Positions 1 through 64,000 of a stretch of 64,000 bases of DNA are shown here, piece after piece (positions within the stretch are counted from its first letter, which is position 1; each line of letters opens with the position of its first letter). A model generated the notes under the pieces. That model had not been told where the DNA came from and made no database searches. It worked only from the letters and a program-made list of their open reading frames with translations. The position numbers and the translations under genes were made by a program. The stretch is from Kappaphycus alvarezii. Its lineage: Eukaryota > Rhodophyta > Florideophyceae > Gigartinales > Solieriaceae. The DNA lies in contig NADL03000094.1 in NCBI GenBank assembly GCA_002205965.3, positions 62,001 to 126,000 of the forward strand, read 5' to 3'.

Positions 1-1060
1 GATATTGTTTTTCGCTATGCAGATGACTTCTGGTCTGTCTGGGATCCCGGCCATAGGGAGTTAGGTGCGCTAGATTTTTTCCTTCTCCGTCTGCCAATAA
101 TTTCATGAAAATTCCACACCTCGAGTAGCATGTGCCGACTAACAGCTCAATTGACGGGAAAATAAAGCTGTGTGGACGCCAATTTTTTTTTGTAAGAGTA
201 ACCTTGTGGAGTGATATTTTGAATGGGAATGCGAGACCTTGACTGAATCTCTGTGACTGTCTAGGGGTAGTAATCTATTTTGTGATAATCAGTAGGATAA
301 TCACGGGGGCATTGGGGAACGAGTTCATTAATGTGCTCCAACATCTTTATAAAACCGGTATACAAGGCTCTTATATTCCTTTCTCCCAGAAAGCTGTGAA
401 GTCGAAACATCTCTAAAGAGCTCTTGATTTTAACCTGTCTTATGCTGACAGCGTACTAATTGAATATTACGCTGACCATCTCGTGATAAGAAATACACAC
501 ATTGCAGTTCCTGAAGAACTTCAGAGCCGCAGCATTGAAGCGACAAATGAAAAGTCGATCCTCTACGCTCGTGCCAGGCCAAACTGGCGGAATGCAGTCT
601 GAAGCAGCTTGATAGTCTCGTGCTCAATCTGCGAAATTTCGCCTGGGAACTTCACATCTTTGAACATCTGCTGGATATAGTTCGCTTTCCGGGCGTCTTC
701 TCCGTTCCTTTTCTTCGGATGTCTCTAGAAATCGGTAGTTAGCAGTAGTTCGTAAGGTCGGAGTAAGTGGGCTATTTCCAGAGAACTTCCTCAGAGGAAC
801 CGATGGCATAGACGTTCCTGAAAGTAAGAGATGGTGCTTTAGGTTTTCTCCAGCACTTCTCGCTAGAGGATATAGTAACTATAAAATTGGGTCTTCTCAA
901 CACCAGAGCTGTCATTAGAGGATAAGTTTGGATCAAATGTGATCTTTTCGCAATGACTTCATAGTTAAAAAATACCTATACTCACCAGTAATATATTTTT
1001 GTTTGCATTGGTCTCCAAATATGCAGGCGCGACAAGCTTTTACCTGCCGCCCGCATTCGT
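1..1060. other. Spacer with no recognised gene
   Basis: I find no domain, RNA gene or convincing reading frame here. Open frames are all under 70 codons and look random. The stretch is AT-rich with several stop codons in every frame. It is probably decayed repeat sequence. Confidence 0.4.
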
Positions 1061-1072
1061 AGTTAATTTATG

Positions 1073-1132
1073 AATACCCTCCGCACGCTTCTGTGCGAAA
1101 TTCTACAACCCATAAAGATTTACCACCACAGA
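1073..1132 (+). repeat. Dispersed repeat, copy 1 of 3
   Basis: The segment starting ATACCCTCCGCACGCTTCT recurs at about 2911-2965 and 42116-42173. In one frame all copies give related peptides of the form EYPPHASV-x(4)-TTHKDLPP. The match therefore extends to the coding frame and may be a fragment of a mobile-element protein. Upstream sequence ending in a 'GCATTCGTA' stretch is also shared with the copy at 2.9 kb. I do not recognise the family. Confidence 0.5.
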
Positions 1133-1437
1133 AATATATAAAGATACCTCAGCTGTGAGCTAGTTTAATAATTAAGCCATAACAACAACGGAATGCCCTT
1201 ACCAGTTTTCCGTGCTTTAAAGGTGTAGGACTCCCAAGAATTTCTCATTTCTTTTTGCTGAAATCGAATAATTCGACGACTTCGATGAGCACTAAAACGG
1301 GAAAATCGAAAATTTGAAGAATGCCTTGTTGGACATAATATTTGAGGGCGGAAGGAGATAGCGGAAAATGTGGGATATTTCTGCATGATCCAGTGGAGTT
1401 CAGAAGCTGTTAATGGAAACAAAGTTCTCTCAGTTTT

Positions 1438-1521
1438 CAGTGCCGATGAAAACAATTGTAATGTTGACTTTGCTGTCTTCAGTGCCGATGAAACAATTGT
1501 AATGTTGACTTTGCTGACTTT
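1438..1521. repeat. Tandem duplication of a 41-42 bp unit
   Basis: A unit beginning CAGTGCCGATGAAA and ending in GACTTTGCTG occurs twice head to tail, with one A fewer in the second copy. It runs straight into a short (TTTGAC)n stretch. This is a slippage-type local duplication with no coding signal. Confidence 0.75.
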
Positions 1522-2004
1522 GACTTTGACTTTGACCTAAAATAGTTCATTTTTTGAACTGTACTCTGATCGAGACGGCGTTGATCATACGGAGAATCTT
1601 TTGCTCCTTCGACGTTGGTGCCATATTGGTACATATGCTTGACTACGAACTGGGTACAGAGAGCAGTGATGGAAGGGGGGAAGGTGAGCTGTAAGGACGA
1701 TCGTTGAATCCCGATCGAGCGACTCGTAGAGAGCTAGGGTGAAGGTGGAGCAAAAGGAAGAACGAGTAGGGTCAAAGAGAAGTTGGTAGGCCGGCGCCCT
1801 GGTGAGACAGTGGACTGTTGTCTGCACTGCGTTTACTTCTCTGTTATCTGTCGGGAGATCGAACCCAGTAGGGGCGAACACAGTGCTGAATAAGAAGCTA
1901 GCTCACCCAGTTGTGCGGCGTGAGTGCTCACACCACCTTAATGATTGAAAAGTTGGTTAGTCTATGTTCCAAAGCGCATCAAGTGATGGTACAAAGTGGT
2001 CGGC

Positions 2005-2390
2005 ATGGGTGCGAAGAACTCGACGGTGACAGCGCTAGCCGCAGCACTGTATGTAATGGCCCAGGAGGGGCAAGCCGGGTCCGCCTGATTGGACCATCAA
2101 ATAGTGTGGCTACTGTATAGTGTAGGCTGTAGTGTAGGCGGCTGTAATTATTGATAGCCCTACAAACCGCGGAATATGGGACAGCTGTCCATGAGGGTTG
2201 CCGCCATAGTGTACTGTACAGTGGCCGGACGGAGTGTGACCGCTGAGGGTCAATAAATACCATGCCGCTGTGGGCCAACGGAAGAGTGCGCGGAGGCACG
2301 ACACCGATCCGTTTTAATGGGGACACCAAGAAATGGAATTACCGTAGTACAGTACAGAGCGGTACTGTACAGTACCACTGCCGGTATATG
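2005..2390 (+). repeat. Degenerate LTR relic related to the copia LTR at 5831
   Basis: Blocks of this stretch align in order with the copia LTR. They are GCGCTAGC...ACTGTATGTAATGGCCCA, AGGGGCAAGCCGGGTCCG, TAGCCCTA, ATGGGACAG...TGAGGG and a TATA-like AATAAATACC. It carries an extra insertion of about 60 bp and many substitutions. No internal element sequence follows, so it looks like an old solo LTR or a related family. Confidence 0.5.
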
Positions 2391-2425
2391 TCCGTACTGA
2401 CAGTACAGTACAGTTACAGTGCACT
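2340..2425. repeat. GTACAGTAC/TACTGTAC palindrome-rich stretch
   Basis: The segment is built from overlapping copies of the self-complementary unit GTACAGTAC and its partner TACTGTAC. The same unit recurs near 3165, 3310, 5530, 11420, 11520, 38260, 38690, 38765, 42100 and 42280-42330. All of these lie in spacers rather than inside the intact elements. Confidence 0.6.
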
Positions 2426-2784
2426 ACAGTATGTATTTGTCTGTGCAGTCGGAGTCCCCCACGTTACGAATGGACGTCTACATTCCCGCAGCCCATGGGT
2501 TCGAAAGTACTGATATCGCCACCGACGATGCCGCTGCCCACCCTTCCGCTTGCCGCCACATCTCGCCAAGTACGGTTACCGCAGGCGCTGCCGCGACACT
2601 CGCAGAGCGCTAGAAACATCGTCATTATGGCACTTACTCTAATGCACAGACATGTCCCCCCCTTAGTCTTCGGAAAATAGCCGTCCACTGCATCCCTAAT
2701 CAGTACAGCACCCCAATTTTCCCCCCTTACTGCGACCAAAACGATATCCTCCTCTATCCTGTCGGGATTGATATCTATAGCGCC

Positions 2785-3239
2785 TTGGACAACAACGGCC
2801 AGGATTTCTTCCGCCGCCTTGCTTCCTTCGCTGCTTCTCGTGGCGGTTCCCCCCCTCAACAGGAGCGTCGCGACTTTGTTATCCGTTTTGCCTGCATTCG
2901 TAATTCAATTCCTGAATACCCTCCGCACGGTCTCGTGCCATACTGTACAAGACGTAAAGATCTACCACATGTACCAGTTGATTGACAGTACCGTCTTGAC
3001 CCGCATACAAAAGTTGATCAACAATTGTTTTAAACACCAGCAAATATCAGGGTTTTTTGGGCTGCTCGCTGCTCTAAGGCTATCATGCTAGGGGACAAAC
3101 TGTGCAGCATCTTGCCGACGCTCCCTGGTCCACTGTTGCAGCTAACCTCCTTGCTACTGTATACTGTACTGTACAGTAGAGTATCATGGCGAGAGTACGA
3201 TGTATTTCTCAATCTGAGTAATCCGTAACCCCTTTTCCA
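2785..3239 (+). pseudogene. Unrecognised degenerate reading frame
   Basis: One frame runs from the ATG at 2785 to a TAA near 3239 with only two internal stops, near 2983 and 3031. It includes the EYPPHGLV...CTRRKDLPH segment shared with the repeats at 1.07 and 42.1 kb, so it is probably part of a dispersed element rather than a single-copy gene. A middle section (KVDQQLF...WAARCSKAIMLGDKL) has a protein-like composition. I recognise no domain. Low confidence that it is coding at all. Confidence 0.25.
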
Positions 3240-3545
3240 ATCTTCATACTGTATTGCGCATCTTCATTATGTCAGGCGGTATGATATACATAGTATTAGC
3301 ACCACAGTACTGTACATCTGGACGTACAGTATAGCCACCACCCACTCTAGTTACTGTCAAACTCGAAAAGTCTTGTACAAAGAGAGAAGAGAGATCTTAT
3401 TGGACTATTGAAAGTATGTGAGGTAGTATACCGCAAAGGTGCAAGGGTGCAGTATTACCTTTACATGCTTGACACCCTCCTCCCGCTCAGTGCCTTCATG
3501 CCCCATCCACCCTTCATTTCTTCGACAAACAACCGCATCCCCACC

Positions 3546-5321
3546 ATGGCCGACAACCCCACCTCCGTCCCAACCGCCCAACCCGCGACCGTCGTCGACA
3601 TTTCCGACCCCTCTCCCTCCCAGCACCCCAAAACCCGTCCCTCTTTTTTCCGCCGCAGATTCCTCGGCCTCCCAATCTACGTCTGGCTCCTCCTCTTCGC
3701 TCTAATAGCCGTCGGCCTGCTCATCTACCTCATCGTCGCCCTCGCAGCCCGCTCCGACAACCCCTCCACCATCGATCCCCCCAAGTAAACCTTCCTCCCT
3801 GCGACCCCTCAGTCGACCGCTTCCCCACCAAAATCACCCTCGATTTCGCCTCCCAAGCAACAATCCCCGACCTCGTCTACTCCAACACACACGTCGACTT
3901 CACCATCCGCGCCACCGCAAGCGGCGAAGCAGAATACCTCTACCGTCTTGCACCCGCTGATTGCGACGCCCCGGGAGATCCAGCCCGCACCGCCATCCGC
4001 GCACAACCCTCCGCCCTTTTCATCGGAGAGAGTCCTACCCTCGCTTATGTAGAGGCCGTTGACCCGCAACTCTCCACGCTTTCCTTCGTTCCACAAGGCT
4101 TCACCTTTTTCAGCCCTACCGTTCAAGCCCGTATCACCGACGGCCTTACCTTGGAAATTGCAGAGAACTTTGAGTCAAACTACACCCTCCTCACTGCCCG
4201 CCGACACCCCCGCAGCTCTCCCTCGTCGGTGAATTCCAGGTTGGCGGCTTCAATGATGCAGCCACCGGTCTCCCGTCTCTGGTTGTTGCCGACCCCTCTG
4301 CTCGAACCCCGCTGGAGCGTGCCGAATGGGTCAAGCTTATCGGTCTGATTCTCGGCCGCGAGGCCGTGGCAACCGTCGCTTCGCGGACATTCAGCAGCGG
4401 TACAACGCAATGCGGGATAGTGTCGCCGAGTTTCCGGAGCGCCCGTCCGTGTTTTTCAACCAGCCGATTGGAGACCAGTGGTTTTTGTCCGGTGGCGAAC
4501 AGTACATTGCCATGCTTGCCACGGATGCGGGCGCCGATTACCGGTTTGCGAATGATGGTAATGCTGCTAGTGTCGCTTTGGGGTTTGATGAGATTCGTGC
4601 CGATTTTGCCAACGCGGAATATCTGCTTAACACTGGTGGATTTCCTCCCCGCAATGACTCGACGCTGGAGACATTTTTTGATGAGGCAGGGTCTGATGAG
4701 CAGCGCGATTGTACCGCGATTTGAGGGCTGTTCGTTGTGGAAACGTGTTCAGCTCGTCGGGACGGGTTTCGGAAGGGGGGCTGTCGTCTGACTTTTTCGA
4801 GTCTGGGGCTATTCGACCGGATCTGATGCTGGCGGACTTTGTGGATGTGTTGCACAGGGGAAGAGGGATGGTCTGTGGTATCAGTACTGGTTGGGGCCGG
4901 CGACCCCGGAGGTGGTTGGAGATGGACAGTGTATTGAGGAGACGAGGAGGGACGTGCAGTGGGAGGGTTGGAGCATCATTTTGTTGTGAAAGGGCGCGAT
5001 AGATGGGAGATGGAGCGTGTGGTGGCAAGGGCTAGGGGAATGCTCAGGGGCATGAGAGATGTTAGAGGGCGAAGGTGGAGGGTGTACTTTACGAATGGCG
5101 TTAAAAAGGGAGAGGTTGGGGTGGCGTTCAAGGTGGAAGTACGGGCAGAGGAGAGAGGGACTGAAAGAATGCGTGGAAAGATGAGACGCGTGAAGCTCGC
5201 GCTGATGAGGAAGCTGGGACAGGAGGCGCACGCATTGTCGAGAAAGGAATTCAAGCGGCGCATTATGGCCAGGGCCGCCGCCGTCCGAGCTACCACGAGA
5301 GGGGCTGTGAGGGTGCTGTGA
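3546..5321 (+). CDS. Membrane-anchored iron/siderophore-type substrate-binding protein (FBP1-like), frameshifted
   Basis: The start is the ATG in a strong Kozak context (CCACCATGG). Residues 1-42 are Ser/Pro-rich and end in RRR. Residues 43-67 form one membrane helix (LPIYVWLLLFALIAVGLLIY), giving a type II anchor with the body outside. A TroA/BtuF-type periplasmic binding domain follows. Its signs are ERAEWVKLIGLILGREA, FFNQPIGDQWFLSGGEQYIA, ATDAGADYRFA and, near the end, SSDFFESGAIRPDLMLADFVDVLH. Bacterial relatives bind Fe(III)-siderophores or haem for ABC import, and diatom FBP1 is a eukaryotic parallel. A basic tail (about 4959-5321) that I cannot classify ends the frame. The protein is spread over frames 0-2-1-0-2-1-0, with shifts near 3780 (a six-C run), 4200, 4370, 4705, 4857 and 4965, every one -1. 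It is either a decayed gene or an intact gene with consensus deletions. Confidence 0.7.
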
Positions 5322-5830
5322 CTGTTGCGAAGACATGGGAAAGACAACTAGGACAGATTTCCGACATACAGTTGCTGTTGCCTATCTGCAAAGTTTATAT
5401 CCGTTATGACGTTCTTGATTTTTGACCTCAAGCGGCGCGCAGTAGAGTTTGTCATACGAAATCGCTGCCGGGGTGTTGCATGTCGACTCTGCAAAGGTGA
5501 GCTGAAATCGCCTAGGATTAGGGAAGTACAGTACTGTACTGTAGAAACATTTTTTGAGGTGAGGCTAATAGGGTTTCCGAGTCGAAAACTGTCCTGGTAA
5601 ATTAAATGGCGCTTTATCCACAGATTTGGGAAATCTTACAGTATTTTACACGAAATCAATGAACGAGCTCAAAACCTCGTGAAAGTTTTGATACAGACCC
5701 AACTGCATGATTCATGAATCATGGAGTATGATTTTTCCTGTTTTCCCGCCTGGCCAATGGCAGGCGAAGAAAATACTTTCGAGAACCGTCGATCTCGGAA
5801 GTAAAATGCCGTACAACAGAAGGGAATCTG
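5322..5830. other. Spacer upstream of the copia element
   Basis: No gene seen. It contains one GTACAGTACTGTACTG palindrome cluster near 5526-5541. It ends in ATCTG (5826-5830), the left target-site duplicate of the copia element. Confidence 0.5.
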
Positions 5831-6072
5831 TGATAGAGACCACTTGTGTGCGCCGCTAGCTGTACTGAAATGTGCCCACAGAGGGGCAAAGCCGGGTCCG
5901 GCTGGAGGGACCAGTAATTACATTAGCCCTAGTGTCAGCATGACATGGGATGCATTCCCTGAGGGCTACCGACCCGCCGTCGGGTGAGCTCGGGGAGCAT
6001 ATAAAATAAAGGGAGTGGCGTCCTCGCCACCGGAGTCCTGGGGAGGAAGGCTCCGACCCTTTCTCATCTTTA
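5831..6072 (+). repeat. 5' LTR of the copia element
   Basis: The LTR starts TGATAGAGACC and ends CATCTTTA. A TATA box (CATATAAAAT, 5998-6008) sits about 70 bp before the end, so the R region would begin near 6030. The repeat is matched base for base by 11035-11277 apart from one indel. Confidence 0.93.
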
Positions 6073-6090
6073 TGGTAGCATCGCAACGAG
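6073..6090 (+). other. Primer-binding site, initiator tRNA-Met type
   Basis: TGGTAGCATCGC follows the LTR with no spacer. Its complement is a tRNA 3' end GCGATGCT-A-CCA, which gives a U72 able to pair with A1, the hallmark of eukaryotic initiator tRNA-Met. The chromovirus at 49798 carries the same 12 bases. Confidence 0.75.
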
Positions 6091-6164
6091 TTTAACTTTT
6101 CCAAAACAATCAGACCCTTCCAAAACTAGTTTCCATTATTGCCACTACCCCTTGAATCATCCAA

Positions 6165-7454
6165 ATGGCGAGTGATGGTGAGTCCCTTGGCAAACTGCCT
6201 CGCTTAACTGGAGCCAAAGATTTCATCCCTTGGCGCCGCCGACTAAAGGCGTACATTCAACGAGACGATATCGAACTTCTCGGTTTAAAGCCAAGACCGA
6301 ACGATGCAACGGCCACGCAGATGTCTCGATGGAATAAGGCCAACATCAGAGCGAAGTCTGCAATAGTTCTGACACTCGCAAATGGACCCATGGCTCAGAC
6401 AAGTACCATCATCGATGATGATGATCGAACAGCGCAAGATCTATGGAATGCACTAAGCCGTCTCTACACCGCTTCAAACGAGCAAACGGTGATCAATCTT
6501 CTTCAAGATCTGGAAGCATTGAATTACAAGGAAGGATCCAGTTGGGAAGAACATCTCAACAAGTTTCATGAAATCCTTGGAAAGCTTGCTTCGTTTGACA
6601 AGGCTGTGCCGAATGAAGAGAAGGCATCTAAACTTATTCGTACCTTACCCGAGCACTTTTCACCTATCGCTATGATCTCAAGCAAGCTGTCTTATGAAGA
6701 AATTCTTACGGCAATCGCCACTGAGATTTCAAGAAAGAAGTCGAAGCACTCTGATACTGATGGTATCAGCGTTCCAAAAGCTTCTGCTGCTGGCAAAGCG
6801 CTCAAAGGAAGAGGAGAAAGATTTTTAGAAGCAAGAATCAACAAGAGCAATGGATCCTCGAGTTCAGACGTTTGTTGGGTTTGTGGGAAGCCAGGACACC
6901 GTTCCAAGGAATGTTATTTTCGCGCAGACAAGCTAGGTACATCTCGGGGACGTGGTCGCGGAAGAGGTCGTGGATTGGGGCGAGGATACTTTCGCGGTAG
7001 TCGCGGTCGTGGCGGAAAATTTTACTTTCCCCAACATGGTAATCAAGCTTTTCCTCCAACTCCGAATTTTGCAAACCATTCATGGGATAACAATCAACAA
7101 TTTTCAGGCAGTTACAATGGCTCAAATCGGGCACCTGGACCTTCCGCCCAACCTGTTCTGGTCCCAGATCAGCACCCTCCGCATCAATATCGTGGACAAG
7201 ATTACAATGGAAATAACCAAGGATCAAACTCGAGTAAACCGTATGGATTTATGGCCAAGGTCAAGTACAAGAGCACTGTAGCAAAATGTGGGGATGGAAA
7301 ATCTTCTGAAGCATTGATTGATTCTGGTGGTTCACATCACTTTTCCATTCAAGAAAATCATTCAGATCCTATGAGCGCATTGAAAAGCAAGATGTTCAGG
7401 CCGCATCTGAAGTTTCCGTTCTTGTTGGAAAAGGAGAGGTCTTCATCCCGTTAG
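6165..7454 (+). CDS. gag: Copia Gag and N-terminal protease
   Basis: The ATG at 6165 opens a 429-codon frame 92 bp after the PBS. Residues 1-230 are a UBN2-type copia Gag (LPRLTGAKDFIPWRRRLKAY... DLWNALSRLYT... LLQDLEAL). A canonical CCHC zinc knuckle follows (C-X2-C-X4-H-X4-C, residues 237-250, CWVCGKPGHRSKEC). Then comes an RG-rich stretch (261-285) and an Asn/Gln/Pro-rich linker. The aspartic protease active site is DSG at residues 386-388 (IDSGGSHHFS). The frame then closes early: downstream protease sequence (VLVGKGEVFIPLAGG) continues in the -1 frame and is continuous with the pol frame. The change lies in the A-rich segment near 7345-7362 and is inside the protease, so a single-base deletion is more likely than programmed frameshifting. 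Confidence 0.9.
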   Translation: MASDGESLGKLPRLTGAKDFIPWRRRLKAYIQRDDIELLGLKPRPNDATATQMSRWNKANIRAKSAIVLTLANGPMAQTSTIIDDDDRTAQDLWNALSRLYTASNEQTVINLLQDLEALNYKEGSSWEEHLNKFHEILGKLASFDKAVPNEEKASKLIRTLPEHFSPIAMISSKLSYEEILTAIATEISRKKSKHSDTDGISVPKASAAGKALKGRGERFLEARINKSNGSSSSDVCWVCGKPGHRSKECYFRADKLGTSRGRGRGRGRGLGRGYFRGSRGRGGKFYFPQHGNQAFPPTPNFANHSWDNNQQFSGSYNGSNRAPGPSAQPVLVPDQHPPHQYRGQDYNGNNQGSNSSKPYGFMAKVKYKSTVAKCGDGKSSEALIDSGGSHHFSIQENHSDPMSALKSKMFRPHLKFPFLLEKERSSSR

Positions 7455-7540
7455 CAGGTGGATTCTTTGCAGAAGCATACCATGCTCCACATTTTCAATG
7501 CAACATCCTGTCTGTTGGGGTACTTACGAAGTTTCTCAAT

Positions 7541-10459
7541 GTGTTGTTCACGATGGATCCGCCGGCGCGCGAAGATGTCAGCTCCTGTGTCATTTCATTG
7601 CGCAAATCTACCGCTCCCACCAAAATTGTTGAGATTGATGATGATGGTCTTTACCGTCTTCCAATACCACCTGACGAAGAAAATCAAGTCCAAAATCCGC
7701 AATCTGCTCAAGTCTTTCACATGGAGACGACATCCGTGGATCAAGTGTGCTTCCAATGCTTAAACTCAGTCCGCACAAAAACCCAGCGGGAATTGGCTTT
7801 GGAATGGCACAGTCGTACTGGTCATCCTCATCCTGGCAGGTATATGAGACTGTCGAACACATTCGAAGATGTCCCAAAGTTCCCGAAACGGTTGTTGGAA
7901 GATATTCTTTGTATTCCCTGTGCAATTGCAAAAGTTCAACGTCGACCGATTTTGCCAAGCATGCGAAGGACATTGTACCCTCTTGAGATCGTTCATGTTG
8001 ACATCAGTGGAAAAATGCCCCAGCCATCCTTGGGAAGTAGTCATTACTCCGTTGGTTTCGTCGACGATCGCACCGCCAAGACTGATGTGTACTTCATCAA
8101 GAAGAAGTCTGATTTATTTCCTGCTCTGACGTACTACAAGGAAAGATCTGAAAACGTCACTGGCTTCAAGGTAATCAACATTCGTTTAGACGGAGCGGGA
8201 GAGAACCTTTCTGGCACGGTTCAGAACTTCGCCCTGAGCAACGGAATCCGTCTTGAAGCAAGCCCACCTAACGCTCCCCAAAGCAACGGTGTCGCCGAGA
8301 GATTCATGAAGGAGTTAGGCGCACGTGCACGCGTCCTACTATTCGATGCAAAGTTAGGTGACCAACTTTGGGCTGAAGCAATGAGTCACGGGAATTGGCT
8401 GCGAAACCGTCTTCCTTCCGAGCGAATTAATGGAAATATTCCCATACTTCTATGGGACTCTAGAACTCGCATTGACTTCAAGAACTTGCCGATTTTTGGA
8501 CAGCCTGGTTTTGCCTTCTTATATCAATCTCCAACCCGGCAGAACAGAAAGCTCTCCGCAAGAGCTGCACATGGAAACTTTGTGGGTTTGGAAAGCGAGC
8601 AGACGCTGTATCGCATTTACATTCCAGAGAGGAAGAGCATCATTGTGACCAGAGCGCAGGATTTTCGCTTTTGCTCAGAAGACCAGTTGCCGGGAGTATC
8701 TTCACTCCTCGATGGAATCTCAAGGCAGAATACATTGCAGCACGAAGAAGGATTCAACGATGGACTGCTAGAGGATCTCCTTGCAAGAGCGTTTTCCATT
8801 TATCGCATACCACTAAGGAAATGTCTTCCTTGGGCAACGGCCTCAAGAAAGAGAAATCCGGACTCTCGTCTTCCAACTTCTTTCGCCCTTGCCATCCTGG
8901 ACCCCCTCTGGTGCGAAGCTATCGACAGAGAATATAAAGCTCTCCGAACGAGAGGGACTTGGGAATATGTCCTTCGCGATTCCTCGATGCACGTCATACC
9001 GTACACATGGGTATTTCGGCTCAAACCCTGTGACACATCTGGAAAAACTCATCTTCATCGCGCGCGTTGTGTGGCTAGAGGAGATATGCAAATGCCTGGT
9101 ATTGACTTTGATCCTGATTCTCTCTATTCCCCTGTCGCTTCCAAAGAAGCCATCCGAATGCTTTTTGCTATTTCCGCTGCTTTAGGCCTCATCGTTGAAG
9201 GAGGGGATGTAAGTAGCGCGTATCTGTATGGAAAGATCGACGCTATCGTCTACATGGAGCAGCCCACAGACTCCTCTGGAAAACAAGAAAGGCCTGGTTT
9301 TGTTTGCCGTCTACTCAAGTCCATGTATGGCCTACGTCAAGCTGGAAGAATTTGGGGATCACTCTTTGCAGTAACCATTCTCAAATGGGGCTTTAAGCAA
9401 TCTCTTATTGACGTTCGGGTATTCTACAAGCTATGTGGAAAGGAGTTCATTATTCTTGTTGTCATAGTTGACGATATGGCCTTCGTCAGCAATTCAAAGC
9501 CGTTGCTCGAGCATTTTAAGGAAAGGCTATGCAAGGAATTCGATGTAAAGCTTTTCGGGGAGCTGAAGTCGTTTTTGGGCTGGGAGATACATCAAGGAAT
9601 CGAAGGAACCAAGGTTTGCCAGAAGAGGTACATCGATGAGCTTCTCGAAAGGCACGGCCTCTACGAGGCAAACGGTGCTTGGACCCCCCTGCCAGAAGAA
9701 GCGGATATTACTTCTGCACATGAAAACGACACTATGCTTTCCAAAAGAGATCATTCTATCTACCGTGCAACAATTGGAGAGTTGCTACACCTGGCAGTAT
9801 GTACAAGACCTGACATCTCATATGCAGTCAACGCATTAGCACGTCAAGTTCACAGTCCAACTGTCCGACACGCTTCTTTAGTCAAGAGATTGCTACGCTA
9901 TATATCTGGTACAAGACAATTGGGCATTTTGTTTCCAAGAAGAACCAAGAATCTCGCTACAGCTGCAAATGGCTTCAACATTCGTGCCTTCGTGGATTCG
10001 GACTGGGCTGGAGACCAAGAATGCCGAAAGTCCACGACGGGATTCATCATCACGATTAATGATGCGTCAGTAGCTTGGAAGAGCCAACGTCAAACAATCG
10101 TTGCTCTATCTTCTGCTGAAGCCGAGTATGTGGCACTTTCATCATGCGTAAAGGAGTTAACGTGGGTGCGAAGACTGGCATTAGAAATGAGCTACGCCCG
10201 GCCATATTTTGACGAGATGCCAAATCTTACCACACCAGTTTATTCTGACAACACGGCAGCAGTTTCCATCGCTGAGAAAGACCAAGTGTCTGCTAAGAGC
10301 AAACACATCGACGTCAAGTACCATCACGTGCGCGATCACATCAAGTCTGGAGCTGCAAAGATAGTTCACATTAGCAGTGCCGATCAGCCTGCAGACATCT
10401 TGACTAAGTCTGTTGACCGTCGCACGCTAGAGAAGCATCGCAAAAATTTGCTGTGTTAG
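7541..10459 (+). CDS. pol: Copia Pol: GAG-pre-integrase, integrase, reverse transcriptase, RNase H
   Basis: The 972-codon frame is uninterrupted. The same frame stays open upstream to about 7364, encoding the rest of the protease, so 7541 is only the first start-like codon. Domains in order: GAG-pre-integrase with an HHCC zinc site (WHSRTGHPH...CIPCAIAK); integrase core with D154, D217 and E253, that is D-X62-D-X35-E (VDISG, RLDGAGEN, NGVAERFMKE); copia reverse transcriptase (YTWVFRLKPC, GGDVSSAYLYG, MYGLRQAGRIWG); catalytic VDD at 643-645, where YVDD is usual; RNase H (FVDSDWAGD, ALSSAEAEY) ending in DQPADILTKS. All catalytic residues seen are present. The frame ends in TAG. Confidence 0.92.
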   Translation: MLFTMDPPAREDVSSCVISLRKSTAPTKIVEIDDDGLYRLPIPPDEENQVQNPQSAQVFHMETTSVDQVCFQCLNSVRTKTQRELALEWHSRTGHPHPGRYMRLSNTFEDVPKFPKRLLEDILCIPCAIAKVQRRPILPSMRRTLYPLEIVHVDISGKMPQPSLGSSHYSVGFVDDRTAKTDVYFIKKKSDLFPALTYYKERSENVTGFKVINIRLDGAGENLSGTVQNFALSNGIRLEASPPNAPQSNGVAERFMKELGARARVLLFDAKLGDQLWAEAMSHGNWLRNRLPSERINGNIPILLWDSRTRIDFKNLPIFGQPGFAFLYQSPTRQNRKLSARAAHGNFVGLESEQTLYRIYIPERKSIIVTRAQDFRFCSEDQLPGVSSLLDGISRQNTLQHEEGFNDGLLEDLLARAFSIYRIPLRKCLPWATASRKRNPDSRLPTSFALAILDPLWCEAIDREYKALRTRGTWEYVLRDSSMHVIPYTWVFRLKPCDTSGKTHLHRARCVARGDMQMPGIDFDPDSLYSPVASKEAIRMLFAISAALGLIVEGGDVSSAYLYGKIDAIVYMEQPTDSSGKQERPGFVCRLLKSMYGLRQAGRIWGSLFAVTILKWGFKQSLIDVRVFYKLCGKEFIILVVIVDDMAFVSNSKPLLEHFKERLCKEFDVKLFGELKSFLGWEIHQGIEGTKVCQKRYIDELLERHGLYEANGAWTPLPEEADITSAHENDTMLSKRDHSIYRATIGELLHLAVCTRPDISYAVNALARQVHSPTVRHASLVKRLLRYISGTRQLGILFPRRTKNLATAANGFNIRAFVDSDWAGDQECRKSTTGFIITINDASVAWKSQRQTIVALSSAEAEYVALSSCVKELTWVRRLALEMSYARPYFDEMPNLTTPVYSDNTAAVSIAEKDQVSAKSKHIDVKYHHVRDHIKSGAAKIVHISSADQPADILTKSVDRRTLEKHRKNLLC

Positions 10460-11021
10460 AAGTTCGAAGTGATACACTCAACGAAAGTGCCTTTGGAATT
10501 TGGATTTGCTGCAAAAGAAGAGCAAAAGGTAACGTCTAACTTTTATGGCTAGGCCTTTTGCCTCTTTGGCTGCGGTACCTTCAGTGACGGGGAATTACAC
10601 TTTCGTGGACAACACCTCTTCCTCCCCACACCCGTTTCCGGGTGTGGTTTGGCCCTCAATTCGCTACAGCGGTCAGTCACTTCAGGGTTCACTGCGAACA
10701 GTTCACGTTAGTGCAAATTTTGCGGGACCCTTTTATACCAGACCCTCTGAAACCCTCCAGATTTAATTGGAATTCATGATTATGGTTACACGTGGCCTAT
10801 CTTGGGATATTCAATTTGAATGGCAAATATTTGAAGAACTTGTGGCCTAGTTGGTTTGGGAGTGTTTCTGAAATAGATTTAAGTGAGTTCAATTCCAGTG
10901 TGTGCACTGTGATCAACTTTATTTTTGAGTTTTCATCATCTCAGATAGGCGGGTGTGTCAACGATGAGGTTGCTGTGAGTATTGCTTCTTGCACTTATTG
11001 AGAGGTGCTTTGTTGGGCTAG
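10460..11021 (+). other. Copia 3' internal non-coding region
   Basis: About 560 bp separate the pol stop from the polypurine tract, long for a copia element. It contains a short hairpin-like TTTCCGGGTGTGG / CCACACCCG pair near 10626-10650 and open frames under 75 codons with no recognised domain. It may hold packaging or 3' UTR signals. Confidence 0.5.
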
Positions 11022-11034
11022 CGGCGAGGAGGGG
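11022..11034 (+). other. Polypurine tract of the copia element
   Basis: CGGCGAGGAGGGG abuts the 3' LTR start TGATAG, the position expected for plus-strand priming. Confidence 0.8.
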
Positions 11035-11277
11035 TGATAGAGACCACTTGTGTGCGCCGCTAGCTGTACTGAAATGTGCCCACAGAGGGGCAAAGCCGGG
11101 TCCGGCTGGAGGGACCAGTAATTACATTAGCCCTAGTGTCAGCATGACATGGGATGCATTCCCTGAGGGCTACCGACCCGCCGTCGGGTGAGCTCGGGGA
11201 GCATATAAAATAAAGGGAGTGGCGTCCTCGCCACCGGAGTCCTGGGGAGGCAAGGCTCCGACCCTTTCTCATCTTTA
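11035..11277 (+). repeat. 3' LTR of the copia element
   Basis: Matches the 5' LTR over its whole length with one extra C. It is followed by the right target-site duplicate ATCTG at 11278-11282. Confidence 0.93.
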
Positions 11278-11282
11278 ATCTG

Positions 11283-11580
11283 TACACAAAGGGTACAACA
11301 TGGTGATGGGAGATTCTACAAGCAGAGATTTATCCATTTTAGGGGTACAGTCCTTGAATTAATGGGGTCTCAAAGTTGAATGGGCGTTTTGTGGTACGTA
11401 GATTACTGTTATGCCAAGTACAGTACTATACTGTACAGCGCCACACCCTAGGGAGGTACGTCTGGAAGTTTCCCCGCTGCACGCCAGGAGGGGGTGTGGG
11501 TTGAGGCACGAAACAGTACTGTACTGTACATATAGCGCTGTTCTGTGCCGCGCCCATGATAGAGGGAGGTAGTTTACGCT
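11283..11580. other. Spacer with GTAC palindromes
   Basis: No gene. It carries two clusters of TACTGTACAG-type palindromes (about 11417-11440 and 11513-11530). It could include a decayed 5' LTR of the gypsy element that follows, but I could not match it to a partner copy. Confidence 0.4.
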
Positions 11581-11639
11581 TGGCCTAAAAAGGACGGGAA
11601 AAATAAAGGAAAATTACAAGCATTACATGGTACCGCATC

Positions 11640-12482
11640 CAAGGTTCGACATGACAGACGCCAAAACAAAAATCATCCCCACCTATCCTTCGATGAATCC
11701 CCTTCGTCTGACATCGGTCGTTTTCTTTTTGCGTTCGAGAACGTCGCGATAAGAGGTAAACCAGACGACGGGAAGGCCCTACGGATCCTTTGCCACCTGG
11801 AGGGGGCTGCATTTGACGTCTACTATAATGATCTTGCACGCAATGAGTCGCTCAACAAGGAAGCGAAGAATTATGATGTCGCGAAGAAGAAGAAGCTGGT
11901 GGAATTCAGTAAGAAGGTGAGCCCGAAGAAGAAGTTCACGAGGCTGTGATGGCTGTAATCAAGGCCAGAGAGATTGGAGGGTCCCCTGCAAGACTTGACG
12001 CCCTATACAAGAGGGTCTACTTCAATGAAACGGCATCATTTCGGCTTCTGCGCAAAAAAGTGGCGAGACACCCTAAAATGGCACAGTTCGTCATGTTTCG
12101 GACTTGTACGGACTATAATGGGCTCAAAAAGGCGATAAAAAAGTTTCAGGTTGGCAAGAAAGCTTTCTCTTTCGATTAAGAGGAAGCTAGGGCGCCACTG
12201 ATTGCCCCAATGAAAATTCTGCAGAGGCCTCACGCTCGCCCTGAAGCCGCCTTAGCTGGAAGAGCGAGTGCACCAGCTCGCGAGTTAGTTTGCGGAGCTT
12301 ACCCTGATTGTGAAAAACAGTTCAAGAAGGCAGGAACGGCGGCACCTATTGACGAAGACTATATTTGCAATGTCTGCTGGCAAAAGGGACAGCGTTCCAC
12401 CAAGTGCCCTCAGTATTACCACAGGAACACCATTTGTTCCTTCAGTGGGAGTAGAGGCCACTCAGAGGCAACCTGCTGTTAG
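11640..12482 (+). pseudogene. Gypsy Gag relic with two damaged zinc knuckles
   Basis: The first readable part (FAFENVAIRGKPDD...LCHLEGAAFDVYYNDLA) is a typical gypsy Gag core. It continues in other frames through 11946-12179 (KAREIGGSPARLDALYKRVYF). Near 12366-12480 two CCHC knuckles follow, each with one ligand lost. In the first, C-X2-C-X4-Q-X4-C replaces His with Gln (CNVCWQKGQRSTKC). In the second, Cys 2 is Ser (CSFSGSRGHSEATC). An N-terminal frame near the element start was not found. Confidence 0.65.
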
Positions 12483-12789
12483 AAAGAGTGTCAGGCTGAA
12501 AGCCGACACGTTGCAATCGCAGGGGCAAGTCCGGAGTCGAAGGAGGAACTCCGCATGAAAAAGAAGCGGGACGACGGGCCTATGATAGTCGTGAAGGAGC
12601 CTCGCAAGGACGATGTGGTGGCCGCGGCAAAATGGAGTGCCAATGGCCAAGCCCCTCCGAAACAGCGCAGAGATAATGTTATGGACATCGACGCGCTGAT
12701 GAATAAGGCCCCTGTGGTCCGCCTGCCGACAGTTTTTTCGGCTCCTCAGAAGAAGAAACGCGAGAAGAGGAAGACTTGGAAGGCATCAG

Positions 12790-13360
12790 CCGCCCTTTAG
12801 GACCATGTCGGGAAGTTCAATGTGGTTGCGGAGTTGGCTTCGGCCTCTTTAGGAATGAACTTCGGTCATCTTCTCCGCGAGGACGCTGACGAAGCGAAGA
12901 AATATTTGAAGAGTTTGATCTCCAAGACTGTCCCGGTGACTCAGGCCTGCACGTCGAATCAGTCAGAGGGCCTCGACGGTTGATTTTTGTAGCTGTGAAA
13001 GCTTATGGTACGGAGACGCATGCCTTGTTGGACACGGGTGCAGTTCCGAAGTTGATGTTCTGGGACTTCTGCAAGAGGCTGGCACTCGCCCCGACAGCCA
13101 CTGCCCGTTAGGTCACCGTTGCCGATGGAACGGTTGCTCAAGTCATTGGATGTGTGCAGGAGGCACCAGTCTCTTTTGGAACTTTGGTGGTGCCCTTGGT
13201 CTTCTTAGAGGTACGAAACACGCCGTTTGACGCGATCATCGGAAGCCCCACCCTGGAATACATGGAGGCAAAACTAGATTATGGTCGCCAACAATTTCTT
13301 TGGCAGCAGGGAAAAAGAAGGTCCTCCTGCCCCTTCTCTGCGAGCCGCCGGTAGTAGACG
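12790..13360 (+). pseudogene. Gypsy aspartic protease relic
   Basis: The active-site triplet DTG lies at 13031-13039 (ALLDTGAVPKLMFWDF). The second half of a retropepsin follows in the same region (VTVADGTVAQVIG, FEVRNTPFDAIIGSPTLEYM) after a TAG near 13109. The same arrangement is seen in the relic near 32.1-32.5 kb. Confidence 0.65.
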
Positions 13361-13479
13361 GACCTCTCACTGATAGCGAGGATTTTACATACGCGGAGGA
13401 ATCAGGGAGTGAGCAGTTTGCGCCGTCGTCATCCTCGGAATCAGGAGGTAGCGACGACGAATCGGCTACAGAACACGAG

Positions 13480-14406
13480 CTCGTGCTGGCGATCTTGAAT
13501 AAGGGACCGTGCGAGCCCGATCTGGAAGGCAATAATGTAGAGCTGGACTGCGATGTGGAGGATGAAGAAGCAGAACGCGCCGATTTTGCTGAGCACAAAG
13601 ATAAAACACCTTGCGAAGATGGACCAAGGATCGTTGGTGAAGTCCTTAAGGGATAAAGACGTGATCGCCTTGGACATACGCCACCTGGAAACATCCAAGG
13701 TTCCGGTGTTACACTCTTTCGATCTGATTCATGACACCCCGATCCATATGAACGCTCGCTGGATGCCGCCGAAACACAACGCTGTCGTTAAGAAGGAGGT
13801 TGGGGAGTTGCTAGAAGCTGGAGTCACTACGCCTTCGAGCTCCGCTTGGTCGTTTCCCGTGGTCATAGCGACAAACAGGGACAGGAGGCCCAGGTTCTGC
13901 GTCGATTACCGACAGTTGAAAGGTGATGAAGCCAGACCGGTGGCCACTTTCGAAGATCGAGGGGCTGTTCGACGATATGTCTGGTTCGAAGGTCTTTGCA
14001 ACTCTGGATCTGTATACCGGATATCGACAAGTCAGGGTAGCTGAAAGTTGCAAAGATAAAACCACGTTCGTTTCTAGGTATGGAACGTACAAGTTTGAGG
14101 TCATGCCGTCCGGTTAATGAACGAGCCTGCGACGTTCCAACGAATGATGGACGAACTTCGCCGAGATCTACCCTTCGCCAGGGTGTATGTACATGACACG
14201 GTCATCTTCTCCAAGACAATGGAAGAACACGTAGGCCATTTCCTGGAGGTGTTCAAAAGGATTCAAGAGGTAAGACTGAAGTTAAAGGTGAAAAAGGGCA
14301 GTTTCGCGCACTCTGAGGTCAAGTTGCTTGGTCATGTGGTCAACGGAACGGCCATAAAGGTCAACATCGACAAGGTACAGGATATAGCGGAAGCCCCGAG
14401 CCGAGG
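13480..14406 (+). pseudogene. Gypsy reverse transcriptase relic
   Basis: RT blocks are clear: VKKEVGELLEAGVTTPSSSAW, RRPRFCVDYRQL, SKVFATLDLYTGYRQVRVAE, YGTYKFEVMPSG, ATFQRMMDELRRDL. The catalytic block reads YVHDTVIFSKT where YVDD is expected, so one catalytic Asp is replaced by His and the enzyme would be inactive as read. Frame changes occur near 13920, 14115 and 14400; the last two are -1. Confidence 0.75.
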
Positions 14407-14409
14407 AAT

Positions 14410-15056
14410 GTGACCGAATTGAGGAGTTTTCTCGGGCGGGCAGGGTACTATCGGCGCTACATAAGGAACTTTGCAGATAGTTCTGCGGTGCTGCTCGCGG
14501 CCACATCAGTTGAAAAGGCTTTTAAGTGGACTCCGGAGATGCAGGAGACATTCCAGTACCTTAAGGAAAAGCTGACTACGCCACCAGTGCTATCGTTCCC
14601 CGACTTCGACTCCCTTTCATAGTGGAGACAGACGCGTCTTCGTCTGCACTCGGAGTAGTCCTCTCTCAGAAGAAGGCGAACGGAAAGGTACACTACATCC
14701 AATTCGCATCAAGGACAATGACTGAACAGGAGCGCCGCTATTCAATGAGCGAGCGGGAGGCTCTCGCTGTGTTGTTTGCCGTTAAGAAGTTCCAAGTGTA
14801 TCTCTTGTCTGGCAAGCCATTTGTGGTTCATGTGGACCATCAAGTCCTGCGGGCAGCGTTTTAAAAGAAGGACATTTACGGGCGGCTCACCAGGTGGTTC
14901 GTTTTAATGGCCGAGTACGATTTAGAGCTGAAGTATCGGCCTGGTGTAGCCAATGGGGCGGCCGATTATCTTTCGCGCGAGCCTACTGGCGGCCAGAAGC
15001 ATGGAGAAGACAAGGCGGAGAACCTCTTAGAAGGATTAGTCGAAACAGCATGTTGA
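14410..15056 (+). pseudogene. Gypsy RT connection and RNase H relic
   Basis: The block TELRSFLGRAGYYRRYIRNF marks the RT thumb/connection. RNase H starts with VETDASSSALGVVLSQ and continues RRYSMSEREALAVLFAVKKF and VHVDHQVL. After a TAA near 14862 the frame goes on as YDLELKYRPGVANGAADYLSREP. The step between the two frames near 14615 is -1. Confidence 0.75.
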
Positions 15057-15179
15057 GCCGATCCCGAACTAGCGGGCTTGAAACCGCGGCTACTAAATGT
15101 GGCAAGGTTCTTGTAGGAAAAAGATCCAAAAAAAGGACAAGAAGAATAAGGCTGCGATAAAAAGGGACGCGAAGTAGTT

Positions 15180-16030
15180 TTTGCTCTAGAACGACACACT
15201 GTTCTGGCGGAAGAAGGAGGGGCTACGCGTCGTGCCCCGCTGGGGCAATGCAGCAAGATACTAGCAACATTTCACGACGATACAGTACACTGGGACGTTT
15301 GATTAACCTAAAATTTTGTCAGGGATCGCTTCTGGTGGCCAGGGGTATACCTCGAAATCACGGAATAAGTCGTGGAATTCGATTGCTGTCAACATGCTCG
15401 CAGGCTCCCGGCCTAACACACTAACCTAAGAGCGCCCGTCACCGGACTCTTCGAAACGTTTTCGATTGACTTTTCTGGGCCTTTCAAGCCGTCGGAGGCC
15501 CGAAAGAGGTTCGCGTTAATAGCTGTGGAACACATAAGTGGTTGGCCGATTGCGTTGGAGAAGATGAATTCCACTTCAGACATTGTGATTAAGTTCGTCA
15601 AGGATGAGATAATACTGCCATTCGGGCCGCCGAAGAAGATTTTGCCGGAAAATGCGCGGCATTTCTGGCCGCGTCGGTCAAGAGCATTATGAGCGAACAT
15701 GGAGAGGAATGGAAGGTCGTTCTCCCTTGCGCCCCGATGGCTAATGGGAGAGCGGAAAGGATGGTAAGCACTATCAAGCACGCGACCCAAAGGTCTATTG
15801 TTGAGAACGGGGGGACTGGGCGGAGCACTCCCGAAAGTGTTGTATGATTATCGAAGGCGCGACCATGGAACGGCCCCCTCTCCCTTCCAAATGCTGTACG
15901 GCATCAAACCAAGGATCTTACCGAGTGACACGGTGGCCCTACTGAATGAGGCCAGCGCGACGAATATAGCCGTGGATATCCTGGGGGAATCGCAGCTGCG
16001 CGCCGCTGTGGTGGAAAGGTCTAATACTTA
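15180..16030 (+). pseudogene. Gypsy integrase relic
   Basis: Recognisable parts are an HHCC remnant (FHDDTVHWDV), the core start FETFSIDFSGPFKPSEARKRFALIAVEHISGW, VKFVKDEIILPFGPPKKI, a decayed E block (MGERKGW, where NGRAERMV is usual) and the C-terminal YDYRRRDHGTAPSPFQMLYG. Several stops and frame changes interrupt it. The same protein is encoded by the minus-strand relic at 23.4-24.0 kb. Confidence 0.7.
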
Positions 16031-16040
16031 ACGGTAAATT

Positions 16041-16352
16041 TTTGTTGCGCCATGGTTGAAAAGTTTTCAGGTTGTTACTCTAAAGAAAATTGCAGTACCG
16101 TTGACGTGCGTTATATCTAAAGTGCACCGCCCGCTACACTCTCCCACCTCCGGAAAAGCCAGAGAGAGAAGTTTGAACAGCGTCTACGCAACCGTCCGTT
16201 GTCTCACCGAGGTTTTCAGTCCCGAACCTTCTCATTAAAAGAAGCATTTACTTTCCCTATCCAAAGCGTAGCTAGTCTACCTAGGTGCCACTGATAACTT
16301 CCCTTGGTCACACAATGGTACAGTTGTGATGTCAAGCAGCAGTAAACACGAC
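16041..16352 (+). repeat. 5' LTR of the copia-type derivative
   Basis: Shares long blocks with 20801-21112, including CGGAAAAGCCAGAGAGAGAA, CGTCTACGCAACCGTCCGTT and GTCAAGCAGCAGTAAACACG. The exact first base is uncertain by a few positions. Confidence 0.8.
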
Positions 16353-16459
16353 AATCCGGGTTCGTTTGCTACCCTTTTTCCTGTTTCTTTTCCTTCCCAC
16401 CGAGCCTCTTCCTAGTCTCAAACCGAAGGAAAATACCTGAAGCTTTCAGCACAGAAATC

Positions 16460-18100
16460 ATGGCTCCTACGTCACGCTCCAAGTTCAAGTCTACCATGAA
16501 TAAGATCTTGAAGAAGATCACCACTTCTTCGTTTCGAGATGAACCTGCCGTCTCAACGCTAGCCGCTGCAAAGCATTTGATCGAATTCTTTTCTTCTCCG
16601 TAAGTTGAGTTGATCCAGCTCTGATGCTCATTTTATACCTACGGACCCGCAGATGTCAGCGAGTACTTGAAGGATCTCCTACCACCCCCACGTCAAGTGT
16701 TTACGGAAGCGTATTTCGCGCCAATGTCTCCGATCTCTATTCTATTTGATGTTGCTCCGCTGTATGGATTCTCAGAGATACCGATACCGTTTCTCATCCA
16801 AACTACGAGAGAAGATCCTAATAAGAAGAAAAAAGGATTTATGCAATGATTTGGTTTTGTTCCTTTATGGAAGTGAATCCTTACTATGGTAAGAGTGTGT
16901 TGGAGACCTACAAGATCACTTCTGGCTCTTTGAATCTGTCACCAAATTCTGAAAACCCAAATGATGCGCTGAAGGTGGCAGAAGTCGCAAATGAGCCGTC
17001 AACAATGCAGAATGAGCCCATTTTGCCATAGGAGAATGTTGAAATCCCCACAGAAATAGGAAGCCCGATACATTCGCCAAGGAACATAGGCGCAGCTCCT
17101 CGCATCGACCGCAAAAATCAGATTATGATGCATCGAATCACAACTGCTGACGCTGAATGTCCTTACGAAGAACCTTTAAGGGAGCAAACAGCAGCATTCC
17201 GTGCAAACAATCGAGAAGAAGACTCGCGCAAGGCAAACTAAGTGCAACAGATGTTCAATGACTGCAAATTCTGCGGGAACCTGAATCAAGACATGAAGGA
17301 TAATTTCAAGCTATACGGAATTTGTGGTCGTCAGTACCATCTTTTGGAGACTCGTAATGCTGACTATTTCGTTAACTTCCTGGAGGGGACTGCTTGTAAG
17401 TTCTACGTTTAAAATTACCACGCTGAAATGAACTACGCTGAGATAGTAAACGCTTTGAAAAGCCATTATATATCCGATGCAAGGCAGCTACGAGTCTAAG
17501 GAACTCTGGGGAAACTCCGCCCAAGGTCATTCATGAGTGATGGGAACATTTTGGACGTCTCCGAAAGTCTTACAAAAATAATTTCTCACATAAAAGAGCT
17601 CGTTCCACAGTGTCCTCCCGACTTTCGGAGTGATGCTCATAAAGCTGATTACTTTCGGAAAGCTGTGAGCCAGTTTCAAGATTTTTCGAGCATCCTGATA
17701 CAGAATATAACGTCCCAGGGATACATTTTAACAAATTAGTCACTATGCTTTATGAATCGATCCAAAACCTGTACCATATCCATCTATTAACCGGCCCGAA
17801 GGGTAAAATCTCCGAAGTCTACGCTACCGAGGGTCAAAACGGGTTCATGACTAATATGACTCGCTGCGGTCGTAATCTGAGGCATGTTGGACTTTATAAT
17901 GGCCGATCCCGATCGCATAGGAGTAAGCAATGCCGTGGTCAAGACCGATCTTTCGAAATGGCCCGTAAGCGAAATGAGTATTACAAATGCGGTGCACTCA
18001 ACTGTAAACCTGATAATTGATGCGCTCCGGGTGCAATGGAAGCGGAAGCTCGCCGCAGGATCAGAAACGGAGACTCCGCTACGCACATTCTCGCCGAGTT
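16460..18100 (+). pseudogene. Gag-like relic of the copia-type derivative
   Basis: An ATG at 16460 opens a short basic N-terminus (MAPTSRSKFKSTMNKILKK) that stops after about 47 codons. Further pieces follow in changing frames. The clearest is 17533-17739 (SESLTKIISHIKELVPQCPPDFRSDAHKADYF), which resembles the mid-Gag of GalEa/fungal-type copia elements. No zinc knuckle is clear. Confidence 0.45.
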
Positions 18101-18407
18101 AATCAAAGGGGAAGAAGATTCTTCCTGGAATTCGAGCGAAGGATCTGGCAGCATCGCAAGTTCCTCCGAAGAAAACAAGGACTTGGAGGAATTTGTATCG
18201 CATTTAATACAAATGCTTAGGCCTGGTGTGGATGAATACTCGCCAAACTCCGTAAAGCCAGTCAAAACTACCGAAAATAGCATTTTGCTAAGTCATGTAA
18301 CCTCCGCAGTAGGCGCCTTCAATCAATCTGTCCTGGATTCTCGTCTAAGCGGGCGAGGTTACCAGTAATACATCGCAGAGAAGATCAAATCGGACTCCGA
18401 ACATGAC

Positions 18408-18746
18408 GTGTTCGTGACAGACATATACGTCACCAATATCAAAAAGAATCATATAGGCGACGCCCAGTTGGTTTCTCTGCAATATCGGAGCCCGGAAGTC
18501 AGTCGTCGGCCGAAAGGAGTTAAATCAAATGTTAAGCTCCCTTGGAAAGCACAAAAGAAGGATCATGCCGTCTGTGAACAGAATCAGATTTGCGGACTAT
18601 ACTTAACGCTCCTTGGCCGTACTATGATCCCCCTTGAGACGCTGACTGGTATCCAAACGATAGTTGTCGACTTGGACATCGTAGACGCTGAAATCCCTGC
18701 CCTGCTTGGCATGGACATAATTTACAAGGAATCTTGGACTCCCTGA
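18408..18746 (+). pseudogene. Retropepsin C-terminal relic
   Basis: The segment ETLTGIQTIVVDLDIVDAEIPALLGMDI is the typical second half of a copia protease (hydrophobic strand followed by LLGMD). The DTG/DSG half is not readable upstream. It lies between the Gag-like pieces and integrase, the right place for a copia protease. Confidence 0.5.
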
Positions 18747-18879
18747 ACTGTTTCCAACAGATTAGTCAAACGGGTAGCCAACGTCACTTCGGACCAGACG
18801 TTACTATACATCGATGATTGGTACGTGCCAATGTTCAGGTCAGCAAGTAATCATCTCTTCGCATTAGTTCGATTCTACA

Positions 18880-19894
18880 CCGATGTTTACTTCTCTCGCG
18901 CTCATCTGTCGAAACTGTAACGCCAGTTCTTCCATCCTTCGGGGACGAAGCTCTTTAATTTAATCAAACACTAACACCCGGATGACTTAACAACTGAAAC
19001 GCTGGCGGCCCTGCAGGAAATCTCAAAAAGGTTTAACCCGTGTCCAAGGATCCAACACGCGCCAAACTGATTCCAGGTCACACTAGGCGCAGAGATTGTG
19101 CGCTTCAACGAGCGCATACTCTTAGATATCATGTACATCAACATGGATCCAATTCCACGCATATTTCACGAAGGTAAAAAGTTCAGCGCAGCCCGATTTC
19201 TAAAAGTTTTTTCTACGGAAGACAGCTAGAGAGCAATTATTAACTGTTGGACAGTCATTTATACTGGGCTCCTGAACAGGATACTCACAGACCAAGGCTC
19301 GCAGCTTGGTGATGAGTTCATCCATCTCGCGTTTTCGACATTAAGGTCGAGGAAACAGGCATCGAGTCCCACTCTAGCCTTGGACTAGGGGAACGATATC
19401 ACAACCTGTTGCGCCGCACCTTCAGAAAAATCATGGAAAATCAACCGAACACAAATAATAACCTTGGCTCAGCCTGCTCCGCGAAGGCGATGAATGACAC
19501 CCTCGGACCGGAAGGGCTTTTAATTTACGCTCTCGTTTTCGGAGAATTCCCTCTGCTTTCTGCAGCCTCTGAAATGCGCCCGATTTGACCAAAACTAATG
19601 GAAAGAAGCAAAATCGCAGAGGCCGTTCGAAAGGAGATGGAAGTGGAGATTTCCAAGTTCAAGCTACGCCGAGCACTTCACCTCGCCTTCATTTCGTCAA
19701 GCGATAGGTCCTGTCAGCCAGAAGACCTAGTTCTCTTGTGGAGAGAGAATATTGTGTCCCGCATTGGCGAATTGTTAGGACTTTTCGAAGTCTCCGGCAC
19801 CGAACTCGACAGTAAAGTAGTCTTTGTGCGCGAAAGTGACACTGGTCCCGCCAAACCGTTTACTATACCTCAGGTCAAGCTGTACTTGGAATAA
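18880..19894 (+). pseudogene. Copia-type integrase relic
   Basis: Pieces in order: LSKL*RQFFHPS near 18910 (zinc-binding part); VTLGAEIVRFNERILLDIMYIN near 19080 (first Asp); IYTGLLNRILTDQGSQLGDEF near 19260-19320 (second Asp); a SLGLGERYH-like block near 19375-19400 (the Glu); and 19598-19894 (EDLVLLWREN...GELLGLFEV), the C-terminal beta domain. The pattern fits integrases of algal, fungal and coral copia-like elements. Frame changes and at least two stops break it. Confidence 0.6.
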
Positions 19895-20800
19895 GAAACA
19901 CTCTCTTCTACGTTACTAGCAGACTTGAAAGGTGTAAACTCGGGAATGGCCGGTGAATCCTCATCAACCATACAGTTCCTCGACGCATTTTTTACCTTTC
20001 CATAGCAAGCATACAATTATCCTTTGCGAATTCGTACTTGCCAGAGCTCAATCCACTGCTGAACATCATTACTTCAGTGGATACTCATCCAATTCCCTTT
20101 TATCAACCTCCACTTCGATCCCGTCTTCCTCACCTTACGTTATATCTATAACATCCCTCCTTTTCGCTATCGAGTCGTCCGCGTTCACAAAATCTTCAAT
20201 ATCGCTCCCAAACACAATTTAGAGCACCGGGATGGCACCATTTCCCCCGCGGCTGCATGATTCCCGATGAACACCTTTCGCTGCTTAACTGGTGGCTCTT
20301 CCCCTTGCTCGCGATTCTGTGTCATGATGAACAAATCTCTAGGAGTTGCCTGGCACTAGTCTATGGGAGAATAAGGATAGAATTGTTGCCCGTAAGGTAA
20401 CTTTCTCCCGCTAAAGGGTGGGAGGAGATTCCGAGCAAGCTTGCCCCGCCGGGAATGATACGGAAGGCTTCATCATCTATTCACAGCACAGACCACCTTT
20501 ACTGCACACAGTGGAGCTTGTTCTGATGTCTTTCAACCACCACACAGCCTCCGTCGTCGATCGTCTAGGTTTGGTAGTGAGAGGTGAACACTATTCCATG
20601 TGTGCTGACGTGGCTGAAATTGGAAGAATATGGATCGCCACCGGGCGATCTCGATCTCGCGATCGTTTTGTCGTGATTTCAATGAGCCAACACAATGAGC
20701 TGCGCTGACTCTTGTGGCGTAATTTAAATTTAATATTCCCCCGTTATGTATGTGACACACCGCGCACTGTAACCGCACACAATTTGAACGACTGGGGGAG
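19895..20800. other. Interior tail of the derivative, no RT found
   Basis: About 900 bp where a copia element should carry RT and RNase H. I see none of their motifs (VDD, YGLRQAG, ADILTK) on either strand. The likely cause is an internal deletion. Confidence 0.5.
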
Positions 20801-21112
20801 TTTCGCGCTATGGTTGAGATTTTGTAATGTTTCTACTGTAAGAAAACATTAAAGTACCGTTGACGTGCGGTATATCTACAGTACGCCGCTTCGCTACACT
20901 CTTCCACCTCCGGAAAAGCCAGAGAGAGAAGTTTGAACAGCGTCTACGCAACCGTCCGTTGTCTCACCGAGGTGTTCAGTCCCGAACCTTCTCATTAAAA
21001 GAATCCTTTACTTTCCCTATCCATAGCGTAGCTAGTCTACCTAGGTGCTACTGATAACTTCCCTTGTACGCACAATGGTACAGTTTTGATGTCAAGCAGC
21101 AGTAAACACGAC
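20801..21112 (+). repeat. 3' LTR of the copia-type derivative
   Basis: Partner of 16041-16352. The right end is at the shared CAGTAAACACGAC; sequences diverge immediately after it. Confidence 0.8.
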
Positions 21113-21159
21113 GAAAGTACTACGAATACAGATGCTATAAGGGCTAAACTAAAATACTT

Positions 21160-21780
21160 TTGTTCGTAGTGGTAGCAGCGGATCGACTTTATACTTATGA
21201 TGATATCGCAAAACCTGGAGTTCTTGGTGACTCAAACATTTTGGATCAATCCCTATTGAAGAAGAGTAATGAAGGTCCGAAATAGCTGAGAGCCACCCCA
21301 CCCCTACTTATTTCTGGAATTCCGGTAAGACCAAATCTCGACGGAGATTACGCATTTTAGTTGATTAAGGACATGATGTAAATAGAACATAGCGAGATGG
21401 AAAAGATTATTCCGTGCTATGCACATGGGATAAAGTCGCAAGCATCACAAGAAAACCCATAAAATTTTCTTTTAAAATACAAAAAAATCTGTTTTCCGTC
21501 CTACTAGATGGTATAAGTCTCCATCACGAGAACAAGATCGTGCTATTTGTATTTTTTGTGAACGCTACACAACTGAATAATTGATTACTGTGAGGACAAG
21601 GAAATTTATTTTTCAGCGGCGGATGAGGAGGATGAGAATGTTGTGATCAGCACTGAGGCAAAAGAAGGAAATAACAACGACGCAATATTCAATTCTATAA
21701 AATGGACGACTTCAGCCCAGAGAAAGGCGATAAAAACTTTTCGACAAGTCGCTCTAAAATGTACCTAGTCTTCTAGTGCT
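21160..21780 (+). pseudogene. Harbinger/ISL2EU-like DDE_Tnp_4 transposase relic
   Basis: One frame (about 21168-21380) reads ADRLYTYDDIAKPGVLGDSNILDQSLLKK, matching the 'pGs-hDs-ilxxS-L' block of DDE_Tnp_4 transposases. It is followed by VRPNLDGDYAF-LIKDMM, the equivalent of the 'rPyllGDsAYPL--wlmkpy' block with its catalytic Asp. Stops fall at PK*, AF* and MM*. A C-terminal helix (LLDGISLHHENKIVLFVFF) follows near 21510-21575. A DNA-binding partner gene lies head to tail against it at 21879-22435, the usual two-gene content of Harbinger elements. The terminal repeats were not identified. Confidence 0.5.
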
Positions 21781-21878
21781 ACTCGCTTACTTGCGAAACT
21801 CATGTATTAAAATCTAGTTACCTTTTTCTTGCGTCTTGATAAACTACGAAAGCAAAGATTTCGCGATTTTTTATTATG

Positions 21879-22435
21879 TTAACGCGTGCTGGAGTGCGTT
21901 AATTCGGAAGAGCTACTTCCGTCGGCTATATAGTACCGAGCTAGAGGACCATGCCGGGACTTTTCATGCTCCAACTCGTGCATCTTCTCGAAAAACTCAG
22001 GGGAGTTGAAGAGATCTTCATCATCATGGGCATCACCTCCGGACTGTTTTAGCGTCGAAACAAAAAGATAGTATTCCTGTTTGATACGAGTGAAATTTTT
22101 TGCCATCCTTTCGCCGTTCGTTTAATGCCAAGGCTCTGTTCCGCAAGCTTGAGGGTATTCTAGAAGACTTACTTTAAACTCTTTTTTTGCCAGATTCGAT
22201 CGCAGTAGCCAGCGATTTTCATCATACAAACAAGAAGAATAATTGTGTATAATTGTGTCATTTTCATAGTTTGTTTTTCTTTGCAACATTGTTGGCTTTC
22301 GGGCGGTCCTCGCATACAGAAGCTGTGGTTCGCTTTTCGCAGCTGTTGTTTTGGCTTGTTGGAGCTATGGAAATTTGATATGAGAAAACAGCAAAAGGCT
22401 GGATTCAAAGGGTGTTGAGGAAATGCTTACCATAA
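21879..22435 (-). CDS. Myb/SANT-like Harbinger partner protein, candidate introns
   Basis: The clear exon (22106-21879) reads FTRIKQEYYLFVSTLKQSGGDAHDD...FNSPEFFEKMHELE. This is the C-terminal half of the Myb/SANT-like protein that accompanies Harbinger/PIF transposases and binds DNA. Upstream, the frame DENRWLLRSNLAKKEFK (about 22230-22180) fits the first half. The two are separated by a segment starting GTAAGT after AAA and ending in an AG before GGATGGCAAAA, a plausible intron of about 75 bp. A second candidate intron on the same strand starts GTAAGC (near 22431) and ends CATAG (near 22366). It faces the transposase relic. Splicing is inferred from sequence only. Confidence 0.45.
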
Positions 22436-23380
22436 CCGAAGGACTGTGAGAAACAATTTTTGCGGTAAACGGATAGTGCTTTGGGATTTTGGAGGTATTT
22501 AATTCATTGAAGAATATGTTAGCGTTGCGATGGCACAGTTATGGCGAGAGATAAGCATTCGACAAGCAAAACTTCCTGTGGACAATTTCCTGCGAAACTA
22601 TGCCGCACGGGGCACTTGTTATCGCCATCTGTAGAAATTCCCTTACTTGCGGTAGGAAGTAGGGTCAAAATTGGTAATCAGAGATTCTGGGAAGGTCTTT
22701 TTGCTTTGTTTCTGTCCCAGGTTCCCCTCACTAATGGACAACACTGTTCAGATGATACACGCAGGTGCGGCAGAACATTCTACTGCCACACACTGTGAGG
22801 CACACAAGAATGAAAATATAAATAAAATACTTTAGTAAAAAAGGATGGAAACAAACTTTAGAGTACAGCTCTGCCTAACGTAGAAACCTAAAGAAGGCAG
22901 ACAAGTAGCCAAATAGGTAGCTTTTTGTTGATCCTTTACGAGGAATCAACATCACCCCGGTCCTCGATAGAAGCCCTGAGTACCACATAACACAGACCTG
23001 GGATTTTTAGGGATAGTGGTAGGGATTTATTTTTATATAGGAAAAACGGGCGCACAGAGTAAGGCACCAGGTTCCTGGCATGAATAGCTTGTAAGGAATA
23101 CCTACCCGCATAGGAGGCTAACCACTACTGCAATTGATGCCCTCTCCAAATGCACCATGGTCCGAAAAAACGATATTTGAAAGCACTTCACTTAAATGTG
23201 GACGTTAAATACTTGCCATGGGCGATCAGAACTCAATATTCATTCTTTAAGATTAGATTTTTGGAGATGTTCAGCCTCACGTTCCATGCCAAGCCGCTGC
23301 ATCTGCACATCTACTCCCGTCGCGCGAAGTAGCTAAAGCAGCCAGCATCTCTGGCCTGTCATTCTCTCCCGAAGAACTTT
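22436..23380. other. Spacer, no recognised gene
   Basis: An 85-codon frame at 22541-22798 and others under 70 codons are open but show no domain. I see no repeat or RNA signal. The right edge adjoins the minus-strand gypsy relic. Confidence 0.4.
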
Positions 23381-23389
23381 GTATCAGTG

Positions 23390-24030
23390 CATCGTGGTTG
23401 GATGGACCTATGCGCGGAATTACTCTGAAAATGGGCTCGAACGGCTAGGCACCTTTTCCATGTTTTCGGCGGCGGTAGCCATAAAGAACTCAAGGAAGCC
23501 ACTATTTCCAGTCAGATCCTTTTCCTATCCCCATTTTCTTCAATGCAGTCTTGATAGTGCCCACCATCCTTTCGGCGCGTCCGTTTGAAATTGGCAGGCC
23601 AGGACGGTGCTCTACTCGACTAGATTCTTCTTTATAGAGTCGCCGAGACTAGCGGCGGAAAAAACTCAGCAGTGTTTGCACTAAACGCTCTTCGGGGGAC
23701 CAAAGAAGGGAATGATCTCCTTTTCCACAAATGAGGCTATTTCTTCTCCGGATGTGGTGTTCCGTTTGGCGGAAATCGGACAGCCTGTAAGATGATCGAC
23801 GATGATAACATGGAAAATATTTCCAACCCTTGACCTTGGGAAGGGTCCAGAGAAGTATGTATAGTAAGATTTGAAGATATTCTTGCGAGAAATGATCGAC
23901 GTGGTCCGATAAGGGGTACAGGGACTGGACAATTGACATCCATCGCAACTTTGCAAGTAGTTTGGATCGTTCCGGTGTACCTGGGACTATAATTATCTGT
24001 CGAAAACAAATTTCTTTGTTATTCCCCATT
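23390..24030 (-). pseudogene. Gypsy integrase relic
   Basis: The zinc-site end (CDGCQL), the core start (YFSGPFPRSRVGNIFHVIIVDHLTGCPISAK), VEKEIIPFFGPPKSV and the Glu block NGRAERMVGTIKTALKKMG are present, followed by VLYGYRRRKHGKGA. Unlike the element at 15.2-16.0 kb, the catalytic Glu block survives here. Internal stops remain. Confidence 0.7.
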
Positions 24031-24483
24031 CCCAGTGACCAACTTTGTCTTGTAATATTTGCAGAATCCCAGGTCTCTTCTTGATTTCCGGTACCTTCTG
24101 GATGCCATTATCGTTAGGCCTCATTATTTTCCTTTCCATATTGTGAAGTGTGTTGCGGCTCGTTTCATCAAGCGGCACTTGGATTTATCTTTTCCAGGAT
24201 ATTTTTACCTTCTGGCTACATTAACTGGATACGGTTATACCGAGGGAATCTTGGCAGAACTAACAGATTCAGGAATGATAACAAGATGTCCATCGTCGAA
24301 ATTAGAGGCGTTTAGGAGACCTTTTTGTACCATACCTGAAAGGTATTCCGCAGGTCTATTCCCTGTTCTGGGCCGATGATCCAACTCAAACTCGTAAGAT
24401 GGCTAGCAAGTCCAGCCATATTGTCAGTCTTCCGCTTCAAGTCTCTTTTTTAAGGGCTTACTGAAGGTAATGATGATGAGGTA

Positions 24484-24693
24484 CTAGTTCAAAGTGATAA
24501 GTTGAAAGAAAGTACACTTAGTACTTCCTAAGTGTGAAGTGAGGACAAGAGCTTCACTCCCACAAGTAAAAAAGTTCCGCTCGGCAGAAATCATGGTGCG
24601 ACCCGCGTATTTTACAGGGTTTATCTTCCTCCCTTCTTTCTTCTGAACAAGAAACGCTTCCCTTGGATACACTCGAGGCATCTTTTTCCACAA
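24484..24693 (-). pseudogene. Gypsy RNase H relic
   Basis: The piece AFLVQKKEGRKINPVKYAGRTMISAERNFFTCGSEALVL corresponds to the middle of gypsy RNase H (substrate-facing strand and the 'ERNYS-sEkEAL' helix with its catalytic Glu as E in SEALV). It lies between the RT and integrase relics on the same strand. Confidence 0.6.
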
Positions 24694-25079
24694 AGAACGG
24701 AGCTTCGAAGTTTGGGATAGCCAACACGAGCTAGGATGTGAGTTTCTCTTTTATGACCTTGAACTACCCCTCATTTCTTCTGTTCAATTCATTTTCCTAC
24801 TTACGGAATTTGCGGAGTAAATAGTGGCAAATACATCTGAAAAGTTGTCGATAAAGCGGAGATACTAACCACAAAAGCCGAGGAATCCCCGCAGCTAAGT
24901 CGTGTTACTAGGCACTTGTGACTTCTTGGCGGCACCGATTTTCACTTTGTCGATGTGAAATCCATTGTTATTTATGAAACGACCAATATGCTTTGCGTTA
25001 GACTTCGCAAAGGCACATTTGGTGATTTTTGAATTGATTAAGATCTTTAAAAAAATTCTTCGAAGACGATTCTAACTTT

Positions 25080-25570
25080 CCGAATGTGCTTCTCGATCGT
25101 ATGGAGGAACACGGCGACTTCTTCCAGATATACCGGATGTATCAATGCTATAACTATCGGGACTATATTCATCATTCGCTGGAATGTAGACAGCGCCTTC
25201 ATCAGGCTAAAGGGAATCATTTAGAACTTAAATATGCAAAAATAGCATCCAAAGGTATTCATACCTTTGCATTATTCGCTCATTTGGACCTGCGAATACC
25301 CTAAGAAGCGTTTCAGAGTTGTGGAGATGGAGCTTTCCTTCAAACCATCGAATATGTATTTGATCTTGTGCAACAGCCAGACTTCAGTCTTTATTTTTCG
25401 TTAAGAGTACCGTAGTCTTCACTAAAGCGGGTTCTGACGTCCTGTTCTGTCAAAATTACGATAGGAAACAGCCGGACTGAAGATGGTGTAGTGATATTTC
25501 CTGCATCACGCATTTTGTCGATCTCATTGCTAGCGATTTCTTTGCGGTGATGAGACACTCGAAAATTCAT
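25080..25570 (-). pseudogene. Gypsy reverse transcriptase relic
   Basis: Minus-strand blocks in order are RKEIASNEIDKMRDAGNITTP, RLFPIVILTEQDVRTRFSEDY, FDGLKESSISTTL...GYSQVQMSE and, in another frame, FSLMKALSTFQRMMN with HTIEKHI. These correspond to the thumb-proximal, first catalytic Asp and primer-grip regions of gypsy RT. The YVDD box is destroyed (IALIHPVYLEEVAVF). Confidence 0.65.
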
Positions 25571-25599
25571 ATGATAGATTGCATAACCAGCAGAAATTC

Positions 25600-27670
25600 T
25601 CCTCAGATCCTAGGATCTGAAGGAGGCATTGGAGGAGCGAAAGAAAGTACTGCTGAAGTAGCTGTCGTGGATACGACAACTCCGGATGTCTGTAACATGG
25701 CGAAGTCAAGAAGAAAGTCTCTTTCAGCGACTATGTGGTTTGTATAATTGTAAATTGGGGTTATAGATGTGGAAGTGGAGGTTTCCCCTGGCGAAGGTTC
25801 ATTCCAACTCTCGCCGCTCTGAACCTGCGCACTACTCCCTCTGAAGACACCCACGGCCCCCCCTCATAGGGTAATATCCTTCTGAATAGTCTCATCTGGT
25901 CAGTATTCATGACTATTTCTGATATTTTATCTATTTTTCACTGGTGAACCTGTGTCAAGAGGCTATAATTTTTACCTTTTGAAGATTTTTAGCAGTAAGT
26001 ACCGCAAAATGTAGAGCAGAAGCCGCCTGTGCCACTAATATATAGTTATGTGCACATTAGCTGGTCGGGAGAAGAATGATGGGAAGCTTTTCACGCTCCT
26101 CTGGGCCGATAGCCGCCTTTCATTACATTTGAATCCTTTTTCACAGTGGATCAAAGCGAACAAAAGCTTCATTTTTAATCAAAAGCGTACCGCAATTAAA
26201 TTTAGTTTTATCATTGATTGAAATCTTAAAATATTGAAGCAATGAAGAAGCATTAAGGTATCATAGCTATTTAATGTTTCAACAGGGAAACATATTAAAG
26301 AGAAAATTTTGAATCGAAAGTGGTGGAAAACGCCTTCTTGTGTATTCCATTGATACAACAACGCTTTAGAGGAGATTTACATGAATAAAAATCTCTCTCA
26401 CTTATACGTATTCTAATAACATCTCTTTTCGTAATCATCTCTTTTCTAATAATGATGGCGATTTTTCAATCAATATTAGAACTTCCCTGTTCTCATCTTT
26501 TTTAAGGCGATTTTGTATCCGTACATAAATTTTTGCTCAGCAGAGCCCTTTTCAGTTCATCTTTGGAAGAATATATATCAGACGGATCAATCCTCCGTAG
26601 ATCCTCAGATTAATCTCATCAAACACCTGCGTAGGCCCCTCTGTCTACTTTCCAATGAAGCACAGGAGCAAATGACTCTATTGGCTCCATTTGTAGTTCT
26701 GGACACTCTAAATCTTTAGTTGAGTGCTTTTGAACTAGGTTTATTGGAAGTAAATTACAGTCAGAAGTCATGTAATCAATGTATTGTCTATTTTCCTACG
26801 CGTTCCAGTATTGGTTGCCTTTTAAGTTTAGCTTAAGTTGAAAATATATTCGCAATGACTCGCAAACTTTATAGGTGATAATTAATATATTTGTGGGCGA
26901 TGATATTGGAGCGCTCTGAGGTGATGGAAGTCCTGGTGAGGAATTAGTTCTCTTTTGCAGTACTCTAGGCGGAAGGAACTAGGGTGCACATTCGAGATGC
27001 GTTTTTTGGAATTCAGTAAAGAAATCAAAATGAGGATTAACAGAAGATGATGCGATTTTTCTTTCTGATTTATTAAAATGAGGATGCAGGTGGGTAAAGG
27101 ATACAAAGATGCAGGTATGGTTTCTTTTGTAGGTAGAAAGAGTAAAAGAAAAGAATAACGCAAAGTATTAGTTTGTTAACTGTCGGTGAAGAAAGAAGAA
27201 GGAAGAGCGGGGAGCAGCAGTGAGGCTATGTGGTCTGCTTAGTAGGAGAAAGAAGGCGGGACAAGGCACAGAAAAGCATGTACCGTCGTTTTAGGGACTG
27301 GGGTAGTAGAGGTAAGTGTTGAGTTGTGATACAGTAATAGGTAAAACAAGATATTAGAGGTCTAAAAGTATGGAGACAAAGGAGATTTCAGGCAAAAGAA
27401 GTCGATGTATGGTCAACTTAGTGGCGCCAGAACAGGAAACCAGAGGATACAATTAATTAATTGCGTGCGCAGATTCGAGAGGGTGGATGTGGTGGTAGAT
27501 CTTTAAAAGTTCAAGATGGATCATACGTGTGCGGAGGGTATTCAGAAAGCGGTTTAATGGACATAAAAAGAAGTTTTTTTGTTGCGTTGACTGGGTTGAA
27601 ATGGTCAAGCGAAAAGTAAAGGAATTTTTATGGTGCATTTTGTGAGAGAATTTTTTTTCAAAAATGCGAT
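25600..27670. other. AT-rich spacer, no recognised gene
   Basis: About 2 kb of AT-rich sequence. Open frames (for example 25603-25854 on the minus strand and 26882-27163 on the minus strand) show no domain. Possibly decayed gypsy 5' sequence at the left edge. Confidence 0.4.
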
Positions 27671-27679
27671 AATTCTGTC

Positions 27680-28560
27680 GATATAAAACCGCTTCTTTCC
27701 GCAAATTCCTTTTTTCTTCCTTGATAGATCCATTCTTGACCTATGATTCTGTAATCCAGTCATACTTCTTTTAATTTCGTAAAGAGGAATCCTACAGTCT
27801 GTTTCCGTTACAAATTCAAAGTCACTGTACGATTCTATTTTATATGTATGTTTGAAGAAATAGAACTCCTTTTTAGAAAAGAAACCTCTCCAAACGTGAT
27901 CCTTTCCTTTTTCCAAACTCAGTTCCGGCATTTTATATAACAGATTTTTTCTGGTTCGCTCGGAATGGATACAAATACAAAACCGCAATATCTGGTTGCA
28001 TTTTTTATCTCAAACAAGGCCACGAGAATTGCCGGGAAGTTATCTTACTGAAAGAGCGATAGCAGTGTTGTTGAAACAAAATCCTTGCCATGAATCACTC
28101 CATGGGCTCCCTCATAAACTATATTACTTTTTTATCAACGCAACTATACTCTTCTCGTCCTTTAACATCGAGAAATCAACCAAACACAGTCGTATTATCA
28201 ACTACCTTGCTTCGATGGACAACGAGCTTGCTGAACTAAGAGGGTCAACGCAGAAGAATAGACTGGGAAAGCTCTCTGGGGTGGTGTTCACTGTCAAATT
28301 TTGGAGGAATTAGAGGAAATGGAGGAGCTGGAGGAGGCTAAGGCGAATGTAGGGGGATCCGTAGATAAGGAGGTCTGAATGGACTCGTGAGACCTACTGA
28401 GTTACATTCATGTGGAGGTTTCTGTAGAGGACGGAAGGGAAACTGAGGAGGTGAAAGTAATCATGGAATGCTCTGTTGGGATGTAGCGGAGGTAGAAAAT
28501 GTTGAAGAGGTATTTGAGGACCTTAATATGTACAAGAAGGCTATCTTTCATTAAATGTTT
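27680..28560. repeat. Unclassified two-gene repeat, diverged copy E
   Basis: The left part resembles the left flank of copies A and B (CGCAAATTCCTTTTTTCTTC, then GACCTATGATTCT; compare 34500 and 45720). The minus strand encodes LLYKMPELSLEKGKDHVWRGFFSKK near 27880-27950, the counterpart of the small left-hand gene. The plus strand encodes an acidic segment (LEELEEMEELEEAKANVGG, about 28303-28360) with stops, the counterpart of the acidic gene. I cannot see the right tail. Confidence 0.4.
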
Positions 28561-28569
28561 CTGAATTAA

Positions 28570-29070
28570 CTAGTTCCCGATCGAATTCTTGGAGATACAT
28601 GGAATAAAAATGTGCACCGACATATTTTTCAAGTCAAAGGGCGGCAAAATAGTGTAAAAATACGATATGTTGACATAGGAGAAAGGAAAGACTACAGAGA
28701 GGACGTTTGTGAGGGTTTCCAGTTTCACCTGTGAAATTTAATTTGGACCCCCGCAGATACCCCAGTAAGGCTGATTCGTTGTCCACAATAGCCCTTAAGC
28801 CAGCCCCCCATGCGCCTTCCATCTATCCCCCACCCGAGCAGCGGTCCGGGTGGTTGCGGCGCTACATCTCTGCCGAAATGTAGCGCAAAGTCTTTAAATG
28901 TGCTAATTTTGGGCGTTTTGGTAAATTGATAAGTTTTTTATGATGTATGTACTACCACCACCTGAACTACATTTTTTATTAACGATTGCGCACTTGGCAC
29001 GGTGAAAGTTGTCGGTTGGGAGAATGCGTGCAGTGAGGCATATTTACACTTTTTTCTAACCGTTATGGAG
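28570..29070. other. Spacer, no recognised gene
   Basis: Nothing recognised on either strand; a 62-codon minus-strand frame (28634-28822) has no features. Confidence 0.35.
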
Positions 29071-29079
29071 GGGCACTTT

Positions 29080-30840
29080 AGATCAGCGCCTCATTGACGC
29101 CCTGTGTCACGCGCCGCATGCGTTGCCGTCTATAAATCACTTGTACATGGCTTCTGATCATCGTCGTTTGCGAGTCTGAGGTATATGCAGTTGAAGGTAT
29201 GATAGAAATTGCCCCGTGGAGGGAAGATTTTGAGGAACTGAACGAAAGCGAATTCCTTTGGGTCGAAGTTGGGCATGCTCGAAGACTCCCGCGTAAAACC
29301 AATAAGGGAAACTAGCTTGGAAATACAGACGACTGGGTGGAGTTCAAAGTTCTGGACCCGGCGAAGAGGACATGAGAGAACTTTGGAAGTTTGGAAGGGC
29401 CGAAGGAGGGAACTGCGAAGATTCGTTGAAGGAGGTGTATGGGGTGCTCGTAGGCTAAGAGTTCGTTTCGTTGAGGGAGGCAGTTGTAAAGGGTGGGGAT
29501 GTAATCAGCGAAAATGTAGGCGCAGTTGATAAATGAGATGCGGATATACGAATGAGTGGGGAAACCATGGGTGAAGTTGAGGTTTTCGAGGGAGATCTTG
29601 ATGAATATGGAGAGGGAGTTTATGCAGATATTGGAAATGATGGAGAGGGTGTCTGAGGAACTAGCTTGAAGAAAGATGGATTCCGAGCAAGGTTTGGAGC
29701 GAATTTACCTGTCCCCGGTGGTAAGATCGGAGAAAGGGAGTTGTTTTCGATCACTAACAAAGCCGGGTGAAGAGATCTTGCGACCTGAGCCGATCGATGG
29801 CCGCGATCTACATGAGTCTAGAGACACCAAGATGGAAGTTGTGGAGGGGTTTCAAGGCGAATATGTTGTAAGGGGAGAGGTGCAGGGTGATGTTGAGGAG
29901 GGGGTAAGTCTCGAAGCGAGAGGAGTACTTTGCAAGAAAGAGTAAATGAGGGGCACGGAGGTCGTGTTCCCTCCTGGTGCGGGCGGGCGACTCTGGGCTG
30001 TCGCAATGAGGGCTTGTTCCGAGTCACGGAGGAGAGCAGAGTGGTTCTATTGCTCTGTAAGGGTCTGCTGCTGTGTGTGGGGAGGATGGTCGGGAGAATC
30101 GAGGTGGAGATGGAAGCGTCTGACTGTGCATCTGTGACAGGGGTCCTGGGGGCTTGTTCCATGGAGGATTGCGAGGATTTTCTTTGCCTCTTGGATGTCA
30201 GCGCAGTAGCTGGAAATTACTGGGTGAAATTTTTGGAGGACGCCATGAGCATCCCAGAAGTGAAAGCCGTGAAGATCAGAGGTAAGGATAGGTTGGAGGA
30301 TGTTGGAGATTGCGAGCTGAGTGAGTTCCATTTTCGTTTTGCTGGTGATGCCTGGGGAAGGTTGAGGTATGTGATCGCTATCTGCTCAGGTTAAATTAGG
30401 TTGGAATGAAGTGGGGATGTAGCCGACTAGGGTGAGGTTGCCGGAGATATATTTGCGATGAAAGGAGTCGGAAAAGTTGAGGAGTGTGAGGTGGAGGGGA
30501 TATGATGTGATGGAGGAGCTTTTAAGGGAATTAGATTGCTTTTCGGAGTAGCGCTGGACGAAGCTGATGAAAAAGTCGATTCCTCTAATAAGAATGCTGT
30601 GCCAGAATATATCTTGTTTGGATGACTGCATGATTGTGGACTTGATTGCGGAGATTGCTTGTTTTCCGAGGGCGGCTGCCATTAAGTGAGCGAAAGCGGG
30701 GGAATCCTGAGGCCGTTTGCTAAGAGAAGAGGTGGAAGAAGGTTTGTTGAAGTAAGCTAGGTCCAACCGTTGTTTGAGAACATCTTTTGCGTTCTTCTGG
30801 AAGAAGGTCGAGGAGAAGCGGTGATCGGAGTCCATGATGG
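29080..30840 (-). pseudogene. Minus-strand DNA transposase relic, KDZ/Tnp2-like
   Basis: The plus strand is purine-rich because a protein-like sequence lies on the minus strand. The clearest block (30331-30047) is ILTSDLHGFHFWDAHGVLQKFHPVISSYCADIQEAKKIL...CHRC. This has the 'hPii-sy-aDipEa--l-g-k-g---pChrC' pattern of Tnp2/Plavaka/KDZ-type transposases. Downstream pieces (YIFADYIPTLYNCLPQRNELL, about 29480-29420, and MPNFDPKEFAFVQFLKIFPPRGNFYHTFNCIYLRL, about 29275-29180) and the upstream 150-codon frame 30835-30386 would belong to the same protein. It is broken by several frame changes. Family assignment rests on one block and is tentative. Confidence 0.4.
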
Positions 30841-30969
30841 AGCGGGGGGAAAGCCGGTGAAGCTGACTTGTTGCTTGAAGAGTTTCTTATGGAGTTCAAG
30901 GCACTGTTCTGGGTAGGAGGAGGAATATAGGAGAACTTGGAGAAGGCGGGGTGAATGAGCAAGAAGATG

Positions 30970-31680
30970 GGCTCGTCTGCTTTGTGGAGGCCAAGGAAAG
31001 AGGTGATAGATGAGATGAAGAGGAATACCCGTTCGAAATGGGGAGGGTGAGGGGATCGGGGGAGGAGATGGAGAGACCAGCGCTATTGAAGATGTTGAAA
31101 GAGTCTTCGGTGCGTAGGGAAAGAGCGAAGGTCTTGCTGATAGGAGTCCTCGTCGGCGAGGTGTATGATATTGGAGGGTTTGTTGGAGGAGTTGAGAATG
31201 TTAAGTTGTGAGGTGGATTTCTGGCGCTCGCTGTGTGTAGAGAAGTGAGTGAGGCCGCTGCCGGGGGAGAGGAGGCGTTTCTTGGGGGTGAGAAGATGAT
31301 GGAAATGTCTCTGGTTCCTCTAGATGGCGGGTATGGTGCTTTCCAAGAAGGAACAGCTGGGTAAGCAACAGTGCGGATTGGTGGGAAGGGGAAGGGTGAA
31401 TTGGAGGTAAAGGTGCGTCGCTTGGTGTGTTAGTGTGAGGGGTTCGTAATATGGTGCACGGGGAGGGGATAGTTGGGGAAAGGAATTGGGTTCACGTGAT
31501 AACGACGTGTTGCGGTAGTGCGGGCGTGTTAGCAGGGGTATGTGGGCGTTACATGTTGATGTAAAATCAGATCGTTACAGATAGCCGGAAGATACCACAT
31601 ATTTCACCCTCTAATCTATCTATGCGGTTTATAATCTTCTGTCTCACGAAGACGAAACTACGGAAGGTGAGCTTATGTCC
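30970..31680. other. Purine-rich spacer
   Basis: Continuation of the purine-rich stretch without a readable protein on either strand. Could be the N-terminal or terminal-repeat part of the transposase relic. Confidence 0.3.
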
Positions 31681-31690
31681 CAGTTTTCAA

Positions 31691-31766
31691 AGAACTAAAT
31701 ACACAAATAAACTTAGAATTGATATTGGAAAATATCAGTTCTGAGTTTATTTGTGTATTTAGTTCT
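31691..31766 (+). repeat. 36-bp perfect-stem hairpin with GGAA loop
   Basis: The left arm (31691-31726, starting AGAACTAAATACACAAATAA) pairs along its entire length with the right arm (31731-31766). Only two positions are not Watson-Crick, and both are U:G wobbles if the plus strand is transcribed. The four-base loop GGAA is a GNRA tetraloop. It could be a foldback/MITE core or a small-RNA precursor. No flanking gene helps to decide. Confidence 0.85.
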
Positions 31767-32049
31767 TCAGTGAAATGTCGGTTTCCAAATTTGATCAATT
31801 TCACAAAGTTTCATCCTTTTTTGACCACTAAACAAGTCTCCAGGTCGAGCAGAAACAGTAAAGGAAGGTTTAAGAGACGAAACAGTACTTGAAAATGTAG
31901 AACCAGCCACCGAAGACCACAAATTAGACATCTTCGGCAGTTTTACCCGCCTAGGTCTAGATGGAGGTGGTCTGGGGGTCAGCAGCTAAAGAATGAAAAT
32001 TATTGAAAATTTTTTTATGAAAATGCCTTTATGAGCTTTACTAGATACT

Positions 32050-32470
32050 AGTTCACTCCAAATATTTTGCCAGTAGATTTGTGCGAGGACCTCCCTAAAA
32101 GAGCTCTGAACGCGAAAAGGCAAATCACAGTGGCCGTCGGAGGGAAGACTGAGATTCTTAGTGAGCTAAGGGGTGTGCCTGTAGCATTTCGGTAGCTGTC
32201 AGCTCCACTCCCGTATTTTGCTCTGGAGTTTTCTCTTTCTTAACTTATAATTGTCGCACCCTCAGTGGAGTTTCTCGGAATGGATATCAATATGCGTGAA
32301 AGAGTTCATTACTAGTACAATACCAATGGTAGAGGAAGGTGCAAAATACTCAATGGATGTGTGTCAATCGAGTCCAAAGAAGAAAATGTCAAGCAGCGGA
32401 ATAAGAACCAGTATTATAATCCTTTTGCTGTTGAAATTATTGACGACGACGTTCAAATGTAATCGATGCC
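32050..32470 (+). pseudogene. Gypsy protease relic
   Basis: One frame reads LPVDLCEDLPKRALNAKRQITVAVGGKTEILSELRGVPVAF, then after stops LPYFALEFS and VEFLGMDINMRERV. This is the second half of a gypsy retropepsin and parallels the segment near 13.1-13.25 kb. The catalytic DTG lies outside the readable part. It is an isolated fragment; no RT follows. Confidence 0.45.
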
Positions 32471-32479
32471 ACCGTTAAG

Positions 32480-33600
32480 GAAGAAAAATATGTCTTTTAA
32501 AAACATATATTCACCAGGATCAGAAGATATTGATTAAACTATTGATATAGGGTATGGTAATTTCGAATGGATATTAAAAGAAGGTAAAACTGAAGTAATT
32601 TCAACCAATGTGGTCACATCATTTTTCATCCATATCGTGACAAAATGGAAGCTGGTGAGCGAAAATTTGCCTCAGATAAATTTGGTACATGTGCAACAAC
32701 TATCGGAACTATAAAACCTTCAATGCGTAATGTTTTACAGAGTTTCAGTTAGGATTGGGAAATTTTCGTACTCGTAATTTTTCGGATATACAAGGAAATG
32801 TAGGAAGAAAGGGTTTCTTTTTGAGTTTTTAATCCGAAACTTATGCTAATGGAGGTCTCATATACTACCTGATATCAAGTGACGAGGAAGCTTGAACTCA
32901 GATGCTAGAGTCCTCGAGCTGGAACGGACGCTGACGAAGCGAGTGCTTCTCCCAGCTCAAAAGAAACAAAGGGAGCAAGGATTTCGTAGTTGGTACCCTA
33001 ATAATATTTCAGAGGCAACTAATGGCGGTAACATTTGTAACACCTAAGTTGTTGGCCTGTATGTGGTCGTGGAGTAAGAGCATTTCTTGTGTAAATTGAA
33101 TTGTCCAACAAAGGGTAACGCGTCTGTCCATCCATATGCGACGCTTAAATTAATATAATTCTCTCTCTTGATGTCTTCAGAAGCACAAAAGGTGGAAAAA
33201 GAAACATTCAACAATGATTTCAGTGTTTTTCTTTGCAGTATGTACCGCCTAATTTGTCATGAAGCACGTAGTTTCACAATTGTTTTCGCAGTTATAGTGT
33301 TTACGTCATATTTTTTCCGGAGTATTATGTTTCTTGACCAAATTCTGGGTGATAGCTCAATCATTCGATAAATGATGATTGACTTCGAGTGAATATGTAT
33401 CGTTGAATCCAAGAATGTTGATACGCTACCTGACAGAAAGTACTGAATCCTATTGTCGTACAGCGCCGGCCATCTAATAATTTTGGCCATTTGAGGATAT
33501 GTGAATCAATAAAATTCAATCAAATAATTAGTCCGACGCTACCTAAGATCCGTAAAAGAGAGAAAATGGGACCTTATTTGAACATTTACCGTAGGTAGGC
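32480..33600. other. Spacer, no recognised gene
   Basis: Short frames only (for example 33168-33371, plus strand, 67 codons with a hydrophobic segment). No domain or RNA gene seen. Confidence 0.35.
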
Positions 33601-33617
33601 CTGTTACCATGTGATCG

Positions 33618-34430
33618 GTGCCAGATCTACAGGAGGAAAGCGGACAATTTAAGCATAATGCACGAGCTCTCCGTACGGGACTCCAAAATCGTCATCAGCG
33701 AAGCTTACAACCAAGAATAAACCATGATGCATTTACGGAGAATAGCTCTCCAGCTGGCGCTCAAACAACGCATACTCAACTGCATTTGCATCGCGCCATT
33801 CGGAAAGCGGTGGGTAATGACGAGGCATATATTGAGATGCTGAAGAAAGAGCCTGTGCTCTTTGCTGCTCTGCTCTACACGTTGTGGGCGAAAATTTGCC
33901 GTCCTCACTATTACCCCCACAACTGATCTACAGACATCCTGATCCCGGTCCACAACAACGGGGTTAAACATACTCCAGCGAACTACGGCACACTTTTCTT
34001 TTATGGGGCTGCAGGAAAGCCATCAAATTCCTTCCTATCCGACCCCAAAACATTCCACCCAATTTAGTTTGGCTTCTAAAGAAGAATAGGCCCCCCCATT
34101 TCACTCCCTCATCGCCGCGGAAGCAGCAATAGAACAAACTAATCGCTGGCTCGCCAACCTGGATATGGTAAAGGCCTATGACCGAGTCAAACGCCACTTA
34201 TCCTACAGGAATGCGGAAGCCTCCTCCACTAGTCCGACCCTGAATCAACGAATAACAACGCTGGACATCCACCAACGCATGAACCGGGCACCAATATAAG
34301 CACAGTGATCACCCAGGACCCTGCTCACCCACATATACCACTCACAAGACAATCGAATGCAATCAATTAATCTGACATGGCACCTCTCTTCGAGATGAAA
34401 ATATCCCACTAGGTATTCACACCGATGCGA
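33618..34430 (+). pseudogene. LINE (non-LTR) reverse transcriptase relic
   Basis: The blocks LLYTLWAKICRPHYYPHN, LIPVHNNGVKHTPANYGTLFF and AAIEQTNRWLANLDMVKAYDRVKRHL appear in order. They correspond to the 'iP-i-KKG-k--p-nYRPI' entry and the first catalytic block of LINE RT (the Asp in LDMVKAYD, about 34159-34188). The YADD half is missing because the unclassified repeat copy A starts at about 34455. Frame changes and stops are present. Confidence 0.6.
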
Positions 34431-34641
34431 CCATGAAGAGGGAAAATAGTACTAAACAATGTATTTTTATAAAAACGGTCCTCTCTGTAAGAAAGAGGTC
34501 TTCTCCACAAACTTTTTTCTTCTCCATCCCTGACCTCTGCGTTTCCAAAACAACTCTTCCCACCTATTTTCTTCTAAGAACAAATTCATGAAACAAATTC
34601 CCCTACGAATCCACATTCACTGTACAACTCAATTTTACGCA

Positions 34642-34839
34642 TTATCTCTGAGTATTATGGTACTCGTTTTTCAAAAATAAATCTTCCGACTCGTGGTCCG
34701 CTTCTTCCTCCGAATCAACTTCCGATATTTTATCAAGCAGTTTTTTTACTGCTCTGATAGTTTGCAAGTCAAAGCTGCAGAATTGCCTTACACTTTTCAT
34801 TTCGTCCAATGTCGTGAAAGATCTCAAAGACATTGGCAT
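34642..34839 (-). CDS. Small conserved protein of the two-gene repeat (copy A)
   Basis: A 65-residue frame starting MPMSLRSFTTL. Its second half (AVKKLLDKISEVDSEEEADHESEDLF) is conserved in copy B (45.84-46.05 kb: NNLLGKIPELNLKNEGDYDSKDFF) and copy E (27.9 kb: NLLYKMPELSLEKGKDHVWRGFF). The shared core is LL-x-K-[IM]-[PS]-E-[LV] followed by an acidic stretch. This is the only copy read without a frame break. I recognise no domain; there is no signal peptide or membrane segment. Confidence 0.45.
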   Translation of the reverse strand: MPMSLRSFTTLDEMKSVRQFCSFDLQTIRAVKKLLDKISEVDSEEEADHESEDLFLKNEYHNTQR

Positions 34840-34920
34840 AATTAAAGTTCGACATCAACGTCGTTGAAGCAAACCCCCGCCGTCGACCACCTCATGGGCT
34901 CACGCCCCTTTTAAATCAAC
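34840..34920. promoter_or_regulatory. Divergent promoter with TCAACG-T-CGTTGA palindrome (copy A)
   Basis: The 81 bp between the two start codons contain a 13-bp palindrome TCAACGTCGTTGA (34855-34867) close to an ATTAAAG box. The palindrome is identical in copy B (46063-46075), and a variant (TCGACGTCGTTGA on the minus strand, with TATTTAAA beside it) is in copy C at 47425-47437. Its conservation across copies suggests a binding site serving both genes. Confidence 0.45.
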
Positions 34921-35365
34921 ATGACCAATCTCCGCCCGTCCCTCACTATCGCCAAGTCTTCCAGAGCCCGCTGCCCCCTCAACGACCTGGCCTTGATGGC
35001 AATGGACCAACTGACTGTGACCACTATTGTAGAAGAATGGACTGGGAACGCGTTCGGAGTGGGTCTGCCGGCACTTCTTCGGGGAGGCAGAGGAGGTAGA
35101 GGAAGAGGAGGTAGAAGCGGAAGATGCTGAAGATGAAGTAGAAGGATCGGAAGGTGAGTAGGACTAAGTGGACCCGTGATAGCCACTAGTGTACAATGGT
35201 GGGGGAGCTGCTGTGGATGACGGAGGAGAGATGGAGTAATCAATATTTTATGACACTTTTTGCGCGAATTAAGAGTATTTTGAAGGAATTCATTGGGAAT
35301 ATGGATATTTAGGAGGAATTGCTTGCCTCTGCTCTCGAGGACAAATATTTTAAGGATAAAAGATA
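34921..35365 (+). pseudogene. Acidic protein of the two-gene repeat (copy A), broken
   Basis: Starts MTNLRPSLTIAKSSRA, like copies B and C (MTSLRQSL..., MTNLRPSL...). The shared block PT-x(2)-[YC]-D-x-Y-x-RRM appears in a second frame (DCDHYCRRMDWE), and the acidic region follows in further frames. The C-terminal block SILKEFIGNMDI*EELLASALEDKYF matches RMDILEEFFGSDPENGKLEDQI of the 59.3 kb copy. One internal stop and at least two frame changes. Confidence 0.4.
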
Positions 35366-35799
35366 GATATTTATCCTGAAAGTACCTGCTTTTAGTCTTG
35401 CTCGTTCACACCATTTCATTTGATGTATTTGGTGGTACTTAGTATGTTTGTTTGGGACTTTTGGTTTAGCCGGAACGTCTGTATCAGCTGAGCGAACTGG
35501 TTCCTGTTGTGGAATTCAAGCAAGTTTGCAGAAAACTTCAAGTCAAGTCCCAGTAGTTAGGAAGTTGAGCGTCAGCTTCAGACCCAGGAACAGTTTTTAT
35601 TACGCTGGTCACAGAGCAAAACTATGAGACCCTGCCCTTTCTTTAATCTATTTTAGCCCTCTTACCTGTCGTCCTTACCAACCTATTTCTGTTCGATCAA
35701 CTATACGACGGTAGCACTTTTGTCGCTTACAACACCTCCTTCTTGGAGTAATTGGTTCTGAGCATCTCTTATTCTGACGATTTATCCCTATCAAAAGGC

Positions 35800-36130
35800 C
35801 CTCGTTCCCTCCTACAAGCAACGCCCCTCACTCCTGATATGTCCCTTGCCTGCCTGACTATGTCTTCCCGCATTCTTTCGCAGCATTTACCTATATGTAG
35901 GTATCTTGCTGCGCTACCTTTACTACCTCAACTGAGTCGAACTATACATGCAGCGGCAATTATTCGCAACCTATCTTCGCTCGAGAGAACTTTCAATACC
36001 ACCCACTTACCGAGCCTGTGAGCCATCCTCCAAATTCCTGATCTCACCAGTATGCTGCAAAAAAAAGCTTCAAAGTTCCTATCCAAGCTAGGCCAACACC
36101 CAGGCAGGCAAATGAAAACAGAAGACGCCA
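35800..36130 (+). other. Possible LINE C-terminal fragment
   Basis: A frame reads SSRILSQHLPICRYLAALPLLPQLSRTIHAAAIIRNLSSLERTF. This has the composition of the region after the RT domain in LINEs, and it lies on the far side of copy A from the LINE RT relic. The assignment rests on position and composition only. Confidence 0.25.
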
Positions 36131-36139
36131 GCAGTCCAT

Positions 36140-39100
36140 GCATTAACCTACATCACACCTTGCGGATGAAACCCTGTACTCCACAAAACACTCACACACC
36201 CAGCCCCGACACGTTCAATCCAACTTTAATTCTCCGTCTACAACCCGCCATAGCCCCTCATGTCGCCCTAACGTCGCTTCTCACCCCGCCACGAACCTGC
36301 CATGACACGAATTGGATCTTTCCCATCTCTCTTCACATCTAACATCTTCAGGAGACACCCGCACCGTCTCGCACTTCGCTGGTTTTTGCACTCATTCAAC
36401 ATCATCTATTGCCTACCATTACGCACCAAAAAATACTCTACGGACCTTGGATCTCCTCTGGAACAACGCGTTCAGCGAAAAACATCTCTTAAATTTACGT
36501 GACGCCATAACCCTACTATATTCTCTCCGTTCACCCCTACCTCACTTGTTACCGCCGCTATTCAAACTAAGTCTTAATTCAGAAGCTTGTAGGTATCGTC
36601 CCCTTCATATTCTATTCGGAGTGGAAAGGGCCGAATTTATAAAAATAAAGTTTATTGCTGTCTTAAATCAGACTCAAGCTACCGTTAAACTCTACTTTAC
36701 GAAACGTTAACTCAATTTGCCTGTGTAGCTTGTTACTATATCGTCCCTGAACATTTTGGCGCCTAGTGGAAATATCCTCGCCAACTGAATATAGCCGCTT
36801 TAAAATCGCTTTTGCTGAGTGTAATCTTCTGAGCGCAAAGGATGCCTCTGAATGTGAATATCTGACAGCGGTATGCAAAGGCGAAAAACGAGATCAATAA
36901 CTCTATTCTGTTCACCACCACTTATTCCCGACTACCAACTACATTAAGCAAACCACCCGAAGACGCTTTTAACGATAATACGATCAGAAGACGTTTTTGT
37001 TTGCAGTCTCTTCCAAAATTAAATTATGCCTCATTTTTCGGAATCAATTCCCAACTTTACCTCCCCGTAGTACCCATTATCCATTAAAAATACACACGTT
37101 TAAGGAACTCACCGCAAAAGGGACCAGTGTCAGCAATTTCTCTCTCGTATCTTGTCTTATTGATAGCGCCTATTTGGAAGTGAATAATCCGCTTTTTTAA
37201 ATCAGCCAACGGCAAAAGTCAGTGCTTCGAGCAGTTAGAGCCTTTCTGTTTACCACAGAAACTTCAACTTTGAAGTCCTATAGCTTCTGCTTACCGCTAA
37301 AACCTTCCCTCCCTGTATGTTTCCATTTGACCTATCACTTGTTGAAAAGTTACATCAGTCTCATGTCTAGCAGTAGGTTATTACTTAAAGTTGGGACCGT
37401 CTTAAAGCATCTGAAAAAAAACGAAAAAGGATCAATTACCGTCAATAAATTCTTCAAAAAGAGTATCACTGATCAACTCCATGATTTCTGTCACCATTTC
37501 TCCGAACGTTGGGCTTTTCAGGCTGAGAATTTTCGCAAGAATCTCCTACTTTCAAGGTTGTGAAAAGCATAAAAATATGTGCTCTATTCTATAATTACCC
37601 ATTCAATCAGGGTCTGCAATATAGCTTTCGTTGATAATTGGCTTCGCGCTTCCCCAAATATTGTTTAACTCTGAACAGTTGAAGCCTTTCATATCTTACA
37701 TGACTTTGCCGCCGTCTGCTTTACAAGAGGTGTAGAAAACTAGAAAATGGTAACCTCTTCGTCAGTAGCAAAGTCGCTGTTGCTGCCGTCAAATAAATGT
37801 AGCCATGCTTGCCGCTCTGCAGCAGAGTATGCTAGAATATGTTAGGAATCTTCTTCTTGTCGTTGGGTTGGAACAAGAGCGGATGTTTCAGAAATTTTTG
37901 TATGCACTGTTGAGGACATTTTAGCAGAGAGACCGGGAAAGGATGTATAAGTCAAGTGGGTTATATCGTAAGAGGTTGGAAAAGAGTTTTTGTGATTGAA
38001 GGTATTCGCAGTGCCTATATTTAAACTATATTCTGAAAAAAGATTAGGCTTTTTGTAAATGACTAAGTTGTTGACAAAGGGAGCAGGTTTATTAAAGTTT
38101 GCTTTCATTTTCAGTTGATTCTATGGTCTGTGCGGTACCCCTCTAAGTCCTACTGTACAAAATAATTGTCTTATTCTAAATAATTTTTCTTTTGTGTTTG
38201 AATTGATCATATGATATGATCAACAGTGTTTAAAGGGCAACTTCTTTATACCAGTAATGTACTGTACAGTATTCGCTATCTCATAGTATAAGCCATATAT
38301 GGTATAGGAGCCTAATGTGTCGAACGCCGCATGTCTGCTGACAAGTGTCGCAGCAACTTTTAAGTCGTCGTTCCATAGCGAGCCCATTTCCACCGTAATG
38401 TTTTCTCCGCAGCTACCGCACTGTATAGGCTAAAGGGAATTTCGCCCTAAGTTACAGTCGCAGTAAAGTAACTGTTAAGGGCGCGAAGGGGTTAGACTGT
38501 CCTGTCGCGCGCTGGTGAGAATTCGATAGGGGTGGAGAGCCGGTAAGAAGGGAGAGGGGGATGAAAAGGAGAGAAGGTTGGTGGAGAAGGGCGAGATACT
38601 CTTTATTTGGTTGCTAGGGTACCGTACCTCCCTTGTTTCTAGGTAGTCGCCCTTCATAGATAATAAATATTCTAAAATACCCCACAGTACAGTGCACCAC
38701 TTCTGTTCCTCAGAAACTTCTAGAAGCCCCGTGTATGGTTGGACAATGGCAGGGGGGGACACAATACTGTACAGTGCGAGGTGCGTCCGAGTATAGTACT
38801 TTTACATTCACTTCTCTTCCCCTTACCCTTGCCACGCCCGCCTGCACCCACGAACCTGACGACTCGCGCACCATTTTATCCATCATTCGGTACTTTATCG
38901 CTAATACAACACCACCATCTCCCGCTACAGCAGTTACCCAAACGTTTCCCCGTTTAGGATAACAAATCGTGACGGCCCGAATCTACAAGAGTTTGGGGGG
39001 ATATGGGCGCCAGATATCAAACGTGTAGCTCTCATGAGTTGGACAATTATGATCCGTTCATCTTGACATTTCAGCTCAATGGCTGACGCCCATTAACTTG

Positions 39101-39230
39101 GAGCGCACCCTTGTTCGTTCAGGTAGAGTTCCAAACTGAGTAGGTTGACGTACTGTGTGTGACTGATAGAATGGCCTTCGCCAAAAAAAGAGCAGAAAAC
39201 AGATAAAAGTACTGTTGCCTTGGGTTTAAA
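36140..39230. other. AT-rich spacer, no recognised gene
   Basis: Several frames of 60-130 codons (36312-36710; 37222-37563; 38475-38762 on the minus strand) are open but match nothing I know. GTACAGTAC palindromes occur near 38255-38272, 38688 and 38765. About 3 kb is left unexplained. Confidence 0.35.
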
Positions 39231-39239
39231 TTGAATTTT

Positions 39240-39278
39240 CCCTAGTGTCCAGAGGACAATTGTACTCATATGAGTCCA
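39240..39278 (+). repeat. Left terminal inverted repeat of piggyBac
   Basis: CCCTAGTGTCCARAGGACAA followed by the ACTCATATGAGT palindrome, matched in reverse orientation at 41990-42054. Confidence 0.75.
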
Positions 39279-39599
39279 TATTTCTAACGACTAGATTTTA
39301 TACAAAAAATTAACATAATGATACCATTAGCTTTTCACTATATCTAGTCGCACCCTTAGGTAGTCAACCGTGCAAAACTTCGGAGTTTACTCCTCAACTG
39401 TTCATTCGACCACACAACAAGTTTGTCAACATCGAAAAATTTAACCAAAAATGACGAATCCAAATGACCCCCGTCAACAGCCCGGAAACCTTGTCAACAC
39501 TCGCGCAACCCTTGTCACGTCAGCGGGCTGAGTGTAAGCGACTATTCGGTTCCCTTTGGAGAAGTAAGCGCGTCAACGGACCGTGGTCGGCATCGAAGT

Positions 39600-41510
39600 T
39601 GACACATCTACGGAAGACGTCAGACTTCGGTCACCGCAGACTGGTCCATTCAGGAACAGACAAAGCGCGTCAGCTTGAAACTCGTCAACATCAAGCCAGG
39701 AGAAGCATCTGAAGGTGGCCTCGCAACGTCCAATGAAATGGAGACAACTGCTGCTGAGGTCGAGCTACCGAATCGTCAACCTTCTGTTGAAGAACCTCGA
39801 GAAGAAGCCAATGGGATGGCCGGAGTAGGAGGGGTATGCAAAGAAGTGCATGGAAAAATTTGGACCAATCAGGAGGTAGTATTACCGTTGAATGGATCAA
39901 CGGCATATCGGCCATGGAAGGTAATTGGTCCAGCAGGGAACACGTACATACAAGGTCATACCGAGTATGAGAAGACCCGTATGATTTTTTCCTTTGCATG
40001 TTTCCCTATCGAACACCTTTCCACAATTACCGAACTTACAAACCGGAAACTCGCTAATGGTGGGCACATGCGTACGACAGCTGGTGAAATTCTAAAGTTT
40101 TTTGGAATTCTCATATTGCTATGCAGATTCGAGTTTACAAGCAGAAGGTCACTTTGGAGTACACAGTCTACATCCAAATACATTCCATTGGCGGCTTTTG
40201 GAAAAATCATTTCGAGGAACCGTTTCGAAGCACTGGTTTCATGTATTACATTCAGCCGCTACACTGAAACTGAAAGCACTGACAGAAGATGGTCTTTGGT
40301 CAGCGGATTCGTGGAGGCCATAAAACGGCATAGGAGGTCAAGTTTTTCGCCATCGGAGAGAATTTGCGTGGATGAAAGCATGTCACGCTGGTACGGAATG
40401 GGGGGGATTGGATGTCAGAAGGACTACCGCACTATGTCGCCATGGACCGTAAGCCTGAAAACGGATGTGAGATCAAGACTGCGTGCTGTGGTGTCAGTGG
40501 CATTGTATTGAGTTTGGAGATTGTTTTGTCAGCATCTGACTGCAGTAATCGGCGTTACGAGTCAAATTTCCCTCATGGTACTGCTGTTGTTCTTCGCCTT
40601 ACAGAGCCTTGGTTTCATTCGAATCGACTTGTCTGTGCAGACTCTGCATTTGCTTCCGTGGCCACAGCAAATGCGCTTTTTGAATATGGACTGAGGTTTA
40701 CAGGTGTCGTCAAGAATGCGACAAGGCAGTTTCCTATGTCATTTTTGTCAGGGCTGGAACTTTTCAGGCGCGGAGATCATATCTGTATGGTAAGTCCGAG
40801 GGCGGAAAGCCACCCTTCTATGATGGCCGATCTGTGATGTGGAAGAGACAGAAGATACTTTGTCAGCACTCCGGTACAACACTTCCGTCAGAGCCTATCA
40901 GAAGGTCTCGTTGGAGATCTGCTGGTAATGAAACGCTACTTGTGGAAATGGAAATTCCAGTTCCAGCGGTTGTCAGCACATATTATCAAACGTGCTCCCA
41001 GATTGACAGGCATAACAGATGCAGACAGATGATCTTGGATTGGAGAAGAAATTCGAAGTCAATGATTGGTCGTTGAGGGTTAATACATCTTTGCTTGCAA
41101 TTTGCATCGTTGACTCATGGCTGCTATACAAGGGTTTGATGGGTGCAAGAAATTGCATGTCTCAAAAAGATTTTTATGCAAAACTTGCAGAGCAACTCAT
41201 TGACAATTCATTTGATGCTATTGGCCTCCGCAGATCTGACATTGACGTTCCAGAGGATTCTGTTCCCTCATTGGCCTGCGGTACTGGAATCCACCTGGTG
41301 CCCACAGTGAAAAGGCGCAAAGGAGCCAATGGGGCCCCAACGAAAGCGGCGTTTCAAAGCAGATGCAAAATTTGCAAATCTGACAAGAAGTCCAAATTTC
41401 TCTGCTCTGAGTGCCTGAAACTGAACAAAGAGGTTTGGATATGCCATTCAGAGACAGGACGTAACTGCTTTCAAAATCACTTACGCGATGTCCACTTCTG
41501 TCATAATTAG
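39600..41510 (+). CDS. piggyBac transposase, split over four frames
   Basis: The protein is spread over frames 0 (to about 40395), 2 (to about 40785), 1 (to about 41030) and 0 again (to the TAG ending at 41510). DDE_Tnp_1_7 blocks are intact: first Asp in ICVDESMSRW (40371), second in VCADSAFASVATANAL (40640), and QIDRHNR (41005) as the third. The C-terminus has the cysteine-rich domain of the family (CKICKSDKKSKFLCSECL...CHSETGRNCF). Every frame step is -1. The first falls in a run of seven G; an eighth would restore the frame. No internal stop is found apart from those caused by the shifts, so the gene was recently functional or is intact in the organism. The N-terminal start is uncertain: 39675 is a TTG, and the same frame is open somewhat upstream. 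Confidence 0.8.
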
Positions 41511-41989
41511 AAGATGCTTTATACTACTCTATAGTGATGTTTACTTGTCTACGCTTACATTTTATGTAGGTTGAATGAGTAAAAATGAAAAAAATTGAGT
41601 CCTTGACTATAGCCGCCTACATTTCTGATTCGCGTCGTTCGACTTGCGGAATTAGCATACTTACCTATGGCGTTATTCCCCTTTATGAGTGATCAGTGAA
41701 TTAACCCCTCTGCTCATGTTCAAGTGGGCGCGCTAAGGCAAACTGAGGTAGCAGCTGTCGCAGAAATGTCGACCTTCCTGAAGGAAGTTTTTGCCCTCCT
41801 GTGGAGCGCAGCGAGTCGGACTCACGATTTCTTTGTTCATTCTTTACTTGAAGCCCATTAGGCCACAGCGGTTGTTGTGAATGAGGATGAAACTACTTCT
41901 TTTATAGTTAGGGGAAGTTATTTTTAGGGATTCAGCGTGCCAGTGCATAATTTTAATTAAAAAAATCTAGGTAATTTCGAACAATCATT

Positions 41990-42054
41990 TGTACTCATAT
42001 GAGTACATTACTGTACTCATATGAGTACATTTGCTTGTCCTTTGGACACTAGTG
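41990..42054 (-). repeat. Right terminal inverted repeat of piggyBac
   Basis: Reverse partner of the left end. It carries two ACTCATATGAGT palindromes instead of one, so the subterminal repeat was duplicated on this side. Confidence 0.75.
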
Positions 42055-42089
42055 TCCAATTGACCACTGCTGACGCCAACTGTGCAATA

Positions 42090-42335
42090 CTGTATTGCAC
42101 TGTACTGTACGCTACCCATACCCTCCGCACGCTTCTGTGCAACATTGTACAACCCATAAATATTTGCCACCACCCATCACTGCGTTGTCCGTAACCTTTT
42201 TCTTCGGGAAGAATGCATCGATACACTACGATAACGTAACATGTTACGTACAATTCAAATTCGATAACATTCCGTTCGATACTGTACGTGTACTCATCCA
42301 CCTGGGTACAGTAAGATCTGAAGTATGTACAGTAT
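42090..42335. repeat. Spacer repeat with EYPPH-type segment and GTAC palindromes
   Basis: Contains the third copy of the ATACCCTCCGCACGCTTCT repeat (42116-42173; compare 1073 and 2911) surrounded by GTACAGTA/TACTGTAC units. This combination is also seen near 2.9-3.3 kb, so the two may be parts of one repeat family. Confidence 0.5.
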
Positions 42336-42561
42336 CAAGACCTAACCGGGCCCTATGAGATGCTACTATACTCGAAATGACAGATGCGTAAAAATGTTAT
42401 TATTACTACTGTCTAGTCAGAACACCACACCGCAAAACCCATTTGAATAAAATAGACAATACCCACCTAGCAGAACGTTGGTAAATACATCTCGACGGGT
42501 GAACCTCGCCGTCCTCTCGAAATTGAAAGACCAGCTCCAGTACCACGCTACCCGCACAATC

Positions 42562-44064
42562 ATGCGTCGAAATTTTTTCATCTTGTGCCTCCTCCTTTCC
42601 ATCTTTCATTCGCCCAACAGCCTTCCCCCTCCCCAGATCTCGTCTCCATCCTCACCCCCAACTTTCTCACTGGCAACCAGGCCGCGCTAGCACTCTTCCC
42701 TCCCGACACTGGAAACCTCGAAACCCCCCTCATCATCCGCTCACTCTCCTTTTCGCCCTCTCCCGCTACGAGATTATCGCCGCCTGCCATCCCACCGCGC
42801 TGTCCTTCTTCGGCGTTAGGGACCCATCCTCCCCACCCTCTGCACCCCGTTGTCCCGCATCATCATCACCTCCTATATTAACCTCCGCCTTCATCAGCAA
42901 CAATTCCCCACCCTCGCACCCCCGTACTCCACGTTTCTCCTCCAACAAGGACTCACCCCCTTCAACACCTCCACCGATCCCACCACCGAAATCGGCTGGG
43001 CCAATCGAGTCGCCACACGTGCCAACAACTACTTCTCCTCCGACGGCTGGAACTCCCAAGGCGACACCCGCACTTTCTTCCGTCGCCCTACTTTGACCCA
43101 ACCTACCGTCCTCGCAACGCCCCCTTGACCCCACCCAACCAGCTCCCGCGCCCCCTCCGTTGGCAGCCCCTTACCCAACCACTCCCCAACAAACCCCGCC
43201 CCTATTTTTCACAAGTCCACATCGTCCCGCAGATCGCCTCCGTCACTCCGCTCACGCTCAATCCCACCGAGGCTCGCTGCCCGCCGCACCCGGTCCCCCT
43301 ACCGCTTCCCCAACCTTCGCCGACGCGTCAGCCGCGCCGACACCAACCGCCTCACAATCCTCATCTCGCAATACCTCAACATCTCCCAGCACCTCACCCC
43401 CACCGAACGCTTCGCCGCCTTCTGGTGGGATGACAAGGCAGCCTCACTCGGTATCTTCCGCCCGTTTTTGAGCCGCCAGCTCGGCCTCTCAGAGACACAA
43501 GACACCTTCCTTCGCATGGCCGAGCTTGCTGCCTCCTATGACGCTACCCTCCTCGTGTGGCGCGAGAAGCGACGCCACGACACCGTCCGTCCCACCACGA
43601 TCATTCGCCGTCTTCTTGCCGGCACTACAGTCCGGGTCTTTGTCGACCAGGTTGTTGGAGTTGCCAACGTTCCCGTGGAGGAGCTGGAGTCTCTAGTGCG
43701 CATCCAGCCGCACTCTGAGTTTCCTAGCGCCTCCGCTGCCATCTGTCGCGCCACGTTTGAAGCTATTGAATTTGGCTACCGCAAGCTGCTCGGTCCCGAC
43801 GTTGTTATTCCCGCCCTAGCTTTCCCCGCCCCGCCTGGTGCGTTTGGTATTGATGTGGGTGAGACTGTGTTTATTAATTTGACCCTCACCCAGGCGATCG
43901 AGGATTGCGGCCGCTCGCGCTTGTACGGAGGCGTGCACTTTGCTCCCGCCGTTACTTTTGGCGATCGCATTGGGAGGGGCGTGGGTCGTATCGCATATCG
44001 ACATGTGAATGAACTAGTCGAAGGGAGGGTGCCTGAGCACTGCCCGCATTGTGTAGACGTGTAG
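42562..44064 (+). CDS. Secreted vanadium-haloperoxidase/PAP2-like protein, frameshifted
   Basis: The ATG at 42562 gives a signal peptide (MRRNFFILCLLLSIFHS). Then come family blocks ACHPTALSFFGVRD, LTPFNTSTDPTTEIGWANRV, SDGWNSQGD, PYFDPTYRPRNAP, LRWQPLTQPL and FFAAFWWDDKAASLG-like segments. The PAP2/VHPO catalytic motifs are KRRHDTVRP (K-X6-RP, intact, 43567-43593), PSAS where PSGH is expected (43723-43734), and SRLYGGVHFAPA (S-R-X5-H kept, final Asp replaced by Ala, 43915-43950). Active relatives oxidise halides with vanadate and H2O2. Loss of the GH pair suggests altered or no haloperoxidase activity, though subfamilies lacking it may exist. Frames run 1-0-2-1-0-1 with steps near 42620, 42755, 42855, 43085 and 43275; the first four are -1. 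The last 260 codons are one open frame ending at the TAG. Confidence 0.7.
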
Positions 44065-44235
44065 GGCTTCGTATTGGGTAGGAACATCAGGGACTTGCAA
44101 TTGGGCTCTGCAGGGTTTGGAGCTGCACAGCTGCATCCGAGTAACTAGGGTTTTGCCAGTTTTAACCAGTTAAAAAATCTTCCTCTTTTCGTTTCCTCCA
44201 AACAACAAAGATGCTCGGATTTTTTTAATTCTTTC

Positions 44236-44589
44236 TTACTGACCTCCTGAAAACAAAACAAATTTTGTTTTCGCTCTTCTCGGTGCCTTCGTTACACTTG
44301 GTGCGGGCGCCAGACCTATGTCCAGGCGCGTGTCCTTGCGATGGAACAACCATGACTCAAGATCTCCCGCTGGACCATTGTTGTCGATGTCTATTTCGAG
44401 TAGCTTGTCGTCCCACGCCCCCAGCGAATATAGGACAACCAGGGAAAGGCGTGTAAAAACGGCTCTTTCACTCGAACAGGGTTCGTAAATTTCGATGTCT
44501 CTTACATTTTTCAATCCACCGTCTTTGTTACAATCTTCGAAGGAACGTGGTCTGCGCAGCCCTGTAAGTCCGTCGCCAGGTCTGTCCAA
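44236..44589 (-). CDS. Unrecognised 117-residue reading frame
   Basis: Convergent with the haloperoxidase-like gene, 172 bp from its stop. The frame begins MDRPGDGLTGLRRP and has a balanced composition (DNNGPAGDLESWLFHRKDTRLDIG) without low complexity. It has no signal peptide, membrane segment or known motif. It could be a small gene or a chance frame. Confidence 0.25.
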   Translation of the reverse strand: MDRPGDGLTGLRRPRSFEDCNKDGGLKNVRDIEIYEPCSSERAVFTRLSLVVLYSLGAWDDKLLEIDIDNNGPAGDLESWLFHRKDTRLDIGLAPAPSVTKAPRRAKTKFVLFSGGQ

Positions 44590-44599
44590 AGTTATCTTC

Positions 44600-45650
44600 G
44601 TTGTGGTTGTCGTAGTCTGTCAGCGGTCATGCTTACACTACAAAATTTTCAAGTTGTTTTGATCTTGTATTTAGATGGAGTAGGGAAAATTGGGGTGTTT
44701 TAATAATTGAAAAATAGGTTAGCCTATGTTCCAAGAGTAAAACTCTTAACCCTTCCACCCAGCACAAAATGATGTAAAAAAATTTATTCTTTGGATACTC
44801 TTATGCGGCTTCGATAAGTTGTACTTCCTAATGATTAGAGAAATACGATGTGTTTGTTTCCAAAGATGTCAACTCGGCCCTTCTTCTCGACCCATGCTAT
44901 CCAACATCATCAACTTCAGTAGAGGAACCGTTCTTTCAGGTGGAGCCTGTTTTTCAAGTCGTGGATGCCCTGGTCTGCAAGGCATTGTCAGTGGAATTTT
45001 CCTGGCTCCCCACTCTCTAGTTTCCCTTGTCCTTCCTTTTCCTCACAGTACCCTGGACCAACAGGCCTGCTGTTAACTCTCTATTCTTATCGATACCCTA
45101 TCGCTCGTTATCATTCGGTGACGAAAAGCCCTTGTCGTCTTCGGAAGCAGCGCCTATCAGATTCAACCCCGAAGGCGTCTATGAGCAGGCATCAACTGAG
45201 CACGGGTGAGGTTATTACGAACACAGATAAAGTAACGGGTTTGTATCTATAGGATCCATACTTTACCGTGCTAGAGAGGTGGTGGATGGACAGGGAATGG
45301 AGGTGGATGACGGCTCGTGGCTGTTGCATGTTATTTATTGTTTAAGATAGTTCAGTCAGCTTAAAGAAATGATCCTGCCTTCCAAGCATTAGATGAATAT
45401 ACCTTTTCTTCGTTGGGTAAAGTCTTCTTCTTCTTCGTTGGGGAGCCGACCCACCTAAACATATCGCTATTTTCGGTCGAATTTCCTGACTCTACCGGTC
45501 ATGGAATGTTGGGGCCCGTGAGTGGACCTATTTTGCACCTCAATGACACTTCAAATCGCAAAGAATCACAGGTCGTTAGAAAATCGTATTTTATGCAAAA
45601 AAGGAACGCGACAATCTAAAAAATGTACAGAACACAAACCCTAAAATTCT
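44600..45650. other. Spacer, no recognised gene
   Basis: A segment near 44707-44735 (ATTGAAAAATAGGTTAGCCTA) resembles 1942-1972 (ATTGAAAAGTTGGTTAGTCTA), a further small dispersed repeat. Open frames around 44.8-45.25 kb show no domain. Confidence 0.35.
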
Positions 45651-45654
45651 CCTT

Positions 45655-46440
45655 TTAAACATTTTTTAATGTCTTGCAAAAAACGGTCCTGCCTGTAAAA
45701 AGCGCCCCCTTCACAAACTTTTGTCTTCTTCATACCTGACCTCTGATTTTTCAAAACAACTATTCCCATGTATATTTTTAAGAACAAAACCTTGAAACGA
45801 CTTTCCCCTGCGAATCCAAATTAACTATACAAGCCCATTTTCCATTTGATCTTTGAGCATTTTGTTGCATATTTTTTCAAAAAAGTCTTTCGAATCGTAA
45901 TCTCCTTCGTTCTTCAAATTCAGTTCCGGTATTTTACCAAGCAGGTTATTTATTATTGTCATGGTTGAGTGCAACTTTAAAGCTGCGAAATAGCCGCGCA
46001 TCTTTTATTTTGCCCAGTGCAGTTAAACTATTCGGAGACATCGTCATGTTTAAAGCTCGACATCAACGTCGTTGAAACGAAACCCCTTACATCAACAATC
46101 CCATCTGCTCACTCCCTTTTGCCCTCACCATGACCAGCCTCCGCCAGTCCTTGACCACCTCCAAGGATTCCAGAGTCTACTTCCCTCTCAACACTTTGGC
46201 CTTGATGGCCAATGGACCAACTGAATATGATGATTACTATAGAAGAATGGACCAGGAATGAATTCAGGAGTGACTCCCCGGGTACTGCTTCGAGGAGGTA
46301 GAGGAGGCAGAGGAGAAGGTAGAGGAAGAGTAGGCAGACGAGCAGGTAGAAGAGGAGGAAGCTGATGATGACGTGGAAATATAGGAAGGTGCGGAGGACT
46401 AGTTATACCGGAGGAAGCTACTAGTGTACAACGATGAGGA
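45655..46440. repeat. Unclassified two-gene repeat, copy B (body)
   Basis: The left flank starts ACGGTCCTGCCTGTAAAAAG like copy A. The small minus-strand gene (46047-45840) begins MTMSPNSLTALGKIKDARLF and continues in another frame as NNLLGKIPELNLKNEGDYDS. The palindrome TCAACGTCGTTGA is at 46063-46075. The plus-strand acidic gene starts at 46130 (MTSLRQSLTTSKDS...LALMANGPTEYDDYYRRMDQE) and has stops. The body ends at 46440, where a tail in the opposite orientation begins. Confidence 0.55.
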
Positions 46441-46795
46441 AGCTACTCTGTGGTATAGTTGAACGAGCAAGAAGGATTATATATAAAAGAGAGTTGAGAG
46501 GGCTACAAGCAAGTATGAAAGGGGCAGGGTCTACCACTGATGCTATGGAGCAGCGTAGGAAAAAGGGTTCTTGGGTCTGAAGTTGACTCTCAACTCTCTA
46601 CTGCTCAGGACTTGGTTTGAAGTTGTCTGCCAACTTGGTTGACCTCCACAAGAGGAAGCAGTTTACTCAGCTTACATAGACTTTTGGGTACCACTAAAGT
46701 CTCAAACAAACATACTAATAACCATAAAATACATTCAAGGGAATCGTGTGAACCAGAGAGACTACTAGAAGATATTTCCTCAAGGTAAATATCTA
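46440..46795 (-). repeat. Right-hand tail of the two-gene repeat, inverted copy
   Basis: Read on the minus strand it matches the tails at 35.4, 60.05 and 62.3 kb: AAAAGTCTATGTAAGCTGAG, then GAGAGTTGAGAGTCAACTTC (self-complementary core GTTGA-GAG-TCAAC), then GACCCTGCCCCTTTCATACT. It directly abuts copy B body in the opposite orientation. Confidence 0.65.
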
Positions 46796-46859
46796 GGTGC
46801 CATACCTATGCCAGCCACCCATCGGCCAGGGGTGGGAATTAATGTGACCATTAAATAGC

Positions 46860-47470
46860 CCTCCAAAAGAGCACCAAATGATAAGGGTAAATTGTCGGGA
46901 GAATAGATACTCAGAACCAACTACCCCAAGAAGGAGGTGTTGCAAGCGAAAAAAAGTGCTACCATGGTATAGTTGAACGAGCAAGAAGGAGTGTATATGG
47001 AAGAGAGTTGAGAGGGCTACAAGCAAGTATGAAAGGGGCAGAGTCTACCACTGGTGCTCTGTGAGCAGCGTAGGAAAAAGGTTTCTTGGTCCGAAGTTGA
47101 CTCTCAACTTCCTAACTAGGGACTTGACTTGAAGTTGTCTGACAACTTGCTTGAACTCCACAGGAGGAAGCAGTTTATTCGGCCTATATAGACTTTTTGG
47201 GTATCCCTAAAGTCTCAAGAAAACATACTAAAAACCATAAAATGCATCAAATGGAATCGTGTGAACGAGAAAGAATAACAGCAGATACTATCAGGATAAA
47301 TATCTAGATTATTTCCTTCATATCTTAGATGACTTGGTGATGGTGAGGGAAGGACGGAGGTTGGTCATGTTAAGGGCTAAAAGAAGGGGTGAGCTGATGA
47401 GGTAGTTGATGGCGGGGGGTTGCCTCAACGACGTCGACTTCGAAGTTTAAATACTGGGACGTCTTCGAAA
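46860..47470 (-). repeat. Unclassified two-gene repeat, copy C (inverted, internally deleted)
   Basis: On the minus strand: a TATTTAAA box, the palindrome variant TCGACGTCGTTGA (47437-47425), the start MTNLRPSLTITKSS (ATG near 47370), then a direct jump to the tail (47320 to about 46860). The whole acidic coding part is missing. A deletion of this type can generate non-coding derivatives of the unit. Confidence 0.55.
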
Positions 47471-47699
47471 AGTATGTCGACCTTGGACGTGTACAGTAAT
47501 GACATCTATTAATGACACTGTGTCTTAAAATAAAAAATCAAATCATGAATTTTCCACACTCATCCAAATTAAAAATATCTTGCAAATTCAGGAACTGTAA
47601 AAAATATCTTGCAAATCCCGATACTGTATCCAAATTTGGTCCTCCTCTAGATTTTTTTCGTGTGCAAATTTTGCGCAGATCAATAGTTTGGAGCAAAAA

Positions 47700-47812
47700 T
47701 CTACGCCCCGCCATATGAGGACAAACCTCTTTATCATTTAAAAATGTCCTCATATGAGGACAAAGTGTGCCTCATATGAAGACAGTTCTATCGCGGATAG
47801 GCACTAGAGTCG
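47700..47812. repeat. CATATGAGGACA palindrome cluster, possible piggyBac-type end
   Basis: Three CATATGA palindromes in 70 bp (CATATGAGGAC, CTCATATGAGGAC, CTCATATGAAGAC) are followed by GGCACTAGAG. The layout recalls the piggyBac right end at 42.0 kb (palindromes, then GGACACTAGTG). It may be a diverged end or a MITE relic. No partner end was located. Confidence 0.35.
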
Positions 47813-48013
47813 CTTTCTATCCTCAGCCATATCAGCAATTCCAGACTGTACCCGCATTCGTCAGCTTGAAGACAAGGGCAAGTATGTCCTTTTGCGCATT
47901 CGCGTCACCGTTGCCAAGGACGCAAAGGGTGTGTTAGCCACCTTCATGGCCAGGAGGACACCAAGCCTACGCAGGAGCACTAATGCCAGTCCAGCAACAT
48001 CATTGTTGGCACC

Positions 48014-48620
48014 TTGAGCGATCAAGTCCTCCGCGTAGCCGGGTCCTTCATCGGGATGCCGAAGGAAATGTTGAACAAATTGGACAGTCGTTACAGCTCC
48101 AAGTTCACCGCATCCAAGATTACGAAAATGTCCAAGTTGGTCTCACTGCTCTGCAGTAGTCTAAATGGCAATATCTCCTCACATGTGGACAAAATAGGGG
48201 GACGCATTGAACAGCTCAAAGGCATGGTAATGACCATTGACGATGCCATCTTGGTCGGTATTTTGGTCGCATCAATGAGCGTGGATGATTAATACCCGTC
48301 ACTGCTTCTAGTAAAATCCTGGCCGGATCGGACGTGAGTTGGAAAGAAGTGGCTTATCGTTTCATCGAAGAAGCCAAATCCCTTTTGTCCAAAAATGGGT
48401 CGCCCAACAAAGGGCCAGCATCGCTAACTTCTCATCGTGCCAACTTTGAGGAAAGATCAACCATTGGATGAAAAACTGCTTTCTTAACCCGCTCTGGAAA
48501 AAATACAAGTTCAGGTTCGATGAGGATGAGTTGTCCAAATGCTCTGCACAACTTCTCATTCGTCCAAGAATGTTCGTCGTTGTAACAAATCCAAGAAGAG
48601 AAACCAGTCAACTGGGGCAA
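48014..48620 (+). pseudogene. Copia Gag relic
   Basis: The UBN2-type Gag core is readable over 48014-48292 (LNKLDSRYSSKFTASKITKMSKLVSLLCSSLNGNISSHVDKIGGRIEQLKGM...AILVGILVAS). It continues in the next frame (ILAGSDVSWKEVAYRFIEEAKSLL). A zinc-knuckle remnant may lie near 48570-48620. Upstream N-terminal sequence (IRQLEDKGKYVLLRIRVTVAKDAKGVLA) begins near 47855. Confidence 0.6.
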
Positions 48621-48720
48621 TTACAGTGTTAGTGCTGCATTTGGCCGTCATGAGAACGTCGATGTTCCTCGCAACGCTGGTAGAATGATGCTTTACAGTG
48701 GAAAGACAGCGCATATAACG

Positions 48721-49440
48721 ACATACGTTTACCTAGTGACGGAAAAGAAACCTCATGATGTTCCCATTATGTCAAGCGATGAGTCCCCAGTACGGTCAAG
48801 ATAGTGAGATACTCGCAAGGTTAACTTCATTGCCGAGAACGGAACGAGGAAAATTAGTTTGTCTAATACCTCAGTTGTATCTGATGCCGGCCTCAGCCTC
48901 CTCTCGGTTCTTGCCTTGACCAAGAAGGACATAGGCATATTTTTCATGCCCTGTTTTTCGGTATTAAATATCTACGAGACGATATGTCCACAGTAGGGTA
49001 CGCTCAACAGTACCGAAATGAACTTTATTTTACTCGTGACGACGGACAGACGCCTCCGCCCACGGTTTTCTACAAAGAGAGGGTAATACCGTTGAGATCA
49101 TGACAACGCCCGTAATTTGAACCACTAAGGATCAGCACGCAAACGCTTCTGACCAAGCAGAACGTGGTACGGAATCTGAAAACACAGTAGAACAATCCCA
49201 AGCCAAATATGTACAGACAGAGACGAACATTACAGGGTGAGGACGACCTCAAATCGTCTGGTATATCTAATGGAGCTAGTAGCATACCGACCTATAAGTA
49301 AAATTCTGAAGAGAGCTGAAAACTCCGTTTTGGTCACGACTTACCAGTACTGACCATTAGAGGGCAAATCAGTAAAGGTCTACTACCTCATATCTCATGC
49401 CCATCGGCGAAATGCAAGATCCGCTTTAAAGGAAATTTTA
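48721..49440 (+). pseudogene. Copia protease/GAG-pre-integrase relic
   Basis: The frame KVNFIAENGTRKISLSNTSVVSDAGLSLLSVLALTKKDIGIFFM is the classic second half of copia protease (the 'adntLLvPglxxNLLSV' block). A pre-integrase CPSAKCKIRFKGN block precedes the chromovirus insertion at 49440. Stops interrupt it. Confidence 0.6.
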
Positions 49441-49796
49441 TTAAACAATCTAGTGTTTACTAGAATGTTATGGACGCCTCTTGAGATATGCCAGCAATGC
49501 TATTTAGCGTGGCATTTTTATTTTGCGTGTAGAATTTTATTATGCATTGCTGTAATGCATCTAGACGTTTCGGATTAGTGTTCTAGAGTATTTTAGAGCA
49601 CATTAGACGCGTCCAGTTAGTTTATTTGTAATGTGTGTTTTTACACCCATTGAGGGGGGTACAAAGCACTATATAAGAGGTCGTAGATGCCGAGTAGCGG
49701 CAGGAACAACCAACAAACATTTTTCAACATCGATCAAAGTCAACATCTGAGTTTATTTCAACTGTCTTCCTTTGCCCCAACTACTCTTTCGTTTCA
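49441..49796 (+). repeat. 5' LTR of the chromovirus
   Basis: Matches 54956-55309 with two changes at the outer end and a short indel near GGAACAACCAACAAAC. TATA box CTATATAAG at 49669-49677, about 120 bp before the LTR end. Confidence 0.93.
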
Positions 49797-49797
49797 C

Positions 49798-49811
49798 TGG
49801 TAGCATCGCCC
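49798..49811 (+). other. Chromovirus primer-binding site (initiator tRNA-Met type)
   Basis: TGGTAGCATCGCCC starts one base after the LTR end (TTTCA-C-TGG). The first 12 bases equal those of the copia PBS at 6073. Confidence 0.75.
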
Positions 49812-50399
49812 AGTTGGCCGAAGGAGATCAGTTAGTACCACGACTGTGGGCTGGAGTGCCAGTCGTTGGTAAGCACCACCTGTGGGCTGGAGTGCCAGGT
49901 GCGTGCAAGTAGTCCAGTTCTGCAGGGAGAACTAGATAGGCTGCTAGGTATCTTCGATATCTTCGCCTACTTTGATTTTGGTTATTCTGCGCCGAGTCGC
50001 CTACGTATTCTCAAATAATCCTCTCGACTATTGGCTGTTAGCTAGGTCGACCGACTGGGACAAGGATTCGAGTAACGCGCTCTAGGTTTGATCAGGTAGG
50101 AGCAACCTCATTTGGGTAGTGGGGAAAGAACTTAGGTTCTGTGATTGAGAAGTATCTTTTGGTCGGCTCGAGATCTTTTCTTATAGGGTAAGGACACCGA
50201 AGGGTCTTTAACAAAAGACTGGTGGGGATATCCCGAACAGATATAGATCACCGTAACTCCCGGGTGTGGGTTACGAAGAGTTTGTATCACTCTCTTGCGG
50301 GAAGAGGACCCGTCGCCAAGGGACGGCTCCCTAAAGTATCAAGTGGATAATAAGTCAAGAGAGAAAAATTGAATAGAAGAAGAAAAAAGGTTGTGAAAA
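49812..50399 (+). other. Chromovirus leader
   Basis: A 588-bp untranslated leader with a short internal repeat (GTGGGCTGGAGTGCCAG at 49846-49862 and again near 49873-49890). It probably carries packaging signals. No reading frame of note. Confidence 0.5.
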
Positions 50400-51200
50400 A
50401 TGTCGTTCTTGAAGCCGAATAAGCCAGAGCAGTTCAAGGGCACTCGGGATAGGCTCGTCGTGGAAACCTGGTTGTACCAGCTCGAACAGTACCTTACGCT
50501 CGTTCAGATGCAAAATATGGATCTAGCACTGAACGATAGAGCTAGGATTATGTATGCTACAACCTTGTTTACGGGCACAGCTGCAAGTTGGTGGTTCATG
50601 AAAGTTGCCTCCAATGCAGTTCCAGATTCTTTTGATGAGTTTAAGAATTTGGTAAGGGCTGAGTTTATACCCGCTGATAGTGTTCGACGTGCAAGAGACA
50701 AGCTGAGGAGTTTGCATCAGAAGTACTCTGTTGCAGCTTATCTCTCAGAGTTTAGAAACGTGGCTCTGAGCATCCCTGGTATCTCAATGGATGAAATGCT
50801 AGATAAGTTTATCTCCGGACTCAAGCCACAGGTTAGGCTAGAAGTCCTCAAGAATAATGTTACAAACGTGGAAGAAGCTGCCCGAATCGCTCTGAATGTT
50901 GACAGTGCTTTACGTGGATCTGGAATGTTCTCTAGGTTTGGTGAACAGTCGAGTTATGTTCCAAGCCAGGCTCCCGTTCCTATGGAGATCGGTAACGTGG
51001 AGAAGAGGTACAACAGTGGTCAAAATCGAATCAGGAATCGTCGATTTGACAAAGATAAAGAAAGGTTGTACAGAGAGAACCGCTGCTTTGTATGTCACAA
51101 AGTAGGTTGCAGGCCATGGAAACATAATGACCATAAGGAAAGTAAGATTGCATCGAATAATGCTCAAGTTATTGACAGTGGTCTAGAGTCGGAAAACTAA
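50400..51200 (+). CDS. gag: Chromovirus Gag
   Basis: A 266-codon uninterrupted frame. Residues 1-190 are a retrotransposon Gag core (FKGTRDRLVVETWLYQLEQYL...AASWWFMKVA...VRRARDKLRSLHQKYSVAAYLSEFRNVAL). A basic segment (RIRNRRFDKDKERLYRE) precedes a cysteine motif CFVCHKVGCRPWKHNDH (about residues 231-247). The spacing C-X2-C-X4-C-X4-H differs from the usual CCHC knuckle. The stop TAA at 51198 is followed at once by the protease region in the -1 frame. Confidence 0.9.
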   Translation: MSFLKPNKPEQFKGTRDRLVVETWLYQLEQYLTLVQMQNMDLALNDRARIMYATTLFTGTAASWWFMKVASNAVPDSFDEFKNLVRAEFIPADSVRRARDKLRSLHQKYSVAAYLSEFRNVALSIPGISMDEMLDKFISGLKPQVRLEVLKNNVTNVEEAARIALNVDSALRGSGMFSRFGEQSSYVPSQAPVPMEIGNVEKRYNSGQNRIRNRRFDKDKERLYRENRCFVCHKVGCRPWKHNDHKESKIASNNAQVIDSGLESEN

Positions 51201-51532
51201 GAGGTCCGCCGAAAGGAAAAAGCGCTCCGGTTGGACCAAGTATGAGTGACTTTAATCGTCTTGTTGCAGAGGTAAAACAACTAAGACAAAGTATACAGAG
51301 TCCAGTGTTGAAAGAAGAGATTTGCACTGGTGATAGCTCTGAAGTTGAGAAAAGTCAAAGAGATCATGCGATAGAAGGTTTGAAGACTAGTTTGGAGTCC
51401 AATACTATCGTTAATTGTCATGAAGACGACATCCAGGTCAAAGAGGAAGATATTCCAACCGAGGAATTAATCTTACTTGACGGGACGCTAAATAATGTGA
51501 AAGCGTCTGTCCTCAAAGACGACGGAATGTAA
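51197..51532 (+). CDS. Chromovirus Gag-protease linker and protease N-terminus
   Basis: Frame 2 is open from upstream of the Gag stop (LRGPPKGKSAPVGPS then MSDFNRLVAEVKQ) to 51532. It contains a coiled-coil-like start, an acidic linker (HEDDIQVKEEDIPTEELILLDG) and the beginning of the protease (VKASVLKDDG). The catalytic block completes only in the next frame (CNTNVVSRDFAVRN, about 51527-51570), one base along. Gag to this frame is -1, as expected for recoding. This frame to pol is +1 inside the active site, more likely an inserted base. Confidence 0.7.
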   Translation, partial: LRGPPKGKSAPVGPSMSDFNRLVAEVKQLRQSIQSPVLKEEICTGDSSEVEKSQRDHAIEGLKTSLESNTIVNCHEDDIQVKEEDIPTEELILLDGTLNNVKASVLKDDGM

Positions 51533-51605
51533 TACAAACGTAGTATCTAGGGACTTTGCAGTTCGAAACAAAGAAAAGTTTCGATTTAAGAATGTCAAAG
51601 CCACT

Positions 51606-54600
51606 GTGAATCATTCGAGCAAGAAGTCAAAGGAGAAAACGTCGGAAGTTATCCTGGGAGCTACATTGAAGATTGGTTCCTATCTGTTCACGTCCAATTG
51701 GGTCGTTGCAGATTGTAGATATGATGTGCTTCTAGGAATGCCATGGCATGTTGCCAACAATCCAGATATTGATTATCAGCGCCGGGTTGTGAAGGTTAAC
51801 GATGACGTGCTCCCGATAGTAGAAGATATTCCGATGGAAGTAAGAGTAACAAACATTGGAGTTAAGAAATTCCGGAACATGATTAGGAGAAAGAATCATG
51901 GGAGAGATTTCAATGTTTATCAACTGATCAATGCGAATGAGATTAAGTTGAAAAAGCCCTCTGCAATCAATAGTCAGAAAAATGCTAGTCTGGAAAAGCT
52001 GTTGTCTAAGTTTAAGGATGTCTTCAAAGGGAAACTACCAGCTGGACTACCACCAAAGAGAAGTGTGGATCACGAAATTGAGGTTGAGAAAGGTTCTAAG
52101 CCACCTCATCGTCCATTGTTTCAGTTATCCCCAGCGGAATTGAAAGCTGCAAAAGAATATGTGGAAGATTTGCTGAGAAATAAGAAGATCAGGCCAAGTA
52201 AGTCACCGTATGGGTCACCGTTATTCTTCGTCCAAGAGAAAGACAAATTGAGAGGTGTGGTCGATTATAGAGCACTTAATCGAATCACAAAAAGAAATAA
52301 TGCGCCCTTGCCTAGGTCAGATGAGATGTTTGACAGACTTGGTGACGCAAGAGTCTTCTCAAAGTTGGACTTGAAGACCGGTTTCCATCAGATACGGGTG
52401 AAGCCTGAGGACATTGAAAAGACTGCGTTCAATACGAAGTACGGACAGTTTGAGTATCTTGTAATGCCAATGGGTCTATGCAATGCTCCTGCTACTTTTC
52501 AGTCACTGATGAACCGTATCTTCTATGACTGTATTGATGTCTTCATGGTTGTGTACATCGATGATCTTCTCATATTCAGCATGGACGAAGAAAGCCATCT
52601 CAAGCATCTGGAAATAGTGCTAAGTCGCCTGCAAGAACATGAGCTTTATGTTTCTCCAAAGAAATGTGACTTTCTGAAAACGGAGATTGAGTTCTTGGGC
52701 TTCATAGTCGGTAAAGATGGTCTTCGTGTTAACCCAGAGAAAGTTGAGGTTTTGAAGACATGGCCGAAGCCTAAAACGGTGACAGAGATAAGGAGTTTTA
52801 TTGGCTTACTCCAGTTCTTCCGCAGGTTTATTCCGAAGTTTTCGGAAATAGCGGCTCCGTTGACAGATCTGACGAAGAAAGATATCGGTGTTGGTAAATG
52901 GAATGACAAGTGTGATGTTGCATTCCAGAAGTTGAAAGAAGCCATCACCCAAGCCCCTATTCTTGTTGCCCCGGATTGGAACAAGAGTTTTAGAGGACAT
53001 GTGGATGCCTCACAATTTGCGGTTGGAGGAACTTTAACGCAACTAGATGGAAACGGAAAGGATCGTGTTATTGCATACTATTCCAAAAAGTTGTCTCCTA
53101 CTGAAAGATATTATTCCGCAAATGATAGGGAGCTTCTCGGTTTGATATCTTTTCTTCAAAGGTTCAGATGTTATTTGGAAGGTTCATCATTTGAGATTAT
53201 TACTGACAATCAAGTCCTTAAGCATCTATTCACTAAGCCTAAATTGAGTCGAAAAGAGGCAAGGTATATCGAAACGCTTGGTAACTTTGGAATATTTCCA
53301 ATTACCTTGAAGCAAGGAAAGATTCATGTGCTTGGTGATGCTTTATCAAGAGCTCCTCATGTAATTAGCTCTAAGGATATGGATAACCCTTCCATTAATG
53401 AGGTGGAAGTGTTATCTATTGATCTTGACGATATCCTTAGTAGTTATGATGATGATCAGTTCTTTGGACCTATTGTTAGAGCCTTGGATGGAAATTGGCC
53501 TTCTGATGAGACTAAGAAAGTACAGCTTGAAAAGATAATTCATATGTTTAGGCGAGAGGGAAAACGACTAATGTATGGTAGGAAGCTTTGTATTCCAAGG
53601 AAGAGTGTTTCGGATATATTGCAGTTAGCACACGATTCGAAGATAAGTGGACATTTTGCTTTTGCTAAGACGTTATCGAGACTCTCAAACTATCACTGGA
53701 GACATAAGACACGTGATGTTCGAAACTACGTTCAGGGATGTCTTCGATGTCAGCAAGCAAAAGATTCGAATCAGAAGAAAATGACAGTTCCCACATCTCT
53801 AGAGATGCCTGAGAGAAGATGGGGATCTTTGGCTACTGACTTCATTGTTCACCTTCCAAGGACTAAGAATGGAAAAGATGCAGTTACGACATGGGTTGAT
53901 CGTCTTACAAGAAGAGTTCATTTCATTCCTTGTAATGTGAATGAAACAGCAGTGGACGTCGCTAATTCGTTCTTTAGCAACATCTTCAAGCTCCATGGTT
54001 TACCCGATAATATTGTTTCCGACAGGGACCCGAAGTTTACTTCGAAGTTCTGGGAAAATGTTATGAAGCTTTGCGGAGTTAAGTTGAAGATGTCCACCAG
54101 TCGTCACCCACAGACAGATGGTGCGTCTGAGATTATGAATCGTATGGTTGAGAACTACTTACGATGTTATTGCTCGTATCATCAGAATGATTGGGATGAA
54201 TTGTTACCTGCTGCTGAGTTTGCATACAACTCTTCTGTGACTGAAGACTTGGGAATGTCGCCGTTCGAAATGGACTTGGGATATAATCCAAAGGCACCTC
54301 TTGATATGATTTCAGGAGCAGAGACACCAATTGAAAGCGTTGAAGAATTTAAGGCACGACTGCGAAACTCCTTGGAAGATGCTAAGTTCTCGTACAGAGT
54401 TTCTAAAGCTAGGCAATCTGCAGTCTCTTCTCAACGGTATCAAGCTCCTCAATATCAAGTTGGATCGAAAGTATGGTTAAATAAGTCTCTGTTTACGGAT
54501 TTGTATTCCAGATCGCAGGCAACGCAGAAGCTGACGGCTAGAAGATATGGTCCATTCATGGTGAAGGAGTTAATTGGAAAGAACGCTTTGAGGTTGGATC

Positions 54601-54923
54601 TACCTAATCATCTCAAGATCCATCCTGTTGTTCATGTAATTCACACAACTCCATATAAGGACCAGCCTGCTGATATTGCGCTGCCTATGCCTGAGCGACC
54701 CGATCCAATACCGATGCCTGGAGGAGAAGAACAAGTCGTTGACCGAATATTGAAGCATAGGAAGAGAGGAAGAGGATATCAATTCCTCACTCTAATGAAA
54801 GGAGCGCCAACTCATGAAGCTGAGTGGCAGCCGAAAAGAGATTTTGTGGACCGAGACGGTACGGTTACGGAAGTTTGGCACAAGTATATCGTGGAAAATG
54901 GCATACTTCCAGAATATCATTGA
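51606..54923 (+). CDS. pol: Chromovirus Pol: protease, RT, RNase H, integrase, chromodomain
   Basis: An unbroken 1105-codon frame, also open about 80 bp upstream to CNTNVVSRDF, so 51606 (a GTG) is not the biological start. Protease C-half: YDVLLGMPWH. RT: VDYRALNRITKRNNAPLP, ARVFSKLDLKTGFHQIRV, MPMGLCNAPATFQSLMN, catalytic YIDD at residues 317-320. RNase H: VDASQFAVGGTLTQ (Asp 467). Integrase: zinc site H676, H683, C712, C715; catalytic D745, D806, E842, which is D-X60-D-X35-E; GPF motif at 982. Residues 1044-1098 are a chromodomain (VVDRILKHRKRGRGYQFLTL...AEWQP), which in chromoviruses directs integration to marked chromatin. All catalytic residues are present, so the enzyme part should be active. 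Confidence 0.95.
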   Translation: MNHSSKKSKEKTSEVILGATLKIGSYLFTSNWVVADCRYDVLLGMPWHVANNPDIDYQRRVVKVNDDVLPIVEDIPMEVRVTNIGVKKFRNMIRRKNHGRDFNVYQLINANEIKLKKPSAINSQKNASLEKLLSKFKDVFKGKLPAGLPPKRSVDHEIEVEKGSKPPHRPLFQLSPAELKAAKEYVEDLLRNKKIRPSKSPYGSPLFFVQEKDKLRGVVDYRALNRITKRNNAPLPRSDEMFDRLGDARVFSKLDLKTGFHQIRVKPEDIEKTAFNTKYGQFEYLVMPMGLCNAPATFQSLMNRIFYDCIDVFMVVYIDDLLIFSMDEESHLKHLEIVLSRLQEHELYVSPKKCDFLKTEIEFLGFIVGKDGLRVNPEKVEVLKTWPKPKTVTEIRSFIGLLQFFRRFIPKFSEIAAPLTDLTKKDIGVGKWNDKCDVAFQKLKEAITQAPILVAPDWNKSFRGHVDASQFAVGGTLTQLDGNGKDRVIAYYSKKLSPTERYYSANDRELLGLISFLQRFRCYLEGSSFEIITDNQVLKHLFTKPKLSRKEARYIETLGNFGIFPITLKQGKIHVLGDALSRAPHVISSKDMDNPSINEVEVLSIDLDDILSSYDDDQFFGPIVRALDGNWPSDETKKVQLEKIIHMFRREGKRLMYGRKLCIPRKSVSDILQLAHDSKISGHFAFAKTLSRLSNYHWRHKTRDVRNYVQGCLRCQQAKDSNQKKMTVPTSLEMPERRWGSLATDFIVHLPRTKNGKDAVTTWVDRLTRRVHFIPCNVNETAVDVANSFFSNIFKLHGLPDNIVSDRDPKFTSKFWENVMKLCGVKLKMSTSRHPQTDGASEIMNRMVENYLRCYCSYHQNDWDELLPAAEFAYNSSVTEDLGMSPFEMDLGYNPKAPLDMISGAETPIESVEEFKARLRNSLEDAKFSYRVSKARQSAVSSQRYQAPQYQVGSKVWLNKSLFTDLYSRSQATQKLTARRYGPFMVKELIGKNALRLDLPNHLKIHPVVHVIHTTPYKDQPADIALPMPERPDPIPMPGGEEQVVDRILKHRKRGRGYQFLTLMKGAPTHEAEWQPKRDFVDRDGTVTEVWHKYIVENGILPEYH

Positions 54924-54936
54924 CGAGGACGTCAAT

Positions 54937-54950
54937 AGAGAGGAGGTGGG
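54937..54950 (+). other. Chromovirus polypurine tract
   Basis: AGAGAGGAGGTGGG lies five bases before the 3' LTR start. The spacing leaves AATAG between tract and LTR, so priming may start within it. Confidence 0.65.
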
Positions 54951-54955
54951 AATAG

Positions 54956-55309
54956 TGTAACAATCTAGTGTTTACTAGAATGTTATGGACGCCTCTTGAG
55001 ATATGCCAGCAATGCTATTTAGCGTGGCATTTTTATTTTGCGTGTAGAATTTTATTATGCATTGCTGTAATGCATCTAGACGTTTCGGATTAGTGTTCTA
55101 GAGTATTTTAGAGCACATTAGACGCGTCCAGTTAGTTTATTTGTAATGTGTGTTTTTACACCCATTGAGGGGGGTACAAAGCACTATATAAGAGGTCGTA
55201 GATGCCGAGTAGCGGCAGGAAACAACCAAACATTTTTCAACATCGATCAAAGTCAACATCTGAGTTTATTTCAACTGTCTTCCTTTGCCCCAACTACTCT
55301 TTCGTTTCA
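54956..55309 (+). repeat. 3' LTR of the chromovirus
   Basis: Starts TGTAACAATCTAG and ends TTTCGTTTCA, followed by the right TTTTA duplicate. TATA box CTATATAAG at 55183-55191. Confidence 0.93.
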
Positions 55310-56145
55310 TTTTAAGCGTCCTTTTTCAGGGTTTCGTAGCAGATATACAATATCGGAACGATGCACGTTGATACTTAGGGCGAGACTGGGACTCGTTCCA
55401 CAAATAGTCATAAGTACTTCGTGACCATCGTGAAATAATTTTCCAGGTTCACGGCAGTTCGTCCATTTCGGTCAAAGGCAGATTCCGTGGACGGGGTGCT
55501 GCTCTCATCAAATAATTTAAGAGGCAAACAGGCAACTCTTTTGGAAGGCTCCATACCGATTGCGGAACGGAATTCCGGAAGGCATTGGACTATCTAGTGG
55601 AGGAATGGCTAGAAGTCTCAATTACGACGACTCATACGCCTGAATCAAATGAACTGAATGAACGGACGCATCAGGCAACTTTTTCATTAATCTGGGTATT
55701 TCTCCAGTATTACAAGCTACCGGATGAGTATTGGCCCAATGCGGTCCGTCTTGTCGTAGATTGTCGAAATTTCATCCACCGCAAGAACCGCAAATCGGCC
55801 TACAAAATCGTTTTGGCCTCCCTTCGCCGGATATTGGTCATCTTTGCCCATTTGGATATCAAACGGATTGCCATCAACCTGGTCATAAGCCTGGAATATT
55901 CTTCGCTCGGTTTATCTGTCCACCAGGCCGGTGGAGCATGCATAATCCAAACTAGGGACAAGGTTCTTCTTGAAAAGCAAGTTAAAGCCTTTGAGGAAAA
56001 ATTCCCGGGAATGGAAATAATTGGCAAGAAGACCAATTATGCGGCCAGGCTCAATATCAATAGTGATGAAGTGGATTTTAAGCCCGCTCATTCGGACCAT
56101 GCCAATTTGGCCGAGCCCAATCCGTCCATCAATGAAAATTTATAG
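55310..56145 (+). pseudogene. Copia integrase relic
   Basis: Resumes right of the chromovirus. The frame 55585-56145 holds the integrase Glu block (THTPESNELNERTHQATFSLIWVFLQYYKLPDEYWPNAVR) and the post-core segment. The first Asp lies in a decayed stretch (MHVDT...GETGTRS near 55360-55390). One internal frame change near 55800. Confidence 0.6.
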
Positions 56146-56149
56146 ACAT

Positions 56150-57810
56150 ACACTCCAGTTGAACCAAGCCAGTTTGGAGCGTCCGATGACAAGCAGTAAG
56201 AAGAGGACAGTGACAGACAGCAAGAGAGGATGACGGAACTTTACCTGTCCACAAACGGCCCATAATGTCTACGTCCCCGTCAAAATGCAATTGTCGGCAA
56301 ACTAACAAAAATGCAAATTTAGCCCGATTCAGATGAATCAAAATTATCGATCTACTCAATACAAGGGAGCGCCCGAACTTAATACCTATCATAGAGGAGG
56401 CATTTGAGACCCTTATGGACATTAATACTTGGATTTTCCACCAAAAATTGTGCATGTTCCTAATAACAGAACAGTTCTACAATCTCGTGTCATTCTTCTA
56501 AGTAAGCAAGACGTGTCCCGAAATATTGCCAGCCACAAAGCCGGTATGGTCTTTCGAAGAAATTTTCAAGAATTTGAGACATAAAATACAGCACTTAATG
56601 CACCTACAGCTTTCATTGAGCCTGAGCGTCTAATATTGGCCGATCGGTCGTGAAAGACCTACAAGGGGACCAAATGGACTTCAAGGCTGTGATACTGCAC
56701 GCCAACCTACCGGACACAGACGACATCGGTTTATGCTCCCGAAAGCCTCTGGGGTTTATCTGGCCGATATACGGACCGTTAAGCTGCTGTAGTCCCATCC
56801 ATAATATGATACGAACATGTATCCGAAGCTCTAGCCAAGACTGGACTCAAGTCGCTCACAGTACTGTAACTGTTTACGGGTCCGAAAAGGTCTTTATTTC
56901 CGCACATGCAGATGAATTTTTGCTGCATACGGCAAAGGATGTACACTCGGGGCATTTGACCGTTACAGACTTTTGGACTTGCAGTTAATTCCTAGGCATT
57001 AACATGGATTAAAAACCTGATGGAGTGTTTTGTTCCCGGGGGCCAACGCTAGATTCGTCCTGAATTTGGCCTATATATCTGACTGTAAGCCTTTAGACAC
57101 CGCACTTCCATTTGCCCACTCTATCGTGAGCGAGTAGCATTGATCAATTCGGAGCGTGAAGTAATGGCCACTGCCCCTTATAAGTCCGTCCTAGGATCTG
57201 TTTTTATCTGTCAACTAGGAACAGGCCGGATTTTTCATCGACCGTGTCCATGTTGGGCAAATCTCAGGGCGATACGATTATGGAGGGCCGAAAGACTGTG
57301 AAGAACTTACTCCGATATCTCAAAGGGGCCCTGGACACCGCGAAATAAATACAAAGTATCCGGAACAATTTGTAATAAAGGCTTAGAGTGGTACCGATTG
57401 CGCCAGAGATGAAGACCATCGGCATGAAGGACTGGTCTGTCCATTAAGTACTTCTGGGAGCTCATTATTTGGATATCTAAGGTAAAGCCCGCAACTGCCA
57501 GGTCTAATGCTAAGGGGAGTTCTACATCCTCTTTTATACTGTAGGCGAGCTACCGTGGACCAGAAGTATTTCGTCCCAATTTGGGCCAGAGGGAAAGACC
57601 AAATCGGCCATCATGCAGGATGATCTTCGGACCATTGGTTAGAAACAGGAAGTAAAAGGCTAAAGAAAGGTCAATGTCGTTGGTATAAGTACCATCATGT
57701 CATGATTCGGTTTTTAAGAGTTCTATCGAGGTTATTTCTACCTCTTGGGAAAGAACGAGCGGGCTTACAGAACAAGATTCTCGGAAAAGAAATGGGAAAA
57801 GGTTCGGTGT
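56150..57810 (+). pseudogene. Copia reverse transcriptase and RNase H relic
   Basis: RT block MDFKAVILHANLPDTDDI (first Asp, about 56670) and SAHADEFLLHTAKD (catalytic box decayed to ADEF) are seen in 56650-56988. RNase H follows: VSMLGKSQGDTIMEGRKTVKNLLRYLKGAL near 57245-57340, the EFYILFYTVGELPWTRS helix near 57520-57565, and a KYHHV terminus near 57690. Stops and frame changes throughout. Confidence 0.6.
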
Positions 57811-57819
57811 TTGACTCTT

Positions 57820-59270
57820 GGAAGATGTACCTGATCTATCCATAGTTTTCCAGACAACCACAATCGACTCAAAAAGGTATACTAGCATAGTAATGGGCAA
57901 GGAACTGGAATTGGCAGCAATAAAATCGGTATTTGGTCAGTGACTGATTGTCGGTGCAGTTGTAGAGGGGGCGTCTTGGATGATTTGGAATTATATTTGA
58001 CGCATTTACTTAGCAATGAAAAAGTCTACAGTCTATTTCATCCAGGTGGTGAAGTTTTACGAAAACGTCCTCCTCTAGGTCTAATTGTCCACGTTCTCAA
58101 ATTGGAATCAGACAATTTGGCTACATCTTCAATTAGTACGACAACTTAGGGCATCTGGACAATAGGAAGATAGCCCATGTATTTCTTTTCATTTTTTAAA
58201 GTTCCAATGTAGATGGAACTAAAATCCAGTGCTAGGTCAGAGTGAGGAATCCAACACTTTTAGAGAGGGCAGAGACTGTTCACAAAGATCGGAGTGCTGT
58301 AATTCAAGGTTAGGCATCTGCTGGAAAAGTGAAGCGCCATCGGAGCCTGCAGCAACCTTCGAAGTAGTGCTTACTACCACCATACAAGTTGGCTGGGTAT
58401 CAGCCAGCTTATCTGTTAAAGTAAAAGGACCCTCCGTGCTCCCCTTTATCTCTGTAACTGTCGAAAAAATGGGCTCTATTTGAAACGATCAAATTAGAGC
58501 ACTCCGATGCGCTCTCTAGGATTAAAGAAGTAGCGTGGTCTGAGCCCAGCAGCGCCTTCGTCCAATAGGCTAGATCAGTTATACTCTTCTCCAACGCCAC
58601 CTGCCTGTTAACTGAGCTATCAGATACATTTTGTTCGGCGGAAATCCTCAGTTACTCTTACCGTACTGCAGATCCTGAAACATATTTTGAATGCATGTTA
58701 TAGGACTCCAAAATTTCGAATCACTTTCAGTAAACTAGCCCCAGCTACTCTTCATCCAAAAAATGCTCGATGGACGCACTCCTATGCGTCTCTTATTGCT
58801 AAGAAGGTGGTAAGATCGATCAGAAGCCACGTTCTGAACCAATACTCAAGGGATGGAAAGCATTGAGTGTTTTTACTGTTACCTGATATATGCGTCAGTG
58901 CGCGCGCATCGAAACGGATTTTTTTTGTCGCCGTCTCTACCGACTTTTGATTTACTGTACTACCTCCCTTTGTCAAAAATTGCTTATAGTTTTGGACCTC
59001 TCTCGCCCTCCCTGCCCCTTCCTTATCCTTCCGCGGTACTCTCCAAATTCACTTCCATTTTATGTAGATATTTTCATACTGTTTCTACCCCTCTAAATCG
59101 AACTCGAATCAAGTTCTTTTTCCTTTCTCGCTTACATTCCTCTCAAAATTCATTTTTTTGAGAAAAAGGGCGCAAGTGCACTAGTACAAATTCCTTGTAG
59201 ATTTATTTTGTCTATTCCGAATCTATAGAAATCGCCTTCGGGGGCCTATTTAAACCCTTGTTTCCAAGTT
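57820..59270. other. Spacer with decayed coding-like sequence
   Basis: Between 58230 and 58900 one strand reads in pieces as protein-like sequence (ALSRIKEVAWSEPSSAFVQ, CSAEILSYSYRTADPETYFECML), possibly an old Gag. I cannot assign it. 58.9-59.27 kb is pyrimidine-rich with a TATTTAAA-like box (GCCTATTTAAACCC, about 59248-59261) that may belong to the acidic gene downstream. Confidence 0.35.
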
Positions 59271-59283
59271 TCAAACCCCCTCG

Positions 59284-60047
59284 ATGATTATACTCACCAT
59301 AACTCTTCCCCTACCCATTCAAAACACACTTAATTGCCTACCACTCCTCAAAGTTCACCAAAATGGACACCATATGCCCCTCCAAAGTGGTTTCCAAAAA
59401 TCGCCACCCAGCCCCCTAAACGCCATTCCCTTACTCTCTTTCGGCTCTCTTTCGGCTCTACTGATCGTGATGACTATCTACGCCGACAAACCAAGAAGAA
59501 GCTGATCGAATTCGTGCGTCGCTTTTTCGTCGAGGACGACGCGGAGGAGGTAGGTGAGGGGCAGGAGTGGGAAGTCTAGGAGGGAGCTGGGGAGACTTTT
59601 GAGGAGTGCGCAGCCCCGGAATTGGTCTACGAGAATGAGGTTGACGAGGAAGATGAAGAGGATGAAGAGGATGAAGAGGATGAAGAGGATGAAGAGGAGG
59701 CTGAAGAGGAAGAAGAGGAGGACGAGGGGGAGGGAGACATGGAAAATGTTGGAATAGTAGGGTCGGGGCTGGACAGTATGAACCAAAATGTCCCGAAGCT
59801 GGAACAGGATGGGGGCATCTTTAGTGGTTTAGATATCTCTCAGGAGGAAATAGAGAGTTATGAGCTGTTAGAAGATATTTTTGGGGACTGCTTGGGCAGA
59901 ATGGATATTTTGGAGGAGTTTTTTGGGTCTGATCCAGAGAATGGGAAATTGGAGGACCAGATCGATTGTTCGTTTTACGAGTATCTTTTGCTTAGAGTAT
60001 ATCATCCAAAAATAGTGCTTTTATGCATTTCCTGGTATCTTTTGTAG
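59284..60047 (+). CDS. Acidic protein of the two-gene repeat, copy at 59.3 kb
   Basis: The best-preserved copy of the acidic gene. ATG at 59284 (frame 1), then a -1 step to frame 0, which runs from 59334 to the TAG at 60045-60047 with a single in-frame TAG at 59577. Blocks: RLSFGSTDRDDYLRRQTKKKLIEFVRRFF (shared with 46.2 and 61.7 kb), FEECAAPELVYENE, an EDEEDEE repeat of about 40 residues encoded by GATGAAGAG units (59649-59725), then a C-terminal domain (IFSGLDISQEEIESYELLEDIFG, RMDILEEFFGSDPENGKLEDQI). No signal peptide or membrane segment. Acidic repeats are found in histone-binding and nucleolar proteins, but no function can be assigned. Confidence 0.5.
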
Positions 60048-60400
60048 TTTTGTTCGGACTTTACGGGTAGCCAAAAAGTCTACATAAGCTGAGTAAACTT
60101 CTTCCTATTAGAGAGGTCAAGCAAGGTGACAGACAACTTCAAGTTAAGTCCCGAGTTGTAGAAAGTTGAGAGTCAGCTTCAGACCCAAGAAACATTTTTC
60201 CTACGGTGGTCGCAGAGCATCAGTAATAGACCCTGCCCCTTCTATACTTGCTTGTAGACCTCTCAGCTGTCTTCCTTATGTACTCCTTTTTATTCGTTCA
60301 ACTATACCACGGTAGCACTTTTGTCGCTTGCAACAGCTCCTTCATGGGGTAATTGATTCTGAGTGTCTCTTCTCCCGACGATTTATTCCTATCAATATGC
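60048..60400 (+). repeat. Right-hand tail of the two-gene repeat (59.3 kb copy)
   Basis: Directly follows the acidic gene. Conserved landmarks with the other tails are AAAAAGTCTACATAAGCTGA, AAAGTTGAGAGTCAGCTTCA, AGACCCTGCCCCTTCTATAC, TTCAACTATACCACGGTAGC and CGACGATTTATTCCTATC. Confidence 0.65.
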
Positions 60401-61600
60401 AAAGGTACCGGAAATTTTCTTTTAGCGACATGGCGCGTTGTTTTTCACCTAAAACGCCGCGTGCTTATTGGCTCGTCTATTAGCTACTTTTCAGTCACTC
60501 ACAATACCACACAGGTATGGAAAAGTTGGGGTTCATTTACTGTAATGGACATGTCGGCTTAACCCCTCAAATGGGCTGCCAAAGCAACGTAAAATTCATT
60601 TGTGTGGAAAGGTAACATGATCTAAAATAAATTTTAGAATGTAGATGGCAGGCCAGCTAGGAGACAAGCATAATTGGAGGTTACTGCCAATTGCGATTTT
60701 CGCTGGATATTAAGTCCTTGAACTTTCGAAACCCGTTCCGTTGCGCGACTGTACACGCTTCTCGCGAGCTCTGTGACGACAAAACAGCCTCTAGATGCCA
60801 CCGGCGTAAGGTAGAGATGGGAGAAGGGACTTTCTTGTTTCTCCCAGAAAGATCCGCGCGGAAGCCTTGATATTTCAGTTGCTTCTCCACCCTAGCTGCG
60901 TTTAGAATGGTCAATGGTCTGAATATCCGGACTCTGGAATGAGAGCAGGCGGGTGAATTGATTAATGATATCTCGAAATAGTGAGTGCCACCTGCGGTCC
61001 CGTAACTCCAATATCCGGTCGTTTTCGGTGTTTGTAGTTAGGAATAGGTTCAATTAAAGCTGCCCATGTCAGATCATTGCCTACCAAAGCGACTTGATTG
61101 TTGTACATAGTATTGCGCTGGGGTCCATTATGGCAGTAAAAAGAATTGATCCCGAAGGATTTTCAAGAAACTGTCAAGAGAGAAATTGGTGGTATTATCC
61201 TTACGCGCACAATTTCACTTCTTTCTACTTTTCTCTACTCATTCACTTTCTTTTGTTTCTACCTCTACTTTCTTTTTCTTTTGCGTCACTAATTTTACAT
61301 TTCTTTGTACTCTTTCCTATTTCTCACTCCTCTTTTTATGAACGATTGCCTTCTACATTGATGGTTTTTTCTTCTCCATTTATTTGATCTTCTTCGCCCA
61401 TTAATATGTTTTCCTTAACGATTTTATGCACATGATTTTCGCCGTAAATTACCCTTTTTAAGGGGTTTTTCAATAAACCCTACTACAAGACCAATTTTCG
61501 CCTACTTTTTTGATTCAGCGGACCTGTCAATCCCAACCGTTTGGCCTATTAAAATTAGTCGGACACAGCCTTAAATCCACCGTCGTCCCTACAAAAATAT
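60400..61600. other. Spacer, no recognised gene
   Basis: Short frames without domains. A TATA-like AAAAATATAAAC near 61594 may serve the acidic gene at 61638. Confidence 0.35.
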
Positions 61601-61637
61601 AAACTTGACAATTCACACCCCACCCTTCGCAGCCATC

Positions 61638-62222
61638 ATGCAACGACTCCTCCTTTCGCCCCATTGCCAAAGCCCATCAACCTCGCCCCATCACTGTTTC
61701 TCCTCTATTTACTTCTGGTCCAGTCAACGTCTACGACTACCTCCGTTGGCAAACCAGGAAACGCTTGACAGAGGTAGCTGCTCGCCACCTGGTGGAGATC
61801 GAAGCACAGGAATCGACAGGTGGGGACTCTGGGGAGGAGGATGGTAATGCAGGGTGCTTCGAGCAGTGGGTGGCCCCAGAGATCGTTTACGAGATGGAAC
61901 AAGGGGAGTAAGAGTCCGAGTACGAAGATGAGGCCGGGGAGGAAGGAGAGGAAGACGAGGATTCTGCGGACGAAGAAGGGGACTTCAAAAATGGTAATAT
62001 GGAAGGGGAAGGAATGAACTAGGTGGACCTGATAGTGCCAGCCATGGACTCTGTTGCAACGGACTCAGGCGAGCTGTATTCTTGGCGAGAAGGGCGGACA
62101 ATGATCGGCTATCCGGGGGTATATTTATGGATTACATGGACACTTACGATATCTTAAGGGAAGTGATAGGTTTTGATCTAGAGGGTGAGGATTTTGAGGA
62201 GCAGATTAATTTAGTTATTTGA
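61638..62222 (+). pseudogene. Acidic protein of the two-gene repeat, copy at 61.6 kb
   Basis: ATG at 61638; the main frame is frame 1: SSFRPIAKAHQPRPITVSPL, GPVNVYDYLRWQTRKRLTEVAARHL, FEQWVAPEIVYEMEQGE, then an acidic stretch after a TAA (ESEYEDEAGEEGEEDEDSAD). After a TAG at 62020 the C-terminal block MDTYDILREVIGFDLEGEDF EEQINL (frame 0) ends at 62222. The blocks align with the 59.3 kb copy throughout; the acidic part lacks the perfect EDEEDEE repeat. Two stops and two frame changes. Confidence 0.45.
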
Positions 62223-62269
62223 AGTACTTTCTTAAAAAATCACTGAAGTCTTGTCCTACTTTTTCTGGT

Positions 62270-62600
62270 GCTTCTTCTAGTTATAAAGAGATTTTTGTTG
62301 GGGAAGAAGTCTACATAAGCGAAGTGAAGTGCTTTCTGCATGTGACGGAAAGCAAGCTGGCAGGCAACTTGAGGTCCAGTACCAAATAGTTAGGAAGTTG
62401 AGAGTCAACTTCAGACTCAAATATTTTTTGTTACGCCAGTCGCAGAGTATAGGTTGTAGAGCCTGCCCCTTAAGAGTTCCTTACTAGAGAAGTCGCTCAG
62501 CTTTCACGCTCACTCTTCTGCACCACCCGCTAATGTCTACCGTAGCACTTTAGTTGCTCGCAACGACTCTCACCTCGGGTATTTAGTTGCTTCCTTTTCC
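62270..62600 (+). repeat. Right-hand tail of the two-gene repeat (61.6 kb copy)
   Basis: Landmarks GAAGTCTACATAAGCGAAGT, AGGAAGTTGAGAGTCAACTT, GAGCCTGCCCCTTAAGAG and CCGTAGCACTTTAGTTGCTC match the other tails in order. Confidence 0.65.
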
Positions 62601-62844
62601 GTCAGCGCCATTTTCACCCTATCATTTGGTACTTCTGTTGAGGGTTTTTGCACCTGTAGTACGATACTTGGAGGTTTGTTTGTAAGGTCGAGATCGTGTC
62701 CAGTTACTATAATAGCATTCGAATGATGGACCGCCAAAGCTTACTTCCAGTTTAAGGGTAGCAGAGATGAGTAGGTGGAAGAGTTTCTTTATAAATATGT
62801 CAATGTTTTGATGAGAGGAAAGAACGACGAGGGGAACCATTCAA

Positions 62845-63439
62845 GTGTTTTTCCTATTTTTCTGGCTAAGTGAAGGTGAACTACAGGGCAAATTTTATAC
62901 CGGATGGTCCTTAAATGAAAATGCCCCTGACTTTAACAAAGTCTGTGCGTGGCTAGTCAAGGAATACGTAAGGTCGGTAGAGCCCGATGAGATGATTTGT
63001 AAGGCCGTCGAAGCTCCCTTAGATTTTCAGGATTTGTTGAATTCATTGGTTAGGGTGTGCAGTCTCACTGAGGACGCACTCCCAAAAAAATCAATAAAAA
63101 TTAATGGCTTTGGCTATTGAAAATAACGTTCATTTCTACCTTGTTGATTTCGTTGGTGCCGATCGGCCTTTTGGAATAGGCGGCAGCAACAGCGCTGTTG
63201 TAGTGTGCTGTTTTATGGGTCTAAATGGCCAGAAGTGCGCTATTCTGATAGCAACTTTCATCCTTCGTTGTGTAGGAGCAACATCCGCATTGACACCAGA
63301 CGTTGCTGGCACAACTGCATGTACATGGCGATCTCAAACGCAGTGCGTTCCGTTCTTCATAATCCCCGATGTCCTGCCCACCTCTTTAGGTAGTGGATCT
63401 TGCGGACTTCGCGTTCCAATCCGTATAGTACATCTATAA
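62845..63439 (+). other. Unrecognised reading frames at the right end
   Basis: Two overlapping frames, 62845-63120 (GWSLNENAPDFNKVCAWLVKEYVRSVEPDEMICKAVEAP) and 63104-63439 (NVHFYLVDFVGADRPFGIGG). The first has a convincing protein composition and may be an exon or Gag-like fragment. I recognise neither. The overlap of 17 bp would need a frame change to join them. Confidence 0.25.
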
Positions 63440-64000
63440 CTTCACCCTCACCGTCGATGTTCACCGCCTGTAAGCATTTCTCTACATGCTTTTATTCTCG
63501 TATACTATGCATTTACCACAAGTATGGACTTTTTAAAGCTATATTTACCGTCACTTTGGTAGTTCTACAACTTTTCTAACGAACTCATCATTAATGTTAT
63601 ATGCCATTTCGGAACTTAATACACTCCCAACGGAGATCAAGTAGGTATGGAGAGCTCTATTTATCCATGCTTGAATCGAGCTGCAACCTCATTTCCACCC
63701 CACGCCTTTGACTTAAGAGATCTCCACCATATCAGCTGAATAAGATTCCCCATACCCAAATCTTCCATCATCCGCGTATCCTACCCTAGACAACACTGGA
63801 CGGAGTACCCACGCCGTGGATGTCGACAATGGCTGTCCACAGTATCCAACATCCAAACATTCTCGAGCGAGAATAGGCATTGGTCGGGTGTGAATACATT
63901 CGCACTCATGTTGCTCGCCCCCCTCCTTTCCTCTCCTTCTCGAGGAGCTCTCATGTCCAACGCAGTTCTCTCTTTCAAATTTGTGACTGCGTCTCTTCCA
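63440..64000. other. Right-end spacer
   Basis: No gene or repeat recognised; frames are under 70 codons. Confidence 0.35.

Follow-up and report, generated by a model that had tools for sequence, protein, structure and literature searches.

A plus-strand protein gene inside the long terminal repeats of a Ty3/gypsy retrotransposon family of Kappaphycus alvarezii

Long terminal repeats (LTRs) are as a rule regarded as control sequence that codes for no protein, and TG..CA ends bordered by a 5-bp target-site duplication identify an LTR inserted by an integrase of the retroviral type. In MMTV, a mouse retrovirus, U3 is described as holding the Sag/Naf frame under a U3 promoter (PMC9412291), and the plant LTR retrotransposons Grande, RIRE2 and Retand are described as carrying additional ORFs in the internal region, which in most cases stand after pol and before the 3' LTR (PMC7264820). 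Among the titles and abstract openings listed by our literature search for genes inside LTRs, made outside subscription journals and repeat databases, one paper on such a gene was found, that on MMTV.

We analysed a stretch of 64,000 nucleotides of the Kappaphycus alvarezii genome (contig NADL03000094.1, positions 62,001 to 126,000; hereafter the window), in which an initial annotation had noticed an undescribed dispersed repeat with a divergent pair of small genes. This reading is corrected here, as the repeat is a decayed LTR. Our best explanation, which we consider likely as a whole, is a Ty3/gypsy LTR that contains a plus-strand gene under selection, placed in U3 by inference from promoter-like sites and assigned a regulatory role as a guess. 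The family resembles other Ty3/gypsy elements in its TG..CA LTRs, 5-bp duplications, protease-RT-RNase H-integrase order and an RT closest to Ty3 among solved structures, but differs from them in that its LTR holds a conserved protein gene and its pol frame runs past the integrase into a duplicated domain. As described for MMTV sag/naf (PMC9412291), the frame is wholly inside the LTR, with promoter-like sites on either side; the analogy is one of layout only, with no sequence relation found or expected, and the U3 placement is here putative. With the plant additional ORFs the family shares an extra conserved protein beside gag-pol, which in those elements is suspected of regulating transposition (PMC7264820), whereas the gene studied here lies inside both LTRs, in sense orientation, rather than where that source places most of the plant ORFs.

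The dispersed unit as the LTR of Ty3/gypsy retrotransposons

The copy in the window is an old and broken LTR at 34462..35793 (+), its ends set with probes for the common LTR ends. The unit is repeated across the genome (assembly of 336 Mb, 884 contigs): a search in which 40 of 5260 first-look candidates were scored listed at least 75 matches, of 69-87% identity, besides the window copy and a near-identical twin. Since the middle is of variable length, most copies were matched in two blocks, one on its left and one on its right. The window copy has no clear target-site duplication at its ends, no internal region was seen adjoining it, and it lies within duplicated sequence, since its flanks are common to loci L002 and L003. 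L002 is 99.2% identical across the whole 4.3-kb locus and L003 83% across nearly the whole locus, so that the former is an allelic or recent duplicate and the latter an older segmental duplicate, neither being an independent insertion.

The dispersed nature of the unit and the additional copies in the window, both proposed earlier, are confirmed, with consistent ends at 34462-35793 and relatives at 27.8, 45.7-47.5, 59.4-60.4 and 61.6-62.5 kb. These relatives comprise a weak fragment of the LTR 5' half at 27866..28020 (+) (blastn, 70% to L029); the 5' part of another LTR copy at 45679..46423 (+), with a gene remnant containing stops at 46130-46291 (blastn, tblastn); two LTR tail fragments at 46450..46796 (-) and 46879..47328 (-) (blastn, 84% and 85% to L040, respectively); an LTR 5'-half fragment at 47328..47489 (-) (blastn, 83% to L043); a diverged LTR copy at 59400..60394 (+), in which the gene (59400-59957, with one stop) is followed by the tail (tblastn, blastn); and a more diverged copy at 61648..62471 (+), with gene pieces at 61648-61878 and 62118-62201 and a tail piece at 62304-62471 (tblastn, blastn). 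The acidic plus-strand frame with its 3' tail, reported from this series of loci, is present at 59.4 kb with the blocks DDYLRRQTKK, APELVYENE and MDILEEFFG, and this frame is the source of those blocks. In the window copy itself, tblastn with intact frames of other copies found interrupted remnants of the LTR gene at 34921..35376 (+), as pieces in two frames with stops; all the plus-strand LTR-gene frames matched within the window are interrupted or partial.

The copies have sharp ends, TGTTGTTATAAAAACGG... at the left and ...TTTACCCCTATCA at the right. Target-site statistics were taken from 28 of 40 oriented copies, after dropping six allelic or paralogous duplicates and six copies whose ends aligned poorly, with L001 and L003 both kept despite their common flanks. 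Duplications of 5 bp with at least four of five bases matching were observed in 13 of the 28 (0.52 expected from mismatched pairs), examples being ATTTC (L009), AACTC (L031), ACATC (L040), GAAGA (L043) and AAATC (L004), and were exact in five. Mean flank identity at length 5 was 0.62 against 0.27 expected, and no such excess was found at lengths 3, 4, 6, 7 and 8 (0.26-0.32 against 0.24-0.29). The ends and target-site duplications that the initial annotation proposed to define are thus of the TG..CA and 5-bp kind.

Among the copies sampled, a Ty3/gypsy internal region directly adjoins the unit in three, of which two are partial or diverged: at L026, continuing into L049; at a tail-only match of ~430 bp in L051, continuing into L048; and, for the diverged one, in L050. 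Matches to RVT_1, RT_RNaseH_2 and Integrase_H2C2 were obtained with open pieces of L048. Three old copies with a PBS-like flank were followed downstream, where the internal region was found directly in L026, in opposite orientation and belonging to another copy in L024, and not at all within 6 kb in L014. We also noticed in L049 (300-1064, -), downstream of the L026 internal region, another RT of a different kind (RVT_1, E 6e-9), which looks LINE-like by eye and probably belongs to another element.

The only complete element read is a young one in L074, on the reverse strand, reached through the plus-strand frame. It is composed of ATCTG, a first LTR (622-2009), the internal region (2010-8080), a second LTR (8081-9496) and again ATCTG. 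Its LTRs, of 1388 bp and 1416 bp, are 99.2% identical, with 11 differences in 1385 aligned bases plus gaps, the main one being a 28-bp repeat at the start. The young LTRs begin with a variable number of such repeats (TGTAATACAG..GGTCCTCCC; in L074 at 622 and 8081 of the reverse strand), which are perhaps enhancer-like; they shifted the LTR bounds obtained by blastn alone (603-2009 and 8090-9496; 98.3%). The first LTR is followed by TTTGGTATTCTTGTGGAGGGG, with the PBS-like stretch TTTGGTATTC, and the purine tract GAGAAAGGGGGCG stands just before the second LTR; TTTGGTA... comes directly after the LTR in L026, L051 and L074. A primer tRNA was looked for with the PBS-like stretch and none was identified. 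The Pfam pieces come in the order aspartic protease, RT, RNase H and integrase; for the latter, the core match (rve) is under the Pfam cut-off and the zinc-binding part well above it. Among solved structures, the RT is closest to that of Ty3 (4ol8, PDB search, E 1.2e-47). The gag-pol frames of L074 are split, so that its completeness, which is one of structure, says nothing on activity.

The frame at L074:1954-3675 (-) continues past the integrase with two copies of one ~135-residue domain, which are 32% identical (E 1.6e-22; 76 bits, against 20 for the best of 100 shuffles) and match nothing in Pfam apart from a weak piece of integrase. Similar frames were observed at L048:83-490 (-) and 734-1066 (-).

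The unit is therefore an LTR, belonging to a family of Ty3/gypsy retrotransposons in this genome, and solo LTRs account for many of the old copies sampled. Among the young kind, L073 is such a solo LTR and has CCATC at both sides. Two other readings were rejected: a terminal-inverted-repeat DNA transposon, since inspection of the aligned ends found no inverted repeat beyond TG..CA, and a free-standing non-autonomous element, since the unit forms both ends of the complete gypsy element in L074. That the unit has neither inverted repeat nor RT was correctly noted, and is explained by its being an LTR, since the parent element has its RT in the internal region. The initial annotation offered a new transposon type, a non-autonomous partner of another element or a tandemly spreading gene family; the unit belongs to an element of known kind, so that the first of these does not hold. 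Homology to a known transposon was found for the element, and none for the plus-strand protein.

The plus-strand gene and its position between putative promoters

The plus-strand frame is wholly inside the LTR and is open in both LTRs of L074, occupying LTR positions 448-954 in the first and 477-983 in the second, stop included (168 codons in each). A genome search with this frame, in which 150 of 9852 candidates were scored, listed at least 154 matches, 57 of which are stop-free over 150 residues or more (by eye), a count that includes tandem and allelic copies (four on contig C782, three on C629) and is thus not one of independent insertions. The solo LTR in L073 keeps the frame open. On the same contig as the window and ~17 kb upstream of it, a young LTR gene is stop-free at G000:C94:44441-44905 (-). 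On C782, at ~16.8-48.4 kb (L072, L073), four LTR genes are spaced regularly at ~10.36 kb; two of the repeats, when compared, are 99.9% identical over 3.1 kb, in a tandem array that carries solo LTRs. An rDNA array was considered and rejected, there being no Rfam match in L072 or L073.

The encoded protein is acidic, with ~30% Asp+Glu in young copies; that of L075 is 168 residues long, with 50 acidic (Asp or Glu) and 14 basic (Lys or Arg) ones. Between L075 and L069, an old frame, identities amount to 14/29 in the first 30 alignment positions, 20/27 in the YDDY..RRMDRERV block, 14/22 in the acidic part, 23/35 in the PWEP...EGVIVISDSSD block and 32/49 in the C-terminal block. The VIVISDSSD stretch resembles a SUMO-interacting motif and may be one. 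No relative of the protein was found among 5.8 billion proteins (E up to 0.001 with the old frame and up to 0.1 with a young one), in Pfam (E up to 1), in PDB (E up to 10) or in IMG/VR, in a search that may omit records of this genome. The gene thus has many intact copies and no relative found, in agreement with the earlier remark that its product matches no known family.

We identified promoter-like stretches on both sides of the gene. Downstream of it, the TATA-like GTCTATATAAGCTGAG is at LTR position 1075 of L074; TATATAAG is found there in three young LTRs, and 12 of 30 old copies have it exactly (the alignment comprises 29 of the 40 copies and one from L044). In the window copy this site is mutated (35477..35492, +, aligned to GTCTATATAAGCTGAG of young LTRs). 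The LTR tail can be aligned as DNA between old and young copies, and the TATA-like stretch in it is well conserved, yet several other parts of the tail are at least equally so. Upstream, TATTTAAA is present in the three young LTRs at LTR 343, ~100 bp before the ATG at 448. If TATATAAG is taken as the promoter of the genomic RNA, the gene falls in U3, upstream of that site, and this is the placement that we infer from the sequence. Were the genomic RNA to begin instead at TATTTAAA, whose distance from the ATG would suit such a start, the gene would be in R-U5 and its frame would code for a leader-encoded protein ahead of gag; we think this unlikely, as those three young LTRs have TATATAAG downstream of the gene, where it is also exact in those 12 old copies, within a tail well conserved as DNA.

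With the gene in U3, the genomic RNA would start from the TATATAAG site at LTR position 1075, and the gene would be read from its own box, TATTTAAA, in full elements and perhaps in solo LTRs. Its product, we guess, may be an accessory nuclear regulator with an acidic middle, which could tune LTR transcription or counter SUMO-dependent silencing. We tentatively propose that an accessory regulatory gene moved into U3, so that each insertion, even a solo LTR, would leave behind a self-contained, promoter-bearing gene; that the protein may act in trans, through a putative SUMO-interacting motif, to affect how the whole family is transcribed or silenced; and that the LTR genes would persist as a dispersed family once the remainder of the element is gone. 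We hold this scheme to be possible rather than probable. If solo LTRs do express the gene, the element would still have a trans-acting factor in the genome when none of its remaining genes is left, and a real gene family would go unseen under repeat masking.

Coding signal on the two strands

The initial annotation placed a second, small gene on the minus strand, which would make the LTR the carrier of a divergent pair. In the window this is a 65-codon frame at 34645..34839 (-), and we consider it very unlikely to be a gene. The window copy, L062 (partial) and L069 have it free of stops, a LLDKIS..EADHESKDF block is recurrent in it, and among changes common to at least four copies codon position 2 is the least variable (21/12/19 at positions 1/2/3). 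However, over the 39 of 50 copies having the region, distances by codon position (0.197/0.177/0.204) have no third-position excess and the frame is interrupted in 36 (by reading). In addition, blastn matches from old to young LTRs start only near old LTR position 460, so that the half holding the minus frame is not shared with the young LTRs. For these reasons we rejected the minus-strand frame as a gene.

On the plus strand, selection was assessed with 14 natural frames, namely 12 young ones, L069 and L052, with L078 and L084 kept though their ends differ or were cut. Differences between L075 and L069 at codon positions 1, 2 and 3 are 0.167, 0.222 and 0.500. Three young copies compared with L069 have dN/dS values of 0.16, 0.18 and 0.16 in the true frame, against 0.75-2.44 in shifted frames, and the value without the acidic stretch is 0.19. 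For all 12 young copies the values are 0.14-0.21 against L069 and 0.22-0.31 against L052. In RT and integrase, L074 compared with L048 gave 0.27, 0.27 and 0.24 (0.46-1.19 in shifted frames), the LTR gene thus appearing at least as constrained as these enzymes of its own family.

Among old copies, changes common to at least four copies number 34/45/62 by codon position, a modest third-position excess, and private changes 157/147/147, with no such excess, a pattern consistent with source elements under selection whose copies decay neutrally once inserted. Taken by themselves, the 12 young frames have 44/43/46 variable sites by codon position and a mean dN/dS of 0.63, and L069 against L052 gave 0.71, values expected if most differences arose after insertion. 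With the even sites and the value of 0.63 among young frames, the case for selection is carried by the between-lineage comparison, chiefly with L069, together with the modest excess in shared changes. As judged from these substitution patterns, the LTR holds one plus-strand protein gene under purifying selection in the lineage that makes new copies. Of the divergent pair and of the undescribed protein genes proposed for the unit, the plus-strand member is thus retained (open frames; dN/dS 0.16-0.18; no homologue) and the minus-strand one is not.

The frame might be kept by host use, the copies being domesticated host genes that the element also carries, and many copies are indeed stop-free, at least one of them in a solo LTR (L073); we find this highly improbable, since the stop-free copies are mostly young and the dN/dS within them is what recent insertions would be expected to have. 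That the frame is no gene at all, and is held open by chance through acidic repeats and compositional bias, is the least credible reading: its middle is low in complexity with GAG/GAA-rich repeats and most old copies are broken, but the codon-position differences between L075 and L069, the low dN/dS outside the acidic part with values near or above 0.75 in shifted frames, and the 57 long, stop-free frames among the 154 listed matches all oppose it.

Other elements in the window

Besides copies of the LTR described here, we identified in the window a Copia-type element at 5830-11277 (+), with gag and RVT_2 frames between 99.6% identical repeats (5830-6072 and 11034-11277), and a different gypsy element at 49444-55309 (+), with gag and RT/integrase frames between 98.9% identical repeats (49444-49796 and 54959-55309). 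A PiggyBac-type transposase piece (DDE_Tnp_1_7, E 7.7e-20) is located at 39675-40511 (+).
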